NCBI RefSeq assembly: GCF_000020525.1
Contig: NC_011026.1
Coordinates: 1,904,001 to 1,968,000, forward strand
DNA: 64,000 bases
Reading direction: 5' to 3'
DNA from: Chloroherpeton thalassium ATCC 35110
GTDB lineage: Bacteria; Bacteroidota; Chlorobiia; Chlorobiales; Chloroherpetonaceae
Translations under genes and position numbers: made by a program
The notes under the pieces: generated by a model
What the model was told of the DNA's origin: nothing
What the model saw: the letters and a program-made list of their open reading frames with translations, nothing else
Databases searched by the model: none
Shown: positions 1 to 64,000 of the stretch, one piece after another
How the letters are laid out: each line of letters begins with the position of its first letter
How positions within the stretch are numbered: position 1 is the first letter of the stretch

Positions 1-743
1 CGATTATACCAAGCCGAAGAGAAGTTTTCGCGAATCGCGACGGCCATATCGTAGCTTTGAACCGATTCGTTGAAGCGTTTGAGCTTGCTAAGCACAATCC
101 CGCGATTGTACCAAGTGTTGCTGCTGTAAGGGTCAAGGTCGATATGTTTATTATAGCAGTCGAGGCTTTCGTCCAATTTTCCCAACATATCTTTACAATA
201 GCCGAGTTCATACCAGGCTTCGCGGTGCTCAGGATTAATGCGCAAGCATTCTTGAAGTGCCTGTTCAGCTTCTACAAAGCGTTCCAGACGCTGCAACGAA
301 ATGGCTTTGCTAAAAAACAATTCATCATCGACCGGTGATATGGCAATGGCTCGCTCAAAAATTGAAACGGATTCTTCAGGGCGACCAATATTATCTAATG
401 CGAGACCTAAATTGAGAAGCGTTTCCGTATCGGAAGGATTTAGCGCAATGGCTTTTTCGAAAGACAAGACAGATTCTTCGTAGAATCCATTATTATTGAG
501 GGCTATTCCACGTTTAAACCAACTATCACCGCTATAAGGAAAAATTTGCACCAAGCGCTCCGCGACTTTAAGCGCATCTTCAAACTCAGAATTATCAAGA
601 AAGTTGTGAAAAATATCTTCTAAAACATCAGAGTCGTAGATAGTGTTGATGTCTCGTTCTTCCAGAATGGACTTTTCCATGTCGCTCTTTCCAGAATGCC
701 AAGTATTTTCAGCACCATCGTCAAAGAAATCATAATCATTCAT
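1..743 (-). CDS. TPR-repeat protein, C-terminus beyond the left edge
   Basis: An open frame runs on the minus strand from an ATG at 743 to the window edge without a stop, giving 247 codons of the N-terminal part. After an acidic N-terminus (MNDYDFFDDG) come repeated 34-residue TPR units with the usual spacing, for example around WFKRGIALNNNG, LLNLGLALDNIG, AWYELGYCKDMLG and TWYNRGIVLSKL. TPR solenoids bind partner proteins, so the function cannot be told from sequence. There is no signal peptide or membrane segment, so the visible part is probably cytoplasmic. The 3' end lies outside the window. Family assignment is firm; role unknown. Confidence 0.85.
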   Translation of the reverse strand, partial: MNDYDFFDDGAENTWHSGKSDMEKSILEERDINTIYDSDVLEDIFHNFLDNSEFEDALKVAERLVQIFPYSGDSWFKRGIALNNNGFYEESVLSFEKAIALNPSDTETLLNLGLALDNIGRPEESVSIFERAIAISPVDDELFFSKAISLQRLERFVEAEQALQECLRINPEHREAWYELGYCKDMLGKLDESLDCYNKHIDLDPYSSNTWYNRGIVLSKLKRFNESVQSYDMAVAIRENFSSAWYN

Positions 744-890
744 AGCGGAAAATAGGCTTTATGCATTATTTTTAGGCAACAGACCTCCGTCAATCAAGAA
801 CGAAAATAAAAACAATTCGCTGAATAAAAAATAACTGCTTTGTGAATCGTTGGGGATTAAAATGGCTTTCAGCGAAAAACTCTCATCCGT

Positions 891-1103
891 ATGCTTTTCG
901 AAACGATTAAATTAATCTGGCGTGCAGCCACAAAGAGTGAGCGAGTGCTTTTGGTTGTTTGTATTCTTTATATCCTCTGGCCACTCGACCTGTTCCCTGA
1001 AGCGGTTTTTGGATTTTTTGGATTGATCGACGATGCGGCGGCTTTGGCCACGCTTGTGGCCGTAATCAAGCGCATTCGTTCCAGAATAAGCCCTGAAGAA
1101 TAA
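891..1103 (+). CDS. Small DUF1232 (YkvA-like) membrane protein
   Basis: A 70-residue protein. Its core reads YILWPLDLFPEAVFGFFGLI followed at once by DDAAALATLVAVIKR, which matches the DUF1232/YkvA pattern of a hydrophobic stretch with a D-L-x-P turn, a second hydrophobic stretch and an Asp pair. The two hydrophobic segments (about residues 18-40 and 44-60) suggest a short hairpin in or on the membrane. The frame has no other ATG between the upstream in-frame stop at 858 and 891, so the start is fixed unless a rare codon is used. No clear Shine-Dalgarno is present. The function of the family is not established. Confidence 0.7.
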   Translation: MLFETIKLIWRAATKSERVLLVVCILYILWPLDLFPEAVFGFFGLIDDAAALATLVAVIKRIRSRISPEE

Positions 1104-1151
1104 TTTTTGGAAAGCTAAAGTAAAGCTTCTATCTTTATTGCTTTCAAAGTT

Positions 1152-1225
<74 letters not shown>

Positions 1226-1228
1226 CAA

Positions 1229-1257
1229 AAAAAGCCGCATAAATTGCGGCTTTTTTA
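1229..1257. terminator. Bidirectional intrinsic terminator after tRNA-Arg
   Basis: AAAAAAGCCGCA (1229-1240) pairs with TGCGGCTTTTTT (1246-1257) around a five-base loop. A-run and T-run flank the GC stem on both strands, so it can end the tRNA transcript and the convergent gene at 1287-1529. Confidence 0.9.
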
Positions 1258-1286
1258 CTTTCTAACATGCAGGCGATTCACGCCAA

Positions 1287-1529
1287 TTATTCATCATCCA
1301 CATCGTCGTCATCGCCATCCTCAAAGTCATCCTCTTCCCAGTCCTCAAGTTCATCATCCATCATTTGGTCATTTTTGGCCATGGTTAGCGTTTGGTAAGC
1401 ATCCGAAATGTTTTTGACGAGAGTTGAATATTGAAGGCGTTCTTCAAGATTCGTGGATTTTTTCATTTCCGCCATTGCTCGCGTTAACTCGTCCATTACC
1501 GCTGCGATGTTTGCCTCGAGGTCTGACAT
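1287..1529 (-). CDS. Small acidic coiled-coil protein, unknown function
   Basis: An 80-residue protein that I do not recognise. Residues 1-55 look like an amphipathic helix or coiled coil (MSDLEANIAAVMDELTRAMA onward). The last 22 residues are almost all Asp, Glu and Trp (DDELEDWEEDDFEDGDDDDV), a strongly acidic tail. There is no signal peptide. It converges on tRNA-Arg and shares the bidirectional terminator at 1229-1257. Acidic tails of this kind occur in small chaperone-like or nucleic-acid-mimicking proteins, but nothing here decides between these. The frame has coding character and a plausible ATG, so I regard it as real. Confidence 0.6.
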   Translation of the reverse strand: MSDLEANIAAVMDELTRAMAEMKKSTNLEERLQYSTLVKNISDAYQTLTMAKNDQMMDDELEDWEEDDFEDGDDDDVDDE

Positions 1530-1673
1530 AATTTTTGCCCTTTGTAATTAAAGTGTGAATGGAAAATTTAATTGCCGAAACGCTTTTCTGGTGAGCCTTA
1601 CAGCCAACAATATAACGATAAAAGCTGCGTGAATGATGAGCTCCTTTTTGGTATCAGCAAACGTAATTGTTTG

Positions 1674-3395
<1,722 letters not shown>

Positions 3396-3821
3396 TTATG
3401 CAATATCCATTTTCATCCGCACGGTGGTTCCGCGTTGACCAAATTCGAACTCAACATGAGCAAATTGCTTCATCAGGAAAACGCCTCTGCCAGAAGGTTT
3501 GAGTAAGTTTTCTTCGGCCAGCGGATTCGGCAAGTTATTTGGATCGAAGCCATCTCCCTCATCAATGACCTCGATAACCAGCGATTCTTTCCCCGCGTCC
3601 TGCAGCTGAATGCCGCATTTGAGGCGAGCTTTTTTCTCTTCGTCTAATTTATTGCCATGGATCACCGCATTATTAGCCGCTTCGGTGATGATAATCATAA
3701 CGTTATAGACAAAATCCTCCGAAAACTGATTTTCTTTTGCAATGCGTTGTACGAAATGTTCGACTTTGCGAACCTCTTCAACCTTGCTTTTTAAAGTTAT
3801 TTCATACACTTTCAAAAACAT
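3396..3821 (-). CDS. RsbW/SpoIIAB-type anti-sigma factor kinase (HATPase_c_2)
   Basis: About 142 residues of the GHKL ATPase fold used by anti-sigma Ser/Thr kinases. The N-box is visible as IITEAANNAVIHGNK, the G1 box as VIEVIDEGDGFDP, and the G2 region as PSGRGVFLMKQF. Such proteins bind a sigma factor or phosphorylate an anti-anti-sigma (STAS) protein in partner-switching circuits. No STAS protein, PP2C phosphatase or sigma factor gene lies next to it, so its partner must be encoded elsewhere. The frame opens at a GTG at 3845, but ATG 3821 (MFLKVYEITLKS) fits homologues better. The family is firm, the physiological partner unknown. Confidence 0.85.
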   Translation of the reverse strand: MFLKVYEITLKSKVEEVRKVEHFVQRIAKENQFSEDFVYNVMIIITEAANNAVIHGNKLDEEKKARLKCGIQLQDAGKESLVIEVIDEGDGFDPNNLPNPLAEENLLKPSGRGVFLMKQFAHVEFEFGQRGTTVRMKMDIA

Positions 3822-4416
3822 TTTAAGTTTTAGGGTTTTAAGCACTTCTACTTCATGCTCTCTATGGTAAAATCAAGCAAAATAAAGACAAGATAAGGCT
3901 TGCACACACTCGAGTTTTCTTCGCAGTCAAGAAACATAAGTTTCTAATGAAAGAAGGGCTGTTTTGTTTTTTTTATCATAAAATTATCAAGAAAACGTCT
4001 CTTTGGCGTCGCGGTCGAGATACTTCAAAAAATTCGATCTGTCAACTTTGTAAAAAATGAAAGTAGGCAGCAATGTGATTTTTATAAAAAAATAAAAATA
4101 TAGAATCATGTACTTAATAATCGGATAGAAGTCCGTTTTAGGTTTTTTATCGATGAGTTATTGCCGAATTATTTTCTCATTACTTTCCAACGCTATCTTT
4201 TGTTTGTGGTAATTGAAACCGACGCATTTTACATTGGCAAGCGTTTCTGAATTTTTTTTTTTTTGTCAGTGAATCTACACTGCAAAGACGGTGAGAAGCT
4301 ATTTTTTTAATCTCGGGCCCGATTCAAAAAGCATAGCATGCTTGAAACGTTTCCAAGAAATGGCAAACAGATATTGCTGCCTTTAATCTGAAATTCATTA
4401 TTTGCTGGGGGAAAAA
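3822..4416. other. AT-rich intergenic region, divergent promoter space
   Basis: About 600 bases between divergent genes. It is AT-rich, with a 12-plus T run near 4250-4264 and a perfect 10-bp palindrome TCGGGCCCGA at 4313-4322, just upstream of the histidine kinase gene. No convincing coding frame, tRNA or known riboswitch was found. It most likely holds promoters for the genes on either side. Confidence 0.4.
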
Positions 4417-6765
4417 ATGGGAACAGCAATTCCGTATTATATTGTGCCAGGGTTTATTCAAAATGATAGTTCTCATAGAGGTGTATTTTTGCATCTTTTA
4501 GATGTTGTAACAGACCCTGTATTTATCAAAGATGATAAGCAAACATGGCTATACGTCAATGACGCATTTTGTAAGTTTTTTGGTGCTTCTTATGATAAGG
4601 TGGTTGGAAAGTCTGACGATGAATTGTTTCCCCAGTTAGCTCAGGTTTATCAATGTCACGACGAGTTGGTATTTAGTAGTGGCCGCGCTCGCGATTTTGA
4701 AGAAGAGTTCCATACATTTGCTGAAAAAAAATATAGGATTTCAACTCGCCGTTCTTTATTTAGAGATGATTTTGGAAACGCGGTCATCGTTGGTACCATT
4801 ACAAAAGCTGCTCCGTTAATGACGAAACATATGGAAGAAAATTCCAAACATCCCCAGATTACTGATTTTTACCGTTCAATATTTTCAACTGTTCGTTCGG
4901 GAATCCTATTGATTGATGCCAGCGGGCTGATTTATTATTGCAATGAATCGGCATGTGAAATTTTTGGGGCTTCTGAATCAGCCATGTTGGGACATCTTAT
5001 CACGGATTTAGAAGTTGACTTCTTTCATGAAGATGGACATTTGTTTTCAGGTGACATTCACCCAGTTGCCATTACGCTCAGAACGGGAATGCCGTGCTCA
5101 AATGTCTTGGTTGGCATTGCAAATGAAAACGACTCGACCCGGTGGGTAACGGTTGATACGCATCTCTTGCCCACAGCCAATGATGCGGAAGAGTCCTCTC
5201 TCGTGGTTTCTTTAACAGACGTCACCGAAGCTAAAAAAGCAGATGAAAAGCGCATTCGGGCAGCTAATGAATTTAAGCGTACGATTCAACATGCCAACGG
5301 CGCTATCTTTAAAGTTCGTCGCGATGCCAGTGGCCAGATCGCGTATCAGCTGCTTGAAGGGCAATTGGCCTGCGAGCAAAAAATCACAACGGAACAGGTA
5401 AAAGGAAAAACACCGGTTCAGGTTTTTGGCAATGTGGTCGGGCAAACCATGTTGATGAATCTTGCCAGAGCCTTCAAAGGGCGCAGTTTATGTTTCCAAC
5501 TGAAGCTTGGTGCAAACCGTCATGTGTTTGTTACCTGCACGCCCATTTTTGAAAACGGCTTGGTTTCTGAAGTCGTGGGTTCATTCACCGATATTACGGC
5601 CCATAAAATGCTTGAGCTTGAAAAACATAAGCTCAGCGAACAATTGCTTCAGTCGCAAAAAATGGAAGCGATTGGCACGCTTGCCAGCGGGATTGCGCAT
5701 GATTTCAACAATGTGATGTCGATGTTGATCATGGCCAGCGAGCAAATGAGCCACTTAGCCAAAGATGAAAAACTGCTCAAATATATAGACTTGATTCGCC
5801 AAGCCACTGAGCGTGGAATGAACATCACCAAGCAGTTGCTGATTTTTTCGCGTTCTCGGCAAGGGCACTACGCGCCCGCACGCATAGGGCAAATTGTTCA
5901 GCAGATTATTACCATTTTAGAACATTCGCTGCCAAAAACGATTAAAATTTACACCGATATAGAAACTCAGCAAGACTTGGTTTTTGGCGATCAAGGCCAA
6001 ATCTATCAAGCGCTGCTAAACATCTCGATTAATGCTCGCGATGCTATGCAAAAAGGTGGCAAGTTATCCTTTGCTGTGTTTAATGAAGATGGAGAAATCC
6101 TTCGGAAACGATTCCCTAATGCCAGTACCGACCCGTATTTAGCCATTAAAATTTCCGATACAGGCATTGGTATATCACCTGAAATGACCGATAAAATTTT
6201 TGAACCTTTTTACACAACCAAAACTCAAGGTAAGGGAACAGGATTGGGTCTTGCTATTGCAAAACGCATTGTCTCTGAGCACAATGGTTTTATTGATATC
6301 GTATCATCATTAAACGCAGGTACCTCTTTTTACATTTATCTACCATCTGTTTTGGAAGACGAAATACAGCACAACCCGCAGCAGTTGCCTACAGAAGGCG
6401 GCTCAGAAACGATTTTATTAGTCGATGACGAAAGCGACTTACGAAAACTGGTTAGCCGAATTTTGAAAAAGTATGGCTATGAAGTTTATGAAGCAAGCAA
6501 CGGCCTGACTGGGCTGGCCGCGTATCAAAAGCACTCAAGCACGATTGATTTAATTGTTACCGACTTGGGAATGCCGGAAATGGACGGCGAGGAATTTATT
6601 CGCCATGTTAAATCGGCCAATGAGAATGCAAAAGTGCTGATTGTAACTGGCTACTACGATGAAGAGCAAATCAGCAAGTTGCTAACTCAGAACATGTCTG
6701 TCATTCAAAAGCCATTTGATTCGAATACGCTGCTGAAAGAAATTCGGCGCTTGCTGGGAAGCTAA
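4417..6765 (+). CDS. Triple-PAS hybrid histidine kinase with C-terminal receiver
   Basis: A cytoplasmic hybrid sensor kinase of about 782 residues. The start is ATG 4417, preceded by GGGGGAA at 4407-4413; a TTG at 4402 is also open but lacks a ribosome site. Three PAS domains come first (roughly residues 15-140, 150-270 and 285-400). A HisKA H-box IGTLASGIAHDFNN follows, with the His codon at 5698, then an HATPase domain with ISINARDAM (N-box), ISDTGIGIS (G1) and GKGTGLGLAIAKRI (G2). A receiver domain completes it (LLVDDESD, IVTDLGMPEMDG with phospho-Asp codon at 6562, VTGYY, QKPFD). No membrane segment is seen. All catalytic residues are intact. The signal sensed is unknown. Confidence 0.93.
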   Translation: MGTAIPYYIVPGFIQNDSSHRGVFLHLLDVVTDPVFIKDDKQTWLYVNDAFCKFFGASYDKVVGKSDDELFPQLAQVYQCHDELVFSSGRARDFEEEFHTFAEKKYRISTRRSLFRDDFGNAVIVGTITKAAPLMTKHMEENSKHPQITDFYRSIFSTVRSGILLIDASGLIYYCNESACEIFGASESAMLGHLITDLEVDFFHEDGHLFSGDIHPVAITLRTGMPCSNVLVGIANENDSTRWVTVDTHLLPTANDAEESSLVVSLTDVTEAKKADEKRIRAANEFKRTIQHANGAIFKVRRDASGQIAYQLLEGQLACEQKITTEQVKGKTPVQVFGNVVGQTMLMNLARAFKGRSLCFQLKLGANRHVFVTCTPIFENGLVSEVVGSFTDITAHKMLELEKHKLSEQLLQSQKMEAIGTLASGIAHDFNNVMSMLIMASEQMSHLAKDEKLLKYIDLIRQATERGMNITKQLLIFSRSRQGHYAPARIGQIVQQIITILEHSLPKTIKIYTDIETQQDLVFGDQGQIYQALLNISINARDAMQKGGKLSFAVFNEDGEILRKRFPNASTDPYLAIKISDTGIGISPEMTDKIFEPFYTTKTQGKGTGLGLAIAKRIVSEHNGFIDIVSSLNAGTSFYIYLPSVLEDEIQHNPQQLPTEGGSETILLVDDESDLRKLVSRILKKYGYEVYEASNGLTGLAAYQKHSSTIDLIVTDLGMPEMDGEEFIRHVKSANENAKVLIVTGYYDEEQISKLLTQNMSVIQKPFDSNTLLKEIRRLLGS

Positions 6766-6782
6766 TGCAACTTCGTTACACA

Positions 6783-6840
6783 TTTTTTTCATGGCGACAG
6801 TGGTCTGGATTGATCCAGGCTGCTGTCGCCATGAAAAAAA
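6783..6840. repeat. Long perfect palindrome with inverted T/A polarity
   Basis: TTTTTTTCATGGCGACAG (6783-6800) is exactly repeated inverted as CTGTCGCCATGAAAAAAA (6823-6840), with a second 7-bp stem CTGGAT-TG-ATCCAG in the middle. Read on either strand the T-run precedes the stem and the A-run follows it, the reverse of an intrinsic terminator. It lies between the hybrid kinase stop and the cytochrome gene. It could be a dimeric operator, a structured mRNA element or a small mobile repeat. Confidence 0.8.
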
Positions 6841-7003
6841 GTGCTTCCAATGTTCCCTGAAATTTCAACATCAAGTATTTTCCGATTTCTTATCAGAAGC
6901 TGTTCTTAGATATAGTGATTCTCATTTGCAATTATTACCTTTGCAAAAGGATACAACCAACACCGTATTCTACTCAAAAAACAAAATAAAACGAGGTGAG
7001 ATC

Positions 7004-8056
7004 ATGAAAACACGCATTTTCCTTCTTTTTGCGTTTCTTGCCATTTCGGCAATTTCAGGTGGGTGCTCGAAAAAAACGGAAACGAACACCGCCATGCTTG
7101 ATAGCACCATGCTAAAACCCTTCAAGCCGCTGCCGGAAATGGTAGAGGCCGATAGCAATCCGATTACCGAAGAAAAAATCAAATTGGGGCGAATGCTCTA
7201 TTTTGAGACCCGTCTATCAAAAAGTCACAAGTTTTCTTGCAATTCATGCCACTCGCTCACAAACTATGGCGTTGATAATCAACCCGTTTCAACTGGGCAT
7301 AAAGAGCAAACGGGCGATAGAAACTCGCCAACGGTTTATAATGCCGCCGGACATATCGCGCAATTTTGGGATGGGCGCGCTTCAGATGTTGAAGCCCAAG
7401 CCAAAGGGCCGATCTTGAATCCAGTGGAAATGGCCATGCCGGATGAGGCAACTGTTGTTAAAACATTGAAATCCATTCCAGGCTACGAAGAAATTTTCAA
7501 AAAAGCATTTCCTGACGAAAAAGAGCCCATCACGTTCGATAACATTGCGGCGGCAATTGGGGCATTCGAGCGCAAGTTGGTTACGCCTTCGCGTTGGGAT
7601 AAATTCCTAAATGGGGACGAAACCGCCTTAACCGACATGGAGAAAAAAGGCGCAGTAAAGTTTATAAATACCGGCTGCGTCACTTGCCACGCCGGCGCTT
7701 ATTTAGGCGGACAGATGTTCCAAAAAATCGGGCTTGTGAAGCCGTGGCATGCACAAAACGACAGCGGGCGCTATGCACTGACCAAAAAACAAGGCGATGC
7801 GTTTGTTTTCAAAGTGGCCAGCCTTCGCAATGTTGAAAAAACAGCGCCTTACTTTCATGATGGTTCTGTTGATAGTTTAAGCCAAGCCGTGGATATGATG
7901 GGAGAATATCAGCTTAATAAAAAATTGAATGCGGAAGATACCGAAGAAATCGTCGCGTTTTTGAAAACATTGACGGGCGAGTTGCCAAAAGAGTATATCG
8001 CTGAGCCGGAGCTTCCGAAAGATGGACCTAACACGCCGAAACCCGTTTTAAACTAA
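7004..8056 (+). CDS. Di-heme cytochrome c peroxidase (CcpA/MauG family) lipoprotein
   Basis: A 350-residue periplasmic di-heme peroxidase that reduces hydrogen peroxide with electrons from c-type cytochromes or another donor. The start is ATG 7004 with GAGGTGAG at 6993-7000. The frame is open upstream to 6791, but that stretch crosses the palindrome and looks non-coding. The N-terminus is a lipoprotein signal (FLAISAISGGC), so the protein is probably anchored to a membrane. Two heme motifs are clear: C79-N-S-C82-H83 and C225-V-T-C228-H229. Family landmarks include NSPTVYNAAGH, FWDGRASD, and the RNVEKTAPYFHDG stretch near the C-terminus. A strong terminator follows at 8093. Confidence 0.92.
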   Translation: MKTRIFLLFAFLAISAISGGCSKKTETNTAMLDSTMLKPFKPLPEMVEADSNPITEEKIKLGRMLYFETRLSKSHKFSCNSCHSLTNYGVDNQPVSTGHKEQTGDRNSPTVYNAAGHIAQFWDGRASDVEAQAKGPILNPVEMAMPDEATVVKTLKSIPGYEEIFKKAFPDEKEPITFDNIAAAIGAFERKLVTPSRWDKFLNGDETALTDMEKKGAVKFINTGCVTCHAGAYLGGQMFQKIGLVKPWHAQNDSGRYALTKKQGDAFVFKVASLRNVEKTAPYFHDGSVDSLSQAVDMMGEYQLNKKLNAEDTEEIVAFLKTLTGELPKEYIAEPELPKDGPNTPKPVLN

Positions 8057-8092
8057 GCGTATTTCTGCAAAATCAGTTGCGCTTAACTTGAG

Positions 8093-8121
8093 AAAGGCCT
8101 GCCATTTAGCAGGCCTTTTTT
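8093..8121 (+). terminator. Intrinsic terminator of the cytochrome c peroxidase gene
   Basis: AAAGGCCTGC (8093-8102) and GCAGGCCTTT (8109-8118) form a ten-pair stem with a six-base loop, followed by T's to 8121. Confidence 0.93.
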
Positions 8122-8258
8122 GTTATCATTTTCGACCAAAATGACATGTTTCCTAACGTTTTTACTTTGTCATTAATTTATTTGCAAGTAATTTGTATTT
8201 GCTTTTTGAGGTGATAACTTGCCACATGTTCTTCTAAATACTTCGCTTGCCATATCAG

Positions 8259-8290
8259 GCCGCCTCTTTAACGGGCGGTCTTTTTTTTTT
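8259..8290 (+). terminator. Second intrinsic terminator upstream of groESL
   Basis: GGCCGCC (about 8259-8265) pairs with GGCGGTC (8274-8280, one G-T pair), followed by ten T's at 8281-8290. It lies about 140 bases beyond the terminator at 8093-8121 with no gene between them, so either it is a back-up terminator or it ends an unrecognised short transcript. Confidence 0.75.
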
Positions 8291-8346
8291 ATATGTTGTT
8301 AAGATTATGTTTTATAAAATGTTATGGGTGTTTTCTATTTGTTTTT

Positions 8347-8373
8347 TTAGCACTCTATTAAGGAGAGTGCTAA
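8347..8373 (+). promoter_or_regulatory. CIRCE element 1 (HrcA operator)
   Basis: Exact consensus TTAGCACTC-N9-GAGTGCTAA, with spacer TATTAAGGA. CIRCE is the binding site of the heat-shock repressor HrcA. This copy lies upstream of the putative -35 region of groESL. Confidence 0.97.
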
Positions 8374-8381
8374 TTTTTTAC

Positions 8382-8412
8382 TTGCATCTAAAAGGGAAGT
8401 TTTATATTTTTG
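8382..8412 (+). promoter_or_regulatory. Putative groESL promoter
   Basis: Between the two CIRCE copies, TTGCAT at 8382-8387 and an AT-rich -10 region (TATATT 8403-8408, or TATTTTTG 8405-8412, which fits the Bacteroidetes-type TAnnTTTG) give near-canonical spacing. A start around 8418-8420 would place CIRCE 2 at the very beginning of the transcript. Inferred from position and consensus only. Confidence 0.5.
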
Positions 8413-8421
8413 CATCACTTT

Positions 8422-8448
8422 TTAGCACTCTATTAAGGAGAGTGCTAA
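8422..8448 (+). promoter_or_regulatory. CIRCE element 2 (HrcA operator)
   Basis: A second exact TTAGCACTC-N9-GAGTGCTAA, 75 bases after the first and with the identical spacer TATTAAGGA. Its position overlaps or directly follows the likely transcription start, as usual for CIRCE at groE operons. Confidence 0.97.
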
Positions 8449-8534
8449 AATCACCTAAGCATTTTTGAGAGTTTTCTTTCTTAAGATACTTTAAACTGTA
8501 ATTAACAACTTTAACCTTATTTGTGAGGAAGACT

Positions 8535-8822
8535 ATGAATCTGAAACCATTAGCAGATCGTGTTATTGTGAAGCCCTCACCGGCTGAAGAAAAAACAAAA
8601 GGTGGCCTTTACATTCCTGATTCTGGAAAAGAAAAACCGCAACATGGCGAAGTCGTTGCTGTTGGCCCAGGTAAAGCAGCGGATAACGGCACTGTCGTTG
8701 CAATGGAAGTGCAAGTTGGTCAGAAAGTACTCTATGGAAAGTACTCCGGTACAGAAGTTACCGTTGATGGTGAAGATTACTTGATTATGCGCGAGTCTGA
8801 CATTTTCGCAATCATTGGCTAA
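8535..8822 (+). CDS. groES: Co-chaperonin GroES
   Basis: The 10-kDa lid of the GroEL chaperonin, which forms a heptameric cap over the folding chamber. 95 residues, the family length, starting [14 protein letters not shown] at ATG 8535 with GAGGAAG at 8525-8531; a GTG at 8523 is open but lies at the ribosome site. The mobile loop ([14 protein letters not shown]), VVAVGPGK and the C-terminal [13 protein letters not shown] are typical. groEL begins 54 bases downstream in the same operon. Two CIRCE operators upstream indicate repression by HrcA, relieved on heat shock. Confidence 0.98.
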
Positions 8823-8876
8823 TCAAAGACACTAAGTTTAATTCAACCCAAAATTATTAATCGGAGGATTTTTTAA

Positions 8877-10529
<1,653 letters not shown>

Positions 10530-10559
10530 TTCCACCATATCGCCTCTGTTTGTTTTGTC

Positions 10560-10594
10560 AAAAAGGTCAATCTTCAAAAAGGATTGGCCTTTTT
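10560..10594 (+). terminator. Intrinsic terminator of groESL
   Basis: AAAAAGGTCAATC (10560-10572) pairs with GATTGGCCTTTTT (10582-10594) with one G-T wobble and a nine-base loop. The stem ends in a T-run. Confidence 0.88.
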
Positions 10595-10730
10595 GCTTTT
10601 GATTCAGTTGGCACGCGCGCAACAGTTTTCTCTCTCTCACAACAGAATCCGCGTGAGTGCGCCTCAGAACGTATCCATTTCCACGAAACTGCTTTTTTAA
10701 CCCTTCTCCTGATTTATATTTCGTCAGAAA

Positions 10731-11798
10731 ATGATCAAGAATTTTTGCAAAAAGACTATGGATTCAGAAGAATTATTGGACGATGAGGCCTCGTTTGAGT
10801 CGCTGCAATCGGAGGAAAAAAAAACGCTTACCTTACAAGTTGCGCCCAACCAAGCTCGTGAACGGATCGATAAATTTCTCACGCGCCAAGTCGAGAACGC
10901 CACGCGAAATAAGGTTCAAGAGGCGATTGAAGAAAGCCGGGTTTTGGTAAATGGGAAACCGATAAAATCGAACTACAAAGTTTGCCCGAACGACGAAATT
11001 TTCGTCATTTTCACGCATCCGCCCGCACCCGATCTCGAGCCTGAAAACATTCCGTTGGACATTGTTTTTGAAGATGAATTTTTGCTCGTCATCAATAAAC
11101 CGGCGGGCATGGTCGTGCATCCGGCCTACGCCAACTGGACGGGAACGCTGGCCGGCGCGGTGCTGTATCACACGCAAAATCGGCTTTCAGAGACGGGCAA
11201 AGAGGCGCTCAGGCCGGGCATTGTGCATCGTTTGGACAAAGACACGTCGGGACTCATCGTCGTTGCCAAAGACGACGCGACGCATTACGCGCTTGCCAAA
11301 CAATTCGCCGAGCGAACTACCGAAAAAATTTATACCGCGCTCGTTTGGGGCTGCCCGAAACCGCCGAGCGGCACGATTCAAACCAACATTTGGCGAAGCA
11401 AACGCGACCGGAAAATCATGGCAAACTATCCGTTCGAGTCCGAAACGGGCAAACCGGCGATTACGGATTATGAAGTCAAAGAAGATTTTCATTGGTTTTC
11501 GCTGTTGGACTTGCAACTTCATACCGGACGCACGCATCAAATTCGCGCACACCTCCAACATTTGGGGCATGCAATTTTTTCGGACGAAGTTTATGGCGGA
11601 AAATCCGTTAGGAAACTCGGGTTTCCACAAAGTGAGGCGTTTGTTAGGAATCTGTTTCAAGTGATTCCGCGTCAAGCGTTACACGCGAAAAAATTAGGAT
11701 TTAAGCATCCGGCAACCGAAAACTTTGTTACTTTTGAAGCAAGTTTGCCGGAGGACATGGAACAGGCGATTCAAAAGATTAAAACGCTGAGCTATTGA
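10731..11798 (+). CDS. rluD: RluA-family 23S rRNA pseudouridine synthase (RluD-like)
   Basis: Converts uridines in rRNA to pseudouridine. 355 residues. An N-terminal S4 RNA-binding domain covers about residues 35-95 (RERIDKFLTRQVENATRNK to NYKVCPNDEIFV). The catalytic domain follows, with the motif HRLDKDTSGLIVVAKDD holding the catalytic Asp, and the family tail HTGRTHQIRAHLQHLGHAI. This two-domain layout matches RluD-type enzymes that modify helix 69, though RluC-like specificity cannot be excluded. ATG 10731 was chosen; ATG 10758 is an alternative. RidA follows 26 bases downstream on the same strand. Confidence 0.88.
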   Translation: MIKNFCKKTMDSEELLDDEASFESLQSEEKKTLTLQVAPNQARERIDKFLTRQVENATRNKVQEAIEESRVLVNGKPIKSNYKVCPNDEIFVIFTHPPAPDLEPENIPLDIVFEDEFLLVINKPAGMVVHPAYANWTGTLAGAVLYHTQNRLSETGKEALRPGIVHRLDKDTSGLIVVAKDDATHYALAKQFAERTTEKIYTALVWGCPKPPSGTIQTNIWRSKRDRKIMANYPFESETGKPAITDYEVKEDFHWFSLLDLQLHTGRTHQIRAHLQHLGHAIFSDEVYGGKSVRKLGFPQSEAFVRNLFQVIPRQALHAKKLGFKHPATENFVTFEASLPEDMEQAIQKIKTLSY

Positions 11799-11824
11799 AA
11801 ACGCACAAAACTGGAAAATGAAAG

Positions 11825-12211
11825 ATGACTCGCAAGCTGATTTCTACCGGCTCGGTATTTGAAGCCAAAATCGGATATTCTCGCGCTGTGGTTGACGGCG
11901 ATTATGTGTTCGTGTCGGGGACAACTGGATACGATTACGAAACCATGCGCATTTCGGACGGCGCACCGGAGCAAGCGGAGCAGTGTTTCAAAAATATTGA
12001 AAACACGCTGGCCGAAGCCGGAAGTAGTTTGGCGCAAGTGGTGCGAGTTCGTTATATCTTTCCCGACAGACGGGACTTCGCGCCGTGCCTGCCGGTGTTT
12101 CAAAAATATCTGGGGACTGTTCGCCCTGCCGCGACCATGATGGTGGCTGGATTGTTGGACGAAAAAATGAAACTTGAAATTGAAGTGACAGCAAAGGTCA
12201 CGCGCTTATAA
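11825..12211 (+). CDS. RidA/YjgF family deaminase-like protein
   Basis: A 128-residue protein of the YjgF/YER057c/UK114 family. RidA members hydrolyse reactive enamine/imine intermediates made by PLP enzymes such as threonine dehydratase. Visible: VDGDYVFVSGTTGYD, EQAEQCFKNIENTLAEAGSS, and VRPAATMMVAGLLDEKMKLE with the position of the family's catalytic Arg. It belongs to a subgroup in which the canonical motif is altered, so the substrate is uncertain. It lies between the pseudouridine synthase gene and a lipoprotein hydrolase, all on the plus strand. Confidence 0.82.
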   Translation: MTRKLISTGSVFEAKIGYSRAVVDGDYVFVSGTTGYDYETMRISDGAPEQAEQCFKNIENTLAEAGSSLAQVVRVRYIFPDRRDFAPCLPVFQKYLGTVRPAATMMVAGLLDEKMKLEIEVTAKVTRL

Positions 12212-12266
12212 AAACTCGACGTCTTCAGCAACTTTATTTGTGCAATGTCAAAACCTATCAATCTGA

Positions 12267-13340
12267 ATGTCTCTTGAAATGATACTTTCTCGCTTAACTC
12301 GCTTCGTATGGCTTTGGCCGATGCTGGTCGGCGCGGCTTTCTTTTCCTCAGGTTGCGGTTCAAGTGCGCAGCCCGCTCGCTCTGTGTTTGACATTTCGCC
12401 CAAAGAGCGGGTGCTTTACGAACGGCTGCTTGAGCAAGCCGATGGCAAGGTTCGCTATGCCGAGTCGTTTGACCTGACAAAATTGGCCATGCGCGAAATT
12501 TGGCCGGAAAATCCCGAACAGGTTCGCACGATTTTGTTTTTCATTCACGGAACTTCCGCGCAATCGCGTCTTTATTTGCCGCTTGCCGATACGCTTAAAA
12601 ACCACGGCATCGCTACCGTCCTGCTCGATTTGCGCGGACACGGGCTTTCCGGCGGGCGGCGCGGCCATGCGCCCGGCATCGACGCGCTCGTTCGTGACGT
12701 GCGCATCGCGCTCGATACGATTCGCCATGCTTATCCCGGAAAAAATATCGTGCTGGGCGGCCACAGTCTCGGCGCGGGGCTTTGTGTGAAGTTCGTGGAA
12801 TTTTTTCACGAAAGGCCGTCGCTTTACACCCGGCCTGACGGCATGGTTTTGATGTCCGGCGGATTTATTCCTAACGAAAATTGCGATTCGGCGGAAGTTC
12901 GGCGCGTGAGCCAGCGCCAAGAAGGCCGCTCGTTTGCGAATGTGAACGGATGGGGGCTTGCCGCGTTTTTGCCTGCGGCGTATCTTGATTTGCATCCGCG
13001 AGCCATCGAGGTCGTCTTGCCTAACGATTCGCTCGTCACAAAGGCGCTTCAGGAAAATTTGCTGACGGTAAATTATTCCCTTCAATTTTTCCTTGCGTCG
13101 TTTCCGTTTCAACCGAAACAGACTTTTCGGCATATCGATTTTCCGATTTTGATGCTGCTTGGAAAGGACGATGAATTGCTCAAAACTTGCGACGCGAAAT
13201 ACACTTACGAGCGTGCCAAGTCAAAGGTGAAAGATTTGTATCTTTTGAGCGAAACGAATCACATTAATATTATTTGGCATTCGGCGTTGGCCATTGCCGA
13301 CTGGCTGAATCAAAACATTTCGAATTCAGAAAAACCTTAG
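12267..13340 (+). CDS. Alpha/beta hydrolase lipoprotein (lysophospholipase-like)
   Basis: A 357-residue serine hydrolase exported as a lipoprotein: the signal ends in the lipobox FFSSGC at about residue 30. Core features are the oxyanion strand LFFIHGTSAQSR, DLRGHGLSGGRRGHAPG, and the nucleophile elbow GGHSLGAG, followed by a C-terminal acid (LLGKDDELLKTCDAKY) and His (ETNHINII). The cap arrangement resembles monoacylglycerol lipase or PldB-type lysophospholipases (Hydrolase_4). The protein is probably on the periplasmic face and may act on lysolipids. The next hydrolase gene starts only 8 bases after its stop. A second start at 12279 is possible. Confidence 0.85.
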   Translation: MSLEMILSRLTRFVWLWPMLVGAAFFSSGCGSSAQPARSVFDISPKERVLYERLLEQADGKVRYAESFDLTKLAMREIWPENPEQVRTILFFIHGTSAQSRLYLPLADTLKNHGIATVLLDLRGHGLSGGRRGHAPGIDALVRDVRIALDTIRHAYPGKNIVLGGHSLGAGLCVKFVEFFHERPSLYTRPDGMVLMSGGFIPNENCDSAEVRRVSQRQEGRSFANVNGWGLAAFLPAAYLDLHPRAIEVVLPNDSLVTKALQENLLTVNYSLQFFLASFPFQPKQTFRHIDFPILMLLGKDDELLKTCDAKYTYERAKSKVKDLYLLSETNHINIIWHSALAIADWLNQNISNSEKP

Positions 13341-13348
13341 TCATAAAC

Positions 13349-14191
13349 ATGGATATTCCTTCACGCGAGATCATTTTGTCAGGTTATCGTCATCGCTACA
13401 TCGATGTGGGAAGCGGGAATAAATCGCTCGTTTTGGTTCATGGCGTTTCGTCCTCGTTGGATATTTATGAAAAAGTCATTCCGAAATTTGCGGAGCATTA
13501 CCGCGTGTTGGCCTTCGATTTGTTAGGATTCGGCGAATCGGAAAAGCCGCCGAAGGAAAATTACACGATTCATTTTTATGCCAAACTCATCAACGAGTTT
13601 ATTCAAAAATCGGGTGCGCTTGGCGAGGGCAAGGAAGTTTATTTGTTAGGCCATTCGATGGGCGGAAAGTACGCCGTCGCAACGACCATTTTATATCCTG
13701 AAAGCGTTCAAAAGCTGATTTTGAGCAACACCGACGGCTTTTTGCATGTGCCGCATGTGATTCGCGCGGCGAGTTTTTGGGGCGTTCGGCATCTCGTCAA
13801 AAAAATCGTCACGCGCCGTGCGTTTGTCAAAAAAGCGATGGAGACGGTTTATTACGACGCCTCGCACATCACGGAGGAGCATTTTGAATACAATGTGCGC
13901 ATGGTTCAAGACGAGGCGACCTTCAACACCGTGATGATTTTGAATCGCAACTACAAGGAACTGGATTTGGCGCGAACCGGCCTGCGCCGCCGAATCAACG
14001 AAATCAAAATTCCGACGCTCATCATTTGGGGCGAGTTCGATAAGTTCATCTCGCCGAAGTGTGCTTTTACGGCGAAGCAGGAAATCGCAAATTCGGAGCT
14101 TCACATCATCAAGGCGTGCGGCCACGCGCCGATGGTGGAAAAGCACGAGGAATTTGCCGCCGTGACGCTCGTTTTTTTGGAAAAACCCTAA
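13349..14191 (+). CDS. Alpha/beta hydrolase fold protein
   Basis: A cytoplasmic 280-residue hydrolase with start ATG 13349; the frame is open upstream into the previous gene, but homology begins at MDIPSREIILSGYRHRYIDV. Motifs: VLVHGVSSSLDIYEK (oxyanion loop), FDLLGFGESEKPP, nucleophile elbow LGHSMGGKYA, acid IIWGEFDKFISP and catalytic His in CGHAPMVEKHEEF. All triad residues are present. This is the broad AB_hydrolase_1 group (esterases, haloalkane dehalogenases, MhpC-type C-C hydrolases). No substrate can be named. It is 8 bases from the upstream hydrolase and 6 bases from the downstream transporter, so the three are likely co-transcribed. Confidence 0.88.
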   Translation: MDIPSREIILSGYRHRYIDVGSGNKSLVLVHGVSSSLDIYEKVIPKFAEHYRVLAFDLLGFGESEKPPKENYTIHFYAKLINEFIQKSGALGEGKEVYLLGHSMGGKYAVATTILYPESVQKLILSNTDGFLHVPHVIRAASFWGVRHLVKKIVTRRAFVKKAMETVYYDASHITEEHFEYNVRMVQDEATFNTVMILNRNYKELDLARTGLRRRINEIKIPTLIIWGEFDKFISPKCAFTAKQEIANSELHIIKACGHAPMVEKHEEFAAVTLVFLEKP

Positions 14192-14197
14192 GCGGCT

Positions 14198-15070
14198 ATG
14201 TGGTTTGCGCTGTCGTTGCTTTCCGCCGTCTCGAAGTCGGCAAGTCAAATCCTCACCAAAAAGCTGCACGCGCTCGGCACGCTCGAGCTGGCCGCTTATA
14301 GCCACATTTTTTCAGCCGTTTTAATCCTGCCGCTATTTTTCTTTGTTGAAATCCCGCTGACGGGCGCATTTCTTTATCCGACCGCTTGCAGCACGGTGAT
14401 GAATGTCGTGGCGATTTTGCTGCTCATTCAAGCCATCAAAATCAGCGACCTCTCGTATAGCATTCCGTTTTTGTCCCTAACGCCGGTGTTTGTGATTTTG
14501 GTTGCTTTCGTCTTTCGGGGCGAGGTGATGTCGCCGCTGAGTGCGAGCGGGATTTTTCTCATCGTGCTTGGTGCGTTCGTCATCGACGCGCGGTCGCTCC
14601 CTGATTTGGCGCGATTCGGCGGCGCGAGAATTTTTAAGGACAAGGGCGTTTTATTGGTTCTCAGCGTCGCGCTAATTTATTCCGTCTCGAGCGTTTGCGA
14701 CAAAAGCGCCACGCTGGCTTCGTCGCCGCTTGCGTATGTGTGGCTTTTCACGCTGGCACGCGCCGCAATTTTCGGCCTGCTGCTTTTCCTCTCGCGCTTG
14801 AAGCACGGCGCAAAAAAATCGCCGGCCTTTGAACGCCGAAACCTGCTCGTACTCATTTTCATCGGCTTAATTTACTTTTTGGAAGCAAGTTTTCAGATGC
14901 AAGCCTTTGAATACGGCAATGTCGCGGAAATCATCGGCGTGAAGCGGGTAAGCATTCTTTTTACCTCGCTTTCCGGCTTTATGATTTTCAAGGAATCCTT
15001 CACGCGCTATAAGCTAATCGGCGCGATGCTGCTGGTGCTGGGTGCGGTGGTGATTTATGTGTTTCGGTGA
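14198..15070 (+). CDS. EamA/DMT-family membrane transporter
   Basis: A 290-residue integral membrane protein with about ten hydrophobic segments in two EamA repeats (residues about 1-130 and 150-290). The family carries efflux or uptake of metabolites in the drug/metabolite transporter superfamily. Typical stretches are YSIPFLSLTPVFVILVAFVF and the C-terminal ESFTRYKLIGAMLLVLGAVV. The first residues (WFALSLLSAVSKSASQILTKK) form the usual first helix of the repeat. The gene starts 6 bases after the hydrolase stop, suggesting coupled expression. Substrate unknown. Confidence 0.88.
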   Translation: MWFALSLLSAVSKSASQILTKKLHALGTLELAAYSHIFSAVLILPLFFFVEIPLTGAFLYPTACSTVMNVVAILLLIQAIKISDLSYSIPFLSLTPVFVILVAFVFRGEVMSPLSASGIFLIVLGAFVIDARSLPDLARFGGARIFKDKGVLLVLSVALIYSVSSVCDKSATLASSPLAYVWLFTLARAAIFGLLLFLSRLKHGAKKSPAFERRNLLVLIFIGLIYFLEASFQMQAFEYGNVAEIIGVKRVSILFTSLSGFMIFKESFTRYKLIGAMLLVLGAVVIYVFR

Positions 15071-15130
15071 ATTAAGCGAAAACGGTATTATAGTAGAATC
15101 AAAAATTAATAATTGAGGAAAATTCTAGGA

Positions 15131-15197
15131 TGTGTCGGGCTGAGCGGAGACGAAGCCTGTATTTGTTGCGCCCTTCGTCTCCGCTCAGGGTGACACG
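15131..15197. repeat. Palindromic dispersed repeat downstream of cimA
   Basis: CTGAGCGGAGACGAAG (15140-15155) is perfectly inverted at 15173-15188, with outer ends GTGTC/GACAC. The core GGAGACGAA recurs at 17137, 17169 (inverted) and 20914, so this is a dispersed family. Confidence 0.8.
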
Positions 15198-15283
15198 GAT
15201 ATATTTTTGCATAATTTCCTATCACTATTTTCAGGATTTACTATAATGCGTCTTGTCAGCGTGTTATGCTTCAAAAACGACAT

Positions 15284-15312
15284 AAAAAAAGCGCCACAAC
15301 TTGGCGCTTTTT
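15284..15312 (-). terminator. Terminator of the ilv-leu-cimA operon
   Basis: AAAAAGCGCCA (15286-15296) pairs with TGGCGCTTTTT (15302-15312). On the minus strand it lies 22 bases past the cimA stop and ends in seven T's. The same stem sequence appears in the terminator at 51225-51261. Confidence 0.93.
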
Positions 15313-15333
15313 CAGAATCTTTCAAAACTTTCC

Positions 15334-16941
15334 TCAAACGGTCATTTCGTTGCCTTGATGCAGCTTGAAGAGTTTGTAATTCACGCTGTCGCTTAAGGCT
15401 TGCCAACTGGCTTCGATGATGTTGGTGGAAACGCCGACGGTCGACCAAGTCGCGTGGCCATCGCTGGTTTCAATCAAGACGCGCACTTTGGCCGAAGTGC
15501 CTTGCTTTTCGTCCAACACGCGGACTTTGTAGTCAATCAGCTGAATATCTGCAATTTCAGGGTAAAAGCGCGTCAAGGCTTTTCGAAGCGAATTGTCCAG
15601 TGCATTCACCGGGCCGTCGCCTTCGGCAGCTGTGTGCTCAATTTCACCACCTACTTCGATTTTGAGCATGACATGTGCTGCATGATGGCCGTGCTTGTTA
15701 TACTCGGTATGCACACGTGAATCCAGCACGCTGAAATAGGGCTTGAATTCGCCGAGTTCTGCGCGCAAGATCAGTTCAAATGATGCTTCCGCGCCTTCAA
15801 ATTGATAGCCTTCATACTCGAGCTTTTTAATGTGATCGACCAATTTTTTCGCCAGTTCCTTGTTGCTCTCCAAATCGACGCCAAGCTCAGCCGCTTTGTA
15901 GCGAATGTTGCTTTGTCCGGCCAAGTCGGAAACCAACACGCGCTGCTTGTTGCCGACGACCGTTGGGTCGATATGCTCATACATCAAGCTGTCTTTCAAA
16001 ACCGCGCTAACATGAATGCCGCCTTTGTGCGCGAACGCCGATTTTCCCACAAATGGCGAGCGTGTATTCGAGGGCAAATTTAAAATTTCATTCACGAAGT
16101 TCGAGAGCGCCGTAAGCTTTTCAAGGTGAAGCGCTTCTTGCATTGGCTCGCGTTTGAGTTTCAAAATCAAATTTGGGATGATGCTTGCCAAATTGGCGTT
16201 GCCGCAGCGTTCGCCGAGGCCGTTCATCGTGCCTTGCACATGTGTGGCGCCGGCGCGAACCGCCGCAATGGAATTTGCAACAGCCAGTTCGCCGTCGTTA
16301 TGCGCATGGATGCCAACCGGCACGGAAACCGTACTCAGCACATCCTTCATAATTTCCGAAACTTCATGCGGCAACGAGCCCCCGTTTGTGTCGCATAGCG
16401 CAATAATATCCGCTCCGCCGCGCTCGGCAGCCAGAATCATTTTTTTTGCAAAATCAGCGTCGGCTTTGTAGCCGTCAAAAAAATGCTCGGCGTCAAAAAT
16501 GACCTTTCTCCCATGCGATTTCAGATATTGAACCGATTTGAAAATCAGTTCCTCGTTTTCCGCATCGGTTAGTCCGAGACTTTTTTCGGAATGAAAACGC
16601 CATGTTTTGCCAAAAATAGTAATGACCGGCGTTTCGGCACGAAGCAGCCCGTTTAAATTTGCGTCGGATTCAATCTTGTTGGGAAAGCGAGCCGTTGAAC
16701 CAAACGCGCAAAGCTGCGCATGTTTGAAGTCGATGGATTTGGCCAAGTTGAAAAATTCTTCATCACGCGGGTTGCTGCTCGGCCAACCGCCTTCAATGTA
16801 ATCCATGCCGAATTCGTCTAAGCGCTGGGCGATGAACAACTTATCCTGAACGGATAAGCTGACGCCTTCGCCCTGCGTGCCATCTCTGAGCGTCGTATCA
16901 AAAAATTCAATGCGTTGATGCGTATTCATGATGTGACTCAT
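15334..16941 (-). CDS. cimA: (R)-citramalate synthase
   Basis: Condenses pyruvate with acetyl-CoA to (R)-citramalate, the first step of the threonine-independent route to 2-oxobutyrate and isoleucine. 535 residues with the DRE-TIM catalytic barrel first: FFDTTLRDGTQGEGVSLS, GGWPSSNPRDEEFF and IHAHNDGELAVANSIAAVRA (metal-binding His residues). A C-terminal allosteric LeuA dimer domain lies at about 390-530. GGWPSSNP in place of the GFP of LeuA, and the overall length, mark the long CimA type. LeuC, LeuD and LeuB encoded just upstream can process citramalate. A second ATG lies at 16929. A 265-base repeat-filled gap separates it from leuD. Confidence 0.92.
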   Translation of the reverse strand: MSHIMNTHQRIEFFDTTLRDGTQGEGVSLSVQDKLFIAQRLDEFGMDYIEGGWPSSNPRDEEFFNLAKSIDFKHAQLCAFGSTARFPNKIESDANLNGLLRAETPVITIFGKTWRFHSEKSLGLTDAENEELIFKSVQYLKSHGRKVIFDAEHFFDGYKADADFAKKMILAAERGGADIIALCDTNGGSLPHEVSEIMKDVLSTVSVPVGIHAHNDGELAVANSIAAVRAGATHVQGTMNGLGERCGNANLASIIPNLILKLKREPMQEALHLEKLTALSNFVNEILNLPSNTRSPFVGKSAFAHKGGIHVSAVLKDSLMYEHIDPTVVGNKQRVLVSDLAGQSNIRYKAAELGVDLESNKELAKKLVDHIKKLEYEGYQFEGAEASFELILRAELGEFKPYFSVLDSRVHTEYNKHGHHAAHVMLKIEVGGEIEHTAAEGDGPVNALDNSLRKALTRFYPEIADIQLIDYKVRVLDEKQGTSAKVRVLIETSDGHATWSTVGVSTNIIEASWQALSDSVNYKLFKLHQGNEMTV

Positions 16942-17029
16942 GCCGTAATTTTGTTTTGTGCGTATCAGCCTGAGCGGGTAATTTTTCCGAAGCTGAAAAA
17001 GATAAATTGTTGAATGACAAATGGCAACT

Positions 17030-17111
17030 TGTCATGCTGAGCTTTCCTCTGGCGAAGCATCCAATTCGTCAGGTCAAGTTGGATGCTCGGCGAAGAAGCC
17101 TCAGAATGACA
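17030..17111. repeat. MITE-like palindromic repeat between leuD and cimA
   Basis: The 82-base unit has terminal inverted repeats TGTCATGCTGAG and CTCAGAATGACA and an inner palindrome GCATCCAA (17057-17064)/TTGGATGC (17079-17086). No open frame. Confidence 0.75.
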
Positions 17112-17123
17112 ATGATTCTTTTT

Positions 17124-17191
17124 TGTCATTGGCAACGGAGACGAAAACTACTTTTTCAAAAAGTTGCATTTCGTCTCCGCTCAATGCGACA
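17124..17191. repeat. Second palindromic repeat between leuD and cimA
   Basis: Ends TGTCATTG and CAATGCGACA surround an inner 10-bp stem GGAGACGAAA (17137-17146)/TTTCGTCTCC (17169-17178). It starts 12 bases after the previous unit and shares the GGAGACGAA core with the copies at 15.1 and 20.9 kb. Confidence 0.75.
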
Positions 17192-17206
17192 ATGAAACTG
17201 CGATTT

Positions 17207-17767
17207 TTAAGAAAGCAAAGCATTTTTGCGGGCGTACTCAAAAATGCCGCCTGCTTCAACAATGCTCAGCACATCGCCCAACGGATTGAGCGCGTAAGTT
17301 TTGCCATCGGTGAGGTTCGTGAGTGTTTTTTCGGCCACGTTGATTTCTACCTCATCTCCGGTTTTAATTTTGTCGTTGATTTTTTCCGTTGCCTCGCACG
17401 GGACGACAAAGCCGCCGTCGACCGAGTTGCGGTAAAAAATCCGTGCGTACGATTCCGCAATAATGGCTTTCACACCAGCCACCTGCAACGCAAACGGTGC
17501 ATGTTCGCGCGAAGAACCGCAGCCGAAGTTCGAACCGCCGATGATGATGCTATATTCGGACTCGTAATTCTCACCGTTGATGAATGGAATGTTTCCGTCC
17601 GGCAAGCCGCCTTGAACCGGAGGCACGCCGGAAAGCGCATAGCGCCCGTAGTTTTTGAGTTCTTCAGGGTCGGTTAAGCTATAAACCAAATGCTCTGCGG
17701 GAATAATCTGGTCGGTGTCGATATTATTTCCCAACACATAAGCTTTCCCTTTGATAATATTTTCCAT
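17207..17767 (-). CDS. leuD: 3-isopropylmalate dehydratase, small subunit
   Basis: The swivel-domain subunit of isopropylmalate isomerase, which with LeuC interconverts 2- and 3-isopropylmalate and also serves the citramalate pathway. 186 residues. Landmarks: GNNIDTDQIIPAEHL at the N-terminus, GGSNFGCGSSREHAPFAL (substrate loop), and YARIFYRNSVDGG. The short archaeal/plant-like form is seen rather than the 200-residue enterobacterial one. It starts 35 bases after leuC on the minus strand in the nine-gene operon. Confidence 0.95.
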   Translation of the reverse strand: MENIIKGKAYVLGNNIDTDQIIPAEHLVYSLTDPEELKNYGRYALSGVPPVQGGLPDGNIPFINGENYESEYSIIIGGSNFGCGSSREHAPFALQVAGVKAIIAESYARIFYRNSVDGGFVVPCEATEKINDKIKTGDEVEINVAEKTLTNLTDGKTYALNPLGDVLSIVEAGGIFEYARKNALLS

Positions 17768-17802
17768 GTCTCCCTTACTATGGTTGAAAATTCGTTCAAA
17801 CT

Positions 17803-19098
17803 TTATACAAAATCTCTCGGGTCGGTAATCACGCCATTGACTGCAGATGCGGCAACGGTCAAGGGTGATGCCAAATAGACTTCGGACTTTTTGCTGCCCA
17901 TTCTGCCCGGGAAGTTGCGATTGGTGGTCGAGATGACTGTGTCGCCGTCGGAGCTTCTGCCGACTGTGTCAGCAGGGCCGCCCAAGCAAGCCGCGCAAGA
18001 CGATTCGGCGATGATGCAACCGGCTTTTTCGAAGATTTCCATGTAGGTCATGCCGTCGATGGTTTTCTCCGTAAGTTGCTTGGCAACTAAAGTGCTGCCT
18101 GGCACAACGAAGGTCGGCACTTTCACGGTTTGGCCGTGAAGCACTTTCGCGGCAAATTCAAAGTCGGTGAGTTTTCCGCCAGTGCAAGAACCCAAGTAGC
18201 ACTTGGTGAGTTTCGTGCCAGCCACGTTGCGCACCGTATCGCGGTTGTCCGGGCTGTGCGGTTTGGCGACGACTGGCTCAAGCTCTTCCACATTGTAATG
18301 GTAGGTGCTGAAATATTTCGCATCAGGGTCGCTGTGGAAAATTTCATACGGCGCGGAAGTGCGAGCTTTGACAAATGCCTCCGTGATTTCGTCCGCTGCG
18401 ATAATGCCGCTCATGCCGCCGGCTTCGATGGCCATGTTGGTCAGCGTCATGCGCTCGTCAATTGGCAAGGAATGAATGGCTTCGCCGGCGAATTCCATCG
18501 CGCGATAGGTTGCGCCGTCGGTAGTGATGTCGCCCAAGATTTGCAAAATCAAATCTTTTGCGGTCAAATATTTCGGCATTTTGCCGTCAAAGACGAACTT
18601 CATGGATTCGGGGACTTTTTCCCAAATTTTGCCCGTTCCCAAAATGAAGGCCGCATCGGTATTTCCGACGCCGGTCGAAAACATACCGAACGCGCCAGAT
18701 GTGCAAGTATGCGAGTCCGTGCCGAACAGCACCGTACCCGGCACATTGTAACCTTCTTCGGCAAGCGCGATGTGGCAAACCCCTTTGTAACGTGGCGAGC
18801 CGACATCGTAGTAGTTCGGTAAATCGTAGTCTTTCGCGAACTTACGAAGAATATCTATGTTTCGATTGGCGTGTGTATTTTCCGTAAAGATGTAGTGGTC
18901 GGGCAAAATCACAAGGCGATCTTTATCCCAAACTTTTGCTTGCTCGCCGAACTCGCGTTCCCAAATGCCGATGGTTGGTGGTCCGCAAACATCGTGCGTC
19001 ATTAAAACATCCACATTCAGCCACACACTCTCGCCGGGATCAACCGTATTGCGACGGGCGGACTTTGCCAAAATCTTTTGTGTGATCGTCTGTCCCAT
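17803..19098 (-). CDS. leuC: 3-isopropylmalate dehydratase, large subunit
   Basis: Aconitase-family subunit carrying a [4Fe-4S] cluster for the second step of leucine synthesis, and for the equivalent step from citramalate. 431 residues, the archaeal/HacA-like length of about 420-430. Cluster ligands are visible as the Cys in YLGSCTGGKL and the pair in SSCAACLGGP. Other landmarks are DHYIFTENTHANR, GTDSHTCTSGAFG and the C-terminal NRNFPGRMGSK. Located 10 bases after leuA and 35 bases before leuD, in the order expected for the complex. Confidence 0.96.
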   Translation of the reverse strand: MGQTITQKILAKSARRNTVDPGESVWLNVDVLMTHDVCGPPTIGIWEREFGEQAKVWDKDRLVILPDHYIFTENTHANRNIDILRKFAKDYDLPNYYDVGSPRYKGVCHIALAEEGYNVPGTVLFGTDSHTCTSGAFGMFSTGVGNTDAAFILGTGKIWEKVPESMKFVFDGKMPKYLTAKDLILQILGDITTDGATYRAMEFAGEAIHSLPIDERMTLTNMAIEAGGMSGIIAADEITEAFVKARTSAPYEIFHSDPDAKYFSTYHYNVEELEPVVAKPHSPDNRDTVRNVAGTKLTKCYLGSCTGGKLTDFEFAAKVLHGQTVKVPTFVVPGSTLVAKQLTEKTIDGMTYMEIFEKAGCIIAESSCAACLGGPADTVGRSSDGDTVISTTNRNFPGRMGSKKSEVYLASPLTVAASAVNGVITDPRDFV

Positions 19099-19108
19099 TT
19101 TACTGCTG

Positions 19109-20674
19109 TTATACTGTTGCTAATTCCTGTTTATCTTGAGAATAATTTTGTTGAAAACTGATGGCCTGCAAATAAGCCTTCGCGCTGGCTTCGATAATGT
19201 CGGTGGAAACGCCACGACCAGAAAAATGTCGCCCGTTATCCACAATGCGCACAATCGCTTCGCCCATCGCTTGCCGACCGGAAGTCACCGAGCGCACGCT
19301 ATACGAGCTAAGGCACGGTTTCATATCTAAAGCGCGTTCGATGGCCTTGAAACTTGCATCCACGGGGCCGTCGCCAGTCGACGATTCCTGAACGCGTTCC
19401 TCCTGCATCCGAATAATGACGGTTGCCGTTGGAATTGCGTTCGTTCCGCTGGACACATGCAAATATTCAAGCTGATAAGCTTGGTCGGTGGATTGCAATT
19501 CGTCGCCCATCAAAGTGCGCAAGTCGTCGTCGTAAATCTCTTTCTTTTTATCGGCCAAATCCAGAAACTTTTGATAGACGGTTTGCAATTCCTCTTCGGA
19601 AAATTTGTAGCCGAGTTCGAACAACCGCGCCTTCAACCCGTGTCTGCCGGAGTGGCGTCCCAAGACGATTTTCGTTTGCGGCACGCCCACCGATTCCGGC
19701 GTCATCACCTCGTAGGTTTGGCGATTTTTCAAGACGCCGTCTTGGTGAATGCCCGATTCGTGCGCAAACGCATTGTCGCCGACAACAGCTTTATTCGGCT
19801 GCACAATCAATCCCGTATAAGCCGAAACCATCCGGCTGGTGTTGTAAATTTCGCGGGTGTTGATGTTTGTATAATAATTATGCAAATCGGAGCGCACTTT
19901 GAGCGCCATAACGATTTCTTCCATCGACGCATTTCCGGCTCGCTCGCCGATGCCGTTTATCGTGCATTCAACCTGGCGCGCGCCGTTCTCAATTGCGCTA
20001 AGCGTATTGGCGACGCCCAACCCCAAATCGTTGTGGCAATGAATGCTGATAACGGCTTGCTCAATATTTTTGACGCGCCGTTTCAACTCGGCAATTTTTT
20101 GCCCGAACTCGGACGGGAACGTGTAGCCAGTCGTATCGGGAATATTCACGGTCGTTGCACCCGCGCCGATAGCCGCCTCGACGACGTCGGCAAGGTAGCC
20201 GATGTCAGTTCTGCCCGCATCTTCGGCGGAAAATTCCACATCGTCGACAAGCGTTTTTGCATAGGTCACCGCATCGATGGTCATTTTAATAACCATTTGG
20301 CGTTTTTCTTCGAGCGACTTTCCATAGCGGACATCCCCGAATTTTCCGAGAATGTGAATATCGGAGGTGCTTGAAAAGGTATGAATTCTCGGCTTCTTGG
20401 CTTCTTTGAGCGCGTCGTAGGCCGCTTTGATGTCGGCTTCTTTGGCGCGAGCCAGCCCCGCAACCGAAACGCCAGACTCAGCAGCAATGCGCTGAACCGC
20501 CTCGAATTGAAGCGGCGATGAGATCGGAAAACCGGCTTCAATGACATCGACATTTAGCTTTTCAAGCTGCCGTGCAATTTCAACCTTTTCCTGAATGCTC
20601 AAAGACGCACCTGGCGATTGCTCACCGTCTCGCAACGTCGTGTCAAATATGATAATTCGTTCTTTATCACCCAT
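19109..20674 (-). CDS. leuA: 2-isopropylmalate synthase
   Basis: Condenses 2-ketoisovalerate with acetyl-CoA, the committed step to leucine. 521 residues: catalytic TIM barrel (FDTTLRDGEQSPGASLS, GFPISSP, SIHCHNDLGLGVAN with metal-binding His residues), linker, then the C-terminal regulatory domain (about 390-520, DGPVDASFKAIERAL) that normally binds leucine for feedback inhibition. The ATG at 20674 has a good AAGGAG ribosome site upstream. A 281-base gap holding a degenerate dispersed repeat separates it from leuB, so an internal promoter is possible. Confidence 0.97.
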   Translation of the reverse strand: MGDKERIIIFDTTLRDGEQSPGASLSIQEKVEIARQLEKLNVDVIEAGFPISSPLQFEAVQRIAAESGVSVAGLARAKEADIKAAYDALKEAKKPRIHTFSSTSDIHILGKFGDVRYGKSLEEKRQMVIKMTIDAVTYAKTLVDDVEFSAEDAGRTDIGYLADVVEAAIGAGATTVNIPDTTGYTFPSEFGQKIAELKRRVKNIEQAVISIHCHNDLGLGVANTLSAIENGARQVECTINGIGERAGNASMEEIVMALKVRSDLHNYYTNINTREIYNTSRMVSAYTGLIVQPNKAVVGDNAFAHESGIHQDGVLKNRQTYEVMTPESVGVPQTKIVLGRHSGRHGLKARLFELGYKFSEEELQTVYQKFLDLADKKKEIYDDDLRTLMGDELQSTDQAYQLEYLHVSSGTNAIPTATVIIRMQEERVQESSTGDGPVDASFKAIERALDMKPCLSSYSVRSVTSGRQAMGEAIVRIVDNGRHFSGRGVSTDIIEASAKAYLQAISFQQNYSQDKQELATV

Positions 20675-20834
20675 TGAAATAACTCCTTTTGTTTAGAGTG
20701 AAATGCCGCTCGAAAAAATGCTTTAATTTTGGTTGAATGAAAAAGATCAGTCTTGTGAAAAATGTTATCAGGCTAAGTCGGTAATTTTTCCACACTGAGA
20801 AAAAGTAAATCAGAAAATGGCAATGAAAATCCGT

Positions 20835-20942
20835 GCCATTCTGAGCCGTTAGGCGAAGAATCCACTTATTCGTCTTGCGCCCAGCATAACAGAACGCTGT
20901 CATTAGTAGCAGTGGAGACGAACCCCTCTATTCGTCCCCGCC
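20835..20942. repeat. Degenerate dispersed repeat between leuB and leuA
   Basis: Contains TGCCATTCTGAG...GGCGAAGAATCC and an imperfect stem GGAGACGAA (20914-20922)/TTCGTCCCC (20931-20939). These are the two cores of the repeats at 15.1 and 17.0-17.2 kb. No coding frame is convincing here. Confidence 0.6.
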
Positions 20943-20955
20943 CGAATCAAAAAAA

Positions 20956-22026
20956 CTACTTCACCGCATCCAACGAGGTGAGGATTTGCTCAGTCATCTC
21001 GGTGGTGCTAGCAAGTTTGCAGCCTTCGCTCTTAATGTCGCCGGTGCGATAGCCTTTTGAAAGCGTGTCCTCGATGGCGCTGTAAATCAGCTTGCCGGCT
21101 TCCGGCAAATCGAGCGTGTTTTCAAACATCATCGCAACGGAGGCGAGCGTAGCCAGCGGATTGGCTTTGTTTTGTCCCGCAATGTCCGGTGCGCTGCCGT
21201 GAATCGGTTCGTAAAGCGCGTACTTATCACCGAGACTTGCCGACGGAAGCATTCCTAAGCTGCCAGTAATCATGCCGGAAATGTCGCTGATGATGTCGCC
21301 AAACAAATTGCTGGTCACAATTACATCGAACTGCTTCGGATTTCTAACGACTTGCATCGCCGCGTTATCCACATACATGTCATTTAAAACGACATCTTGA
21401 TAATCCTTGTGAACTTCATGCACAATTTGTCGCCAGAACTGCGAAACCTCCAACACATTAGCCTTGTCAATACTGGTAACTTTTTTGCCGCGTTTGCGAG
21501 CCAATTCAAAGGCTTGGCGGGCAATGCGTTCCACCTCGTATTTTTCATAAACCATCGTGTTCCAGCCCTTTTCCTCGTCGTAGCCGCGTGGCTGGCCGAA
21601 GTAAATGCCGCCGGTCAGTTCGCGCACCACCACAAAGTCCGTGCCTTGGATGATGTCTTTCTTCAGGGAAGACGCATCGGCCAGCGCGTCAAAGACTTTC
21701 GCCGGACGAATGTTGGCATAAAGGCCAAGCTCTTTGCGGAGCTTCAAAAGAGCTGCTTCTGGCTTTTTATTGTGCGGCAAGTTTTCCCATTTCGGGCCGC
21801 CGACCGCGCCAAGCAAAACGGCGTCGGCATTTTTGCACGCCGCCAAAGTTTCTTCGGTGAGCATTTCGCCGTGCGCGTCGTAAGAACAGCCGCCGAACAA
21901 ATGCTCTTCTATGGAAATTTCCAGATCAAATTTTGGTGCAACTTTTTCAATCACTTGCACCGCAGACGCTACAACCTCTTGCCCGATGCCGTCGCCGGGC
22001 AACGAAACGATTTTTATGCTTCTCAT
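20956..22026 (-). CDS. leuB: 3-isopropylmalate dehydrogenase
   Basis: NAD-dependent oxidative decarboxylation of 3-isopropylmalate. In a CimA pathway the same enzyme oxidises 3-methylmalate. 356 residues. Visible: [50 protein letters not shown], the metal-binding [20 protein letters not shown] and the NAD site [18 protein letters not shown]. Its ATG overlaps the ilvC stop by four bases, indicating translational coupling. Confidence 0.97.
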
Positions 22027-23039
22027 ACTCCTGCGTCTGCTTTTGGATTTTTCTTAAATAACCAGCTCATCATGCCGCGCAATTTTTCGCCAACACCTTC
22101 AATTTTATGCTCGCGGTTGGATTTGCGAAGTGCTTCCATGCTTTTATAACCAGAGTTGCACTCGTCGATGAATTCTTTCGCAAATGTGCCGTCTTGAACT
22201 TCTTTCAGGACTTGGCGCATGTTTTGGCGAACTTCGTCGGTGATGATTCTCGGGCCGCGTGTCATGCCGCCGTACTCTGCGGTGTCGCTGACGGAATAGT
22301 TCATGCGCGAAAGACCGCCTTCGTAATACAAATCGACGATGAGCTTCAGCTCGTGCATACATTCGAAGTAAGCAAGCTCGGCTGGATAACCGCCTTCAAC
22401 AAGCGTGTCGAACCCGGCTTTGATAAGCTCAGCTGAGCCGCCGCAAAGCACGGCTTGCTCACCGAAAAGGTCGGTTTCGGTTTCGTCTTTAAAGTTCGTT
22501 TCGATAACACCCGCTTTTGTGCCGCCAAGACCTTTTGCCCAAGCAAGCGCAATGTCTTTAGCTTTTCCATCTACATTTTGATGAACGGCGATTAAGCAAG
22601 GAACACCGGCACCTTCAACAAAAGTTCTTCTGACAAGATGGCCTGGGCTCTTCGGCGCAATCATGATGACATTGACATTGGCAGGCGGAACAATTTGCTT
22701 GTAATGAATATTGAAACCATGTCCGAATGCCAGCGTGTCGCCAGGTTTTAGGTTGGGTGCAATGTCATTTTCATACACGGCTTTTTGCACTTGGTCAGGA
22801 ATGAGCACCATGATAATATCCGCCCATTTAACGGCTTCTGCTGTTTTTTCAACCATGAGGCCAGCCTTTTCAGCTTTTACCCATGAAGCGCTGTTTTCTT
22901 TCAAGCCAACGCAAACATTCATGCCACTATCTTTCAAGTTGAGCGCGTGGGCATGACCTTGACTCCCAAATCCTAAAACAGCGATTTTTTTGTCTGCAAG
23001 AAGTGCCAAATCGGCATCATTTTCATAATAAACTTTCAT
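22023..23039 (-). CDS. ilvC: Ketol-acid reductoisomerase
   Basis: NADPH- and magnesium-dependent isomeroreductase in valine, leucine and isoleucine synthesis. 338 residues, the short class I form. Landmarks: the Rossmann loop [60 protein letters not shown] with metal-binding acids, and the C-terminal knotted helical domain. It starts 22 bases after ilvN and overlaps leuB by four bases. Confidence 0.98.
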
Positions 23040-23061
23040 TTGAGTCCGTAATTGATGGTTT

Positions 23062-23583
23062 TTAGATTGCTAAAACTTCGGATGACCCTTTTTTGTGTCG
23101 GTTCAGTTGCTCTCCGCGAGAAAGCGCGACAACACCAGAGCGAGCCATTTCCTTAATCCCAAAAGGTATTAATATATTAATTGCTGAATCAATTTTCTCA
23201 GGTGGCCCCACAATTTCCAGCGTGAATGTTTTTTGGGTAATGTCGACCACGTTGGCTTTGAAAATATCGCAAAGGCCAATGAGCTCCGAACGATTGCTTT
23301 TCTGATAAAAAACGGTGATCAAGGCAAGCTCGCGCTCGACCGTCAATGCGCCGGTTAAATCCAGCACTTTGATGGTATCGATCAGGCGATTGAGCTGCTT
23401 GACAATTTGTCCAAGAATTTGTTCATCACCTTCGGTGACAATGGTCATGCGCGAAATTTCCGGGTCCTCGGTTTCCCCAATTGAAATGCTTTCCAAATTG
23501 AAGCCTCTTGCGCTAAACATGGCTGCAACGCGGTTGAGCGCACCAAATTTATTTTCGACCAGAACAGAGATCGTATGTTTCAT
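23062..23583 (-). CDS. ilvN: Acetolactate synthase, small regulatory subunit
   Basis: Regulatory subunit that activates the IlvB catalytic subunit and gives valine feedback control. 173 residues: an N-terminal ACT domain ([32 protein letters not shown]) followed by the ALS_ss_C domain. It begins three bases after the ilvB stop. The name ilvH is used for the same gene in some genomes. Confidence 0.96.
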
Positions 23584-23586
23584 GGC

Positions 23587-25305
23587 TTAAACAAGCGTTT
23601 TTGGGTTAAGTCGTTTAATCATCATGTCCGAAATAGAAGCGCCTGCCGGCACCATCGGAAATACCATATCTTCTCGGGCAACCTTGAACTCCACAAAGAT
23701 GGGTCCTTCATTGTAAGCCAGTGCTTTGTCCAAAAGTTCGCTCACCTCATTTGGGTTGTCGGTTGAAAAAGCCGGAATGCCAAATGACGCCACCACTTTT
23801 ACATAGTCAGGATTGTTTTCCGAGAGATCTGTAAAGCTGTATTTTTTCTCATGGAAAAGCTCTTGCCACTGACGCACCATGCCCAAATAGCTATTGTTGA
23901 TCAAAAAGATTTTCAGTGGAATCTTATGATAAGCAGCTGTGACAAGCTCCTGAATGTTCATCATGAAACCGCCGTCGCCACTGATTGAAATAACCGGCTT
24001 GTCTTGAACGCCAAATGCCGCGCCGATCGCCGCCGGAAGTGAAAAGCCCATCGTTCCGAGTCCGGCGCTGCTGATTTGCAAGCGCGGGTTATTAAACTGA
24101 TAGTATTGTGCGATCCACATTTGGTGCTGGCCAACATCGGCAACCACAATTGCTTCGCCGCCCGTTTTCTCTGAAATTTGCTCAATTACGTATTCCGTTC
24201 TGAGTTTGCCATCTTCAGTTTCATAAACAAGCGGGCAATCTTCTCGCCATGCTTGAATGGTTTTCAGCCATTCTTCTGTGTCGGGCGATTCGGTCATTTC
24301 AACCGAAAGTTCGCTGAGAATGTGTTTTACATCGCCAACGATCGGCAAGTCAACCAAGACATTTTTATCGATAGCCGTTGGATCGATATCGACATGAATT
24401 TTGTACGCTTGCGTTGCAAAGGTCTCAGTTTTTCCGGTAACGCGATCGTCGAAACGAGCGCCAAGCGCAATGAGCACATCGCAGTTATTGACAGCTTGGT
24501 TTGCCCAGTATGTTCCGTGCATCCCCAGCATGCCAAGCGAAAGCTCGTCTTTGGCCGGAAGCGCACCCAAGCCTTGCAAGGTCATGGTCACTGGAATGCG
24601 GTGCGTTTTGGCAAAAAAGGTGAGTTCCTTCGCAGCTTCCGACATGATGATGCCACCGCCAACATAAAGCAACGGCTTCTTGGCATGTTTGATTTTGGCC
24701 GCTGCCTTTTTGATTTGCATCGTGTGGCCTTGAACGGTCGGTTTGTAGCCGCGAATTTCAACCTTTTCAGGATATTCGAACGTGCACTTGGCGTTCATCA
24801 CGTCTTTTGGCAAGTCGACCAAAACAGGACCCGGACGACCGGTTCTCGCCAAAAAGAAGGCTTTTCGAATTGTAGAAGCCAATTCGTTCACATCTTTCAC
24901 CAAGAAATTATACTTGGTAATCGGGCGCGTAATGCCCAAAATATCGGCTTCTTGGAACGCATCGTTTCCAATTAAATGCGTTGGAACTTGGCCAGTGAAA
25001 ATCACAATCGGAGAGGAATCCATATAAGCATTCGCAATTCCGGTGACGGTATTGGTTGCTCCTGGGCCGGAAGTCACAAGCACAACGCCCACTTTTCCGG
25101 TAGCTCTGGCATAGCCTTCTGCCATGTGTGTCGCCCCTTGTTCGTGGCGTACCAAAATGTGCTTAATGTCGTCAACGTCGTAGAGCTTTTCGTAGATTTT
25201 TAGCAAAGCTCCGCCGGGATAGCCGAAAATATATTCGACGCCTTCCCGTCTCAGACACTCAAAAAAGATTTCTGCCCCAATCAGAGTGTGCCCTTTTGAA
25301 GTCAT
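23587..25305 (-). CDS. ilvB: Acetolactate synthase, large catalytic subunit
   Basis: ThDP-dependent enzyme making 2-acetolactate from two pyruvates, or 2-aceto-2-hydroxybutyrate from pyruvate and 2-oxobutyrate. 572 residues with the three ThDP-enzyme domains. The catalytic Glu region is FGYPGGALLKIYE...VRHEQGATHMAEGYAR. FQEADILGITRPITKYN is the FAD/herbicide-site region. The ThDP-binding motif is GDGGFMMNIQEL...LINN. It lies 34 bases after ilvD and 3 bases before ilvN. Confidence 0.98.
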   Translation of the reverse strand: MTSKGHTLIGAEIFFECLRREGVEYIFGYPGGALLKIYEKLYDVDDIKHILVRHEQGATHMAEGYARATGKVGVVLVTSGPGATNTVTGIANAYMDSSPIVIFTGQVPTHLIGNDAFQEADILGITRPITKYNFLVKDVNELASTIRKAFFLARTGRPGPVLVDLPKDVMNAKCTFEYPEKVEIRGYKPTVQGHTMQIKKAAAKIKHAKKPLLYVGGGIIMSEAAKELTFFAKTHRIPVTMTLQGLGALPAKDELSLGMLGMHGTYWANQAVNNCDVLIALGARFDDRVTGKTETFATQAYKIHVDIDPTAIDKNVLVDLPIVGDVKHILSELSVEMTESPDTEEWLKTIQAWREDCPLVYETEDGKLRTEYVIEQISEKTGGEAIVVADVGQHQMWIAQYYQFNNPRLQISSAGLGTMGFSLPAAIGAAFGVQDKPVISISGDGGFMMNIQELVTAAYHKIPLKIFLINNSYLGMVRQWQELFHEKKYSFTDLSENNPDYVKVVASFGIPAFSTDNPNEVSELLDKALAYNEGPIFVEFKVAREDMVFPMVPAGASISDMMIKRLNPKTLV

Positions 25306-25339
25306 GGATACCTCTCTCTTTTTAAAATGGAATAGTTTA

Positions 25340-27022
25340 TCAATCGAAACTTTTTAAAACCGCACCGCTTCCCGCCGATGTTACCATCTGCGAATAGCGA
25401 GCCAAATAGCCGCGTTTAATTTTCGGCTCAAATGGCGGCAGGGCTTTGAGCCGAGCCTCAATTTCCTCGTCGCTTAAGTCGACCGCGATACGCTTGTTCG
25501 GAATATCAATCGTGATTTTATCGCCGTTTTGCAGCGCCGCAATCGGGCCTCGCTCGGCGGCTTCAGGTGAAACATGGCCGATACATGCGCCGCGTGTTCC
25601 GCCGGAAAAGCGTCCGTCGGTAATCAGCGCCACTTTATCGCCCAAGCCTTGCCCCATAATGGTGCTTGTTGGCGCAAGCATTTCCGGCATTCCGGGTCCG
25701 CCTTTCGGTCCTTCATAGCGAATGACGACCACTTCGCCCGCCTGCACATCACCTTTCAAAATCCCGCTGATGGCCTCGTCCTGCGATTCGTAAATTCTTG
25801 CCGGCCCCGTGTGTTGCATCATTTTCGGATCGACCGCGCCAGTTTTAACCACGCAGCCTTGCGGTGCCAAGTTGCCGAAAAGTACGGCAAGCCCGCCCGT
25901 CGCCGAATACGGGTCTTCAACCGAATGAATCACCGCTTTATCTTTAACTTCAGCATCGGCAATATTTTCACCCAGCGTTTTGCCGGTCACGGTCGGGCGC
26001 GACAAGTCAAGAACACCATCCAGCTTGGAAAGTTCCTTCAAGATGGCGGAAATGCCGCCCGCACGGTCAACATCTTCTATATGAACGTTTTTCGTCGCCG
26101 GACTGACTTTGCAAATGTACGGCGTTTTGGCCGCCAGCGTGTTGAGTTCGGCAAGGTCAAAATTGATACCGGCTTCGTTTGCGATGGCGAGCGTGTGCAA
26201 AATCGTGTTCGTGCTGCCGCCCATCGCAAGGTCAAGCGCAAAGGCGTTGAGGAACGATTCGCGCGAAAGCAAATCGCTCGGTTTAATGTCTTTTTCAACC
26301 AGCGTCATAATCTGTTTGGCAGCCGCTTCGGCAAGCGCTTCGCGCTTCGGATCGACGGCCAAAATCGTTCCGTTTCCGGGCAAGGCAAGCCCTAAGGCTT
26401 CGGCAAGGCAGTTCATGGAATTTGCCGTGAACATGCCGGAACAAGAGCCGCACGTCGGGCAGCCGTTATTTTCCAATTCTTTGAGCCGTGCGTCGTCAAT
26501 TTTCCCTGAGCTATATTCGCCGACGCCTTCAAACACAGAAATGAGGTCAACTTTTTCGCCGTCGGCCATGACGCCGACTTTCATCGGGCCACCGGAAATA
26601 AAAATGGTTGGAATATCAAGGCGAACGGCAGCCATCATCATGCCCGGCACGATTTTATCGCAATTCGGAATGCAAATCATCGCGTCGAGCCAATGCGCGC
26701 CAACGACAGTTTCGACCGCGTCGGCAATCAGCTCGCGGCTGGCCAGCGAATAGCGCATTCCGATATGTCCCATCGCGATGCCGTCATCGACGCCGATGGT
26801 ATTGAATTCAAACGGAATGCCGCCGGCCTTGCGAACCGCTTCTTTGATTCGCTTGGCAAAATCGTGCAAATGAACATGCCCAGGAATGATATCGATATAC
26901 GAGTTCGCGATACCGATAAATGGCTTTTGAAAATCTTCATCACTTTGAATCGCGCCGGTTGCTTTCAGCAAACTACGATGCGGCGCTTTGTCAAATCCCA
27001 ACTTAATTTTGTCTGATCTCAC
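25340..27022 (-). CDS. ilvD: Dihydroxy-acid dehydratase
   Basis: Iron-sulfur dehydratase forming 2-ketoisovalerate and 3-methyl-2-oxopentanoate. I place the start at GTG 27022 ([23 protein letters not shown]), with AGAGG seven bases upstream; this gives 560 residues, the family length. The frame stays open to an ATG at 27079, but that extension lies inside the attenuator terminator. Cluster and metal-site motifs are [30 protein letters not shown] and GRFSGGTRG. It is the first structural gene of the operon, directly controlled by the leader. Confidence 0.96.
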
Positions 27023-27047
27023 AGCAGCCTCTTTAAAATTATTTATT

Positions 27048-27097
27048 AAAAAAAACGTACCTACTTCGGGTTTCGTCATCCCCGAATCCTTTTACGT
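27048..27097 (-). terminator. Attenuator terminator upstream of ilvD
   Basis: Read on the minus strand: ACGTA (27093-27097) and TTCGGG (27081-27086) pair with CCCGAA (27065-27070) and TACGT (27055-27059), followed by eight T's (27048-27055). It lies between the leader peptide stop and the ilvD start, so it would end transcription before the structural genes. Confidence 0.85.
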
Positions 27098-27188
27098 GAT
27101 ATGAAGTAAAGTGGAATTTCCAAGAATTAGGGACGACCTACCGATTTATAGGCAAATAATAATGCCCACGAGCACGAGTGTAAGTCGT
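27048..27188 (-). promoter_or_regulatory. ilv-leu transcription attenuator (competing hairpins)
   Basis: On the minus strand, segment 1 ACGACTTAC (27180-27188, inside the Leu/Val codons) pairs with segment 2 GTAGGTCGT (27133-27141) over nine pairs including two G-T. Segment 2 can instead pair as GTCGTCCCT (27129-27137) with segment 3 GGGGATGAC (27075-27083), nine pairs including G-T, and this opens the terminator stem. A ribosome stalled on segment 1 for lack of Leu, Val or Ile tRNA would favour the 2:3 antiterminator. Pairings were found by eye. Confidence 0.8.
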
Positions 27189-27328
27189 ACCAGCGGAAGA
27201 TTTTCCCTCAGTGAAGAGTGGCGAGTGATTGATGATGAAACAACACTTTCTCTACTGGCAGCAGCGGCACAGCGAAAACCGATAACGCGGGTGTTGTTCA
27301 TTGTTAAACTTAGTGGATTTTGTTTCAC
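27146..27328 (-). CDS. Branched-chain amino acid leader peptide
   Basis: A short frame upstream of ilvD on the operon strand: 60 codons from GTG 27328, or 51 from ATG 27301. It ends in LPLVRLTLVLVGIIICL and a TAA at 27146-27148. Twelve of these last 17 codons are Leu (CTT, CTG, CTT, CTC, CTC, CTA), Val (GTA, GTG, GTG) or Ile (ATT x3), which covers exactly the three end products of the operon. This is the hallmark of ribosome-mediated attenuation as in ilvGMEDA and leuABCD leaders of enterobacteria. Competing hairpins and a T-tract terminator follow. Which start is used is uncertain; AAGG lies just before the GTG. Confidence 0.85.
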   Translation of the reverse strand: MKQNPLSLTMNNTRVIGFRCAAAASRESVVSSSITRHSSLRENLPLVRLTLVLVGIIICL

Positions 27329-27648
27329 TACCTTGAATTTGTTTGCAACATGCTTAAGATAACTGATGAGGATGTTTTTCCAAAAGGTTTGCCCAAGAAA
27401 ATATCAATTAAAAGTAGTGAAACAAACTGGATGGAAACGCAAGGATTCAAAAGCGAAGCGCGTGCGGTTTTATCACAAGTGCGCCTGTTTTGGTGGAAAG
27501 GTAAAAAGGCTTACATGCACTTTCCACGTAATATGTTTTCGCGATCGTGTATTTTGCAATAGTATGAAAGGCCGTTCTTTGTTTGATCGTTATATTTTGG
27601 CGAAGATCAGTCATAATCGATTCATAAGTTTAATATAATAGGCAATAT
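27329..27648. other. Divergent intergenic region, likely operon promoter
   Basis: This 320-base stretch separates the leader peptide (minus) from the receiver protein gene (plus) and must hold promoters for both. Short open frames here are compositionally unlike genes. I could not assign a -35/-10 pair with confidence. Confidence 0.4.
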
Positions 27649-28026
27649 ATGGCTTCAGCACATTTACATCGGCCAGCCGTGTTAGTGGTAGATGACGAAG
27701 AGGATTTAAGGCGGATTCTATCAAATATTTTAAGGAAGAAAGGGTTTGAAGTTTTTGATGCGGAAGATGGAAAAAAAGGCCTTGAGATTTTTGAAGCATT
27801 TCAACATAAAATCGGGTACATTTTGGCCGACATTAACATGCCTGAGTTGAATGGAAAAGAGCTTGCGGCAGAAATCCGGAAACTTGATGTCAGCGTAAAG
27901 ATTATCCTAATTTCAGGAGATTATTCGCTTGCTGAAGTTGATAATTTTTCAAAAGAGAAAGCCCTTCAGTTTATGGCAAAGCCGTTTAGAATCGATGAAC
28001 TTCTGAAAGCCATGGGGTTGCGTTAA
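27649..28026 (+). CDS. Single-domain response regulator
   Basis: A 125-residue stand-alone receiver domain. Acidic pocket VLVVDDEED, phospho-acceptor Asp in YILADINMPELNG, the Thr/Ser position in IILISGDYS, and Lys in MAKPFRID are all present, so it should be phosphorylatable. With no output domain it probably works by protein contact, like CheY or a phosphorelay Spo0F-type protein. No kinase lies beside it; the hybrid kinase at 4.4 kb and the kinase at 48.4 kb are the nearest. It converges with the DsrC/TusE-like gene through a shared terminator. Confidence 0.93.
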   Translation: MASAHLHRPAVLVVDDEEDLRRILSNILRKKGFEVFDAEDGKKGLEIFEAFQHKIGYILADINMPELNGKELAAEIRKLDVSVKIILISGDYSLAEVDNFSKEKALQFMAKPFRIDELLKAMGLR

Positions 28027-28060
28027 TTTCTAAACATTTTTGGGCGTCATCAAGCAGTCA

Positions 28061-28103
28061 TAGCGTGAAAAAAGGCCAAAACAGAACGTCTTTTTTCACG
28101 CTA
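28061..28103. terminator. Bidirectional terminator between convergent genes
   Basis: TAGCGTGAAAAAA (28061-28073) and TTTTTTCACGCTA (28091-28103) form a 13-pair stem around a 17-base loop. A and T runs within the stem suit termination from both sides. Confidence 0.8.
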
Positions 28104-28126
28104 CTTTATTTTCAGGCCTTTCGCGA

Positions 28127-28441
28127 TTATACGCACCCTTTGGGTTTAGAAAGTCCGCTGAGTTTGGCAATTCGGCCTTCGCTATTTGCTGTAAAAAGCG
28201 AATAGATTTCTTTGGTGCTGGCAAGCTTATTTTTAGTGATTGCTCGAAGAGACGGCATCTTCCCATTCTTTTGGAATTCATCTCTCACAAAACCGATGAT
28301 TTCCCAATGCTTATCGGTGAGACTAATGCCTTCTTTTGAAGCAACCTCTTTGGCGTAAGCTTCAGACCAATCATTTGGATTTAAAAGATAGTTGTCATTG
28401 TCAATCTGGATCGATTGCCCAGAAATAGTTAAGTTTGGCAT
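28127..28441 (-). CDS. DsrC/TusE-family sulfur carrier protein lacking the second Cys
   Basis: A 104-residue DsrC-fold protein. The C-terminal arm GLSKPKGCV keeps the invariant penultimate Cys (CysA). The position eleven residues upstream that holds CysB in true DsrC (GACKIAGL) reads RIAKLSGL, with Ala instead of Cys. DsrC with both Cys forms the trisulfide product of dissimilatory sulfite reductase. Single-Cys members such as TusE take part in sulfur transfer, for instance in tRNA thiolation. A strong AAGGAGGA ribosome site precedes ATG 28441. No dsrAB, tusBCD or tusA lies nearby, so the role is a general sulfur carrier at best. Confidence 0.87.
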   Translation of the reverse strand: MPNLTISGQSIQIDNDNYLLNPNDWSEAYAKEVASKEGISLTDKHWEIIGFVRDEFQKNGKMPSLRAITKNKLASTKEIYSLFTANSEGRIAKLSGLSKPKGCV

Positions 28442-28691
28442 AACGAAATCCTCCTTTGATACTTTTCTTTGTGTTTTGTTGTTTTATATCTGCCACGCTT
28501 TTCATTGAGGGAAAGCGTTCTCGGAAAGTATCGTCTATTCTTCACGAATTTTTCACAAGCGGATCGCTTTCATGAAAAAGCCCATGCCAAACTCAAAAAT
28601 CAGGCTCCTGTTAACTTATCCGTAAGATTGATTGCCTATTTGGATGAAGGAAAAATGGAATAACAGTTTTCATAAAAGGGGCGTTCTGTGT

Positions 28692-29111
28692 TTAAAATGC
28701 AAGACCTCTTTCATTTTGAAGAAATATTGCCAGTTGGCGATCGTATGTTCTAATATGCTTTAAAGTCCACTCGTTCAAATCGTAACAAAGCGATAGGTTT
28801 GCCATGTACTTGCTTTGCACGCGCTCTGCTTCAAAATTTTCAAGCATATCAATAAACTCTTTATGCCGCTCAACATGCGAGAGAAGCTCAGGATAATGCG
28901 TTTCTTCCATGTAGCGCTCTTCCATATCAAAATGGTTTTTGGTATAGTCATGAAGGAATTCAATAATGCTTTGTATCACGGAGTCGTCTTGTTTGCTGGC
29001 AATCGCGCCATAAAGTTTATGAACGGCTTGAACCAATTCCCGATGCTGTAAGTCCTGCCAAATAATTCCATTTTCAAAATCAGAAGACCATGGCGTAAGT
29101 GCGAAACCCAT
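28692..29111 (-). CDS. Bacteriohemerythrin
   Basis: A 139-residue four-helix protein with the non-heme di-iron oxygen-binding site. Ligands can be read in order: His in WQDLQHRELV, His and Glu in HDYTKNHFDMEERYME, His-x3-His in LLSHVERHKEF, and His and Asp in LKHIRTYDRQ. Family roles are oxygen storage, sensing or delivery. In an anaerobe it may buffer or sense oxygen. It is not fused to a signalling domain. It lies on the same strand as the DsrC-like gene, 250 bases upstream, with nothing coding between. Confidence 0.9.
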   Translation of the reverse strand: MGFALTPWSSDFENGIIWQDLQHRELVQAVHKLYGAIASKQDDSVIQSIIEFLHDYTKNHFDMEERYMEETHYPELLSHVERHKEFIDMLENFEAERVQSKYMANLSLCYDLNEWTLKHIRTYDRQLAIFLQNERGLAF

Positions 29112-29360
29112 AACTGTTTGTGTTTTTTTGATTTATGGAGCTGATGTATCAAGTAAGTTAAGGTGAAAAAGAGAAACAGCGCCTTCAAGAATTCACTTTT
29201 GCAGATGGCGTCTGTTCATTCGAACAGATAAGCCTAACGCATTTTCTGCAGGGTGAATAAGCAAAATTTTAAGTTAAAAAAATAAAATTAAGCCCTTAAA
29301 AACATAATTTTATTTCCAATTTGTCGAGGGATTGATTTTACTAACAGGCGTTTCTCTAAT

Positions 29361-29855
29361 TTACAGTGCATGAAGAATTCCAATTGATAGGATGGTAAAT
29401 CCGTATCCGACGCGGAATTCAACTGCAGAAGAATAATGGTAGAACACGCGCCCTGCCACATGAATGCCCATGCGTGCTTTTTCGGTTGAAGAAAGCGGCA
29501 GCAGCGCGGAAATGCCTGAATAGAAATCGAAGTTTCTCTCTTTCAAATCGTAATGAAAGTTGAGGTCAAAGCCAGCGCCCAAAGTTAGATCAGCTTTTTT
29601 AAAAAAAGCACCACCCAACAAATTTGTGCCAATGTAGCCAAAGCCAAGCCGTTCTGTAACACCCGTTTCCCAATTAATCGCGAGCATCAATGGATTTCCC
29701 TTCAGCGGCGATAGGCCAATTGCAAAGCCTGCCATAGAAGCGCCTTTTCTGAAAGGGGCAATTTGCTCCGGGCGGCGCTCGGCCAATGCGCTCAGTGGAA
29801 AATGAAGCACTAAAAATGTTACGATTGCTAATAAGCGAAAGTATTGTTGCATCAT
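29361..29855 (-). CDS. Putative exported beta-barrel or lipocalin-like protein, unknown
   Basis: A 164-residue protein that I do not recognise. Residues 1-25 form a signal peptide (FLVLHFPLSALA then ERRPE). The rest is rich in Gly and aromatic residues in alternating patterns (LGFGYIGTNLLGGAF, LTLGAGFDLNFHYDL, VEFRVGYGFTILSIG), suggesting strands of a small outer-membrane barrel. It begins two bases after the pgeF stop and is probably co-transcribed with it. Confidence 0.6.
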   Translation of the reverse strand: MMQQYFRLLAIVTFLVLHFPLSALAERRPEQIAPFRKGASMAGFAIGLSPLKGNPLMLAINWETGVTERLGFGYIGTNLLGGAFFKKADLTLGAGFDLNFHYDLKERNFDFYSGISALLPLSSTEKARMGIHVAGRVFYHYSSAVEFRVGYGFTILSIGILHAL

Positions 29856-29856
29856 A

Positions 29857-30621
29857 TTACCGCATTCCTATAATGGCCATCATGCGTCCGGTTTTTCCGC
29901 CGCTAAATCGGTGCGAAAAAAAGTCGCGATGGTGTGAGTAGGTTGAATAAGGTGAAATTTCTATTTGTGAACGGTCAATTCCAAAATCGCCAAGCTGGGC
30001 GGCGTTGGCCGCGCGTAAATCCAACAAAAATTTGCCATCGGCTGAAACATCAACTTGCTTAAACGCGGCGCTGAAATGCTTTGCGACGTCTTCTCCAACT
30101 TGGTAATTTTCTTTATCAATGGCCACGCCGATAAATGCAAAGCAATGCGTTGGGTCTGTGCCGAAAAGCGATTGCATCATTTTTAAAGTTTTAAATACAA
30201 GGTTCGCGGCTGTTCCGCGCCAGCCTGCATGAATGGCTGCGGCAGCTTGATGCTGCGCGTCGTAAATTAAAATCGGGACACAGTCGGCAATGGAAATCAT
30301 TAAAAAGATATTTTTCCGATTGGTGACAAGTGCGTCGAAGCCTTCATAACTGCCCGGCTGAGTCGCAAACAGCACCGTTTCACCATGAACTTGACTGGAG
30401 AAAGCCAGACGCTCGGGCGAAATCGAAAGTCGGTGGCAGAAAATCTTCCGGTTTTGCAGTACCTTATCCCGCGCGTCGCCAACGGTCATTCCCAAGTTTA
30501 GCGTTTCATACGGCGGCTCGCTCACCCCACCATGACGGGTGCTTTGGGCAGCTACCAAGTTTGAAAAAGGGGCAAAAATTTTCGGCTCTAAAATGGAGTC
30601 CGTGAAAAATCGCTCAGGCAT
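29857..30621 (-). CDS. pgeF: Peptidoglycan editing factor / LACC1-type purine nucleosidase-phosphorylase
   Basis: A 254-residue member of the YfiH/DUF152 (multicopper polyphenol oxidase laccase-named) family. Members have purine nucleoside phosphorylase and adenosine deaminase activity, and in E. coli correct peptidoglycan stem peptides. Zinc-site residues are visible: His in FSSQVHGETV, Cys in SIADCVPILIYD, and His in AAIHAGWRGTAANLV. N-terminal STRHGGVS and NLGMTVGD are also typical. Divergent from the PorZ-like gene. Confidence 0.9.
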   Translation of the reverse strand: MPERFFTDSILEPKIFAPFSNLVAAQSTRHGGVSEPPYETLNLGMTVGDARDKVLQNRKIFCHRLSISPERLAFSSQVHGETVLFATQPGSYEGFDALVTNRKNIFLMISIADCVPILIYDAQHQAAAAIHAGWRGTAANLVFKTLKMMQSLFGTDPTHCFAFIGVAIDKENYQVGEDVAKHFSAAFKQVDVSADGKFLLDLRAANAAQLGDFGIDRSQIEISPYSTYSHHRDFFSHRFSGGKTGRMMAIIGMR

Positions 30622-30707
30622 AAGTTCACTTAAAACAATTTAAAATTACGACGCCGTACTTGCTTTGCAAGTTATCTTATTTATCAAGCATAAAATTTTT
30701 TTTAGTT

Positions 30708-32972
30708 ATGCTCAAAAACCTGATTGCACTTTTTTCTTTCAGCTTATTTTTTTTCATGCAGCCGGTTTTCGCACAAGTTTATGGCACATGGAAAAGCTTG
30801 ACTTCCCTTCAAAAAGCGACTTCAATTGCAGCGGAAAAGCAATCTGGGCAGGCGATTTGGGTTGGCACAACGGGCGGCGTTTATCGCTTTGAAACGGGCA
30901 CGCAATCGCTTCAGACTTTTACCAACACAGACGGGCTGCTGGGCATCGATGTGTCTGCCGTCATGTATGACAGCCTCCGAAATGCGCTCTGGATTGGGTT
31001 TAGCGATGGCAAAATAAATTTTTACGATCTCAGCTCGTCGCGCATTTCCAACTATTACGAGCTTTCGCGCATCAGCCAATTTTCGAGCAATGCTATCCGC
31101 AATTTTTACCTTCACGGGGATTCCATTTTTGTGGGCACAGATTTTGGCGTCGCGCTCTTTCAAGTTTCCCGCGATGAGTTTCGCGACACCTTTTTTCAGC
31201 TCGGTGCTTTTGATGAAGGGCTTTGCGCTCAGAGCACAACGGTTTTGGAAAATATGCTTGTAGTTGCCACAGAAGCTGGGCTGGCCATGGGCGATCTGAC
31301 TTTGTCAAATTTAGTTTCGCCGAGTTCTTGGGAAAATATATCGGCCAGCGTTTCGGGCGAAGTGTATGCGGTATGTCATTTCAACAACGCCGTTTATGTC
31401 GGTGCGGAAAATGGGCTGTTTATTTTGGATGGAACGCAACTGGTTTCGCATAGTTCAATAAGTGGAAAAAAAGTTCTTCGGCTGGATGCAACCCAAACCG
31501 CGCTTTTTGCGCTGGCGGAAGATGAACTCGTTGAAATTTCAACAGAAAGTGAAACGCATGTTGAAGGTGATTTTTCAACGGCGGTTTCGCTTGCTGCTTG
31601 CCAAGATGGCCGCGTATTTTTAGCCGATACGCTGAGTTCTCTTTTGGAAGTTGTAAATGGCGAAATCCTCACGCACGAAATCAATTCTCCCTGTTCAAAT
31701 GTGTTTGCTGTGTTGGGCTTCGATGCCGAAGGCCGACTTTGGGGAAGCTCGTCTTATAACAGCACCAGCGCTGTCGGCTTCTACGCTTTTGACGGCACAA
31801 CTTGGACAAACTACGCAAATGTGCTTGCCGACGGCGCTTCGGACACCATTTTCCAGTTTTGCGATATTCAAGCTCGTGGCAGCGCAACTTATTTTGGCAC
31901 TTGGGGCGGCGGCCTTCTAAAACTGACCGACGATTCGTTGCACGTTTTTCATAACGGAAATTCTGATTTGGTTGGCACCAGCTCCGAGAACGATTTTATC
32001 ATTATTCCCTCGCTGGCTAAAGATGAAAACGATCTAATTTGGATGACGAATTACCTAACCAAAACCAATCCCATTCATGCGCTCACCGAGGACGATGTGT
32101 TTAAAAAATATGGTAGCAGCAGCCAGTCGGCGACGAGCTTTCCATCGAGTTATGTTGCCGAGCATATATTAATTGATAAAGAAGGAAAGAAATGGATTTC
32201 GTGCGTTTCGAAAAATGGCGACGCGTTAGGCCTTTACATTTTTGACGATCATGAAACCAGTGATGATCTTTCGGATGACGCGTGGTCATTTTTAGATGAT
32301 GAAACCGGCTCGGGCGCTTTGCCAAGCTTGAAAATTAACGGCATGTCGCTCGATCAAAATGGAATCGTTTGGATCGCAACGGACAATGGCGGGGCTTATT
32401 TTTTTGATAGCGAAAACATCGACGACGCGATTTCCATTTCTGAACTGGATGGGGAAAATCTGACCGCGATTGCAGTCGATGAACTCAATCGCAAATGGTT
32501 TGGCTCAGAAAATGGCGTTTGGGTTTTGGATGACAACGCAACTGAAATAGAGGCTCACTACACGGCTGAAAACTCCGAGTTGCTTTCGAACCAAGTTTAT
32601 GCCATTGCGATTGAAGATGCGTCAGGAAAAGTATACATCGGTACAGATCAAGGATTGTCGGTTTTCCATTCGGTTGCGGTTTCGCCAAAGCAATCATTGA
32701 CCACACTGAAAATTTACCCGAACCCCTATCGCGTTCCTTCTTCTGGCTCGCTTGTGGTGGAAGGCCTAACGAGAAACGCTTCGCTGAAAATTTTGACCAT
32801 TTCGGGAAAGTTAGTGCGCCATATTTCAGGTTATGGTGGCAGCGTAATTGAGTGGGACGGTTGCGATTCGCAAGGCAAAACGGTGGCTTCTGGAATTTAT
32901 ATTGCGGTTGGCATCAGCGAATCGGGCGAAGATACGGCTGTGGGGAAAATTGCCGTTATCCGACGAAAATAG
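30708..32972 (+). CDS. PorZ-like two-component-propeller protein with sorting tail
   Basis: A 754-residue exported protein starting at ATG 30708; the frame opens upstream at 30660 but the signal peptide is LIALFSFSLFFFMQPVFAQ. It contains many reg_prop beta-propeller repeats (IWVGTTGGVYRF, LWIGFSDGKINFYD, IFVGTDFGVALF, IWIATDNGGAYFF, KWFGSENGVWVLDD, VYIGTDQGLSVF). The last 85 residues (IYPNPYRVPSSG onward, WDGCDSQGKTVASGIYIAV) look like the type A C-terminal sorting domain of type IX secretion substrates. The layout matches PorZ, a surface component of that system. If this is a gliding Chlorobi member, it may serve secretion linked to motility, but this is inferred. Confidence 0.78.
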   Translation: MLKNLIALFSFSLFFFMQPVFAQVYGTWKSLTSLQKATSIAAEKQSGQAIWVGTTGGVYRFETGTQSLQTFTNTDGLLGIDVSAVMYDSLRNALWIGFSDGKINFYDLSSSRISNYYELSRISQFSSNAIRNFYLHGDSIFVGTDFGVALFQVSRDEFRDTFFQLGAFDEGLCAQSTTVLENMLVVATEAGLAMGDLTLSNLVSPSSWENISASVSGEVYAVCHFNNAVYVGAENGLFILDGTQLVSHSSISGKKVLRLDATQTALFALAEDELVEISTESETHVEGDFSTAVSLAACQDGRVFLADTLSSLLEVVNGEILTHEINSPCSNVFAVLGFDAEGRLWGSSSYNSTSAVGFYAFDGTTWTNYANVLADGASDTIFQFCDIQARGSATYFGTWGGGLLKLTDDSLHVFHNGNSDLVGTSSENDFIIIPSLAKDENDLIWMTNYLTKTNPIHALTEDDVFKKYGSSSQSATSFPSSYVAEHILIDKEGKKWISCVSKNGDALGLYIFDDHETSDDLSDDAWSFLDDETGSGALPSLKINGMSLDQNGIVWIATDNGGAYFFDSENIDDAISISELDGENLTAIAVDELNRKWFGSENGVWVLDDNATEIEAHYTAENSELLSNQVYAIAIEDASGKVYIGTDQGLSVFHSVAVSPKQSLTTLKIYPNPYRVPSSGSLVVEGLTRNASLKILTISGKLVRHISGYGGSVIEWDGCDSQGKTVASGIYIAVGISESGEDTAVGKIAVIRRK

Positions 32973-33046
32973 ACGCAAAGCTAAAAATCATGAGCGATTG
33001 CGGCCAATTCTTGTGAATCGTAACAAAATTTGTGTAAGCAGCTTTT

Positions 33047-34012
33047 TTACTCGAGTTTGATTCTCGGGTCGACCACTGCGTAGAGGACGTCGGCGAGCAG
33101 GTTGCCGATGATAATCATCGTGCCGGAAAGGAAGGTGTTGGCGATGATGAGCGGATAGTCGCGGGCGAAAATCGCATCAACCGTGATGCGCCCCATGCCC
33201 GGCAACGCAAAAATCACCTCGATAAAGAGTGCGCCACTCAAGACGAACGGCAGCGACGCGCCAAAAATTGTGACGACCGGCAGCAGCGCATTGCGCAGCG
33301 CATGTTTCATCACTACAATTTGTTCCGAAAGTCCTTTAGCGCGGGCCGTGCGGATGTAATCTTGTCGAATCACTTCCAACATGCTGCCGCGCACATAACG
33401 CGCAATTCCCGCCGACCCGTTGATGCTCAGAACCAGCACAGGCAAAATCAAATGCTCCACCCTGTCCAGAAAAAATTCAAACGGGGAAAAACCATCCGCG
33501 CCAATTTCGTTCAGGTTCGAGGCAGGCAAAATTTGAAGTTTCAGCGCAAAAAGGATGATAAGCATCAAGGCGAGCCAGAATTCGGGCATCGAATAAAAAA
33601 ATAATGCCGTGATGGTTAGCGTTCGATCGAGCCGGGAATTTTGCTTCACCGCCGAAATCACGCCGATGGCAATGCCAATCAGAAAATTGGCGAAAAGCGC
33701 CAGCAACGCAATGGACATGGTGATGGGAACGGCTTCAGTAATCACATCAAACACCGGCTGCTGCCGGCTGAAGCTGCGACCAAAATCGCCCTGAAGCACG
33801 CTGCCGAGCCATTTGACATATTGAATCGGCACGGGGTCGTTCAGGCCATACTGTTCGCGCATCTGCTCAGCGACATTTGGGCTAATGCCCGGCTGAATGA
33901 AAAACGAAGCAGGGTCGCCCGGCGCCAAACGAATAATGAAAAAAGTGATGGTCAAAACCCCAAAAATAAGCGGCACAGCAAGCGCTACACGCCGAAGGAT
34001 ATAATTAAACAT
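33047..34012 (-). CDS. Oligopeptide/dipeptide ABC transporter permease (DppB/OppB type)
   Basis: A 321-residue permease with about six membrane helices and the cytoplasmic EAA loop ARAKGLSEQIVVMKHALRNA that contacts the ATPase. The N-terminal RLAPGDPASFF and YGLNDPVPIQYVKWL are typical of the DppB subfamily. The substrate-binding protein is encoded upstream at 34365-36131 with one small gene between. No DppC-type permease or ATPase follows: the next gene is convergent on the other strand. The transporter's remaining parts must be elsewhere. Confidence 0.93.
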   Translation of the reverse strand: MFNYILRRVALAVPLIFGVLTITFFIIRLAPGDPASFFIQPGISPNVAEQMREQYGLNDPVPIQYVKWLGSVLQGDFGRSFSRQQPVFDVITEAVPITMSIALLALFANFLIGIAIGVISAVKQNSRLDRTLTITALFFYSMPEFWLALMLIILFALKLQILPASNLNEIGADGFSPFEFFLDRVEHLILPVLVLSINGSAGIARYVRGSMLEVIRQDYIRTARAKGLSEQIVVMKHALRNALLPVVTIFGASLPFVLSGALFIEVIFALPGMGRITVDAIFARDYPLIIANTFLSGTMIIIGNLLADVLYAVVDPRIKLE

Positions 34013-34046
34013 GCTTTATTTTAACTTTTGCGAGCAATAGTCTACA

Positions 34047-34277
34047 TCATATTACACAGTATTTCTCAGATAAATAATCAAGCTTTGCTTTATCGATGTT
34101 GCTGTTTGAAAGAAATCCAGCCCATTTTTGAACGAATTCCATAGCCGTCATTTTTTTCTTTTCCGGCTCAGGCTTTGGCAAAATGATAATTTCCACCTCT
34201 TTATCAAAGAGTTCTCGTGATGGAATTTGAATGGTTCCCGTATCCGATACTTTCGTTATAAATTTGTATGCCTTCAT
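34047..34277 (-). CDS. Small antitoxin-like protein, orphan
   Basis: A 76-residue protein with AAGGGTGAGAT directly before ATG 34277, so it is a real gene. The N-terminus (VSDTGTIQIPSRELFDKEVEI) resembles the AbrB-like/antitoxin small proteins that in Bacteroidetes and Chlorobi often precede PIN-domain toxins. The C-terminal helix FVQKWAGFLSNSNIDKAKLDYLSEKY would be the toxin-binding part. No toxin gene is present: only 34 bases separate it from the permease. It has been inserted between the binding protein and permease genes. Assignment by memory of similar proteins. Confidence 0.55.
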   Translation of the reverse strand: MKAYKFITKVSDTGTIQIPSRELFDKEVEIIILPKPEPEKKKMTAMEFVQKWAGFLSNSNIDKAKLDYLSEKYCVI

Positions 34278-34364
34278 ATCTCACCCTTGTATTCAGACAA
34301 TATTAATTTGGAGATGCCGGTTTTCACTGGCGTCCCTATTTTAGTTATAAACAACATTTCGGAT

Positions 34365-36131
34365 TTATTCCGCCACATTTTTCCCGGCAGCGCTGCTTCC
34401 CTGAAGTTTCCATTCATCAATGTTGTAAAGCGAGCTTAAAATATTCACCTCCGCATTTTTGATGCGCGAGTTGAAGCCGTGCGTTTCCTTCATCCAATAA
34501 AGAAAAGTGTAGGGCTGCTCGTCGTGCAAAATTTGCTGATACTCCTTCCAGTAAGGCGCGGCGTCCAGCGTGTTGAGCTTTTCTTTGGCAAGGTTGCAGA
34601 GCTTGTCGACGCGCGGATTTTGGAAGCCGGTGAAATTGAAACGGCTTTTTTCAAGGTCAGAACCCCATTGGTCAAGCTGATCAATTTCAAGCCCGACCGA
34701 CCAGCCCGCCAAAAAGGCGTCGTACTGGCGTTCCTGCAATTTTTTGAAAAACACATTGGACTCTTGCGCTTCGAGTTTGCACTCGATACCGATTTCTTTC
34801 AAATTTTGCTGAATGATGGTTGAAGCATAATTTCGGCGATTGTTGCCAGCGTTGGTGTAGAGCGTGAAGCTGAACTTTCGCCCGTTTTTTTCACGAATGC
34901 CATCCGCGCCGATTTTCCAGCCTTCGGCTTCCAAAAGCTGCGCGGCTTTTTTCGGGTCGTAAGCGTGTGGGATGAGCTTGTTGTTATGCGCCCACTTCAA
35001 GGTCGGCGAAATGTCCGTGTTGGCCAAAACGCCGTATTTGCCCAAAAATCCATCGATGATGGAAATTCTATCGATGGCGTGCGTCATGGCCTGACGAACT
35101 TTTTTTGAACCGAAAAGCGGATGTGGCCTAACGGTTTTGGTCTTGGCATACTCATGCTGGTCGATGTTCATCCAGCCGACATAATCAAACACGCGCAAGC
35201 CGACCGATTTGACTTCCACATTTGGATTGGCCTGCTGCAAATTTTTGAAATCCTCCGGCTTCACGCTTTCCACTACATCTACCGTGCCGGTTTGCAGTTG
35301 CCCCAAGCGAACGGTGTAATCAGGAATCACACGAAAGACAATTTGCTTGATATTTCCCGGCGCAGGCAAAACACAGTTGGCGTTCGAAGCCATCACAATT
35401 TCTTGCTGTTTCGACCATTTGCGCAATTTATACGGCCCGCAACCCAGCGGCTCGGAATTGTAAGGACTTGAGCGAAATTCCGCTGCCGGCACTTTTTCCC
35501 AACGGTGTTTCGGCACAGGCGTTAAACCCGTATGGAACAGCGCTAAATTTTCGGAAACCGGTTTGTAGAAGTTGAAAATAAGCGTGGTGTCGTCGGGCGT
35601 TAGGATGGCTTTGTCAAAATCCACCTCGCCCTTTTCTGCGCCAACGAGTTCGGAGAGATATTGCTGGCGAACGCTTGCAATTACAGGATTGCCGTAAAGC
35701 TGATAGCTGAATTTAAAATCGTGCGAAGTGAGCGGCGCGCCGTCATCCCATGTCACATCGCTGCGCAGTTTGTAGGTCAGTGTCTTGTGGTCTTCGGAAA
35801 GTGTCCATGAGGTGGCCAGCGCCGAGCGTTTGTCGCGGTCAGCATTTGGAGACGCGCTTGCCGGCTCAAATGTCAGCATGCCGATGCTCGTATCGAAATG
35901 CGATTTGACGAGCCCGGGATACATGAGGCCATTCACATAGCTGGCGGTGACTGTAGAGCTGATGACGGGATTCATATTATCAATATCGCTGAGCGTGGCG
36001 AGCACAACGGTGGTGTCGCGCGCGGAAATGCCGCCGTTTTCCTTTTTCCCGCCGCAGCCCGAAAGAGCGTTGCTCAAAAAAAAGCAAAGAAGAACGGTTT
36101 TGGCGAAAACATGGCTGATGATTTTTTGCAT
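34365..36131 (-). CDS. Peptide ABC transporter substrate-binding lipoprotein (SBP_bac_5)
   Basis: A 588-residue extracytoplasmic solute-binding protein of the DppA/OppA family. A lipobox NALSGC at about residue 25 indicates a lipid anchor. Landmarks: LATSWTLSEDHKTLTYKLRSDVTW (signature), GAPLTSHDFKFSYQL, and VRQAMTHAIDRISIIDGFL. The C-terminal SYQ-less tail ends in AAGKNVAE. It likely delivers peptides or another large solute to the permease encoded at 33047-34012. A small orphan gene intervenes. Confidence 0.93.
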   Translation of the reverse strand: MQKIISHVFAKTVLLCFFLSNALSGCGGKKENGGISARDTTVVLATLSDIDNMNPVISSTVTASYVNGLMYPGLVKSHFDTSIGMLTFEPASASPNADRDKRSALATSWTLSEDHKTLTYKLRSDVTWDDGAPLTSHDFKFSYQLYGNPVIASVRQQYLSELVGAEKGEVDFDKAILTPDDTTLIFNFYKPVSENLALFHTGLTPVPKHRWEKVPAAEFRSSPYNSEPLGCGPYKLRKWSKQQEIVMASNANCVLPAPGNIKQIVFRVIPDYTVRLGQLQTGTVDVVESVKPEDFKNLQQANPNVEVKSVGLRVFDYVGWMNIDQHEYAKTKTVRPHPLFGSKKVRQAMTHAIDRISIIDGFLGKYGVLANTDISPTLKWAHNNKLIPHAYDPKKAAQLLEAEGWKIGADGIREKNGRKFSFTLYTNAGNNRRNYASTIIQQNLKEIGIECKLEAQESNVFFKKLQERQYDAFLAGWSVGLEIDQLDQWGSDLEKSRFNFTGFQNPRVDKLCNLAKEKLNTLDAAPYWKEYQQILHDEQPYTFLYWMKETHGFNSRIKNAEVNILSSLYNIDEWKLQGSSAAGKNVAE

Positions 36132-36351
36132 AAATAACGGTCTCGTAGTTGAGGCGATGTTTAGTGAATTTTGATGAATGAAATATACATTAAAAAATTT
36201 TTTCTGGTCAGCAAGCAGAAAGAGCGAATCCAGAAGAATGCAGTCACATTTTGCAGGAAGTAAAGTTGCTGTGAGGCAAAGAAAAAAATGAGTGAGCCTT
36301 CAGCAGTTAGCGTTTGTTAGGTAATTAGTGGTAAGGAAATCTGTGCAAGGT

Positions 36352-37155
36352 TTATTGCACAAAAAGTTCATAGAGAATAAGGACAATTTCAATCACGATA
36401 AGGCTAACAATGTACCATTCCACGCGAATGCTTTGGCGATTTTGAAGCAACTCAAGGTAGGTTTCAGCCGTTGTGGAAATTAATTCCAGCTTTCTTGAAA
36501 GGGCGAGATCGCGTTCGCGAAGCTCGTATTCAACGGCAAGGCGCTCATAAAGGCGATCGAGTTCGGGTTCGTCCCAAGTGATTTCCGGCTTTTCGGTTAC
36601 TTCTACGCGCCCCACCGTTCGTGCTTGAATGAGCAACACATCACCAATTTCGCGAAGCAAATCGTTTGGGCGTGCGGGCGAAGAATTGCTCCGCAGATGT
36701 TCAGCAAATCGCTCGATTCGGTCGAACACGCCAGCCACACGATTTTCATAATGTGCGAGCACAACGCTTTTTGCTAAAACATTGGCGACCACTTGCAGGC
36801 GCTCTAAAGTCGCTTGATGTAAAATCAAAGTGCCTTCCATATCAACTCGCTCGCTGAGTTCCGGCGCAATTTTGATGTCGGTTTCCTCCGTTTCTGGATC
36901 GGTCATTTTTCCTTGAATAAATGGCTCCAACTGTTTCACAAAATTGGCTTCTTCGACCACATTCAACTCCACAAAAACCGCCACGCCAAACCGGAAAAGA
37001 AACGCATAGCCGCGCTCGCCAGCACGAATGGTTAACGGTGAAACCGACAAGGTTTCGCCGCGCTCGAGCTCTCGCGCATCGATGCGCGCCCCAACAAACC
37101 ATGCCCGAACACAGAGCTTTTTGGCCTGACTAAAAAGCGAATTGGATTCATTCAT
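36352..37155 (-). CDS. DUF155/RMD1-family protein with C-terminal membrane anchor
   Basis: A 267-residue protein of the family of yeast Rmd1/mitochondrial RMND1. Start ATG 37155; an upstream TTG at 37170 is open. The DUF155 core runs from FLFRFGVAVFVELNVVEE through LAKSVVLAHYENRVAGVFDRIE, followed by a coiled coil and a C-terminal membrane helix (VEWYIVSLIVIEIVLILYELFV) typical of the family. The bacterial function is unknown; RMND1 supports mitochondrial translation. It stands alone between divergent and same-strand genes. Confidence 0.85.
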   Translation of the reverse strand: MNESNSLFSQAKKLCVRAWFVGARIDARELERGETLSVSPLTIRAGERGYAFLFRFGVAVFVELNVVEEANFVKQLEPFIQGKMTDPETEETDIKIAPELSERVDMEGTLILHQATLERLQVVANVLAKSVVLAHYENRVAGVFDRIERFAEHLRSNSSPARPNDLLREIGDVLLIQARTVGRVEVTEKPEITWDEPELDRLYERLAVEYELRERDLALSRKLELISTTAETYLELLQNRQSIRVEWYIVSLIVIEIVLILYELFVQ

Positions 37156-37170
37156 AAATTTTCTATGCAA

Positions 37171-37517
37171 GTTCTTTGCAAATTCCGACGAAGATAGTGA
37201 AAATAGCTATGCGACGCTTAAACTATTTTTGCCGCAGCAAAGAAATGAGCATGGGGCGAAACAAATCAAACGCTTCGGTGAAAACCGCGCCGTTTTCGTG
37301 TTTCAGCCAGCGGTGCGAGCAAGTTTTTCAAAAAGCACTTTATTTGATGGAAATTTGATACTGCGTTTCTTTCATGGTAAATTTGGCCGTTGTTGTTCAT
37401 TTTTGGGATAAAAATCCCAGAAACTGCGCCAAGCGCATTGCTTTCTGGGCTTGCGATTTAACTTGAGCGCATGAAAAAACGACGGTTTCCTTCTAAGCAC
37501 ATCTTGATAGATTAAGC
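37171..37517. other. Intergenic region with competing hairpins
   Basis: No convincing gene. Two mutually exclusive stems lie here: TGGGAT (37404-37409)/ATCCCA (37414-37419) with an A4 loop, and CCCAGAAA (37416-37423)/TTTCTGGG (37442-37449). No T-tract follows the second. They would sit in the 5' leader of the S9-fold gene. Confidence 0.45.
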
Positions 37518-39413
37518 ATGAAAAAGTCACGAACTGGATTTTTAAAGCTATTTTTAAAAAGTTTATCGATTTTCTGCCTCTCAGTTTTTAGCAGTCCGGT
37601 GCTCTTGGGTCAAGAGATGAGCTTGGCCGAGAAATTCTCGCGTATGTACATCACCGGCGAACCGTCACTTTCTTCCGATGCCAACCGATTTACATTTCTT
37701 TGGGATATTACCGGCAAAAAACAAGTTTGGGTTGCTGAATTTGCAAGCACATTTCCCTTACAACTCACTTTTTTAAGTGAAGAAATCACGTTTGTAGAAT
37801 GGGTGCCCAAACATGAATTGATTCTTTTTGGTGCAAAAACAGGCGCTGCCGGCACAACGCAACTTTACCTCATCAAGCCAAATGGCAGCGATTTGAAACG
37901 CATCACGAGTAAAGATAGCGCGGAATATCGGTTTAAGGCGTTTTCTAACGATGGAAAATGGATGGCGTATGAGGCCAACGCGCGCAAAGCCAATATTTTG
38001 GATGCTTATACGATGAATCTCGAGACGCTGGAGCGTCGTTTGATTGCGGCGGAAGATGACTGTGTGCGGCCAATAAGCTTTTCTCCCGATGCGTCGTATT
38101 TGCTGCTTTCAAAGGGAAATCAAGCCGTGAATAACGATCTTTACCTGGCCGATTTGAAAACGCTTAAGCAGGTGTTGCTGACCAAACATAAAGGAAACGC
38201 GATCTACCACGGTGGCGACTGGACGCCTGATGGCAACGCGCTCTACGTTTCCACAACCGAAAACGAAACCTTTCACACGCTGGCCTTGCTAACGCTTGTG
38301 AAATATCGCCGAAGTGTGGTTCGGGGAAAATTAAGTCCTATCAGTTTAGGAAAATACGATTTGGCTGAATTTCACCTTTCAAACGACGGAAAATATTTTA
38401 GCTACACGCTTCTTCAGGATGGATATTCCCGAACGGTTGTTCAAAATTTGAAAACTCGGCGCACCATCGAATTAGATGACGCAGATGATGTGATTAGTGC
38501 TGATTTTACTGAGGATAGCAAGCTTTTTGTTTTAAAGTATGGCAGCGCGACAAACGTAACGCAAACCGTCCTTTACGAGCCGGAAACAAAAAAAGTAAAG
38601 CCGCTAACATTCTACAATTACGCAGGTCTTTGGCCAAAGGATTTTGTTAGGCCACAGTCGGTTCATTACATCTCCTTCGATAAAGAAGAAATTCCAGCGT
38701 TTCTCTACATGCCAAAAGGCGCAAAAGTGGATAGCAGCCTAACGATGGTGGTGCTATTTCACGATGGCGTTCATTCGCGCGCGAAACCGTATTTCAATTT
38801 GATGGTTCAATTTCTCGTCGCAAACAACTACGCGGTGATGATGCCCGATGTGCGAGGCGCTTTTGGCTACGGCCTAAAATATGCGGAAGCTGACGATCAA
38901 GCCGCTCGAGAAGCCGCGCTGAAAGATGCCGCCAGCGCCGTTTCGTGGATTCAAATGTCAGGCCTTGCCAATCCAAAAAAAGTGGTAGCAATGGGCTGCG
39001 GCTATGGCGGTTATCTTGCGCAAAGCATTGCCGCGCAAAATGCTAGCGGTTGGGCAGCCGCGATTAGCATCAATGGTTTTGCTGATTTAGCGGAGTTTGT
39101 TAGGACGAAAAGCGCTTTTGAGAAAAACGCGCTTGCTATCGAATTTGGTGAGCCGGAAACAAACGCGGATTTGTTCAAAAAGTTTTCGCCGATTCATTTT
39201 GCCGCGCAGATTAAAATGCCTGTTTTGTGGATTGCCGAAAAGCAGCAAGCGCCGCAAGCCGCTGAAGAAGCGAAAAAAATGCAAAGCGCTGCTCAGAAAA
39301 ACGGCGTGAAGTCCGAAGCGCTGCTTTTGGAAAGCGCGTGCGGACAAGAAAATCTCAAGCGAACGTTTGAAAAAGTAGCTGCATTTTTAGAAAATCAAGT
39401 ACGAAATAAGTAA
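37518..39413 (+). CDS. Prolyl-oligopeptidase-fold (S9) protein without catalytic triad
   Basis: A 631-residue exported protein: signal peptide to about residue 32, then PD40/WD40-like beta-propeller repeats (about 40-380), then the S9 alpha/beta-hydrolase domain (about 390-631). The fold is clear from VVLFHDGVHSRAKPYFNLMVQFL, MMPDVRGAFGYG and WAAAISINGFADL. The nucleophile elbow reads MGCGYGGYLA, so Ser of the GxSxGG motif is Gly495 (codon GGC at 39000). The Asp position lies in LWIAEKQQAPQAA and the His position in LESACGQEN, neither retained. It is therefore probably not a peptidase but a binding or scaffold protein. The reading frame is intact, with no sign of decay. Confidence 0.85.
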   Translation: MKKSRTGFLKLFLKSLSIFCLSVFSSPVLLGQEMSLAEKFSRMYITGEPSLSSDANRFTFLWDITGKKQVWVAEFASTFPLQLTFLSEEITFVEWVPKHELILFGAKTGAAGTTQLYLIKPNGSDLKRITSKDSAEYRFKAFSNDGKWMAYEANARKANILDAYTMNLETLERRLIAAEDDCVRPISFSPDASYLLLSKGNQAVNNDLYLADLKTLKQVLLTKHKGNAIYHGGDWTPDGNALYVSTTENETFHTLALLTLVKYRRSVVRGKLSPISLGKYDLAEFHLSNDGKYFSYTLLQDGYSRTVVQNLKTRRTIELDDADDVISADFTEDSKLFVLKYGSATNVTQTVLYEPETKKVKPLTFYNYAGLWPKDFVRPQSVHYISFDKEEIPAFLYMPKGAKVDSSLTMVVLFHDGVHSRAKPYFNLMVQFLVANNYAVMMPDVRGAFGYGLKYAEADDQAAREAALKDAASAVSWIQMSGLANPKKVVAMGCGYGGYLAQSIAAQNASGWAAAISINGFADLAEFVRTKSAFEKNALAIEFGEPETNADLFKKFSPIHFAAQIKMPVLWIAEKQQAPQAAEEAKKMQSAAQKNGVKSEALLLESACGQENLKRTFEKVAAFLENQVRNK

Positions 39414-39444
39414 AACGCAATTTTTGCGAAACCGACGAACTGTT

Positions 39445-40134
39445 ATGAGAAAATTAGTCCTGTTCGATATAGACGGAACTTTGGTAAAAGTGGAAGGCAT
39501 CAGTCGCAACGCGCTGATCGAAGCGCTGCGCAAAGTCTATGGCAGCGAGGGTTCAGCCGCGACGTATAGCTTTGCAGGAAAAATGGATGGCGTGATTATC
39601 TACGAGGTGATGCGCGAGTCCGGTCTGCTCGACAATCATATTCAGGCGCGATTTGAAGACGTGAAGCAAACCTACATTGATATTTTCAAGCAATGTGCCG
39701 AGCAAAACCACGTGCAATTGCTGGACGGCGTTGTGGCGTTGCTCGACGAACTTGCAGCCCACAGCGATGTGGTTTTGGGGCTTTTAACCGGAAATTTTGA
39801 AGATTCAGGTCGACATAAATTGGCGCTTTCGGGAATCAATCATTATTTCTCGTTTGGCGCATTTGCCGAAGATGGTCACGAGCGCATTGATTTGCCTGAG
39901 GTTGCGGTTGATCGTGCGTATCATCGCACAGGAAAACGCTTCACGGGAAAAGATGTCGTGATTATTGGCGACACGGAGCACGATGTGCGCTGCGCCAAAG
40001 TCCTGAATTCAAAATGTATTGCTGTTGCAACCGGCTACTATTCCATTGAGTCGCTTGAAGCGGGCAAGCCGGATCATGTGGTGGAAAATCTTCGCGACAC
40101 GACGCGCATCAAAGAAATGATTTTGTCTGAGTGA
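39445..40134 (+). CDS. HAD-superfamily hydrolase, phosphoglycolate phosphatase-like
   Basis: A 229-residue haloacid dehalogenase-like phosphatase. ATG 39445 starts MRKLVLFDIDGTLVKVEG, with the nucleophile and general acid Asp pair in DIDGT; a TTG at 39424 is also open. Motif II is the Thr in LGLLTGNFEDS, motif III the Lys region near GKRFTGKDVV, and motif IV IIGDTEHDVRCAK. The cap domain follows motif I, as in Gph-type phosphatases. It starts 31 bases after the S9-fold gene. Substrate unknown. Confidence 0.87.
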   Translation: MRKLVLFDIDGTLVKVEGISRNALIEALRKVYGSEGSAATYSFAGKMDGVIIYEVMRESGLLDNHIQARFEDVKQTYIDIFKQCAEQNHVQLLDGVVALLDELAAHSDVVLGLLTGNFEDSGRHKLALSGINHYFSFGAFAEDGHERIDLPEVAVDRAYHRTGKRFTGKDVVIIGDTEHDVRCAKVLNSKCIAVATGYYSIESLEAGKPDHVVENLRDTTRIKEMILSE

Positions 40135-40321
40135 GGCGCGTGTGGAAATCATCGATTTGAGAAAAATGCCTGCGCCAAACAGGGATCGCAATTGACGCTC
40201 ATCTTCACTTTGAAACAAAAAATTCTGCGCACAACCCGACAAGATGTTGCTTAAACGTGCTGAGAAATCAAATAACGGTTTATTTTTGCTCTTTTTTTTA
40301 TCATTCAAAAATTGTTGGTTC

Positions 40322-41176
40322 ATGCCCGTAAAACTTCGAATTGCTCAAATTGACAGCGTTCTGGCCAATTTTGACGAAAACCTCAAAAAACATATCGAGC
40401 ACATTGAAGCGGCCATTGCGGATGGCATTGAGATGATTGTTTTTCCAGAGCTTTCTTTAACGGGATATAACGTCCAAGATGCGGCACAAGATATTGCCAT
40501 GCCAATAACCGACCAACGCCTTCAACCACTTTCCAAACTGAGCGAAAAAATCTCGATTCTTTGCGGTGGCATCGAGCTTTCGGAAGATTTCGGTGTGTAT
40601 AATTCCGCGTTCTTTTTTGAAGATGGCGAGGCAAAATCGGTTCATCGGAAAATTTACCTGCCCACCTACGGCATGTTTGAAGAGCTCAGATATTTTTCTG
40701 CGGGACATCATGTGCGCGCGTTCAATTCGCGCAAGCTGGGCAAAATTGGCGTGGCCATTTGTGAGGATTGCTGGCACATGTCCGTGCCGTACTTACATGC
40801 GGTTCAAGGCGCAAAAGTCATTTTCGCGATGATGTCGAGCCCGCTGCGCGTGGATTTGCAAACCGGCGAACTCGGAATTGCGCGTGTTTGGGAAATGCTA
40901 AACCGCACCTACGCGCATTTGTTCAGCGTGTATTTGGTTTGCGCCAATCGAGTTGGCAACGAAGATAGCCTATCGTATTGGGGAAATTCCGAAATTATTG
41001 CGCCGGATGGAAACAGCGTGGTGCGCGGCCCGCTTTTTGAAGAAGCCCTGCTCGATGGCGAAATCGATTTTAGCCAAGTACGAAGAACGCGGTTGCATTC
41101 TTCGCACTTTTTGGATGAAGATTTGCGGCTGATTTCGTCCGAGCTAAAGCGGATTCTGGCTGAGCGCAATGATTAG
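40322..41176 (+). CDS. Carbon-nitrogen hydrolase (nitrilase superfamily)
   Basis: A 284-residue amidase-type enzyme. Start ATG 40322 (MPVKLRIAQIDSVLANF); the frame is open to 40244 but that stretch is hydrophobic and unlike the family. The catalytic triad is visible: Glu in MIVFPELSLTGYN, Lys in HRKIYLPTYGMFEE, and Cys in GVAICEDCWHMS. The Glu-Asp after the Cys resembles the glutaminase domain of NAD synthetase and related ammonia-producing amidases. No synthetase gene is adjacent. The stop overlaps the convergent HAD gene by four bases. Confidence 0.88.
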   Translation: MPVKLRIAQIDSVLANFDENLKKHIEHIEAAIADGIEMIVFPELSLTGYNVQDAAQDIAMPITDQRLQPLSKLSEKISILCGGIELSEDFGVYNSAFFFEDGEAKSVHRKIYLPTYGMFEELRYFSAGHHVRAFNSRKLGKIGVAICEDCWHMSVPYLHAVQGAKVIFAMMSSPLRVDLQTGELGIARVWEMLNRTYAHLFSVYLVCANRVGNEDSLSYWGNSEIIAPDGNSVVRGPLFEEALLDGEIDFSQVRRTRLHSSHFLDEDLRLISSELKRILAERND

Positions 41177-41835
41177 GCGTTGCGGTTGGTTTTGAGCAGC
41201 ACTTCAGGCAGTTGATATACGTCTGCGATTTTCTCAATTAAAATACCGCCCATGCCGTGTTTCATTGGAAGCTCAAGGTCAATTTCCACGCGATCGCCAA
41301 TGCTGACGATTTCCGTCACGGGCAAGTTCAGTTTTTCAGCCGTCATGTTAAAAGGGATCATTGTCGGTTTGGATTTAAGAGAAATATCCAAGCCGATAGT
41401 CGATTCAAAAAACGGCGCGACGCCCAGCACTTGCAACGTGCGTTCCACAATGGCGGTTGCATTGTTGCTAACGGCTGCAATTTTAAAGTGTTTTTGAAGC
41501 ACTTTTAGGGTTTCAATGAGCTGCTGATCTTCAGAAAGGTAAGCCTCCGGTTGAAAAAGTTCCGCACGCCAACGCACGTTTTCCTCGAAGCTGATGCCAA
41601 AGCGATGAAATAAATTTCCGATAGAAAGCTTGCGACCGTCATTTTCCGCCTGATATTTTTTTTGAACGGCGTCAAGTTCCGCCTTCATTTCCTCGACTGA
41701 CAAGCCTTTTTCTTCGGCTAAGCGCTCGGTCATGAGCGGCCCCATGGATTCATAATATTCGCGATTTTCGTAAAGCGTTAAATCCACGTCAAAAATCAGT
41801 CCGTTAATTACTTCCGGTAAAAAAAATACTTGCAT
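41173..41835 (-). CDS. HAD-superfamily hydrolase (pyrimidine 5'-nucleotidase-like)
   Basis: A 220-residue HAD phosphatase. ATG 41835 gives MQVFFLPEVINGLIFDVDLT; a TTG at 41871 is open but lacks support. Motif I is FDVDLTLYENREYY, motif II IAAVSNNATAIV, with Lys in SLKSKPTMIPF and motif IV IVSIGDRVEIDLE. Its DVDLTLY motif and helical cap resemble SDT1-like/5'-nucleotidase or YjjG-type enzymes. It overlaps the nitrilase gene tail to tail by four bases. Confidence 0.83.
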   Translation of the reverse strand: MQVFFLPEVINGLIFDVDLTLYENREYYESMGPLMTERLAEEKGLSVEEMKAELDAVQKKYQAENDGRKLSIGNLFHRFGISFEENVRWRAELFQPEAYLSEDQQLIETLKVLQKHFKIAAVSNNATAIVERTLQVLGVAPFFESTIGLDISLKSKPTMIPFNMTAEKLNLPVTEIVSIGDRVEIDLELPMKHGMGGILIEKIADVYQLPEVLLKTNRNA

Positions 41836-42120
41836 GATAAGAGGTTTCCAGCTTGTTAAAATTAGGTGCAAAAGTGTGGAAAAAAATGATGCTGCGCAAA
41901 TAAAGCGAGGCTCAATTTTAAGGTGAAAATGTTCTGTAAAAAACAGGCTGCATGAAGGATGGCTGTGAAAAATTGAATTGGATAGGAGCGACCATGACCG
42001 TAAAAAATCGTTAGTTCCCTTTCAAAAAAAATATGGCATAAAGAGAAAAGTTTATATATTAACCACGATGTAGTAGTAACCTAAATACAGGAAATTATAT
42101 AAGAAAAACACTTACAAATC

Positions 42121-44343
42121 GTGCAACGAAAATATTTATCCTCACTTCTCCAAATCTTAGTCGGGTGCTTTTTAACAGCCGCAGTTAGCACAGACGCGTT
42201 TGCTCAGCAAGACACAACTTCCCTGAAAGACATCTTTTCGCAATTCTCACTAAAAAACTTGATGGATGTGAGAATTGTGACGGTATCTAAGAAAGAAGAG
42301 CCGGTCTTCGAAGCCCCACTTTCTTCAACGGTGCTTACAGCAGAAGAAATCAAAAATGCGGGAGCAACATCCATTATGGAAGCGTTGCGCTTGGTGCCGG
42401 GCGTCATTGTTCGTGAGCAAACCCCGGGCAATTATGATATTCACATTCGCGGCTTTGATGCGGTGAATCCGTATCAGCCACAGTTCACGCGATTTAACAC
42501 CATTACATTGGTGATGATAAACAACCGAATCGTCTATAATCCGCTTTTTGGCGGCACCCTTTGGGATCTTTTGCCAGTTAGCATAGATGATGTAGAAAAA
42601 ATCGAAGTCGTGCGAGGCCCAGCGTCGGCGCTTTATGGTCCAAATGCAGCGGCTGGCGTTATTAACATCATTACCAAAAAGCCGAATTTGGATGCGGGCT
42701 GGCACGGCAGCACGTATTCGCAAGTGGGCACATATCATTCCTATTTGCTGAATGCCGCCGCCAACTACGCTTCTGAGGATAAAAAATGGGGCGTTCGCGT
42801 AAGCGGTTATCACGACTATCGCCGCCGCCATTATGTCGACTATTATACATTTCCCGATGTATATGCAGCGTTGAACGGCGACGAAAACTATTTTCGCTCC
42901 GCCTATCGTTCAACACCTTATTTAGGAAGCGATGGCCAGCCGAACTCAAATGCCTCAACGCTTTTTCCTGATTTGGACAAATCCATGGATAGATATTCGC
43001 TTCATGCGGATGCCACGTACAAAGATGGCGCGCTTGACTTGAATTTTTCAAGTGGATTTACCCGCTCCTGGGTTCAGCGTCCGTACCTTGCGCCTTCCAG
43101 CTACATGCTGACGACAGAAGAAAATGAAAATGAATACGTTCATATTTATGGAACATTTGAAAATCTCACGTTCAGTGCAGACTATTCGAGCTTGCGAAAT
43201 AACACCTTAGGCGCTTTGGATTATTCGTTGCACTCGTGGAACGCAACGGTCGACTATAACCTAATTCTTTCTGAATCGGCCAGTTTTAAGCCCGGTGCGG
43301 CAATTCAAAGATATACGGCGATTTCCAACCAATCATCGGCGTATGTCTCCTATTCTCCGATTGTTGATTTGGAAGATTTTGAAGATGGCGATGGTTCTGA
43401 AGCCAGCAATACGTTTTTTTCGGTCTTCGGGCGCTTCGACTATTCGTATAAGCGGTTTCGTTTTGTGGCAGGGCTTCGCGCTGATAAATATGAATATCCC
43501 GATAGAATTTTTGTCAGTTCCCAACTGCTAACAACGGTCATGCCTTCCAATGATGTGCTTCTGCGCGCTTCTTACGGGCGTTCGGGTCGTGCTCCGTTTG
43601 CCACCAGCTTGTTTGCCAATTTAAACCCAACAGAAACCATCGGCGCGCAGTTGATTTCAAATCCAGATAAAAAAGAACTCCTTACGGTGGATGTTTTTGA
43701 AATTGGCTCTCGCATCAAGTTAAGTGATAAGTGGTTATTGGACGCGGAAGTCTTTTATGCCTTAGCCGACGATTTTGAATCCGTAGCCGTGAATGCTTTT
43801 GTTGACCTGACGGAAGAAGGTGAGGTTAAGGATATTGTTCCGCAGTTTGAATACATCAATGGCTCATACAACGCCAAACAATATGGTGGTACCATCACTT
43901 TAAAATACATTCCTAACGAAACCATTCAACTCAGTGGGTTTGTGACTGTTCAGGAGACCCGCGTCGATAACTACGATTATCAAAACGGTTTTTTTGAGAA
44001 TGCAATTTTGCCTGCAAGCACCACCGATAGTTCCTTTGTTGTTCAAGCTACACCCACTTTTTATGGTGGCATGAATATGACGTTCAAGCCAGTCAAAAAA
44101 TGGCAACTGAACTTGAACGGTTATTTCTACGATTCCCAAGTTTTTACGATTGCAGAAGCCTCGCTGAAAACATTCAAGATAAAAGGGAATTTCCTGCTGA
44201 ATACTGTTGTCAGTTATGAACTCACCGATAAAGTGAAGCTGTTTGTGAATGCACGAAACTTGATTGGCGGGAACAAGCGGCAATACGCTATGTCAGATAG
44301 GATAAAAATGACGATGTTGGGTGGCGTGAGTGCGCAATTTTAA
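42121..44343 (+). CDS. TonB-dependent outer membrane receptor (copy 1)
   Basis: A 740-residue TonB-dependent receptor. GTG 42121 begins VQRKYLSSLLQILVGCF, a signal peptide ending AFAQ-QD. A TonB-box-like RIVTVSKKEEP lies near residue 60. The plug domain follows (TVLTAEEIKNAGATSIMEAL, RGFD, VVRGPASALYGPNAAAGVIN), then a 22-strand barrel ending in an aromatic residue (GGVSAQF). It takes up or senses an unknown ligand across the outer membrane using TonB energy. Copy 2 is 242 bases downstream with a nearly identical plug but diverged barrel. No Shine-Dalgarno is visible. No known riboswitch precedes it. Confidence 0.93.
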   Translation: MQRKYLSSLLQILVGCFLTAAVSTDAFAQQDTTSLKDIFSQFSLKNLMDVRIVTVSKKEEPVFEAPLSSTVLTAEEIKNAGATSIMEALRLVPGVIVREQTPGNYDIHIRGFDAVNPYQPQFTRFNTITLVMINNRIVYNPLFGGTLWDLLPVSIDDVEKIEVVRGPASALYGPNAAAGVINIITKKPNLDAGWHGSTYSQVGTYHSYLLNAAANYASEDKKWGVRVSGYHDYRRRHYVDYYTFPDVYAALNGDENYFRSAYRSTPYLGSDGQPNSNASTLFPDLDKSMDRYSLHADATYKDGALDLNFSSGFTRSWVQRPYLAPSSYMLTTEENENEYVHIYGTFENLTFSADYSSLRNNTLGALDYSLHSWNATVDYNLILSESASFKPGAAIQRYTAISNQSSAYVSYSPIVDLEDFEDGDGSEASNTFFSVFGRFDYSYKRFRFVAGLRADKYEYPDRIFVSSQLLTTVMPSNDVLLRASYGRSGRAPFATSLFANLNPTETIGAQLISNPDKKELLTVDVFEIGSRIKLSDKWLLDAEVFYALADDFESVAVNAFVDLTEEGEVKDIVPQFEYINGSYNAKQYGGTITLKYIPNETIQLSGFVTVQETRVDNYDYQNGFFENAILPASTTDSSFVVQATPTFYGGMNMTFKPVKKWQLNLNGYFYDSQVFTIAEASLKTFKIKGNFLLNTVVSYELTDKVKLFVNARNLIGGNKRQYAMSDRIKMTMLGGVSAQF

Positions 44344-44369
44344 CGATAAGTTAATGGTTGTTATGAAGC

Positions 44370-44396
44370 ATTCCCTACCGCTTTAAGGTAGGGAAT
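44370..44396 (+). terminator. Hairpin between the two receptor genes, weak terminator
   Basis: ATTCCCTACC (44370-44379) and GGTAGGGAAT (44387-44396) form a perfect ten-pair stem with a seven-base loop. T's follow only after a gap (44406-44413), so termination may be partial. Confidence 0.6.
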
Positions 44397-44585
44397 TAGC
44401 TGATTGATTTTTTAAGATTTATCTCTTCGGTGGATTTTATTATGTTTATAATTTTATATGCTTATATTGTTTTTGATGCGTTTTAAAAGGTGTTTGAAGT
44501 GAGCAGATATTCAGTAAAAAATTCTTATATTTGAAGTCTCAATAAGTTTTTTCATAGGCAAAAACAAGAAAAACCACTACAACTC

Positions 44586-46769
44586 GTGCTGAACAAATAC
44601 AAATCTTCTTGGTTCTGGTTTCTGGCTGCTACATTTCTCGCAACAACATTTAGCACGGAAGCATTTGCTCAGCAAGACACTACTTCTCTCAAAGATATCT
44701 TCTCACAGTTTTCACTGAAAAGTCTAATGGAAGTGAGAATCGTAACGGTATCAAAAAAGGAAGAACCCATTTTTGAAGCGCCGCTTTCCTCGACTGTACT
44801 CACCGCTGATGAAATTAAAAACGCAGGTGCAACCTCCATCATGGAAGCCTTACGGTTAGTTCCTGGTGTGATCGTTCGTGAGGAAACACCGGGTAACTAT
44901 GATATTCACATTCGTGGCTTCGACGGTCTTGATCCGTATGCACTTGGCATTCAGAAAATCAACACCACAACGCTTGTGATGGTTAATAACCGCATCGTCT
45001 ACAATGATGCGTTTGGTGGTACGCTTTGGGATGTTTTATCGGTTGGCATCAACGATGTAGAAAAAATCGAAGTGGTTCGTGGTCCTGCAGCCGCCTTATA
45101 TGGACCAAATGCCGTTACCGGTGTTATTAACATCATTACCAAATCGCCCAATCAAAAAGCGGGTTGGAGTGGAAGCACGTATTCTCAAGTTGGCACATAT
45201 AGCACGTACTTAGCTAATGGAGCGGTTAATTATGCAACAGAAGACAAAAAGTTTTCTTTCCGCTTGAGCTCCAGCATGGAAAAACGCGATCGTCAGGAAG
45301 TTGATTATTTTGTGCTTGGTAGTGAGTCATATAGCGCAACCCCTGAATATTTTTCTGATGGCCGAACAAATACACTGGTAGATGAGCAATTTCCTGATTA
45401 TGAATTGGCGACGGATAATTACTCCATGTATGCGCATGGTAAATATGAGGACGAGGATTTAGAGCTAAATATTTTAGGCGGCGTTTCTCGCTCCAAACTT
45501 CAGCGGCTTTATTTCATGAGTAGCGACTACACGTTGTCTACTGAGAAAAATGAATCGGAATTTACCCAACTGGCTGGTGAATGGAATGGCTTCACCTTTA
45601 ATACGGATTACACCAACACACGCAACAACACGCTCAAGACATTTGACTTCACCGTTAGAACATTCAATGTAAACGTTGATTATAATATTCCGATAACTGA
45701 AAGTTTTAGCATCAAGCCGGGTTTATCTTTTCACTATGTTAAGACTATCTCCAATGATAGTACACTCCTTTTCTCTGATGAAATCATCACTGACAGAGAA
45801 GAGTTAAGCACACGAAATGGGATGAACTCAAGCGTAACAAATACGACAACATCCGGGTTTGTTCGCGGTGAATATTTTATAAACAAGCTGCGCTTAATCG
45901 GGGCTTTGCGTTTGGACAAGTTCAACACCCCAGATAAATGGCTACTGTCTCCTCAAATTTTGGCAACGTATCAAGTCGATCGAGACCTCTTGCTGAGAGC
46001 TTCTTATGGACGAGCCGCGCGGACGCCGTTCTCTGCTAACTTGTTTGCGAAGTTTATCCCTGATTATAAAACAACGTTTGTTTACCTGTTATCTGGGGAA
46101 ACAATACCAGACGAGTTACTTGTGATTGATATTTTTGAAATTGGTGGAAGAATGAAGGTTAGTGATAAGCTGTCTTTCGATGTGGAATTATTTTATGCCG
46201 TTGGCGATGATTTTGAAACGATTGAAATATCTGGCGGTGACCCAAGCGTAATTATTAACCCGAGCTCACCGATATTATTTAGTTATGCTACGAGTACAAT
46301 GACGGCGAAAAATTATGGTATGACATTGTCAATGATGTACACTCCGTTTGAAAAAATGTCTTGCAAAGCGTATGTGACACTCCAAGAATCAAAAATTGAT
46401 GATTATAACGTATCGCAAAATGTGGTATGGCGTGATATAGAAGATGCCAGTGATTCTTCTTTCACCAGCGAGAATACGCCAACCGTTTTTGGTGGATTCA
46501 GCATCAACTATTTGCCCGCAAAAAAATGGACGCTCAATCTGAACTCATATTTTTACTCGGCTCAAGTGCGTACCTTAGCTGGTGTAACTGCTGCAAGCGA
46601 AGATATTAAAGCAAATATTTTACTAAATACCGTGGCATCCTATGAGATAGCTGATGGTATCAAGCTATTTGCAAACGCGCGAAATTTGCTCGGTGGTAAT
46701 CGGCGTCAATATGGGATGTCGGATAGAATAAAAATGACGATTTCGGGTGGCTTGAATGCTACTTTTTGA
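44586..46769 (+). CDS. TonB-dependent outer membrane receptor (copy 2)
   Basis: A 727-residue paralogue of the preceding receptor, also from a GTG start and with signal peptide ending AFAQ-QD. The first 190 mature residues (SLKDIFSQFSLK, RIVTVSKKEEP, TVLTADEIKNAGATSIMEAL, VVRGPAAALYGPNAVTGVIN) are almost the same as copy 1. The barrel and its loops have diverged, and the C-terminus again converges (FANARNLLGGNRRQYGMSDR). This is the pattern of a duplication followed by change in ligand specificity while the energy and signalling face is kept. It is the gene nearest to the downstream YfiR-TonB-kinase genes. Confidence 0.93.
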   Translation: MLNKYKSSWFWFLAATFLATTFSTEAFAQQDTTSLKDIFSQFSLKSLMEVRIVTVSKKEEPIFEAPLSSTVLTADEIKNAGATSIMEALRLVPGVIVREETPGNYDIHIRGFDGLDPYALGIQKINTTTLVMVNNRIVYNDAFGGTLWDVLSVGINDVEKIEVVRGPAAALYGPNAVTGVINIITKSPNQKAGWSGSTYSQVGTYSTYLANGAVNYATEDKKFSFRLSSSMEKRDRQEVDYFVLGSESYSATPEYFSDGRTNTLVDEQFPDYELATDNYSMYAHGKYEDEDLELNILGGVSRSKLQRLYFMSSDYTLSTEKNESEFTQLAGEWNGFTFNTDYTNTRNNTLKTFDFTVRTFNVNVDYNIPITESFSIKPGLSFHYVKTISNDSTLLFSDEIITDREELSTRNGMNSSVTNTTTSGFVRGEYFINKLRLIGALRLDKFNTPDKWLLSPQILATYQVDRDLLLRASYGRAARTPFSANLFAKFIPDYKTTFVYLLSGETIPDELLVIDIFEIGGRMKVSDKLSFDVELFYAVGDDFETIEISGGDPSVIINPSSPILFSYATSTMTAKNYGMTLSMMYTPFEKMSCKAYVTLQESKIDDYNVSQNVVWRDIEDASDSSFTSENTPTVFGGFSINYLPAKKWTLNLNSYFYSAQVRTLAGVTAASEDIKANILLNTVASYEIADGIKLFANARNLLGGNRRQYGMSDRIKMTISGGLNATF

Positions 46770-46843
46770 GTAATGTGTTGTATTTTCTCAGCCTCAGTGT
46801 CGAAGTTTGCTTAAAGATAAAAACTTTATAAAAACTCTTAAGA

Positions 46844-47380
46844 ATGTTCAAACGTACGCTTTGGTTGAGTGTTTCAATATTTTGTATCCTCAGTTGCTCA
46901 AATGTATTAGTAGCTCAAGAGTCTGGTGCAGCACTTTCTTTGCGAATTGCGGTTTGCAAAAGAGCATTTGCCTATGAAAACAGCTTGCATAAGGTAGAAA
47001 AAATCCGCGTGGCTGTTTTGCATAATTCAGATGATGACGAACATGAGCAGATCCGGCGAGTTGCATCTGAATTTGACGAAGATGGAAAGATCGAGGCCAA
47101 TGCGGTATCGCTGGAGGCATTTCAAAAAGATCCAGCCGGTTATCATGTGGTTTACTTTGATGAAAATATTGCTGATTCAAAAGCGGTTCGACAAATCGCG
47201 ACGAAGCAAAAATTGCTATCCATAACGTCCAGCAAAGATTTTGTCTCGAATGGGACGGCCACACTCGCGGTGTTTTTTGACGATGGGAAAGTCTCTATTT
47301 TCATCAACGACACATCAGCGAAGTTGGAAGGAAAAAGCTTTTTCGGAGAGATTTTAGCACTTGCCGAAGTGCTTTATTGA
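46844..47380 (+). CDS. YfiR-like (DUF4154) periplasmic protein
   Basis: A 178-residue exported protein. The signal region ends LVAQ-ES; an ILSC box inside it could alternatively make it a lipoprotein. The C-terminal half matches the YfiR/DUF4154 pattern: YHVVYFDE, KLLSITSSKDFVSNGTATLA, FDDGKVSIFINDTSAKLEGK, then the final helix FGEILALAEVLY. YfiR of Pseudomonas is a periplasmic regulator that binds a membrane diguanylate cyclase; other family members sit beside sensor kinases and TonB receptors. Here the next membrane sensor is the histidine kinase two genes downstream. A second role in binding the receptor plug is possible. Family assigned from pattern recognition. Confidence 0.72.
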   Translation: MFKRTLWLSVSIFCILSCSNVLVAQESGAALSLRIAVCKRAFAYENSLHKVEKIRVAVLHNSDDDEHEQIRRVASEFDEDGKIEANAVSLEAFQKDPAGYHVVYFDENIADSKAVRQIATKQKLLSITSSKDFVSNGTATLAVFFDDGKVSIFINDTSAKLEGKSFFGEILALAEVLY

Positions 47381-47458
47381 ATAAGATCGGGCTGATTTTA
47401 AACTGTTTTTTTGCTGATGAAGCACTTTTCAATTCTTTTTAGTTACGCATAAGAAACT

Positions 47459-48391
47459 ATGAATCAAAGATTTTGGACATATCTATTCGCGATTTCCTTT
47501 CTTGTGCTACTCCCCACTGTTGTATCTGCACAGGCACGGCTTTTGGGTCAAGTCACAGATGCTGATGGCAACCCAATTGTCGCCGCTATTGTTTCGCTTT
47601 CAGGAAAAGGCCGTACCGGTGCTGTTTTAACCAATAGTCAAGGTTTTTATACGTTTCTATCGTTGCCGGTTGGCGAGTACAGTGTTCGGGCTGTCAAAAG
47701 CGGTAAGCAATCAAGAACATTTAACTTTTCGCTTGCTGATAAAACAACCGTCATGATGAATTTAAACATTTCGCCGGAAGCGATACTGCAGGAGGAAAAG
47801 GAAGAATCGTCGGTAGTTGTTGATGCTGGAAAAAAAGCAAAAAAGACCAGAGTTATAAGGCAGGTTCCGAAAAAAGTGGTTCGTAAGGAAGTCGCTGAAA
47901 AAGCAAACAAGAAAGAAGAAAAGCCTGTTCAACTTTCTCAAAATAAAGCGACAGACGTTTCAAAAAGCGATGACGTAGCTGTGCAAGAAACAGAGCAAGA
48001 AGTGCTAGAAATTATTGAGGGTCAGGTAGAGAGCGAAAATCTGGAAGCTGCTTTGCGGGTCGCAGAGGAAGAGGAAATGGTTTCATACTCAGGATTCGAA
48101 AAAAGTCCTGAAATTATTGGCGGCGTAGAGGAGATTTATAAATACCTTGAGTATCCGCTGTCAGCCAGAAACACACCAAAGCCAGTAATGGTCATTGCCA
48201 AAGTATTTGTTGATCAAAACGGATATTTGAAGCGAGTTGACATGCTAAAAAATGGTCCTCGTGTATTCAACGAAGAAGTCTATCGTGTCTTAACGGAAAA
48301 AATCAAGTATAAACCCGCTGATGTGGATTCAAAACCCATCCCAGGGTCTTTAACTTTTGTTGTCAATTTTTCACCGGAAACTCAAGAATAG
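47459..48391 (+). CDS. Secreted CarboxypepD_reg-TonB C-terminal domain fusion
   Basis: A 310-residue exported protein. The signal peptide (VLLPTVVSAQ) is followed by a carboxypeptidase-regulatory-like beta-sandwich (ARLLGQVTDADGNPIVAAIV, GFYTFLSLPVGEYSVRAV). Then comes a long charged linker rich in Lys and Glu (about 115-205), and a TonB C-terminal domain (PEIIGGVEEIYKYLEYPLSA, VFVDQNGYLKRV, VYRVLTEKIKYKPADVDSKP). Ordinary TonB keeps an uncleaved N-terminal helix that couples it to ExbBD; here the signal looks cleavable and no other membrane helix exists. It may act as a soluble adaptor that grips the TonB box of the adjacent receptors. No exbBD lies nearby. Confidence 0.82.
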   Translation: MNQRFWTYLFAISFLVLLPTVVSAQARLLGQVTDADGNPIVAAIVSLSGKGRTGAVLTNSQGFYTFLSLPVGEYSVRAVKSGKQSRTFNFSLADKTTVMMNLNISPEAILQEEKEESSVVVDAGKKAKKTRVIRQVPKKVVRKEVAEKANKKEEKPVQLSQNKATDVSKSDDVAVQETEQEVLEIIEGQVESENLEAALRVAEEEEMVSYSGFEKSPEIIGGVEEIYKYLEYPLSARNTPKPVMVIAKVFVDQNGYLKRVDMLKNGPRVFNEEVYRVLTEKIKYKPADVDSKPIPGSLTFVVNFSPETQE

Positions 48392-48418
48392 ATTTATCAA
48401 AACCAGCATCCCTCTAAA

Positions 48419-50146
48419 ATGGAGCAAAAAGAAGTTTCTCAAGATGCAACAGCTGCAAACTATACGCAAAAAGGGTATGGTGAGCTTATTATCTACGCAT
48501 TAATTTTCATTTCTCTTGTTGCGGCTATCTTCGCTTTCAACATTATGCTCTCAAACAAGAGCCGGGAAGATACGCTGCGGATTTACTGTGCAACCCACCA
48601 ACAGCGTTCATGGCAAAAAGCACTAAAAAGCCTTGAACAAGCACGCATCGCGCTATTTACGATGGCGCCTACCGAAAAGCCATTTCAAGAATTCAGCAAG
48701 TCGATCAATTCATTTGATTTATACCTAACAACGCTGGTTAATGGTGGACAGATCACGATCAATGACAATGAGGTGATCGGTGGAAAACGAGGCGTGAATG
48801 CTGAGAACACCGTGGGCGAGAGCAAAACCGTGACGGTGAAACCGCCAGAAGATCCGGCGATGCTGGAAGTTATTAATGAGCTCAATACTGTTTGGGAGGC
48901 TGGAAAAAACGACATGCTCAAGTTGTCGAGTGAAGTGGCAGAAGGTAAAATAGACACTTTGCTGATAGAAAGAATGCTTGAGTATACTGTGCGAGAAGAT
49001 GACAGCGTGCTGGATGCGTGTCAGGAATTTATCGTGAAGTTAGGTCAGCAATCTGATGCGCGAGGCATAGAGCTGCAATCTTTTCAGGTGGCATCTTTGA
49101 TACTGAGTTTGATTGTCTTTATCGCCATGCTCTTCCGAAGCACGGTGGCGCTGAAAAATAGAGACAAGGTTATTAATGAACGAACAGCGGAAGTGATTCG
49201 GCAGCGCGACACGATTGCAGAAGAGAAAGTGTTGGTTCAAAATCTCCTTGCCGATTTGCAGAACACCCAAGCGCAGTTAGTGCATTCTGAAAAAATGGCG
49301 TCTTTGGGTCAAATGGTCGCTGGACTTGCACATGAGGTTAATACCCCACTTGGTTTTGTAAAAAACAATGTGGAGGTTATTGAACGAAATCATGGGATTT
49401 TTTCTCAGGCGATCGAAGAGAATCAGAAGTTGGTCAAAAAATTAACCGACGGTGATGTTGATGATCTGCAAGAGCAGCTTTTTAAAGTCATGGAAGTATC
49501 GGAGCCGATTAATTCCTTCAATCTCATCGAAAAAACGAGGCATCGGATTGATGAATCGATTATGGGATTAGATCGAATATCTGAGCTGATCATCAACTTG
49601 AAAAACTTCTCGAGGCTGGATGAGGCTGAGGCGAAAACCGCGCAAATCAATGAGTGTATTGATAGCTCTCTGATTATTGCTAAAAACGTGGTCAAACACC
49701 GTGCCGAGGTTGAAAAAGATTATGATCCTAACGCGGTTGCAGAGTGTTTCCCCGCACAGCTCAATCAAGTGTTCTTAAACTTGATTACAAATGCCGCGCA
49801 AGCTATTGAGGTTGACTCGAGTGAGAATGGCGTTTCAGAAAGAAAAGTTGGGAAGATTATTATCACAACGGCAATTGAGAATGATTTTGTTTTGATTAAA
49901 TTTCAAGATAATGGCAAAGGCATTTCTCCTGAAAATCTCAAAAGAGTCTTTGAGCCATTTTTTACCACAAAGCCTGTTGGTGAAGGGACAGGATTAGGGC
50001 TTGCCATTGTAATGAAAATTATTGAACATCATGGTGGCAAGATCACCGTTAAAAGTGGTGTAGGTAAAGGGACGGTGTTTGAAGTGAGAATACCGAAGAA
50101 ATTATCTGAAAAGCATAAGTTCGAAGTGGACTATCAAATTCTTTAA
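48419..50146 (+). CDS. Membrane sensor histidine kinase with PilJ/NarX-like periplasmic domain
   Basis: A 575-residue kinase. Helix 1 (about 22-44, LIIYALIFISLVAAIFAFNI) and helix 2 (about 223-245, LILSLIVFIAMLF) bracket a 180-residue periplasmic domain. That domain has a pattern (HQQRSWQKALKSLEQARIAL, FDLYLTTLVNGGQI, VINELNTVWEAGKNDML) resembling the PilJ/NarX-type helical sensor. A coiled coil leads to the H-box MVAGLAHEVNTPLG with His305, then FLNLITNAAQAI (N-box), FQDNGKGISPENL (G1) and GEGTGLGLAIVMKI (G2). All catalytic parts are intact. It lies 27 bases after the TonB fusion gene and 26 bases before the response regulator, its likely partner. Confidence 0.9.
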   Translation: MEQKEVSQDATAANYTQKGYGELIIYALIFISLVAAIFAFNIMLSNKSREDTLRIYCATHQQRSWQKALKSLEQARIALFTMAPTEKPFQEFSKSINSFDLYLTTLVNGGQITINDNEVIGGKRGVNAENTVGESKTVTVKPPEDPAMLEVINELNTVWEAGKNDMLKLSSEVAEGKIDTLLIERMLEYTVREDDSVLDACQEFIVKLGQQSDARGIELQSFQVASLILSLIVFIAMLFRSTVALKNRDKVINERTAEVIRQRDTIAEEKVLVQNLLADLQNTQAQLVHSEKMASLGQMVAGLAHEVNTPLGFVKNNVEVIERNHGIFSQAIEENQKLVKKLTDGDVDDLQEQLFKVMEVSEPINSFNLIEKTRHRIDESIMGLDRISELIINLKNFSRLDEAEAKTAQINECIDSSLIIAKNVVKHRAEVEKDYDPNAVAECFPAQLNQVFLNLITNAAQAIEVDSSENGVSERKVGKIIITTAIENDFVLIKFQDNGKGISPENLKRVFEPFFTTKPVGEGTGLGLAIVMKIIEHHGGKITVKSGVGKGTVFEVRIPKKLSEKHKFEVDYQIL

Positions 50147-50172
50147 TAACACGCAGTTAGGCGGACGTTTTA

Positions 50173-51189
50173 ATGTATAAGGTCAATATGGAAAAGCCCC
50201 ATGTTTTAATAGTCGATGATGAGCCAATGGTGCTATCATCAGTTGCTGATTTGCTGGAATTTGAATATGTGGTTCATCAGACCCATAATCCATATACGGC
50301 ACTGGAAATTTTGTCCGATTTTAGCCTTCCTATAAAGGTCATTATGAGTGATCAGCGAATGCCTGGAATGTATGGACATGAGCTTCTGCGGGAAGCCAAA
50401 AAGCTGAGGCCAAACGTGATCAGATTGCTTTTGACTGGTTATTCCGACCTCGAATCAATTATGTATTCTGTTAATGTCGGTGAAATTTTTCGTTACATCA
50501 ATAAGCCTTGGCGCTCTGATACTCTCTTAAATGTCTTTAAGCTTGCGGTTAAATTACACGATCAAATGACGCAACTTGAAGATGAGAGAAAGCATACTTA
50601 CCACAAAGATTTAAGCGCAATTCCAACTACCCACACACGAACCTCCCAAATTGAAATTGAAGAAGATAAAGAAATCGTCCTGTTTGTTGGGTACGATGAG
50701 GAGTTGGTTCAGCAATGCAGAACTTGTTTGGGTGGAAAATATGCGGTTATTAGCCTTTCAAGTGTTGATGATGTATTCAAAGAAGTTGCCCAGCATTCCG
50801 TTTCGGTGATTGTCAGCGAAATTAATCTTCAAGGTTATGACGCGGTTGATTTTTTAAGTACGATCAAGAAAGATTACCCGCACATTGTAACCGTCATTCT
50901 CACAAATGATGTGGATGCTTCGTTGGCTATTCGCGCAATTAATGAGCTAAATGTATTTCGATATCTAACTAAGCCCATTAAAGAAGCCACGTTTCGTCAT
51001 GTCATTGAAGATGCAGCCAGCAGAAGCAGGGAATATTCCAGCAAGTCTAAAATGAACTTGTATCATGCGGCAGCTTTTGAGCGTGAAGCAACTATTGATG
51101 GGCGACACAGAAGTTCGGTGGAAGCTGATTTGCGAGAAAAACTAAAAGCCGCTCAAGCCGCTTTAACCAAAAGAATTCGGAATTCATAG
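50173..51189 (+). CDS. Two-receiver response regulator, second receiver with Glu
   Basis: A 338-residue protein with two receiver domains and a helical C-terminal tail. REC1 (about 9-125) is complete: LIVDDEPMV, phospho-acceptor D60 in IMSDQRMPGM, T in LLLTGYSD, K in YINKPWRSD, which is the RpfG/HD-GYP-like type. REC2 (about 164-285) has FVGYDEEL, then VIVSEINLQGYDAVDF with Glu216 where the acceptor Asp should be, while VILTND and YLTKPIKE are kept. Glu at this site often mimics phosphorylation. No DNA-binding or enzymatic output is visible; the tail AADLREKLKAAQAALTKR-like helix may bind a partner. ATG 50188 is an alternative start. Confidence 0.87.
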   Translation: MYKVNMEKPHVLIVDDEPMVLSSVADLLEFEYVVHQTHNPYTALEILSDFSLPIKVIMSDQRMPGMYGHELLREAKKLRPNVIRLLLTGYSDLESIMYSVNVGEIFRYINKPWRSDTLLNVFKLAVKLHDQMTQLEDERKHTYHKDLSAIPTTHTRTSQIEIEEDKEIVLFVGYDEELVQQCRTCLGGKYAVISLSSVDDVFKEVAQHSVSVIVSEINLQGYDAVDFLSTIKKDYPHIVTVILTNDVDASLAIRAINELNVFRYLTKPIKEATFRHVIEDAASRSREYSSKSKMNLYHAAAFEREATIDGRHRSSVEADLREKLKAAQAALTKRIRNS

Positions 51190-51224
51190 CAGCAAGTTCA
51201 CACAGTGATTTTTTACATTACATT

Positions 51225-51261
51225 AAAAAAGCGCCAAGTCTTTATAGAATTGGCGCTTTTT
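51225..51261. terminator. Bidirectional terminator between convergent signalling genes
   Basis: AAAAAAGCGCCAA (51225-51237) pairs with TTGGCGCTTTTT (51250-51261). A and T runs on both strands suit both the response regulator and the convergent CheB-CheR gene. The stem is almost the same as that at 15284-15312. Confidence 0.92.
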
Positions 51262-51290
51262 GTTTTTGCGGCGATTTTCCTCGTCAGCGC

Positions 51291-54200
51291 TTATTTTTTG
51301 ATAGGCAGGGTAAAATAAAAGGTAGAGCCTTCTCCGAGCACAGATTCCACGCGGATGTTGCCGCCATGGCGATTGATAATCCGCTTGCAGGTGGCAAGTC
51401 CAATCCCGCTGCCGGATGTCGGAACGGTATCTATCACTTTGCTGAACAGATCAAAAACATGCTTTAAATTTTCTTGCCCGATGCCAACCCCGTTATCGGA
51501 AATCGAAAATTCATACACAGAACCTGCTTTTTTAGCACTAATTGAGATTTTTGGTTGAGAAGCATCGTTGTATTTGATCGCGTTCTCCAAAAGATTTTGA
51601 AAAACCCGAACCATCTGCTCTTCATCAACATGAAGCGACGGCAAATCTCCAATCTCAATGTCTGCGTGTTTCTCTTCAATGAGGCCTTGCAAGTTTTTCA
51701 ATGCAGAACGCAGCGAATTGCAAATGCTGGCTTTTTTTAGCGTGAGCTCTCCCGAAGAAACCTTTGAATAATCAAGCAGTGCATCGATAAGCCTTGTCAT
51801 GCGTGAAGTGCCGTCAAGCATCAGGTTTGTGTATTGTTGATACTCGCTATTATTTTTCTCGGCGAACTCATTTTGCAGAAGTTCAGCATAGTTTGAAATG
51901 GTGTGAATCGGTTCTTTCAAATCGTTCGCGGCAATAGCTGCAAATCGTTCCAAATCCTCGTTCGATGTTTTTAATCGCTGAAATTCTGTCTCAAGCTCTT
52001 GTTGATGCTCGCGCTGCAAAGTAATATCTTCAAGCACGCCGATGATGGTTTCCAATTCACCCTTGTGATTAAAATACGCAATGCCTCTGTCGTGAAACCA
52101 AATGTAGTGGCCGTCGTCGTGTCGATACCGACATTCGACATCAAAGTTTGCCTTGCCTTTTTTGACCCGCTCAAATTCCTTCTGATAAATTTTCACATCT
52201 TCTGGATGAATCAGACTGTAACGAAATTGCAGCTCAGGCTCAAACTCGTCGATATCGTAGCCTAACATTTCTACGCCTGTCCAAGTTGTAAAATCTTTTT
52301 TATGCTCATATTCATAAGTAATTTTTCCGATGGTCATAACCAGCGTTTGTTGCTTTCGAAGCAAGCGCTGCATGGTCTTTTGGGCTTCTTTGAGTTCAGA
52401 AATATCGAGCATGGCACCCACAACCCTAACGGTTTTCCCGTGTGAATCGCGAATTGGCAAACACCAATCCAACACATAAGCCAGTGAGCCATCGGCTCTA
52501 TAAAAATGATATTCTTCTTTCCAAATGCCCGATTTGTTATGAATATGTTCATCAAGCGATTCAGTGACGCGCTCCCAATCGTTTGGCCCGATCTTATTAG
52601 ACCACCACGCTTTAGAGTTTTCAATTCTGCCGTTGGAATAGCCAAAAGTTTCTTTCATTTTGCCGCTCCAAATAGTGGTATCTTCAATGATATCCCAATC
52701 CCTAACGGCAACAGATGTTGCTTCGATGACGAGTCCTTTCAACCGGTTGCTTTCAACAGCTTCTTTCGCGCGTTCTTCAACTGCTTTCTCCAGATCCTGA
52801 TTAATTTCCTTGAGTTTTTCTTCAGCCTGTTTCAGCTTGTCGATATCAATAAAAGTGATGACCGCGCCTTCGATCGTATTTGCCGAATTGCGATAGGGCA
52901 AAATTCGCTGGAGCATCCATTTTCCTTCATGAGTTTGCACTTCCAGGTCGTGCGGATTGCCTTGCTCGATGACCATGCGGATGTCGCGCAACATGCTGTT
53001 GTGGCCTTGAATATTGTAGGCAATGTGTTCAATCGGACGGCCAATGTCTTGTGGCAACAAATTGAACGGGCCTGCAATGGCAGGGGTGTATTTCCGAATT
53101 CGAAGTTGCGGATCCACGAAAACGGTGCCGATTTCAGTCGAGCGAAGCAGGTTTTCCATGTCGTCGGCCAGTTGTTCAAGCTCGCTGTTTTTGCGCTCAT
53201 ATTCCGCATTGACCGTGTAGAGCTCTTCGTTTACAGAATGCAGCTCTTCGTTGGTGCTTTGCAATTCTTCGTTCGAAGCCAGCAATTCCTCGTTGGTTGC
53301 CTGCAATTCCTCGTTGCTGGTTTCCAATTCCTCAACGGTTGTTTGCAAATGCTCTTTGGTATATTGAAGCTCTTGTTCCAAATAAGCGATTCGCTCTTTG
53401 GAAACTTCGCTGGCATCAAAGGATTCGCCGCCTTCAATAATCTCTTGCGGTTCATGCGCTTTAGCAATTGCGCCAGAGGGCGACAGCAAAATCAGGTAAT
53501 AATTTTGAACACTGCCCCGAACTTGAAGCGGTTCAATTTCCAAATCGATACGCTCCTTTAGGCGCGCGGATTGAACCATGATGGATTTATACTTCACGCT
53601 CACATTGTCCTTGATGCAGCGTTGCAAGGCGGACGTAAGAGCAATGCGCAAATCGCCGTCAACTAAATTGAGCACATCAGAGCTGAGCCGGCCAGAAATG
53701 GTTTTGAAAAAACGACCTGCATCGCCGAAAGCATGAAGCAACTGGCGATTTTCGCTGATGAGCAGCCCGGGCGGCATAAAGCGCTCGAGCAAATGATCAT
53801 AGGCACGGAGCAATTTCATATCGCCAGGCACGTTTTGCAACGGTGGTGCCGGATGAAAATTTGAAACGAGATTGCTCGGTGCGCCCAGCGTCAGTCGCAT
53901 GTCGGTTGGCAAGCGAACGTCGCGTTTTTTTCTAAAAATTTTCCACGAACGCTCAATCGTGTCGAACTCATCTTCAAACGCGCCAAGATTTTCGCTTGAG
54001 CCGAGAAAAAGATAGGCTTTATGTTTCAACGCGAAATGGAACATGGCAAGCGCTTTGCGCTGCGCCACAATTTGGAAGTAAATCAGCAGGTTTCGGCAAG
54101 AAACCAAATCGATTTTAATAAACGGCGGATCAGTCAGGACATTTTGCTCCGAAAACACAATCAATTGGCGAATGTGAGTGTTGGCTCGGTAGCGTCCGTT

Positions 54201-55391
54201 TTCCCGATGGAAGTATTTTTCTTTTAAATCTTCAGATAAATTTTCCAGTTCGGCTTCGTCATAAATGCCATCGCTGGCAATGTCTAAAGACGCGCGGTGA
54301 ACATCGGTTGCAAAAATTTTCAATTTGATGCGGTTGTTCAGGCTTTCGGCGACTTCGCTAAAAAGGATCGCGAGTGAATAAGCCTCTTCGCCAGTTGCGC
54401 AGCCGCAAACCCACGCACGAATTTCTTCTTCTTTTTCCTCGCTGGCGCGGCGAATGATTTCAGGAATAACCCGTTCGCCTAAGGCTTCAAAGGCTTTCGG
54501 GTCGCGAAAATATTTGGTAACGCCGATGAGCAGATCTTTATAAAGGGCGTTGAGTTCTTCCGGGTCTTGAACCAAGCGTTGGTAATAAGGTTCAATCGTA
54601 TCGAAGCGAAGAATATTCATGCGGCGTTCAATGCGCCGATCAACCGTGGTGGGTTTGTAGAAGCCGAAATCGATCTTGTATTTGTCTTTTAATAGGCGAA
54701 AAACTTCGGAGAATTTTCCCGTAGGGCCGGTTTCATACTTCATCATCCGGCTCACATCTGCGCCTTTGAGCGAGTGATCGGCGTGGTCGCGCAAAACATC
54801 GGGCATGAGTTCTGGCTCGGTAATGACATCCACCAAGCCGGTTTCAATCGCGCTGCGTGGCATGCCATCAAAAGCAGAAGATTCTGGACTTTGGACAATA
54901 ATCAGGCCACCAGCTTGGTGAAAATCGATTAAGCTGCGAGAGCCATCCGAGCCGGTGCCGGAAAGAATAATGGCAACGGATTTATCGCCCGCGTCTTGAG
55001 CCAACGAACGAAAAAAGGTGTCAATCGGCAAACTGAACTGCGCTTGGTCTTTATCGCTTAGGCGCAGCCTGCCTTGTTGGATAATCATGTCTTTTTTGGG
55101 CGGAATGAGGTAAATGTTCCCCGCTTCCACCATCATGCCGTCGATGACGCGGTGAATTGGCATATCGGTGTGGCGAGCCAGAAGCTCGTCCATCAAACTT
55201 TTGAAATCAGGCGAAAGATGCTGGATGATGACGAAAGCCATCGAGCTGGTTTTCGGCATGTGGTCAAAAAAACGCTCTAACGGGTCAAGCCCGCCTGCTG
55301 AAGCGCCAATGCCAATAATGTGGGTAAGGTTTGCATCGAAGGATGATTCTTGCAGATCATTCTCTTCTGGATTTTGCGGAAATACTGTCAT
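51291..55391 (-). CDS. CheB-CheR-PAS-histidine kinase fusion with Asn for the H-box His
   Basis: A 1366-residue cytoplasmic multidomain protein. The CheB methylesterase domain (about 20-205) has Ser in [14 protein letters not shown], His in [13 protein letters not shown] and Asp in [10 protein letters not shown] CheR methyltransferase (about 225-490) has [16 protein letters not shown] and [10 protein letters not shown]. Then a long heptad coiled coil (about 660-750, repeats of TNEEL/SNEEL), a PAS10-like and two further PAS domains, a degenerate H-box, and an HATPase ([35 protein letters not shown]). The H-box reads [16 protein letters not shown]: Asn1156 (codon at 51924-51926) replaces the phospho-accepting His of the ASHDLKEPL motif. 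The ATP site is intact. Such proteins modify chemoreceptor-like targets; this one probably cannot autophosphorylate at the usual site. Confidence 0.9.
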
Positions 55392-55879
55392 AATACGTTT
55401 GTACCGGCTTTGTTACTGACATCACAGTCTTAGGCAATTAGGGACTGTAAATGCTGCCATTTTATTTTTCTCCGTTAAAAAAAAATCGGGTACCATGTGT
55501 TTTTAGGCGAACTCTTTTTCTCAGAAGTGCAGTCGTAAAAATGACCATACTTAAATATAATCAACGGCGTCGAATGTTTTGCAGTAAGGGAAAGCTTTAG
55601 CTTTGGCTCGTGCCCCTTCAAAAACCCTCAATTAAAATGAAACGGGTTGATTTCGCAACTTTTTTTGTAGTAAAACATCTTGGTTGGATTTTAGCCAGAG
55701 CGTATTTGATACAAATATGATGAGAATTTGTTAAAAAATATGACAATAATGTAAAAAATCCTTAATAAGTTTGTTAAAATAATGTTTAAGCCTTATAATA
55801 ATAGCGCAAACTTGATGGCTAATTGCTAACAAGTCAAGCAGTATCATAATTTTTGTTCCGCAATCTGGCCGTAGTAAAG
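55392..55879. other. AT-rich intergenic region upstream of nifV
   Basis: About 490 bases between divergent genes. It holds a short inverted repeat ACAGTC (55424-55429)/GACTGT (55443-55448) and two copies of TTTGTTAAAA (55728-55737 and 55771-55780), 43 bases apart. I looked for a sigma-54 -24/-12 site (TGGC-N9-TTGC) and a NifA site (TGT-N10-ACA) and found none that is convincing. No gene is seen. Confidence 0.4.
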
Positions 55880-57040
55880 ATGAAAGAAGTTCTTGAAAAG
55901 TCTGTCTATATTGTTGATACCACGCTAAGGGATGGCGAGCAAGCCCCTGATGTTGTGTTTGAGCCTTCGGAAAAAATCAATATTGCCAGAAAGCTTTCTG
56001 AAATTGGTGTCGATGAGCTCGAGATTGGAATTCCCTCAATGGGCGACGAGGAGGTTTCGGCAATCAAAACCATCGTCGGATTGAAATTACCTGTTCGGTT
56101 GACCAGTTGGTGCAGGGCAAAACAGGAAGATATCGATGCTGCTGCTATTGCTGGAACTGAGGGCGTGCACATCAGTTTCCCCGTTTCGGAAATTCATCTG
56201 GCCACATTAAATAAGAATAGCCAATGGGTGCTGGATGAAATGATGACACTGGTTCCGAGGGCGAAAAAGCGCTTTGGATTTGTCAGCATCGGCGCTCAAG
56301 ATGCCACGCGTGTGGAAGTCGAATTTTTGAAGCACTTTGCCCAAGCTGCGGAAGCTGCCGGCGCAGATCGGCTACGCATTGCTGACACAGTTGGTATTTC
56401 TACCCCCATGGCGGTTTTTCGGATAATTTCAGAAATCCAAGCCGCTTCTGCCATCAACTTAGAATTTCATGCTCATAACGATTTGGGAATGGCAACAGCA
56501 AACGCGTTCATGGCTGTTGAAGCCGGTTGTCATGCCGTAAGTGTCACGGCGCTGGGGCTTGGCGAGCGCGCTGGAAATGCCGCGCTGGAAGAGCTGGCAA
56601 TGGCACTGAAGCTTTCAGGAAAATATAAAACAAAGATTACCCCAACCGGTTTGCAATCGCTCTGCCAAATGGTGGCCGATGCCTCGGGGCGCAAGATTCA
56701 CGCGCAGAAACCTGTGGTGGGGAAAGCCGCATTTCAGCACGAATCTGGCATTCATTGCGCGGCACTTTTGAAAAATCCGAATACCTATCAACCCTTTTTG
56801 CCGGAGGAAATCGGCAAAACTTCAGCTGAGCTTGTTATTGGAAAGCATTCAGGCACGGCGGCCATTAGCCATGTCTTAAAACAACGCGGCATTTCAATTG
56901 AGCAAAGTGAAGCACGTATTCTTTTACCCTTGGTTCGCCGGTATGCTGGTGATAAAAAAAGAGCCATTACTTCCGACGAACTCGAAAGTGTCTATCGTAG
57001 CTGTTATAACCTAAATGGAAACCGTGAATCAGAACATTAA
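55880..57040 (+). CDS. nifV: Homocitrate synthase
   Basis: Condenses 2-oxoglutarate with acetyl-CoA to homocitrate, the organic ligand of the nitrogenase iron-molybdenum cofactor. 386 residues from ATG 55880 (MKEVLEKSVYIVDTTLRDG); the frame opens at 55853. DRE-TIM signatures are VDTTLRDGEQAPDVVF, FHAHNDLGMATANAFMA and GLGERAGNAALEEL. Length and DTTLRDGEQAPDV, together with absence of a LeuA regulatory domain, distinguish it from leuA and cimA in the same window. The adjacent nifA gene supports the nitrogenase role. Lys20-type lysine-pathway homocitrate synthase is the alternative. Confidence 0.9.
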   Translation: MKEVLEKSVYIVDTTLRDGEQAPDVVFEPSEKINIARKLSEIGVDELEIGIPSMGDEEVSAIKTIVGLKLPVRLTSWCRAKQEDIDAAAIAGTEGVHISFPVSEIHLATLNKNSQWVLDEMMTLVPRAKKRFGFVSIGAQDATRVEVEFLKHFAQAAEAAGADRLRIADTVGISTPMAVFRIISEIQAASAINLEFHAHNDLGMATANAFMAVEAGCHAVSVTALGLGERAGNAALEELAMALKLSGKYKTKITPTGLQSLCQMVADASGRKIHAQKPVVGKAAFQHESGIHCAALLKNPNTYQPFLPEEIGKTSAELVIGKHSGTAAISHVLKQRGISIEQSEARILLPLVRRYAGDKKRAITSDELESVYRSCYNLNGNRESEH

Positions 57041-58688
57041 AACCAATGAAGAGCAGCCCAACGAATTAACGTTACTTGCGGAGATCAGCAGGGCACTGAT
57101 TAATGAGGAGGACATTAATAAGATTTTGCGACTGGTGTTGCTCATTATGTCGGAGCACATGGGCATGTTGCGCGGCGTAATCACGATTTTTAATCGTGAC
57201 TCTGGTGAAATTGTCATCAAGGAGTCTTTTGGCCTCTCTCCCGAAGAGCAAGCGCGTGGTCGGTATAAATTGGGCGAAGGCATTATAGGGCAGGTGGTCG
57301 AAACGGGAAAGCCTGTTGTGGTGCCAAGCATTGCCAAAGAGCCGCTCTTTTTGGACAAAACACGCTCGCGCGAAAAAGATGAGAAAAACGATTTGTGCTT
57401 TGTCTGTGTCCCCATCCGGGCCGGGCAAGAAGTGATCGGCACGCTCAGCGCCGATCGAAAAGTTTCATCCAAAAATCCTCGAGTTGCCTTAACTCAAACG
57501 CAAGGTGGCAAGCAAACTCGCGGTTGCGGTGAAAATGGCATGTTCAACTCAGATGTGAATTTGCTTTCCATCATTGCGGCCATGATTTCTCAGGCGGTTC
57601 GCCTAAGGCAAGTTGCCCACGAAGAGAATTTATATCATTGGAAAAGCAATTTGCAGATCAGTGCACCCGAAGGAAAATCGCACAACAGCGATGTGTTTGA
57701 TAATCCAAACAGCATCGAGGTTGGAGAGCAGCCTGCGAACATCATTGGTAATGCCAAATCGATGCGTGTCGTCTTTAAAATGATCGACAAAATTGCGCCG
57801 ACCAATGCCACCGTATTGATTCTTGGCGAAAGCGGTGTTGGAAAAGAACTCGTTGCCAACGCAATTCATTATAAAAGTCAGCGTGCGGCAAGTCCGTTTA
57901 TCAAATTCAACTGTGCGGCGCTTCCAGAAAGTATCGTCGAAAGTGAGCTTTTTGGGCACGAGCGCGGTGCATTTACAGGCGCTTCCGCAACAAGAAAAGG
58001 CCGCTTTGAGTTGGCCAATACAGGTACGATTTTTCTCGATGAAGTGGGCGAATTGAGCCTTTCCATTCAGGCAAAACTGCTTCGAATTTTGCAGGAGAAG
58101 GAGTTTGAGCGCGTCGGCGGAAACAAAACCATCAAGGCCGATGTGCGAATTATTGCCGCCACAAATCGCAATTTGGAGGAGGAAATTCAAGAGGGCAAAT
58201 TCCGTGAGGATTTGTTTTACCGCTTAAACATTTTTCCCGTCACCGTTCCGCCGCTTCGTGAGCGCAAATCCGACATTTTGCTGCTGGCGGATTATTTTGT
58301 TGAGAAATACAATCAAATGAATGGAAAAGGTGTGCGGCGGATTTCTACCACAGCGATTGACATGCTGATGCGCTACCATTGGCCGGGCAACGTCCGAGAG
58401 TTGGAAAACTGCGTTGAGCGAGCGGTTATTTTGAGTGACGATGGCGTGATTCATGGTTATCACTTGCCGCCAACTTTGCAAACCGCTGAATCAAGCGGCA
58501 CGCCTTGCGCCGGGCCATTGCAGCAACGATTGGATGCGCTTGAATATGAGCTCATTGTGGAAGCTTTGAAAAATACCAAAGGAAATATGTCTAAGGCAGC
58601 CATGGAACTTGGCTTGACGGATAGAGTCATGGGGCTTCGTGTGAAAAAATTCGACATCGATTTTCGCAGCTTTCGTTCTCAGCGCTAG
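57015..58688 (+). CDS. nifA: Sigma-54-dependent nitrogen fixation activator NifA
   Basis: A 557-residue enhancer-binding activator. A GAF domain (about 20-195) senses nitrogen or redox status; it contains a Cys-bearing insert (DLCFVCVPIRAG, QTRGCGENGMFN). The AAA+ domain (about 240-465) shows Walker A ILGESGVGKELVANAI, the sigma-54-contact GAFTGA motif, and Walker B TIFLDEVGEL. The C-terminal HTH is MSKAAMELGLTDRVMGLRVKKF. The linker before the HTH has a single Cys (GTPCAGP), so the four-Cys metal motif of oxygen-sensitive NifA is not there. The start overlaps nifV by 26 bases, indicating co-expression. No nitrogenase structural genes are in the window. Confidence 0.9.
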   Translation: METVNQNIKTNEEQPNELTLLAEISRALINEEDINKILRLVLLIMSEHMGMLRGVITIFNRDSGEIVIKESFGLSPEEQARGRYKLGEGIIGQVVETGKPVVVPSIAKEPLFLDKTRSREKDEKNDLCFVCVPIRAGQEVIGTLSADRKVSSKNPRVALTQTQGGKQTRGCGENGMFNSDVNLLSIIAAMISQAVRLRQVAHEENLYHWKSNLQISAPEGKSHNSDVFDNPNSIEVGEQPANIIGNAKSMRVVFKMIDKIAPTNATVLILGESGVGKELVANAIHYKSQRAASPFIKFNCAALPESIVESELFGHERGAFTGASATRKGRFELANTGTIFLDEVGELSLSIQAKLLRILQEKEFERVGGNKTIKADVRIIAATNRNLEEEIQEGKFREDLFYRLNIFPVTVPPLRERKSDILLLADYFVEKYNQMNGKGVRRISTTAIDMLMRYHWPGNVRELENCVERAVILSDDGVIHGYHLPPTLQTAESSGTPCAGPLQQRLDALEYELIVEALKNTKGNMSKAAMELGLTDRVMGLRVKKFDIDFRSFRSQR

Positions 58689-58749
58689 CCGGTTCAGCGA
58701 ACTGCTTCGCTGCCAAAAAATGTCTCGCAAAAGATTTTATCGATTCTCG

Positions 58750-58774
58750 CAGCTATCGCACAACGCGGTAGCTG
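58750..58774 (+). terminator. Hairpin downstream of nifA
   Basis: CAGCTATCGC (58750-58759) pairs with GCGGTAGCTG (58765-58774) with one G-T, loop ACAAC. A smaller stem CAGCGAA/TTCGCTG lies at 58696-58713. Neither has a T-tract directly after it, so Rho may be involved, or the stem may only protect the mRNA 3' end. Confidence 0.5.
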
Positions 58775-58934
58775 TGTCATAAAAACAATCCTATTTCCCA
58801 GTCTCAGTTCAGCTTCACTATTTTCCTCAAGTTCTCTTTTATTTGCTGTTAAGACACGGTAAAGTCATTTCATATCTTTTTTAAAAAAGCTATATTAGGA
58901 ATAAATATTGATAACGTGTCAAGGAAATCCTGTC

Positions 58935-58971
58935 GCGCCAGCAGTTTCCTGACCGAAAAAAATTCTGGCGC
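58935..58971 (+). promoter_or_regulatory. Hairpin in the peroxiredoxin 5' leader
   Basis: GCGCCAG (58935-58941) pairs with CTGGCGC (58965-58971), 19 bases before the peroxiredoxin ATG. An overlapping AGGAAA/TTTCCT pairing is an alternative. It could be an operator or an mRNA control element. Confidence 0.4.
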
Positions 58972-58990
58972 AACCTAAAACGAAGTTCAA

Positions 58991-59707
58991 ATGGAAGCTG
59001 AAAACAAGTCAGAAGTGATGCCGATGCCGCGCATTGGTGACAAAGCGCCGGCTTTTAGCGCTGTTACAACTCAGGGCGATATTCATTTCCCTGATCAATA
59101 TGCGGGCAGCTGGGTGATTTTATTTAGCCACCCAGCCGATTTTACCCCTGTTTGCACGTCTGAATTCATGACCTTTGCAACTTTGGAGGAAAAATTTGCA
59201 GAAGCGAATTGCAAACTTGTGGGACTCTCGGTTGACGGTTTATATAGTCACATTGCTTGGCTGCGAACAATCAAGGAAAAAATCGAATATCGCGGGATGA
59301 AAAATGTGGAAGTGAAATTTCCGCTGATCGAAGATATCACGATGGAAGTAGCGAAAAAATATGGCATGATTCAGCCCGGCGAAAGTTCCACCAAAGCGGT
59401 GCGTGCGGTTTTTGTCATCGACCCAAAAGGGATCATCCGCACCATTATTTATTATCCGCTTAGTTTGGGTAGAAATTTTGATGAGCTGTATCGTGTGTTG
59501 GTTGCACTTCAAACGGCTGATGAGTTTTCCGTTGCTACGCCAGCTGATTGGCAACCCGGTGATGATGTAATTGTGCCAACTGCCGGTTCCTGCGGCGTTG
59601 CTAAAGAGCGGATGGACGGGAATGAAGAAATGACTTGCTACGACTGGTTCTTCTGCACTAAGAAAATCGATAAAGAAACCATCCTGAAAAGCGTTTTGAA
59701 AAAGTAA
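58991..59707 (+). CDS. Prx6-type peroxiredoxin
   Basis: A 238-residue thiol peroxidase reducing hydrogen peroxide and alkyl hydroperoxides. The peroxidatic Cys is C55 in PADFTPVCTSEF. The long C-terminal arm typical of archaeal/Prx6 enzymes carries further Cys in GSCGVAKERM and CYDWFFCTKKI, which can resolve the sulfenate. The DPKGIIRTIIYYP and GRNFDELYRVL stretches are family landmarks. It lies close to nifA, consistent with protection of nitrogenase from oxidants, but there is a 300-base gap and separate hairpins, so co-transcription is not indicated. Confidence 0.93.
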   Translation: MEAENKSEVMPMPRIGDKAPAFSAVTTQGDIHFPDQYAGSWVILFSHPADFTPVCTSEFMTFATLEEKFAEANCKLVGLSVDGLYSHIAWLRTIKEKIEYRGMKNVEVKFPLIEDITMEVAKKYGMIQPGESSTKAVRAVFVIDPKGIIRTIIYYPLSLGRNFDELYRVLVALQTADEFSVATPADWQPGDDVIVPTAGSCGVAKERMDGNEEMTCYDWFFCTKKIDKETILKSVLKK

Positions 59708-59728
59708 CTTTTTCTTGCTGAGCGAATC

Positions 59729-59759
59729 CGTATCGGCGGAAAAAAAAACCGCCGATACG
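59729..59759. terminator. A9-loop hairpin between convergent genes
   Basis: CGTATCGGCGG (59729-59739) pairs perfectly with CCGCCGATACG (59749-59759) around a loop of nine A's. No T-run follows on the plus strand. Position between convergent genes suggests a terminator. Confidence 0.6.
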
Positions 59760-59772
59760 CGGTTTGCCGCTT

Positions 59773-60462
59773 TTATCTTTCTCCGAAAATCGCAGTTCCG
59801 ATTCGCACCATTGTAGCGCCTTCTTCAATGGCGATGTCAAAGTCTTGGCTCATGCCCATTGAAAGTTCTTTAACTTGTTCAGGGTTTGGGCTGTTTTCTG
59901 CGATTTGCTCCAGCAAATGGCGCATTTGCTGAAATTCCTTTCCAACATCGCTTAAATCGGGCGAGCCGATGGTCATTAATCCATGAATCGCGACGTTTGG
60001 CAGCTCGTGAATTTTCTCAGTTTCAAATAAAAGGTCTTCCGGCATGACGCCGTACTTGCTGTCTTCGTTGGAAATATTTACCTCAAGCAAAATCGGTACG
60101 ATAAGTCCCTCTTTTTCGGCGCGCTTCGAAAGCGCTTCGGCAGTTGCGAACTTGTCGATGGTTTGCACCATTGCGACTTTATCAGCAATGTATTTGATTT
60201 TGTTGGTTTGCAAATGGCCAGTAAAATGCCATTCCGGCTCAAGATTGGCAAGCAGCGGATGTTCAACTTTGTCAAGAAATTCTTGCACGTAATTTTCCCC
60301 AAAATAGCGTTGGCCAGCTTGATACGCTTCCAAAATCGCTTCAGCAGATTTCCGTTTCGAAATCGCAATCAGCTTCACCTCATCCCGTTTTCTGCCCGCA
60401 TTTTCACAAACTTTTAGAATGATGTCGTTGATGCGTGCAAGATTTTCAGATATAGCAGACAT
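59773..60462 (-). CDS. YggS/PLPBP-family pyridoxal phosphate homeostasis protein
   Basis: A 229-residue fold-type III PLP-binding protein that buffers pyridoxal phosphate and influences amino-acid pools. Landmarks: [15 protein letters not shown] (PLP Lys), [48 protein letters not shown] and the C-terminal [30 protein letters not shown]. No enzyme activity is established for the family. It shares strand with the cyclophilin genes upstream but a terminator lies between them. Confidence 0.93.
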
Positions 60463-60510
60463 GGTTCGTTTGATTTTAGGTCAGAAAAATAAGAACAAAG
60501 AAAAATGCAA

Positions 60511-60538
60511 AAAGGCGTTCTGTTTGAAGAACGCCTTT
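60511..60538 (-). terminator. Intrinsic terminator of the cyclophilin gene
   Basis: Read on the minus strand, AAAGGCGTTCT and AGAACGCCTTT (60511-60521 and 60528-60538) form an eleven-pair stem with a six-base loop, followed by T's. It lies just past the cyclophilin stop at 60557. Confidence 0.9.
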
Positions 60539-60556
60539 CTTGAAATCCACATGGCA

Positions 60557-61039
60557 TTAGACTGCGCGAACGGAAGACATGGTTACCGGCTCAATCGGGT
60601 TATCGCGCATGTCGGTGTTGACATTGGCGATTTTATCAACGACTTCAATTCCGCTGACAACCACACCAAACACGGTGTATTCTCCGTCGAGGAAAAGATT
60701 GTCGTTGTGGTTGATATAGAATTGGCTGCCAGAAGAAGCTTTCTGCGGATTATTGTCGCGAGCGGCTGCAAGTGTGCCTCTTTTGTTGGCGTGCTTAATT
60801 TCGGCTGGCACGCGATAGTTTGGGCCTCCTGTGCCGTGCATCATCCGCTGAGAATCGTCTTTTGAAAGCGGATCGCCACCTTGAATCATAAAATCTTTGA
60901 TGACGCGATGAAACCGAATGCCATCGTAATATTTTTCTTCCACCAACTTTTCGAAATTATCGCGATGTTTGGGTGTATCGTCGAAGAGCTCAACGGTGAT
61001 ATTTCCCAGCGTTGTTTCAATAAGGAATTGTTTCGGCAT
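60557..61039 (-). CDS. Cyclophilin-type peptidyl-prolyl isomerase, cytoplasmic
   Basis: A 160-residue PPIase. The active-site stretch is FHRVIKDFMIQGGDP, with GTLAAARDNNPQKASSGSQFYI and LDGEYTVFGVVVSG completing the fold. No signal peptide, so it is probably cytoplasmic. A longer paralogue with a lipoprotein signal is encoded just upstream. The Trp that binds cyclosporin is absent, as is common in bacteria. Confidence 0.95.
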   Translation of the reverse strand: MPKQFLIETTLGNITVELFDDTPKHRDNFEKLVEEKYYDGIRFHRVIKDFMIQGGDPLSKDDSQRMMHGTGGPNYRVPAEIKHANKRGTLAAARDNNPQKASSGSQFYINHNDNLFLDGEYTVFGVVVSGIEVVDKIANVNTDMRDNPIEPVTMSSVRAV

Positions 61040-61113
61040 GATTGCTTTTGATTGTTTGCAGTTTTCAAGGCAGAAAAATTCTCCGCCGCGCTGAAATGTA
61101 GCCTTGAAAAAAT

Positions 61114-61719
61114 TTAGTTCAAGCGACGAATTTCCATTGGAATGGCTTCAAGCGGATTTTCCAACGCGTCGCGAGGCACTTTCGCGATTTTGTCAGCCAC
61201 TTCCATTCCTTGAACCACTTTCCCGAAAGCCGTGAAAGTGCTGTCGTAATAGTAGTTATGAGTCAAATTTATAAAAAACTGGCTGCCAGAAGATTCCCGA
61301 TTCGGGTTCTTTTCGTCATCTTGGCGAGCCGCGCCAAGTGTCCCGCGCAGATGTTGATGCTTGATTTCCGCCGGAATGGTATAGCCCGGCCCGCCTGAGC
61401 CGTGCAACTGGCGATTTTTTCTGTCGCGAGAAAGCGGATCGCCGCCTTGAATCACCACGCCTGGCACCACCCGATGAAAATACAGGCCATCATAAAAGCC
61501 GTCAGTTTGAAGCTTAATGAAGTTATCGCGGTGCTTCGGCGTATCTTGAAAGAGTTCAATCACCATTTCGCCATAAGGTGTTTCAATAACAAATTGCGCT
61601 GTTGTGTCTTGCAGCGCGGCAGCTTTCTCCGCCTCTGACTTTTTGCCATTGCAAGCTGAGCCAATGAGCAGCGCAACCAGCAGCGGCGCGAAAAAAACAA
61701 GAATCCGTTGGCGTTGCAT
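61114..61719 (-). CDS. Cyclophilin-type peptidyl-prolyl isomerase, lipoprotein
   Basis: A 201-residue PPIase with a lipoprotein signal (LVALLIGSAC, Cys at about 23). The mature domain repeats the cyclophilin core (FHRVVPGVVIQGGDPL, GTLGAARQDDEKNPNRESSGSQFFI, FGKVVQGMEVADKIAK). It probably assists folding on the periplasmic side of a membrane. Together with the cytoplasmic copy downstream it suggests duplication with relocation. Confidence 0.93.
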   Translation of the reverse strand: MQRQRILVFFAPLLVALLIGSACNGKKSEAEKAAALQDTTAQFVIETPYGEMVIELFQDTPKHRDNFIKLQTDGFYDGLYFHRVVPGVVIQGGDPLSRDRKNRQLHGSGGPGYTIPAEIKHQHLRGTLGAARQDDEKNPNRESSGSQFFINLTHNYYYDSTFTAFGKVVQGMEVADKIAKVPRDALENPLEAIPMEIRRLN

Positions 61720-61731
61720 AACTTTTCGGAT

Positions 61732-62412
61732 TTAGCTTTTCAAGCGAGCCATATTTTCACTGGCACTTTTGCCAGGCTTGCTATCCTTGTACAATTTGAG
61801 AATCTCTTCATAAATTTTAACCGCGTCTTCTTTTTGGCCAGCCAACTCGAAATTTCGTGCGGCGTCTTCAAGATACGACGGTGTGAGCGTGTTGAGCGGA
61901 GAGCGCTTAGCCGCTTTTTGATAAAGTGGCGCTGCTTTTGCGTAGGATTGTTGCGCTTCGAGCGAGGCCGCTTGGCCAGAAAGTGCCGTTGCCGCAATCA
62001 GGTCCGCGCTGAGTGAAACGCTTTCAAAATACGTGAGCGCAGAATCATAAACCCCTTTTTCAAAAAACGCTTTGCCTGCATAGAGCTTTGCGATATTGCC
62101 AAAATTCGTTGAGGCATACGATTCTGCAATGTTGAGCAGGCCTTCCGTATCGCCGTTGCCATAAATAGCGGTTTGATAGTCCTTTGCCTCGTAGGCTGGT
62201 TGAATTTTTGCCAGCAAAGTGGCGGCTTGTGTGTTTTGCTGCGCTTGCTGATGATTCCAAAAAATCAGCCCGCCAGAAGCAAGAATGATCGCTGTGGCAA
62301 CCGCAAGCACAGTAGTCTTATTTTTCTCAAAAAAATCAGCGGCTTGGATAAATAGCGCGTCGAGATTGTCTTGACCAAACACGTCGGTTTTGGCTTTTTG
62401 ATGATGTGACAT
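61732..62412 (-). CDS. Membrane-anchored TPR protein (YfgM/TPR_21-like)
   Basis: A 226-residue protein with a short cytoplasmic N-terminus, one membrane helix (about 33-52, TTVLAVATAIILASGGLIFW), and a TPR-like periplasmic domain (AKLYAGKAFFEKGVYDSALTYFESV, APLYQKAAKRSPLN, NFELAGQKEDAVKIYEEILK). This matches the YfgM/TPR_21 family that works with SecYEG and periplasmic chaperones. Being directly upstream of a lipoprotein PPIase supports a role in envelope protein folding, which remains inference. Confidence 0.78.
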   Translation of the reverse strand: MSHHQKAKTDVFGQDNLDALFIQAADFFEKNKTTVLAVATAIILASGGLIFWNHQQAQQNTQAATLLAKIQPAYEAKDYQTAIYGNGDTEGLLNIAESYASTNFGNIAKLYAGKAFFEKGVYDSALTYFESVSLSADLIAATALSGQAASLEAQQSYAKAAPLYQKAAKRSPLNTLTPSYLEDAARNFELAGQKEDAVKIYEEILKLYKDSKPGKSASENMARLKS

Positions 62413-62450
62413 AAATCAGGTTTTAACTTCTATTTTAATAGGTTATGAAA

Positions 62451-62636
62451 TTACTTTTCGGGAACAATGAACCAAGCAATCAGATAAGTAATGACTAACG
62501 GCATAACAGCCGTTGCCAAAGCCAGAATGACCGCAGCAAGGCGCAAAAGCGTGGCATCCAGGCCAAAATATTCTGCTAAACCGCCAAATATGCCAGCAAG
62601 CATTTTATCTGAGCGAGAGCGATAAAGCTTTCTCAT
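62451..62636 (-). CDS. PspC-domain membrane protein
   Basis: A 61-residue protein consisting of one PspC domain: KLYRSRSDKMLAGIFGGLAEYFGLDATLLRL, followed by the hydrophobic helix AAVILALATAVMPLVITYLIAWFIVPEK. In enterobacteria PspC takes part in the phage-shock envelope stress response; stand-alone PspC proteins of this size are widespread in Bacteroidetes and Chlorobi. No pspA or pspB is nearby. Confidence 0.92.
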   Translation of the reverse strand: MRKLYRSRSDKMLAGIFGGLAEYFGLDATLLRLAAVILALATAVMPLVITYLIAWFIVPEK

Positions 62637-62828
62637 GTCCTTAAGTTTTGATGTGTCAGGAATTTACGATTCAGCGCAAACAGGTGCAAAAAATATGAAA
62701 AATTCGGGGCTTTTGTGAAAATAGAGGGAAAATGTGGGGGTAGCCTTTCAAAAAAAGAAAAAACTTTTCATGCCTCTGAACAAATCATTTTTGTTGCCTA
62801 ACAGATGCGGCATTTTTTCTTATGAAAT

Positions 62829-64000
62829 TTATAGAACTAAAGAGCCAAACAAATCGAAAGCTTCGGCATCGGTGATTCGCGCCTGATAAAACGTGCCCAC
62901 TTTGACTTTCTTTTGTTCCGCTTCGTCTAACGCGATGACCACTTCGTTATCTACTTCCGGCGCGTCATATTCGGTTCGGCCAATTGCAAAATTGGCTTCA
63001 AATCGTTCAATTAAAACGGGCATGAATGAACCAACCAGCGCTTGATTTTTAGCATAGGCAATTTCTTCTTGCGCTGCCATTAGCAGTTCTACACGGCGCT
63101 CTTTTTCTTCTTCCGTTAGCGTATCCGGTAATTCGTGTGCTTCTGTGCCTTCCTCGTGCGAATAAGCAAAACAGCCGAGCCGGTCGAATTGGGTTTCCCT
63201 GACAAATTCAACCAACTCCGAAAACTGCTCTTCTGTCTCGTTAGGATATCCAACTAACATGGTGGTGCGAAGTCGAATGCCAGGAACTTCACTGCGGATT
63301 TGCGCAATTAATTCGGTTGTTTTTCGTTTGCTAATTCCGCGTCTCATGGATTTTAGCATCTCGTCGCTGACATGCTGAAGCGGCAAATCGAGATATTTGC
63401 AAATGTTTTCCCGCTCGCGCATAACGGGTAAAATATCAGTTGGAAACATTGCCGGGTAGGCGTAAAGCAAGCGAATCCAATCAAATTGGAGATCGGAAAG
63501 TCGTTGCAGCAATTCGGCCAATTGGCGTTTTCCATTCAGATCGTGTCCGTAGTAAGTGGTGTCTTGAGCGATCAGGCAAAGTTCGCGCACGCCTTTTTCC
63601 TTCAACTTTTTGGCTTCAAGCAGCAGTTCATCTATCGGGCGAGACACCTGTTTGCCGCGCATGAGCGGAATTGCGCAAAATGCGCAAGGATGGTCGCAGC
63701 CTTCAGAAATTTTCAAATACGAAAAATAAGGCGGCGTCAATAGTTCGCGTTCTCCTAAAAGGTGCGTTTTATAATGTCCGCCGAGTTCCGCAATAATTTG
63801 GGACAAATCGCGGGTGCCAAAATAGCAATCGACTTCAGGAATTTCCTCGCGCAAGGCGTCTTTGTAGCGCTCGGAGAGGCAGCCAAACACAATCACTTTT
63901 TTAATGCGTTTCGCTTCCTTAAAACGAATGGCTTCCAAAATTTGATCGATCGATTCCTGTTTAGACTTATCGATGAAGCCGCACGTGTTAATTAGAATTG
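62829..64000 (-). CDS. rimO: Ribosomal protein S12 methylthiotransferase RimO, N-terminus beyond right edge
   Basis: Radical-SAM enzyme that adds a methylthio group to Asp of ribosomal protein S12. The frame is open to the window edge: residues before the internal ATG at 63938 read ILINTCGFIDKSKQESIDQI, which includes the third Cys of the N-terminal auxiliary cluster domain, so the gene is cut by the window. The radical-SAM motif is SEGCDHPCAFCAIPLMRGKQ (CxxxCxxC). The C-terminal TRAM domain includes GRTEYDAPEVDNEVVIAL and GTFYQARITDAEAFDLFG. MGRPISRPI-like SRPIDELL follows the cluster, as in RimO. MiaB-type tRNA methylthiotransferase is excluded by the DAPEVDN motif. Confidence 0.95.
   Translation of the reverse strand, partial: ILINTCGFIDKSKQESIDQILEAIRFKEAKRIKKVIVFGCLSERYKDALREEIPEVDCYFGTRDLSQIIAELGGHYKTHLLGERELLTPPYFSYLKISEGCDHPCAFCAIPLMRGKQVSRPIDELLLEAKKLKEKGVRELCLIAQDTTYYGHDLNGKRQLAELLQRLSDLQFDWIRLLYAYPAMFPTDILPVMRERENICKYLDLPLQHVSDEMLKSMRRGISKRKTTELIAQIRSEVPGIRLRTTMLVGYPNETEEQFSELVEFVRETQFDRLGCFAYSHEEGTEAHELPDTLTEEEKERRVELLMAAQEEIAYAKNQALVGSFMPVLIERFEANFAIGRTEYDAPEVDNEVVIALDEAEQKKVKVGTFYQARITDAEAFDLFGSLVL

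Follow-up and report, generated by a model that had tools for sequence, protein, structure and literature searches.

The window analysed here, a 64,000-nucleotide stretch covering bases 1904001-1968000 of the single-contig Chloroherpeton thalassium genome, carries on its minus strand a branched-chain amino acid operon beginning with ilvD and preceded by a short open reading frame that ends in a run of Leu, Val and Ile codons. The question raised by this locus is whether the short frame and the RNA that follows it control the operon and, if so, in which way. The results described below indicate that this leader is very probably a ribosome-mediated transcription attenuator sensing charged branched-chain tRNAs.

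The leader ORF occupies positions 27146-27301 of the minus strand and encodes MNNTRVIGFRCAAAASRESVVSSSITRHSSLRENLPLVRLTLVLVGIIICL; translation may start at ATG 27301, giving 51 codons, or at GTG 27328, giving 60 codons. The tail of the peptide, LPLVRLTLVLVGIIICL (also written ...ENLPLVRLTLVLVGIIICL), is followed by the stop codon TAA at 27148-27146. The final 17 codons (27149-27199, minus strand) comprise 6 Leu, 3 Val and 3 Ile, with the rare codons GTA and CTA among them. This proportion of 12 in 17, already pointed out in the sequence-only reading of this DNA, was the highest among 1097 stop-terminated frames with a start codon in the window, and 12 such codons were reached by just 3 of 12,522 frames in shuffled windows; these statistics refer to the 64-kb window and not to the whole genome.

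Four complementary RNA strands were located on the minus strand. Strand 1 (27180-27188) lies within the V-R-L-T codons of the leader, strand 2 (27124-27141) starts some 5 nt past the leader stop codon, and strands 3 (27075-27089) and 4 (27065-27070) follow. In pairing 1:2, ACGACUUAC (27188-27180) binds GUAGGUCGU (27141-27133). In the antiterminator pairing 2:3, GUCGUCCCU (27137-27129) binds GGGGAUGAC (27083-27075); this helix, as it had been drawn before, is present but too short, its full length being 14 pairs (27137-27124 with 27089-27075, C27084 bulged). In pairing 3:4, UUCGGG (27086-27081) and CCCGAA (27070-27065) form the inner stem of an intrinsic terminator (27048-27097), the outer stem of which, ACGUA/UACGU (27097-27093 with 27059-27055), touches a tract of eight U's (27055-27048). 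The frame, the three pairings and the U tract were all found where the sequence-only reading had placed them. Because strand 2 is common to 1:2 and 2:3, and strand 3 to 2:3 and 3:4, neighbouring pairings are mutually exclusive.

The fold energies of these elements were compared with those of shuffled sequences. The z-scores were -3.5 for 1:2, -2.0 for 2:3 and -3.3 for the whole leader. The terminator hairpin alone (-13.7 kcal/mol) was unexceptional, with a z-score of -1.4 that lies within the shuffle range. It was also absent from the output of a generic terminator scan, the limit of which is exceeded by its 10-nt inner loop. Upstream of the leader ORF there is room for a promoter, as far as a divergent gene at 27649; promoter scans of this region found promoter-like sites to be no commoner than in shuffled sequences.

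Taken at its longest, the ilvD frame would begin at ATG 27079, inside the terminator loop. The IlvD proteins of relatives begin with MRSD..., equivalent to GTG 27022 in C. thalassium, and AAAGAGG is found upstream of this codon. According to this alignment the real start of ilvD (25340-27022, minus strand) is GTG 27022 and not ATG 27079, and therefore the terminator lies within the untranslated leader. Automatic annotation may have placed the start at ATG 27079 (window 27022-27079).

Assignment of the downstream genes by NCBIfam gave the order ilvD-ilvB-ilvN-ilvC-leuB-leuA-leuC-leuD-cimA, ilvB to cimA occupying 15334-25305 of the minus strand and cimA coding for citramalate synthase. No ilvA above the family cut-off was found in the genome, a search for threonine dehydratase having returned weak relatives below it; an operon with cimA and no ilvA, as proposed from the sequence alone, was thus confirmed. 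A hairpin with a 12-bp stem followed by a T run (15285-15313, minus strand) is the likely end of the operon. The same gene order recurs in the sister genus and in metagenome-assembled genomes (MAGs) of Ignavibacteria type and Caldithrix type, and the order in Marinimicrobia is similar; judged by these gene orders, an operon that closes with cimA is usual among these lineages.

Some side observations concern the spacing within the operon. The gap between leuD and cimA (window 16942-17206) is one copy of an intergenic repeat that is dispersed over the genome, where about 60 matches to it were counted, mostly of 74-89% identity, and a similar inverted sequence, GGGGACGAA/TTCGTCTCC, occurs in the gap between leuB and leuA (20675-20955). 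Since the leuD-cimA gap is only 27 nt long in the sister genus, it is by itself no sign of a break in the operon. In genome G028 about 3 kb (L160, 11852-14858) separates ilvB from ilvN, which are adjacent elsewhere.

In order to assess conservation, the upstream regions of ilvD were compared among the ilvD-bearing genomes of Chlorobiales. In about 72 species a leader ORF ends 108-130 nt upstream of ilvD, with its ATG mostly at codon 57 or 48 before the stop. The leader frame was open over 47 codons in all 72, against 28 and 7 for the other two frames, a comparison favoured by the fact that the frame was picked by its Leu/Ile/Val content. In the leader frame these residues account for 51% of the last 20 codons, against 7% and 19% in the other two frames, and the rare codon GTA makes up 57% of the Val codons of the leaders, against 10% in ilvD. 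Beyond the leader stop, strand 2 reads GCCGgUCCCAAGUCCA and strand 3 UGGCUUCGGGAaCGGC with almost no variation, and a U tract (at least 6 U in 8 nt) follows strands 2 and 3 in 92% of Chlorobiales, against 14% for a control stretch. Leader and non-coding DNA could not be told apart by codon-position bias over the last 45 codons; such a bias (45% third position) was confined to the part that precedes the regulatory run.

Three genomes (G012, G033 and G060) were without a leader. Three others (G024, G028 and G030), belonging to the large family of the order that we take to be Chlorobiaceae, encode peptides poor in Leu, Val and Ile and have neither the U tract nor a match to the covariance model described below, indicating that peptide and switch decay together. 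In all, six Chlorobiaceae (loci L003, L005 and L113; L018, L019 and L029) either no longer possess the leader or encode a Leu/Val/Ile-poor version that has no U tract; these natural losses are useful material for comparing regulation.

The pairings were then analysed by compensatory change. In an alignment of 33 sequences, two-sided changes were found at 13 of the 16 pairs of the 2:3 helix, amounting to 58 cells with two-sided changes against 24.9 +/- 5.8 in shuffled alignments (0 of 500 reached this value) and at most 26 in slid registers. A tree-aware G-test written for this analysis and applied to 82 sequences found 3 of the 16 named 2:3 pairs at E<0.05; the same test over all column pairs of the 82 sequences gave nothing significant. 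Within Chlorobiales alone no tree-aware covariation was significant either, because strands 2 and 3 hardly vary in this order, so that wider sampling was needed. A conserved leader peptide and a covarying 2:3 helix in relatives both bear out the earlier proposal of an amino acid attenuator.

Shuffling of codons is uninformative for 1:2, because the GGG-AUU codons that form strand 1 stay in place, and it was therefore replaced by swaps of strands between clades, which probe the pairings most directly. For 2:3 the energy was -21.0 kcal/mol with the own strand and -14.4 kcal/mol with a swapped one (p=1e-13); for 1:2 the values were -12.2 and -9.3 kcal/mol (p=8e-9 overall). A control window 60 nt upstream showed no difference (p=0.34). 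The direction of the effect was the same in every clade, although 1:2 was weak in Chlorobaculum. These p-values are too small, since species of one clade are not independent.

A covariance model, R1, was built in this analysis and used for genome searches; its E-values, like the pair counts above, lean on an alignment containing some of the same sequences. Of 98 Chlorobiales genomes, 74 contained a single R1 match each, which lay just upstream of ilvD in every case where that gene could be placed; the family that lacks ilvD had no match. A sample of 392 genomes of the phylum added the families f10, f33 and f46, and the leaders of 8 genomes from these phylum matches, inspected by eye, all showed a Leu/Val/Ile-rich peptide ending at the match. 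Three borderline hits, in G340, G350 and G227, with E from 5e-5 to 6e-3, had no leader peptide and were discarded. Rfam gave no match in the window and 12 relatives at gathering or relaxed thresholds; the amino-acid leader models (Leu, Thr, His and Trp leader) and the T-box model were unmatched, and this attenuator is thus covered by no Rfam family.

By analogy with the known E. coli systems, we infer the following mechanism. Transcription would begin ahead of the leader ORF, and behind the RNA polymerase a ribosome would translate the leader. When tRNA charged with Leu, Val or Ile is short, the ribosome would stall in the last 17 codons, over strand 1 or over the loop that separates it from strand 2, and block 1:2; strand 2 would then take strand 3, the terminator would not form and the operon would be read. 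When all three are plentiful, the ribosome would get as far as the stop codon, which is about 5 nt away from strand 2, and mask this strand, and after its release 1:2 would form. With strand 2 either masked or paired, 3:4 could form, and transcription would end in the U8 tract, ahead of ilvD.

The same leader and 2:3 switch could act on translation, 3:4 lowering the translation of ilvD or the stability of its mRNA rather than transcription. This finds an echo in distant relatives, where 3:4 hairpins without a U tract lie near the ilvD start (L184-L187 and L042) or strand 4 is able to mask AAGG, the ribosome-binding sequence (L190). In C. thalassium, however, strand 4 lies over 40 nt ahead of GTG 27022, clear of its AAAGAGG, the outer stem runs straight into U8, and a U-rich tract is kept in 92% of Chlorobiales, which makes translational attenuation unlikely here. 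Still less probable is a metabolite riboswitch or a T-box beside which the short ORF would be incidental. ppGpp or metabolite aptamers ahead of ilv genes are known elsewhere, and the region is indeed structured, as the z-score of the whole leader indicates; nevertheless, Rfam was unmatched at either threshold, only complementary strands and no conserved aptamer-like core were found, and the Leu/Val/Ile codons are conserved in frame. The least credible reading is a random hydrophobic frame beside random hairpins. The energy of the terminator alone would fit it, but it is refuted by conservation in about 72 species and beyond, by the strand swaps and by the single specific match per genome. Transcription attenuation is therefore retained as the explanation for C. 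thalassium.

The attenuator design recurs outside Chlorobiales: it is found in further families of the phylum, in MAGs of Caldithrix type and, with different sequences, in additional lineages, and it usually precedes the same operon. In f10, f33 and f46, which are probably Ignavibacteria, the leaders end in ...LLGIIIL...IIG before the stop, with GGUCAAUCCC and GGGAUUGACC as strands 2 and 3. Similar leaders were found in a Caldithrix-type MAG (L032), in the f20/f28 members L184-L187, probably Rhodothermia, and at L042, while L190, L188 and L045 show the same layout with a different sequence (e.g. CCAGAGGC...GCCUCUGG). The Marinimicrobia MAGs L034, L035 and L038 have Leu/Val/Ile-rich leaders with less certain structures. 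The leader was absent at ten more distant loci (L193-L202), probably of Bacteroidia.

The output of the switch seems to differ in some of these lineages. At L184-L187 and L042 the 3:4 hairpin, devoid of a U tract, lies 20-40 nt ahead of the ilvD start. L190 (G157) has kept the leader and the 2:3 layout and has no U tract either; a translational output is possible there, since strand 4 can cover the ribosome-binding sequence of ilvD. Two further observations were made in this group. At L233 (G362:C12:97125-97218) the same leader type precedes leuB and not ilvD. In Ignavibacteria-type leaders (L162-L169, L233-L239 and L032) a conserved TATATCTGAAG directly follows strand 4, 25-45 nt before ilvD; this may be the U-rich part of a terminator, a polymerase pause site or something else.

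The kind of switch described here is a long-known attenuator. E. coli ilvGMEDA, with its leader ilvL, is the textbook case of a leader covering Leu, Val and Ile, and the ilvL and leuL attenuators combine a peptide rich in the end products, a stop beside strand 2, alternating 1:2, 2:3 and 3:4 pairings and a terminator with a U tract. The C. thalassium leader resembles those of the enterobacterial ilvGMEDA and leu operons in all these features, so that the novelty earlier attached to a leader for all three amino acids was overstated; the same holds for cimA, given the gene order usual in neighbouring lineages. It differs from ilvL and leuL in that leaders of its type are longer (48-60 codons), in the operon ilvDBNC-leuBACD-cimA that follows, and in leaving the Rfam amino-acid leader models unmatched. 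Attenuators were reportedly predicted in Bacteroidetes/Chlorobi by Vitreschak et al. in 2004; these predictions concern the same mechanism and the same broad taxon and may already include a Chlorobium case, beside which the family-wide alignment and covariation come from the present analysis. What seems new is the breadth of the family, the conserved strand-1 codons and the lineages in which the terminator output has apparently been lost.

In Actinobacteria, attenuators or uORFs of ilvBNC also provide leader-peptide control of branched-chain synthesis operons (PMC1262725, PMC10272879, PMC11857589); there the operon is headed by ilvB, in another lineage, and the likeness drawn here concerns the leader-peptide control. 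The Veillonella ilvD motif, a structured element proposed as a weak riboswitch candidate, shares the position before ilvD and is set apart from the Chlorobiales leader by its distribution, being reported only from Veillonella (PMC8632094).

A possible account of the whole family, put forward tentatively, is that one ancient branched-chain attenuator of ilvDBNC-leuBACD-cimA was passed down within the FCB group, to Chlorobi and Caldithrix-type bacteria, probably also to Ignavibacteria and Rhodothermia, and perhaps to Marinimicrobia. The leader peptide and 2:3 would have been kept, with strand 1 written into conserved Leu-Gly-Ile or Arg-Ile-Gly codons, and in some branches the output would have moved from an intrinsic terminator to, for example, the hiding of the ribosome-binding site.

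Surveys based on Rfam reached the conclusion that gamma-proteobacteria may be the birthplace of amino-acid attenuators (PMC3766115), and according to one of them no leader-peptide system had been shown beyond Proteobacteria (PMC2965389). The clear conservation of an attenuator in Chlorobiales and their neighbours, where a model can find it, argues for an older or a repeated origin, and the family is a missing entry for Rfam. The finding predicts regulation of all branched-chain synthesis in these bacteria, including the citramalate route to isoleucine. The more interesting part is the breadth of the family together with the apparent change of output in some branches; these leaders form a natural series in which the evolution of a switch's output can be followed.

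Follow-up and report, generated by a model that had tools for sequence, protein, structure and literature searches.

The six genes analysed here, which lie in a 64,000-nucleotide stretch of Chloroherpeton thalassium DNA (the window), probably form an outer-membrane-to-cytoplasm relay of the YfiBNR kind, in which TonB-dependent receptors (TBDRs) would replace YfiB and a histidine kinase (HK) would replace YfiN. The gene set is a composite. A widespread core made of a TBDR, YfiR and a membrane signalling enzyme has received lineage additions: a CarboxypepD-TonB_C protein (hereafter FUS) and the pair formed by a PilJ-type kinase and a two-receiver regulator (RR) are Chlorobiales-specific additions to it. 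What is known of TBDR signalling mostly concerns FecR/anti-sigma pathways. A receptor-YfiR-kinase route that dispenses with FecR and sigma factor now appears well supported at the sequence level, and we found no published account of the TBDR-YfiR-signalling-enzyme core as a signalling route. The parts of the model, their families, their order, the fusions between them and a receptor motif that tracks YfiR rest on sequence or structure.

Organization of the operon and its components

As the earlier note had described, all six open reading frames run on the + strand with short gaps (242, 74, 78, 27 and 26 bases, in order). They are TBDR1 (42121..44343, 740 aa) and TBDR2 (44586..46769, 727 aa, 54% identical to TBDR1), both with plug and barrel, the YfiR-like gene (46844..47380, 178 aa), FUS (47459..48391, 310 aa; a secreted protein with CarboxypepD_reg, charged linker and TonB_C), HK (48419..50146, 575 aa; a membrane histidine kinase) and RR (50173..51189, 338 aa). 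Pfam reproduced the family calls of that note, returning two Plug + barrel receptors, YfiR, CarboxypepD_reg, HisKA with HATPase_c, and two receivers, and the data below bear out the YfiR-like, soluble CarboxypepD_reg-TonB_C and dual-receiver proteins that it had named. Its statement that the usual FecR/sigma factor is missing also held: neither FecR nor an ECF sigma factor was found among the genes scanned from 34.4 to 61.7 kb of the window, nor an STN domain among those scanned around the operon. An OmpA domain, as expected of a YfiB, was likewise absent from the six operon genes and the scanned neighbours. Downstream of RR, an inverted repeat (51226..51261; 16-nt arms, 4-nt loop, A/T flanks) forming a strong hairpin of 16 bp, 94% complementary, separates the operon from a convergent CheB-CheR-kinase gene and is likely a bidirectional terminator at the operon end. 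Promoter-like sites were not more frequent than in shuffles.

The Pfam call for the YfiR-like protein is weak (DUF4154/YfiR, PF13689; 28.5 bits vs a cut-off of 24.9), yet it holds because fold comparison confirms YfiR: the modelled domain (46919..47377, +; pLDDT 94.2) matches P. aeruginosa YfiR 4zhu_B (VIA Z 15.8, rmsd 2.7 over 140 residues). Only the fold comparison retrieved YfiR, since a sequence search of solved structures with the YfiR profile did not. The protein has a signal peptide at about residues 5-25 and one cysteine in its mature part, and no relatives of it were present on the plasmids searched.

In FUS, the CarboxypepD_reg domain (47540..47764, +) scores 54.7 bits. The TonB_C domain (48143..48373, +) reaches 18.3 bits in the window copy, under the 24.6 cut-off, and this call holds because TonB_C exceeds the cut-off in four orthologues or relatives that align full-length (26.2, 32.3, 43.1 and 52.5 bits); the range in the orthologues and a paralogue is 26-54 bits. 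The single hydrophobic stretch of FUS ends at a signal-peptidase-like VSAQA, and of five orthologues, four share AQ[AG]R there while the fifth has SQGR. No second membrane segment was found in FUS, nor an N-terminal anchor for ExbB.

Two transmembrane segments of HK (48473..48559 and 49064..49156, +) flank a modelled periplasmic four-helix bundle with a beta hairpin (48557..49063, +), followed by HisKA (49304..49444, +; phospho-acceptor His305 in HEVNTP) and a Pfam HATPase_c (49754..50101, +). Pfam gave no HAMP or CHASE8 match in the window HK, and PilJ (PF13675) was below detection there (three orthologues gave at best E 0.26, in a single one of them). The nearest folds to the bundle model (pLDDT 80) are chemoreceptor bundles, PilJ (7zjr; Z 14.2, rmsd 2.5, 15% identity) and NarQ (6xyn; Z 12.1), values to be read with the caution that helical bundles readily give high Z and that fold alone is weak for a PilJ/NarQ assignment. 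Two full-length HK paralogues, L294 and L296, have PilJ above the cut-off, one of them being 37% identical to the window HK. The PilJ/NarX-like periplasmic domain claimed before thus finds backing in the bundle model and the paralogues, not in a Pfam match of the window HK itself. No relatives of the HK sensor occurred in the viral contigs searched.

The first receiver of RR, REC1 (50203..50535, +), is canonical (D15/D16, acceptor D60, K111), with the acceptor Asp and the Lys present in 26/26 aligned segments and the acid pair in 25/26. The second, REC2 (50665..51042, +), is degenerate, with G173-Y174 in place of the acid pair and Glu216 at the acceptor position. REC1 is predicted to be phosphorylatable and REC2 not, and no DNA-binding or enzymatic output domain was found in RR.

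A receptor motif that accompanies YfiR and the recurrence of the gene set

How could a TBDR communicate with YfiR? Pfam detected no STN or CarboxypepD N-terminal domain in TBDR1, and both window receptors lack the CarboxypepD extension; the distance from signal peptide to plug is about 33 residues. Within it, TBDR1 carries a motif together with a candidate TonB box (42220..42291, +; residues 34-57, SLKDIFSQFSLKNLMDVRIVTVSK), a segment that we propose may be a docking element, and TBDR2 carries the motif at the same residues (44685..44756, +; residues 34-57, SLKDIFSQFSLKSLMEVRIVTVSK). Ahead of the plug, YfiR-linked TBDRs share the consensus dLSLdeLLnvdVxtASK, which nearly no other TBDRs of those genomes have. 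The motif was tested with a leave-one-genome-out profile, a regular expression having been excluded as a test because it was devised after viewing the sequences. The profile gave an AUC of 0.92, with hold-out by genome and not by genus, three genomes of one genus supplying several loci. At 22 bits or more, the motif is present in 36/41 YfiR-linked receptors vs 2/44 other receptors, these controls being drawn from six of the genomes, and the two positives among them are unlinked orthologues of the same receptor. It is present in none of 30 receptors from seven genomes with no YfiR detected by PF13689 or the YfiR profile (A5) at the thresholds applied. With their own genome held out, TBDR1 scores 42.7 bits and TBDR2 46.4 bits. 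Scores are 23.8-35.7 for four YfiR-linked receptors of Proteobacteria and 2.6 for an unlinked one. One motif-bearing receptor had been missed as YfiR-linked by the Pfam-threshold search, and its YfiR was then located in the adjoining gene.

The order receptor, YfiR, FUS, HK, RR is repeated in Ca. Thermochlorobacteriaceae GBChlB, and a second Chloroherpetonaceae genome has YfiR-FUS-HK-RR, with the receptor orthologue located elsewhere. Because gene content and order recur in these two other Chlorobiales genomes, the operon goes beyond chance. Two other loci (L059, L060) contain receptor-YfiR-FUS with no kinase in the operon. Across Bacteroidota, to which the systematic count is confined, the operon includes a TBDR at 38/57 YfiR loci (against 2 TBDRs among 347 background ORFs) and lacks one at 19/57; HK is present in 33/57, a count whose background rate is probably inflated, HK and receiver profiles having cross-matched. 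Proteobacterial plasmids encode TBDR-YfiR-CHASE8-HK-REC and TBDR-YfiR-CHASE8-HAMP-GGDEF-EAL, and CHASE8, the usual sensor of the enzyme in this wider core, is found in 17/32 proteins encoded directly downstream of YfiR. Five ORFs are YfiR-kinase fusions, each directly downstream of a TBDR (domains confirmed for two), and one is a FUS-YfiR fusion adjoining a TBDR; these fusions tie the chain of parts together. The breadth of this distribution rests on genome searches and plasmid records and not on the contig scan with the receptor alignment, which had few usable peptide patterns and whose matches were limited to GBChlB and a partial one in Chitinophagaceae. The neighbourhood is thus conserved outside the genome of origin, as the set in two more Chlorobiales genomes and as the core in Bacteroidota and Proteobacteria. 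The full set that the earlier note put forward as a candidate system is not, as a whole, one widespread system; what recurs across phyla is its TBDR-YfiR-enzyme core.

The relay model and alternative readings

Of the receptor-to-kinase relay suggested before, order, fusions, motif and cross-phylum recurrence argue for a core receptor-YfiR-kinase route without FecR/sigma. Weighing against the model are the lack of CHASE8 in the window HK, the many HK-RR paralogues with neither receptor nor YfiR nearby, which indicate that the kinase can function on its own, the kinase-free operons at L059 and L060, and the 19/57 YfiR loci with no receptor in the operon. Any binding between the parts, the ligand, the way in which control runs and the output are inferences on our part. 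Ligand and/or TonB engagement would alter the periplasmic exposure of the receptor N-terminal segment (motif and TonB box), which might then capture or release YfiR, with FUS as a putative adaptor, bound to the TonB box and bearing YfiR. Free versus captured YfiR would shift the state of the PilJ-type bundle of HK, HK would phosphorylate REC1 of the two-receiver protein, and the degenerate REC2 could provide an output or dimerisation surface.

Could HK and RR instead work autonomously, as a PilJ-type two-component system with direct sensing of a small periplasmic ligand, co-transcribed with a receptor/YfiR/FUS uptake module but not gated by it? We regard this as unlikely. Both are expanded families in these Chlorobiales (several HK and 4 to 17 RR per genome), mostly pairs with no YfiR or TBDR nearby, and the bundle is like those of ligand-binding chemoreceptors and NarQ. 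However, in three genomes, which span two families, the pair comes after YfiR-FUS, FUS lies directly upstream of a kinase of the window-HK family in a third family (L280), and YfiR is elsewhere paired with or fused to other kinases.

The improbability is greater for a FUS devoted to transport, either as an alternative TonB-like coupling factor or as an in-trans CarboxypepD partner, with signalling passing through YfiR and the kinase only. Its two domains would suit such a role, the window receptors lack the CarboxypepD extension that, in receptors of Bacteroidetes, has been implicated in interaction with TonB (see the discussion in PMC12204202), and FUS paralogues adjoin other receptors without YfiR (L124, L127, L128, L139). 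Against it stand the cleavable-type signal peptide with no membrane anchor reaching ExbB, the fusion with YfiR seen in one genome, and the presence, elsewhere in the genome, of what looks like a canonical TonB together with ExbB/ExbD-like genes. We give marginally less credence still to YfiR being a single-domain solute-binding protein that passes the receptor ligand to the kinase. In fold, YfiR corresponds to one half of a periplasmic binding protein, the XylFII-LytSN complex is among the fold matches of the HK bundle, and PMC11113362 offers a precedent of solute-binding proteins activating adjacent kinases; yet the YfiBNR counterpart acts by protein-protein capture, and this reading alone leaves the receptor motif unexplained.

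Extending the relay model beyond the window, we lean slightly towards the view that TBDRs with this N-terminal peptide are a subclass controlling YfiR, which would gate inner-membrane enzymes of many kinds, kinases and GGDEF-EAL proteins among them, that Chlorobiales add the soluble TonB_C adaptor, and that the route is widespread, unrecognised and exists alongside FecA-FecR-sigma. If true, the receptor-side motif becomes a rule to predict which TBDRs signal and a concrete peptide for testing, and the core explains many YfiR genes without YfiB. The system further suggests that a domain which binds TonB boxes was co-opted as a soluble adaptor.

Relationship to known systems

Control of YfiN by YfiR, and capture of YfiR by outer-membrane YfiB, are described in published work (PMC2837407, PMC3375315, PMC4655355). 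YfiBNR/HmsCDE of P. aeruginosa, E. coli and Yersinia shares with the window operon the YfiR fold and family and the arrangement of outer-membrane partner, periplasmic YfiR and inner-membrane signalling enzyme; its CHASE8 sensor (115.7 bits in E. coli YfiN/DgcN) is common to the wider TBDR-YfiR kinases. The window operon, in contrast, has no YfiB-like protein, GGDEF or CHASE8 in its kinase, has TBDRs, FUS and a two-receiver protein, and its YfiR has one mature cysteine. Alike in order, receptor motif and central YfiR are the TBDR-YfiR-CHASE8 kinase or GGDEF-EAL clusters of Bacteroidota, Sphingobium and Pseudoalteromonas, which differ in having CHASE8 and not a PilJ-type bundle, no FUS, and single or no receiver proteins; in the window, FUS intervenes between YfiR and kinase. 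In FecA-FecR-FecI, too, the surface sensor is a TonB-dependent receptor that has a periplasmic element at its N-terminus, but the window has a motif of roughly 25 residues and YfiR/kinase where that system has STN, FecR and an ECF sigma factor.

HK recalls PilJ, NarX and NarQ in its modelled periplasmic sensor, a four-helix bundle set between two membrane helices, and in its paralogues above the PilJ cut-off, although the window kinase has no Pfam PilJ or HAMP match. XylFII-LytS-type kinases likewise place a protein of periplasmic-binding-protein fold beside a kinase whose periplasmic domain has four helices, whereas YfiR is a single lobe and the window operon adds an outer-membrane receptor and a TonB_C protein. 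Finally, FUS resembles TonB energy transducers in carrying TonB_C after a charged linker, and departs from them by its signal peptide, its lack of a membrane anchor and its extra CarboxypepD domain.

The operon and its recurrence in the class

The window (1904001-1968000) comes from a genome of 3,293,456 bases on one contig, and ORF reading confirmed the six operon genes (window 42121-51189, plus strand) where the earlier note had placed them. According to Pfam, both TonB-dependent receptors (TBDRs) consist of plug and barrel only; YfiR is followed by FUS, a secreted protein with CarboxypepD_reg and TonB_C domains, a HisKA/HATPase membrane kinase (HK) and a regulator with two receivers (RR). 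No FecR, ECF sigma factor or OmpA was found by Pfam among the genes scanned around the operon, in line with the earlier note's suggestion of a relay without the usual FecR/sigma factor. An inverted repeat (51226-51261) lies between the operon and a convergent gene (51291-55391) encoding a 1366-aa CheB-CheR-PAS-HisKA-HATPase protein. Further along the window, the gene of a GAF-sigma54-activator-Fis regulator (57015-58688) overlaps the end of a homocitrate-synthase-like gene.

The YfiR protein, with one cysteine in its mature form, matches PF13689 at 28.5 bits (cut-off 24.9). Its predicted structure, built from a 17-row alignment (pLDDT 94), has eight YfiR entries as top VIA-align matches (Z 15.1-15.8, rmsd 2.7-2.8); individual lobes of solute-binding proteins come next (Z 12-15), and no unrelated fold exceeds Z 9.4.

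Only three of the 98 genomes searched in the class encoded a YfiR of this type. The conservation outside the source genome that the earlier note had set as a test was found in two others: a second Chloroherpetonaceae genome carries YfiR-FUS-HK-RR in the window's order, with the receptor orthologue elsewhere, and Ca. Thermochlorobacteriaceae GBChlB (contig JPGV01000022) carries receptor-YfiR-FUS-HK-RR, also in that order. GBChlB has two additional receptor-YfiR-FUS loci without a kinase; one of these (L059, 9826-11130) encodes, beside its TBDR, a single 434-residue CarboxypepD_reg-TonB_C-YfiR protein (51.5, 43.1 and 29.7 bits in Pfam), a natural fusion of FUS with YfiR.

A wider receptor-YfiR-enzyme core and its receptor motif

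Among 57 Bacteroidota YfiR loci read, a TBDR occurs in 38 no more than two same-strand genes from YfiR (background, 2 TBDRs in 347 ORFs) and a histidine kinase in 33, the kinase background of 24/347 having probably been raised by cross-matches between profiles; the usual order is TBDR-YfiR-enzyme. Five kinases carry an N-terminal YfiR domain, two of them confirmed by Pfam, and each lies directly 3' of a TBDR (L046, 3024-4964; L052, 9579-11909; L222, L223 and L221, with ORFs of 710-793 aa). Proteins longer than 300 residues directly downstream of YfiR (n=32) contain HATPase_c in 20 cases and CHASE8 (the E. coli DgcN/YfiN sensor domain) in 17. Proteobacterial plasmids carry related arrangements, TBDR-YfiR-CHASE8-HisKA-HATPase-REC in two Sphingobium records and TBDR-YfiR-CHASE8-HAMP-GGDEF-EAL in one Pseudoalteromonas record. 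On Pseudoalteromonas plasmids, IS30 transposase genes (L257, 2227-3195; L258, 4431-5399) lie beside TBDR-YfiR loci, the receptor frame of L258, upstream of the transposase, being broken into two ORFs; on a Teredinibacter plasmid (L260, 714-5282), Qat anti-phage genes adjoin an unlinked TBDR.

Receptors encoded next to YfiR have no CarboxypepD extension, a frequent feature in Bacteroidota, and bear, right behind the signal peptide, a short motif with consensus dLSLdeLLnvdVxtASK. A profile trained leaving out each genome in turn reached an AUC of 0.92, with scores of at least 22 bits in 36 of 41 linked and 2 of 44 other receptors, the latter two both being unlinked orthologues of the window receptors from operon-bearing genomes. 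All nine linked receptors from the six genomes that supplied controls were motif-positive, and none of 30 receptors reached 14 bits in seven genomes without a detected YfiR. Four linked proteobacterial receptors scored 23.8-35.7 and one unlinked receptor 2.6. The motif also occurs in a receptor on contig 52 of one genome where the Pfam-threshold phylum search had given no YfiR. Reading this neighbourhood (L176, 6700-9226) with a YfiR profile located a YfiR directly 3' of the receptor, which Pfam puts at 20.2 bits, under the 24.9 cut-off; next comes a hybrid kinase of 2215 aa that has dCache, PAS, REC and Hpt domains. This is a single successful prediction from the motif, at a locus chosen for it, and carries no statistic.

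FUS, kinase and regulator families

The TonB_C domain of the window FUS falls under the Pfam cut-off, and four relatives aligning full-length exceed it. Genomes of Chloroherpetonaceae, Thermochlorobacteraceae and one more family encode several FUS paralogues apiece; a number of them adjoin other receptors, and one (L280) sits immediately 5' of an HK-family kinase, with no YfiR. The L280 cluster (3827-9014), from a third family, reads RR-FUS-HK-RR and has neither YfiR nor TBDR. The source genome encodes further secreted CarboxypepD-TonB_C paralogues at 2068178-2069017 and 2920284-2921156, one divergent from a 929-aa TBDR, and one Thermochlorobacteraceae genome has three neighbouring paralogues (L135, 7043-10332), two on one strand and one on the other.

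The model of the HK sensor (pLDDT 80, alignment of three sequences) shows a four-helix bundle plus a beta hairpin and resembles PilJ (Z 14.2, 15% identity), NarQ and the bundles of chemoreceptors. Helical bundles readily give high Z, and the PilJ-type reading rests also on two full-length paralogues that pass the PilJ cut-off of 26.6 bits at 39 and 48 bits; one of these shares 37% identity with HK across the whole kinase. In RR, REC1 is canonical; REC2 carries Gly-Tyr where the acid pair belongs and Glu in the acceptor position, and in the wider family the usual Asp-Asp is never seen where alignable. A search of RR for an output domain found none. HK and RR belong to expanded families, mostly encoded as HK-RR pairs. 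One such locus, conserved in two taxonomic families (L288-L292), runs nucleotide-sugar epimerase-like gene, HK, RR, segregation-protein-like gene.

Proposed relay and known systems

Three reports on YfiBNR (PMC2837407, PMC3375315, PMC4655355) describe YfiR as repressing the membrane enzyme YfiN and being sequestered by outer-membrane YfiB. Gene order, fusions and the motif point to a comparable relay, whose contacts, direction of control and output we infer: the receptor's N-terminal segment would take the role of YfiB, FUS may bridge the TonB box and YfiR, and the PilJ-type bundle of HK would stand in for CHASE8. The strongest rival holds that the HK-RR pair is autonomous and merely co-transcribed with the receptor and YfiR genes, because most HK-RR paralogues occur without YfiR. 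Since FUS, HK and RR all belong to expanded families also found in other settings, the operon looks assembled: its receptor-YfiR input would be the general part, and lineage-specific additions would be the TonB_C adaptor and the two-component pair that replaces the CHASE8 kinase.

In a full-text search covering few subscription journals, only four papers mentioned both YfiR and TonB-dependent proteins, and no title among them names such a cluster; the titles point to work on biofilm regulation, adaptive evolution, surface proteomics and oxidant resistance. With that coverage, the missing description of a receptor-YfiR-enzyme cluster is not proof of novelty. Compared with known systems, the operon differs from YfiBNR, which is defined by a cyclase, YfiB and CHASE8, and equally from FecA-type signalling, which is defined by STN, FecR and a sigma factor, in having none of these features.

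Follow-up and report, generated by a model that had tools for sequence, protein, structure and literature searches.

A probably secreted protein with a TonB tail in a receptor, YfiR and histidine kinase operon of Chloroherpeton thalassium and its possible part in receptor signalling

Introduction

What can a TonB C-terminal domain do on a protein that appears to be released into the periplasm? This question is raised by an open reading frame of Chloroherpeton thalassium ATCC 35110, which lies in a stretch of 64,000 nucleotides (the window, i.e., the whole stretch that was analysed) of a genome consisting of a single contig of 3,293,456 bases. The nearest named relatives of this genome are a Chloroherpetonaceae MAG and Ca. 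Thermochlorobacteriaceae bacterium GBChlB. The original prediction described a secreted protein in which a charged linker connects a CarboxypepD_reg (CP) domain to a TonB C-terminal domain (TonB_C), likened it to the front of a receptor fused with the tail of TonB and offered three functions: a sensor of the receptor plug, a relay to another energised partner or a decoy for TonB boxes. In the following we call this protein CP-TonB_C and suggest that it probably helps to report ligand binding by the receptors rather than to power transport.

Results

Domain organization of CP-TonB_C

The reading frame and the predicted order of signal peptide, CP domain, charged linker and TonB_C were confirmed (Table 1), the last domain by way of the protein family. 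In the profile search that had been proposed, PF13620 lies above its cut-off, whereas PF03544 reaches 18.3 bits (E 0.0033, residues 229–305), which is below the curated cut-off of 24.6. Relatives score above this cut-off with 46.5 (L041), 53.9 (L040) and 43.3 (L212) bits, as does a protein in which CP-TonB_C is fused to YfiR (43.1 bits). In addition, the profile of the CP-TonB_C family matches solved TonB C-terminal domains, for example, 6i97_D (E 8.1e-6, 77 positions). Since relatives of the same plan score 43–54 bits and the family profile matches the solved domains over their full length, the weak score is settled by the family, and judged from the sequences a TonB C-terminal domain is present.

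The structure model of the protein has a mean pLDDT of 43.7, was computed from an alignment of three rows and falls below a pLDDT of 50 at residues 94–221. The best 22 Foldseek rows of this low-confidence model are TonB-type or TolA C-terminal domains, none of them at E ≤ 0.001, and were taken as support only. A second membrane segment was not found in the protein.

Table 1. Coordinates of the operon, of the parts of CP-TonB_C and of natural fusion proteins. Positions without a locus handle refer to the window.
Feature	Position	Strand	Basis
TonB-dependent receptor 1	42121..44343	+	Pfam; 52% identical to receptor 2
TonB-dependent receptor 2	44586..46769	+	Pfam: Plug and barrel, no CP, no STN
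YfiR/HmsC-like periplasmic protein (DUF4154), 178 aa	46844..47380	+	PF13689, 28.5 bits, cut-off 24.9
Secreted CP-TonB_C protein, whole gene	47459..48391	+	Open reading frame, ATG start, 310 aa
Signal peptide, residues 1–24	47459..47530	+	Sequence; family-wide small-Gln site; cleavage between A24 and Q25 inferred
CP domain, residues 28–102	47540..47764	+	PF13620, 54.7 bits, above cut-off (32.3)
Lys/Glu-rich linker, residues 103–228	47765..48142	+	Sequence; low pLDDT
TonB C-terminal domain, residues 229–305	48143..48373	+	PF03544 under cut-off; family profile matches PDB TonB C-terminal domains
Histidine kinase, periplasmic sensor between two hydrophobic segments	48419..50146	+	HisKA and HATPase_c
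Response regulator, two receiver domains	50173..51189	+	PF00072, two stretches
CP-TonB_C-YfiR fusion	L046:8829-10130	-	CP 23–99, TonB_C 209–284, DUF4154 292–430, all above cut-off
YfiR-kinase fusion	L170:6079-8409		Pfam
YfiR-kinase fusion	L171:6112-8244		Pfam
YfiR-kinase fusion	L172:6168-8549		Pfam
YfiR-kinase fusion	L173:4232-6514		Pfam
YfiR-kinase fusion	L174:3024-4964		Pfam

Probable secretion and absence of an anchor

The N-terminus of CP-TonB_C reads MNQRFWTYLFAISFLVLLPTVVSA followed by QARLLG. A likely signal-peptidase-I site lies between A24 and Q25, with V-S-A at positions −3 to −1; the predicted signal peptide was therefore borne out, although its end has to be corrected from VSAQ to VSA and the mature protein begins at about Q25. 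The hydrophobic segment leads directly into the first CP strand. Of the 45 family members examined for this site, 41 show the strand motif. In 39 of these, a small residue and then Gln occur at most eight residues from the first CP strand; shuffled N-termini give such a site in 7% of cases. The four members lacking the strand motif are L205, which is truncated, and L208–L210, whose N-termini read SQGRLFG by eye. A lipobox is absent in all 45 members. According to PMC5837995, Gln at +1 is predicted in 55% of the signal-peptidase-I substrates of C. thalassium.

ExbB and ExbD are not encoded in the operon. They adjoin other TonB-like genes of the same genome, at L039 and L043, and in the products of these TonB-like genes an N-terminal tail precedes the hydrophobic segment, which starts at residue 58 in one and at residue 33 in the other. 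An ordinary TonB whose N-terminal hydrophobic stretch stays uncleaved as an anchor would agree with this stretch lying near the start of the protein, as it does in E. coli TonB, but is very improbable here, as the small-Gln site is kept right at the CP domain, the ExbBD-TonB loci are separate from the operon and the segment contains no His where the motor motif SHLS would sit. SHLS is described as the TonB motor motif in PMC12204202. Thus, the small-Gln site at the domain junction, the missing lipobox, the frequent Gln at +1 and the anchored TonB-like proteins elsewhere in the genome make it very likely that CP-TonB_C is secreted, and the claim that a TonB tail is carried here by a secreted protein with no anchor is supported.

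The operon in the window

Six genes follow each other on one strand in the order TonB-dependent receptor (TBDR), TBDR, YfiR, CP-TonB_C, histidine kinase and response regulator. Between receptor 2 and the response regulator, the genes are separated in turn by 74, 78, 27, and 26 bases. By Pfam, both receptors consist of Plug and barrel alone, without a CP domain and without STN. They form a tandem pair (42121-46769), both have a GTG start as called, and their N-terminal segments are nearly identical where the TonB box is presumed to lie. Neither FecR/FecI nor an OmpA-like outer-membrane lipoprotein was found by Pfam among the six genes; a diguanylate cyclase was not found in the operon, a histidine kinase being in its place. 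The periplasmic sensor of the kinase has no confident Pfam family (one of the four members has a weak match to PilJ, E 0.071), and no output domain was found in the response regulator. A promoter and terminator scan found 18 against 19.6 expected and 10 against 9.2, and gave no informative signal. On the other strand and facing the operon, the window encodes a CheB-CheR-PAS-histidine kinase fusion of 1366 aa (51291-55391).

Conservation of the operon and the link to YfiR within the order

The order YfiR, CP-TonB_C, kinase and regulator is kept in two further genomes (G001 and G007), with CP-TonB_C proteins that are 45–47% identical. A receptor is present beside the G007 copy and none is next to the G001 copy. 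A third genome (G003) keeps regulator, CP-TonB_C and kinase; YfiR is missing there, as is a neighbouring receptor. When a profile of the kinase sensor was searched (46 match rows in 12 genomes), the four closest matches came from G001, G000, G003, and G007 and all lie beside CP-TonB_C; by contig coordinates none of the remaining rows is near a listed CP-TonB_C place.

Pfam DUF4154 was found in 3 of the 98 genomes of the order. Run over these 98 genomes, a more sensitive YfiR profile gave five matches with E < 1e-57, all from the three genomes that Pfam had picked out; the match that follows has an E value of 0.004. All five of these strong YfiR-like genes are adjacent to or fused with CP-TonB_C, and four have a receptor within two genes. 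As shared operons are related by descent, these are not five independent events but a single ancient association that several branches have retained. In the fused case, CP, TonB_C and DUF4154 are joined in a single polypeptide of GBChlB (L046, Table 1), and here, too, a receptor gene adjoins.

For the model of the YfiR-like protein (pLDDT 66.8), Foldseek listed no YfiR structure in its best 50 rows and found no significant match (E ≤ 0.001). An ABC substrate-binding protein occupies the two top rows, and a fold of this type is the kind of neighbour reported for YfiR (PMC4655355). Among the PDB sequences the YfiR profile did not match the solved YfiR; its best match, a designed protein, was taken as spurious.

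The CP-TonB_C family

From 44 stretches read we obtained at least 45 distinct full-length CP-TonB_C proteins of the order with one common plan. This family size is a lower bound, since in most genomes at most six first-look candidates per genome were scored. The idea of a one-off composed of a receptor front and a TonB tail is not supported, given this family and the absence of a CP domain from the receptors of the module. Searching 41 genomes gave matches in 15, some of which are just CP domains of receptors. In a sample of 394 genomes of the phylum, the full-length proteins among the matches listed are from this order and from one other family (f5: G041, G045, G049, G053), and the listed matches in other phylum genomes cover mainly the TonB_C half, with the CP half in two rows. 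A search with an alignment of three rows returned six loci, two true orthologs and four matching mainly in the CP half; a search for related loci with an alignment of 17 rows revealed no conserved patch.

When the 45 members were placed in a tree, all YfiR-linked ones fell into a single clade of 12 (98/86). At a distance of up to two genes, YfiR is found in 5 of these 12 versus 0 of the 33 other members, a TBDR in 6/12 versus 3/33, a kinase in 4/12 versus 3/33 and a regulator in 4/12 versus 1/33. Four members of the clade have none of these neighbours (L188, L191, L193, L194) and two have the receptor as the sole one (L054, L205).

Outside the signalling clade, CP-TonB_C genes are adjoined by M23 peptidases at L055:7288-8568, L053:7425-9080, L199:6799-8079, L052:9629-11005, and L041:5775-7175, which may point to a further role of the family alongside enzymes of the cell wall. 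At L196:4016-5692, an S41/CtpB-type protease gene immediately precedes another family member; similar neighbours in L197, L198, and L201 were recognised by length and start alone. A CP-bearing receptor adjoins the member at L040. Side-by-side CP-TonB_C genes occur in one genome each as a group of three (L053:9043-12332) and as a pair (L047:8328-10103).

Receptor, YfiR and kinase across Bacteroidota

In the phylum sample, DUF4154 occurs in 38 of 394 genomes at 58 places. All of these sites and three more from the order were read, and 60 of the 61 gave an open reading frame. A receptor is adjacent on the same strand at 37 of these 60 sites, and a kinase is adjacent or fused at 33. Outside the order, both counts stand at 33 of 55, and at 24 of 55 sites, spread over 22 of 36 genomes, receptor and kinase both lie within two genes. 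Among 102 background genes of the same stretches, one is beside a receptor and two are beside a kinase. The gene calls are mechanical (longest open reading frame), so that the neighbour counts are lower bounds: a short frame on the other strand was called at the YfiR site of G390 and of G161 and no frame at the second site of G052, all left as misses, and the two side-by-side sites of G152 and of G346 were counted separately.

In five Bacteroidota genomes YfiR is fused to the kinase as its periplasmic front (Table 1); Pfam confirms all five, and each has a receptor gene upstream. From the adjacency counts against the background and from these fusions it follows that TBDR-YfiR-kinase is a recurrent gene neighbourhood of Bacteroidota. 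Beyond the order, not one of the 55 YfiR sites has CP-TonB_C as a neighbour; this lineage added the secreted TonB tail.

Discussion

The natural fusions draw a chain from TonB_C to YfiR and from YfiR to the kinase. We estimate with a probability of about 0.5 that the full chain is correct, i.e., that a soluble TonB_C adaptor reports the state of the receptor via YfiR to the kinase. Secretion of CP-TonB_C and its membership in the module are well supported, whereas the binding steps are inferred. Upon removal of the signal peptide, CP-TonB_C would be a soluble periplasmic adaptor. Its TonB-like domain would bind the TonB box of loaded module receptors; this step builds on the published behaviour of TonB and FhuA, as it is reported that a soluble TonB fragment binds FhuA and that ferrichrome raises the affinity of TonB for FhuA (PMC11658791). 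Because CP-TonB_C has no ExbBD anchor, it would transfer no force and its binding would be a read-out. The other partner of the adaptor may be the YfiR-like protein, as suggested by gene adjacency and by the one natural fusion. YfiR in turn may act on the histidine kinase of the inner membrane, as suggested by adjacency, by the five YfiR-kinase fusions and by the report that YfiB captures YfiR at the outer membrane and that YfiR bridges this outer-membrane protein and the inner-membrane YfiN (PMC4655355). With a logic similar to that of YfiBNR, the YfiR available to the inner-membrane enzyme would change once YfiR is captured at the outer membrane, and the kinase would phosphorylate the double-receiver response regulator.

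The proposed system shares single features with several known ones. As in YfiBNR of P. aeruginosa, a periplasmic protein of the YfiR family would connect a partner at the outer membrane to a signalling enzyme of the inner membrane; however, instead of the OmpA-like lipoprotein YfiB and the diguanylate cyclase YfiN there are receptors, a secreted CP-TonB_C and a histidine kinase. A TBDR heads a signalling operon as in FecA-FecR-FecI signalling, but the receptors lack STN, FecR and FecI are missing, and a soluble TonB_C, YfiR and a two-component pair are present. With the TonB energy transducer CP-TonB_C has in common the C-terminal TonB domain with its YP start and conserved core, and it differs by the putatively cleavable signal peptide, the CP domain in front and the lack of an anchor and motor motif. 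Finally, the CP domain directly behind the signal peptide resembles the SusC/CP-domain receptors of Bacteroidota, in which plug and barrel take the place of linker and TonB_C.

Several observations count against the full chain. The TBDR-YfiR-kinase neighbourhood exists without CP-TonB_C, the G003 copy lacks YfiR as well as a receptor next to it, and the G001 copy lacks a receptor. Of the 12 clade members, four lack all of these neighbours and two have the receptor alone, and the five YfiR links share a common descent. In addition, there are the peptidase neighbours, the TonB_C score below the cut-off and the non-significant fold searches of the YfiR-like protein.

In part, these observations would suit a general periplasmic or peptidoglycan scaffold that links envelope proteins by beta-strand addition, with no reading of the receptor; its role in this operon would be confined to the placement or stabilisation of YfiR or of the kinase sensor. 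The M23 and S41/CtpB-type peptidases beside other family members and the G003 copy with its kinase and regulator speak for such a scaffold, and the peptidases are suggesting a broader adaptor role of the family. On the contrary, the enrichment of receptor and YfiR neighbours in the clade of 12 and the receptor gene beside the fused TonB_C-YfiR protein speak against it, and we regard this alternative as rather unlikely.

Appreciably less probable is that CP-TonB_C extends the receptors in trans, an anchored TonB contacting the CP domain while TonB_C holds the TonB box of CP-less receptors, so that energy is relayed. The absence of CP domains from the module receptors would fit, as would the implication of CP domains of Bacteroidetes receptors in TonB contact (PMC12204202, citing Pollet 2021), but YfiR, kinase, regulator and the TonB_C-YfiR fusion are left unexplained and the receptor beside the family member at L040 has its own CP domain. 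Even more doubtful is a decoy that throttles uptake by competing with anchored TonB for TonB boxes, in favour of which a soluble TonB fragment can bind a receptor (PMC11658791) but which gives no reason for the kinase operon and the YfiR fusion. Among the three functions offered originally, the plug sensor fits the context best because of the run of receptor, YfiR, kinase and regulator and because of the YfiR-TonB_C fusion in a relative; nothing in the present analysis favours the relay to an energised partner, and the decoy is ranked low.

Each of the domains is already known, as are the three parent components, and their combination was not found in the literature searched: in titles and abstracts, with a search that covered a minor part of the subscription papers, we found no description of YfiR and a kinase in combination with a soluble TonB tail. 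If the binding steps were shown, reporting by CP-TonB_C would represent a third route of receptor signalling. Tentatively, and with less confidence than for the chain in this operon, we propose such a third route of envelope signalling, in which a soluble, unenergised TonB_C reads the TonB box exposed on a loaded receptor and YfiR passes the signal to the kinase of the inner membrane, the Bacteroidota neighbourhood being the parent system. The natural fusions, TonB_C-YfiR in one genome and YfiR-kinase in five, name the specific pairs. If true, proteins without a mechanical function would read TonB boxes, receptors devoid of STN would still be able to signal, and the TonB tail would have been reused as a sensor of the ligand state. 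The TBDR-YfiR-kinase neighbourhood would then be a receptor-sensing pathway that is spread through Bacteroidota.
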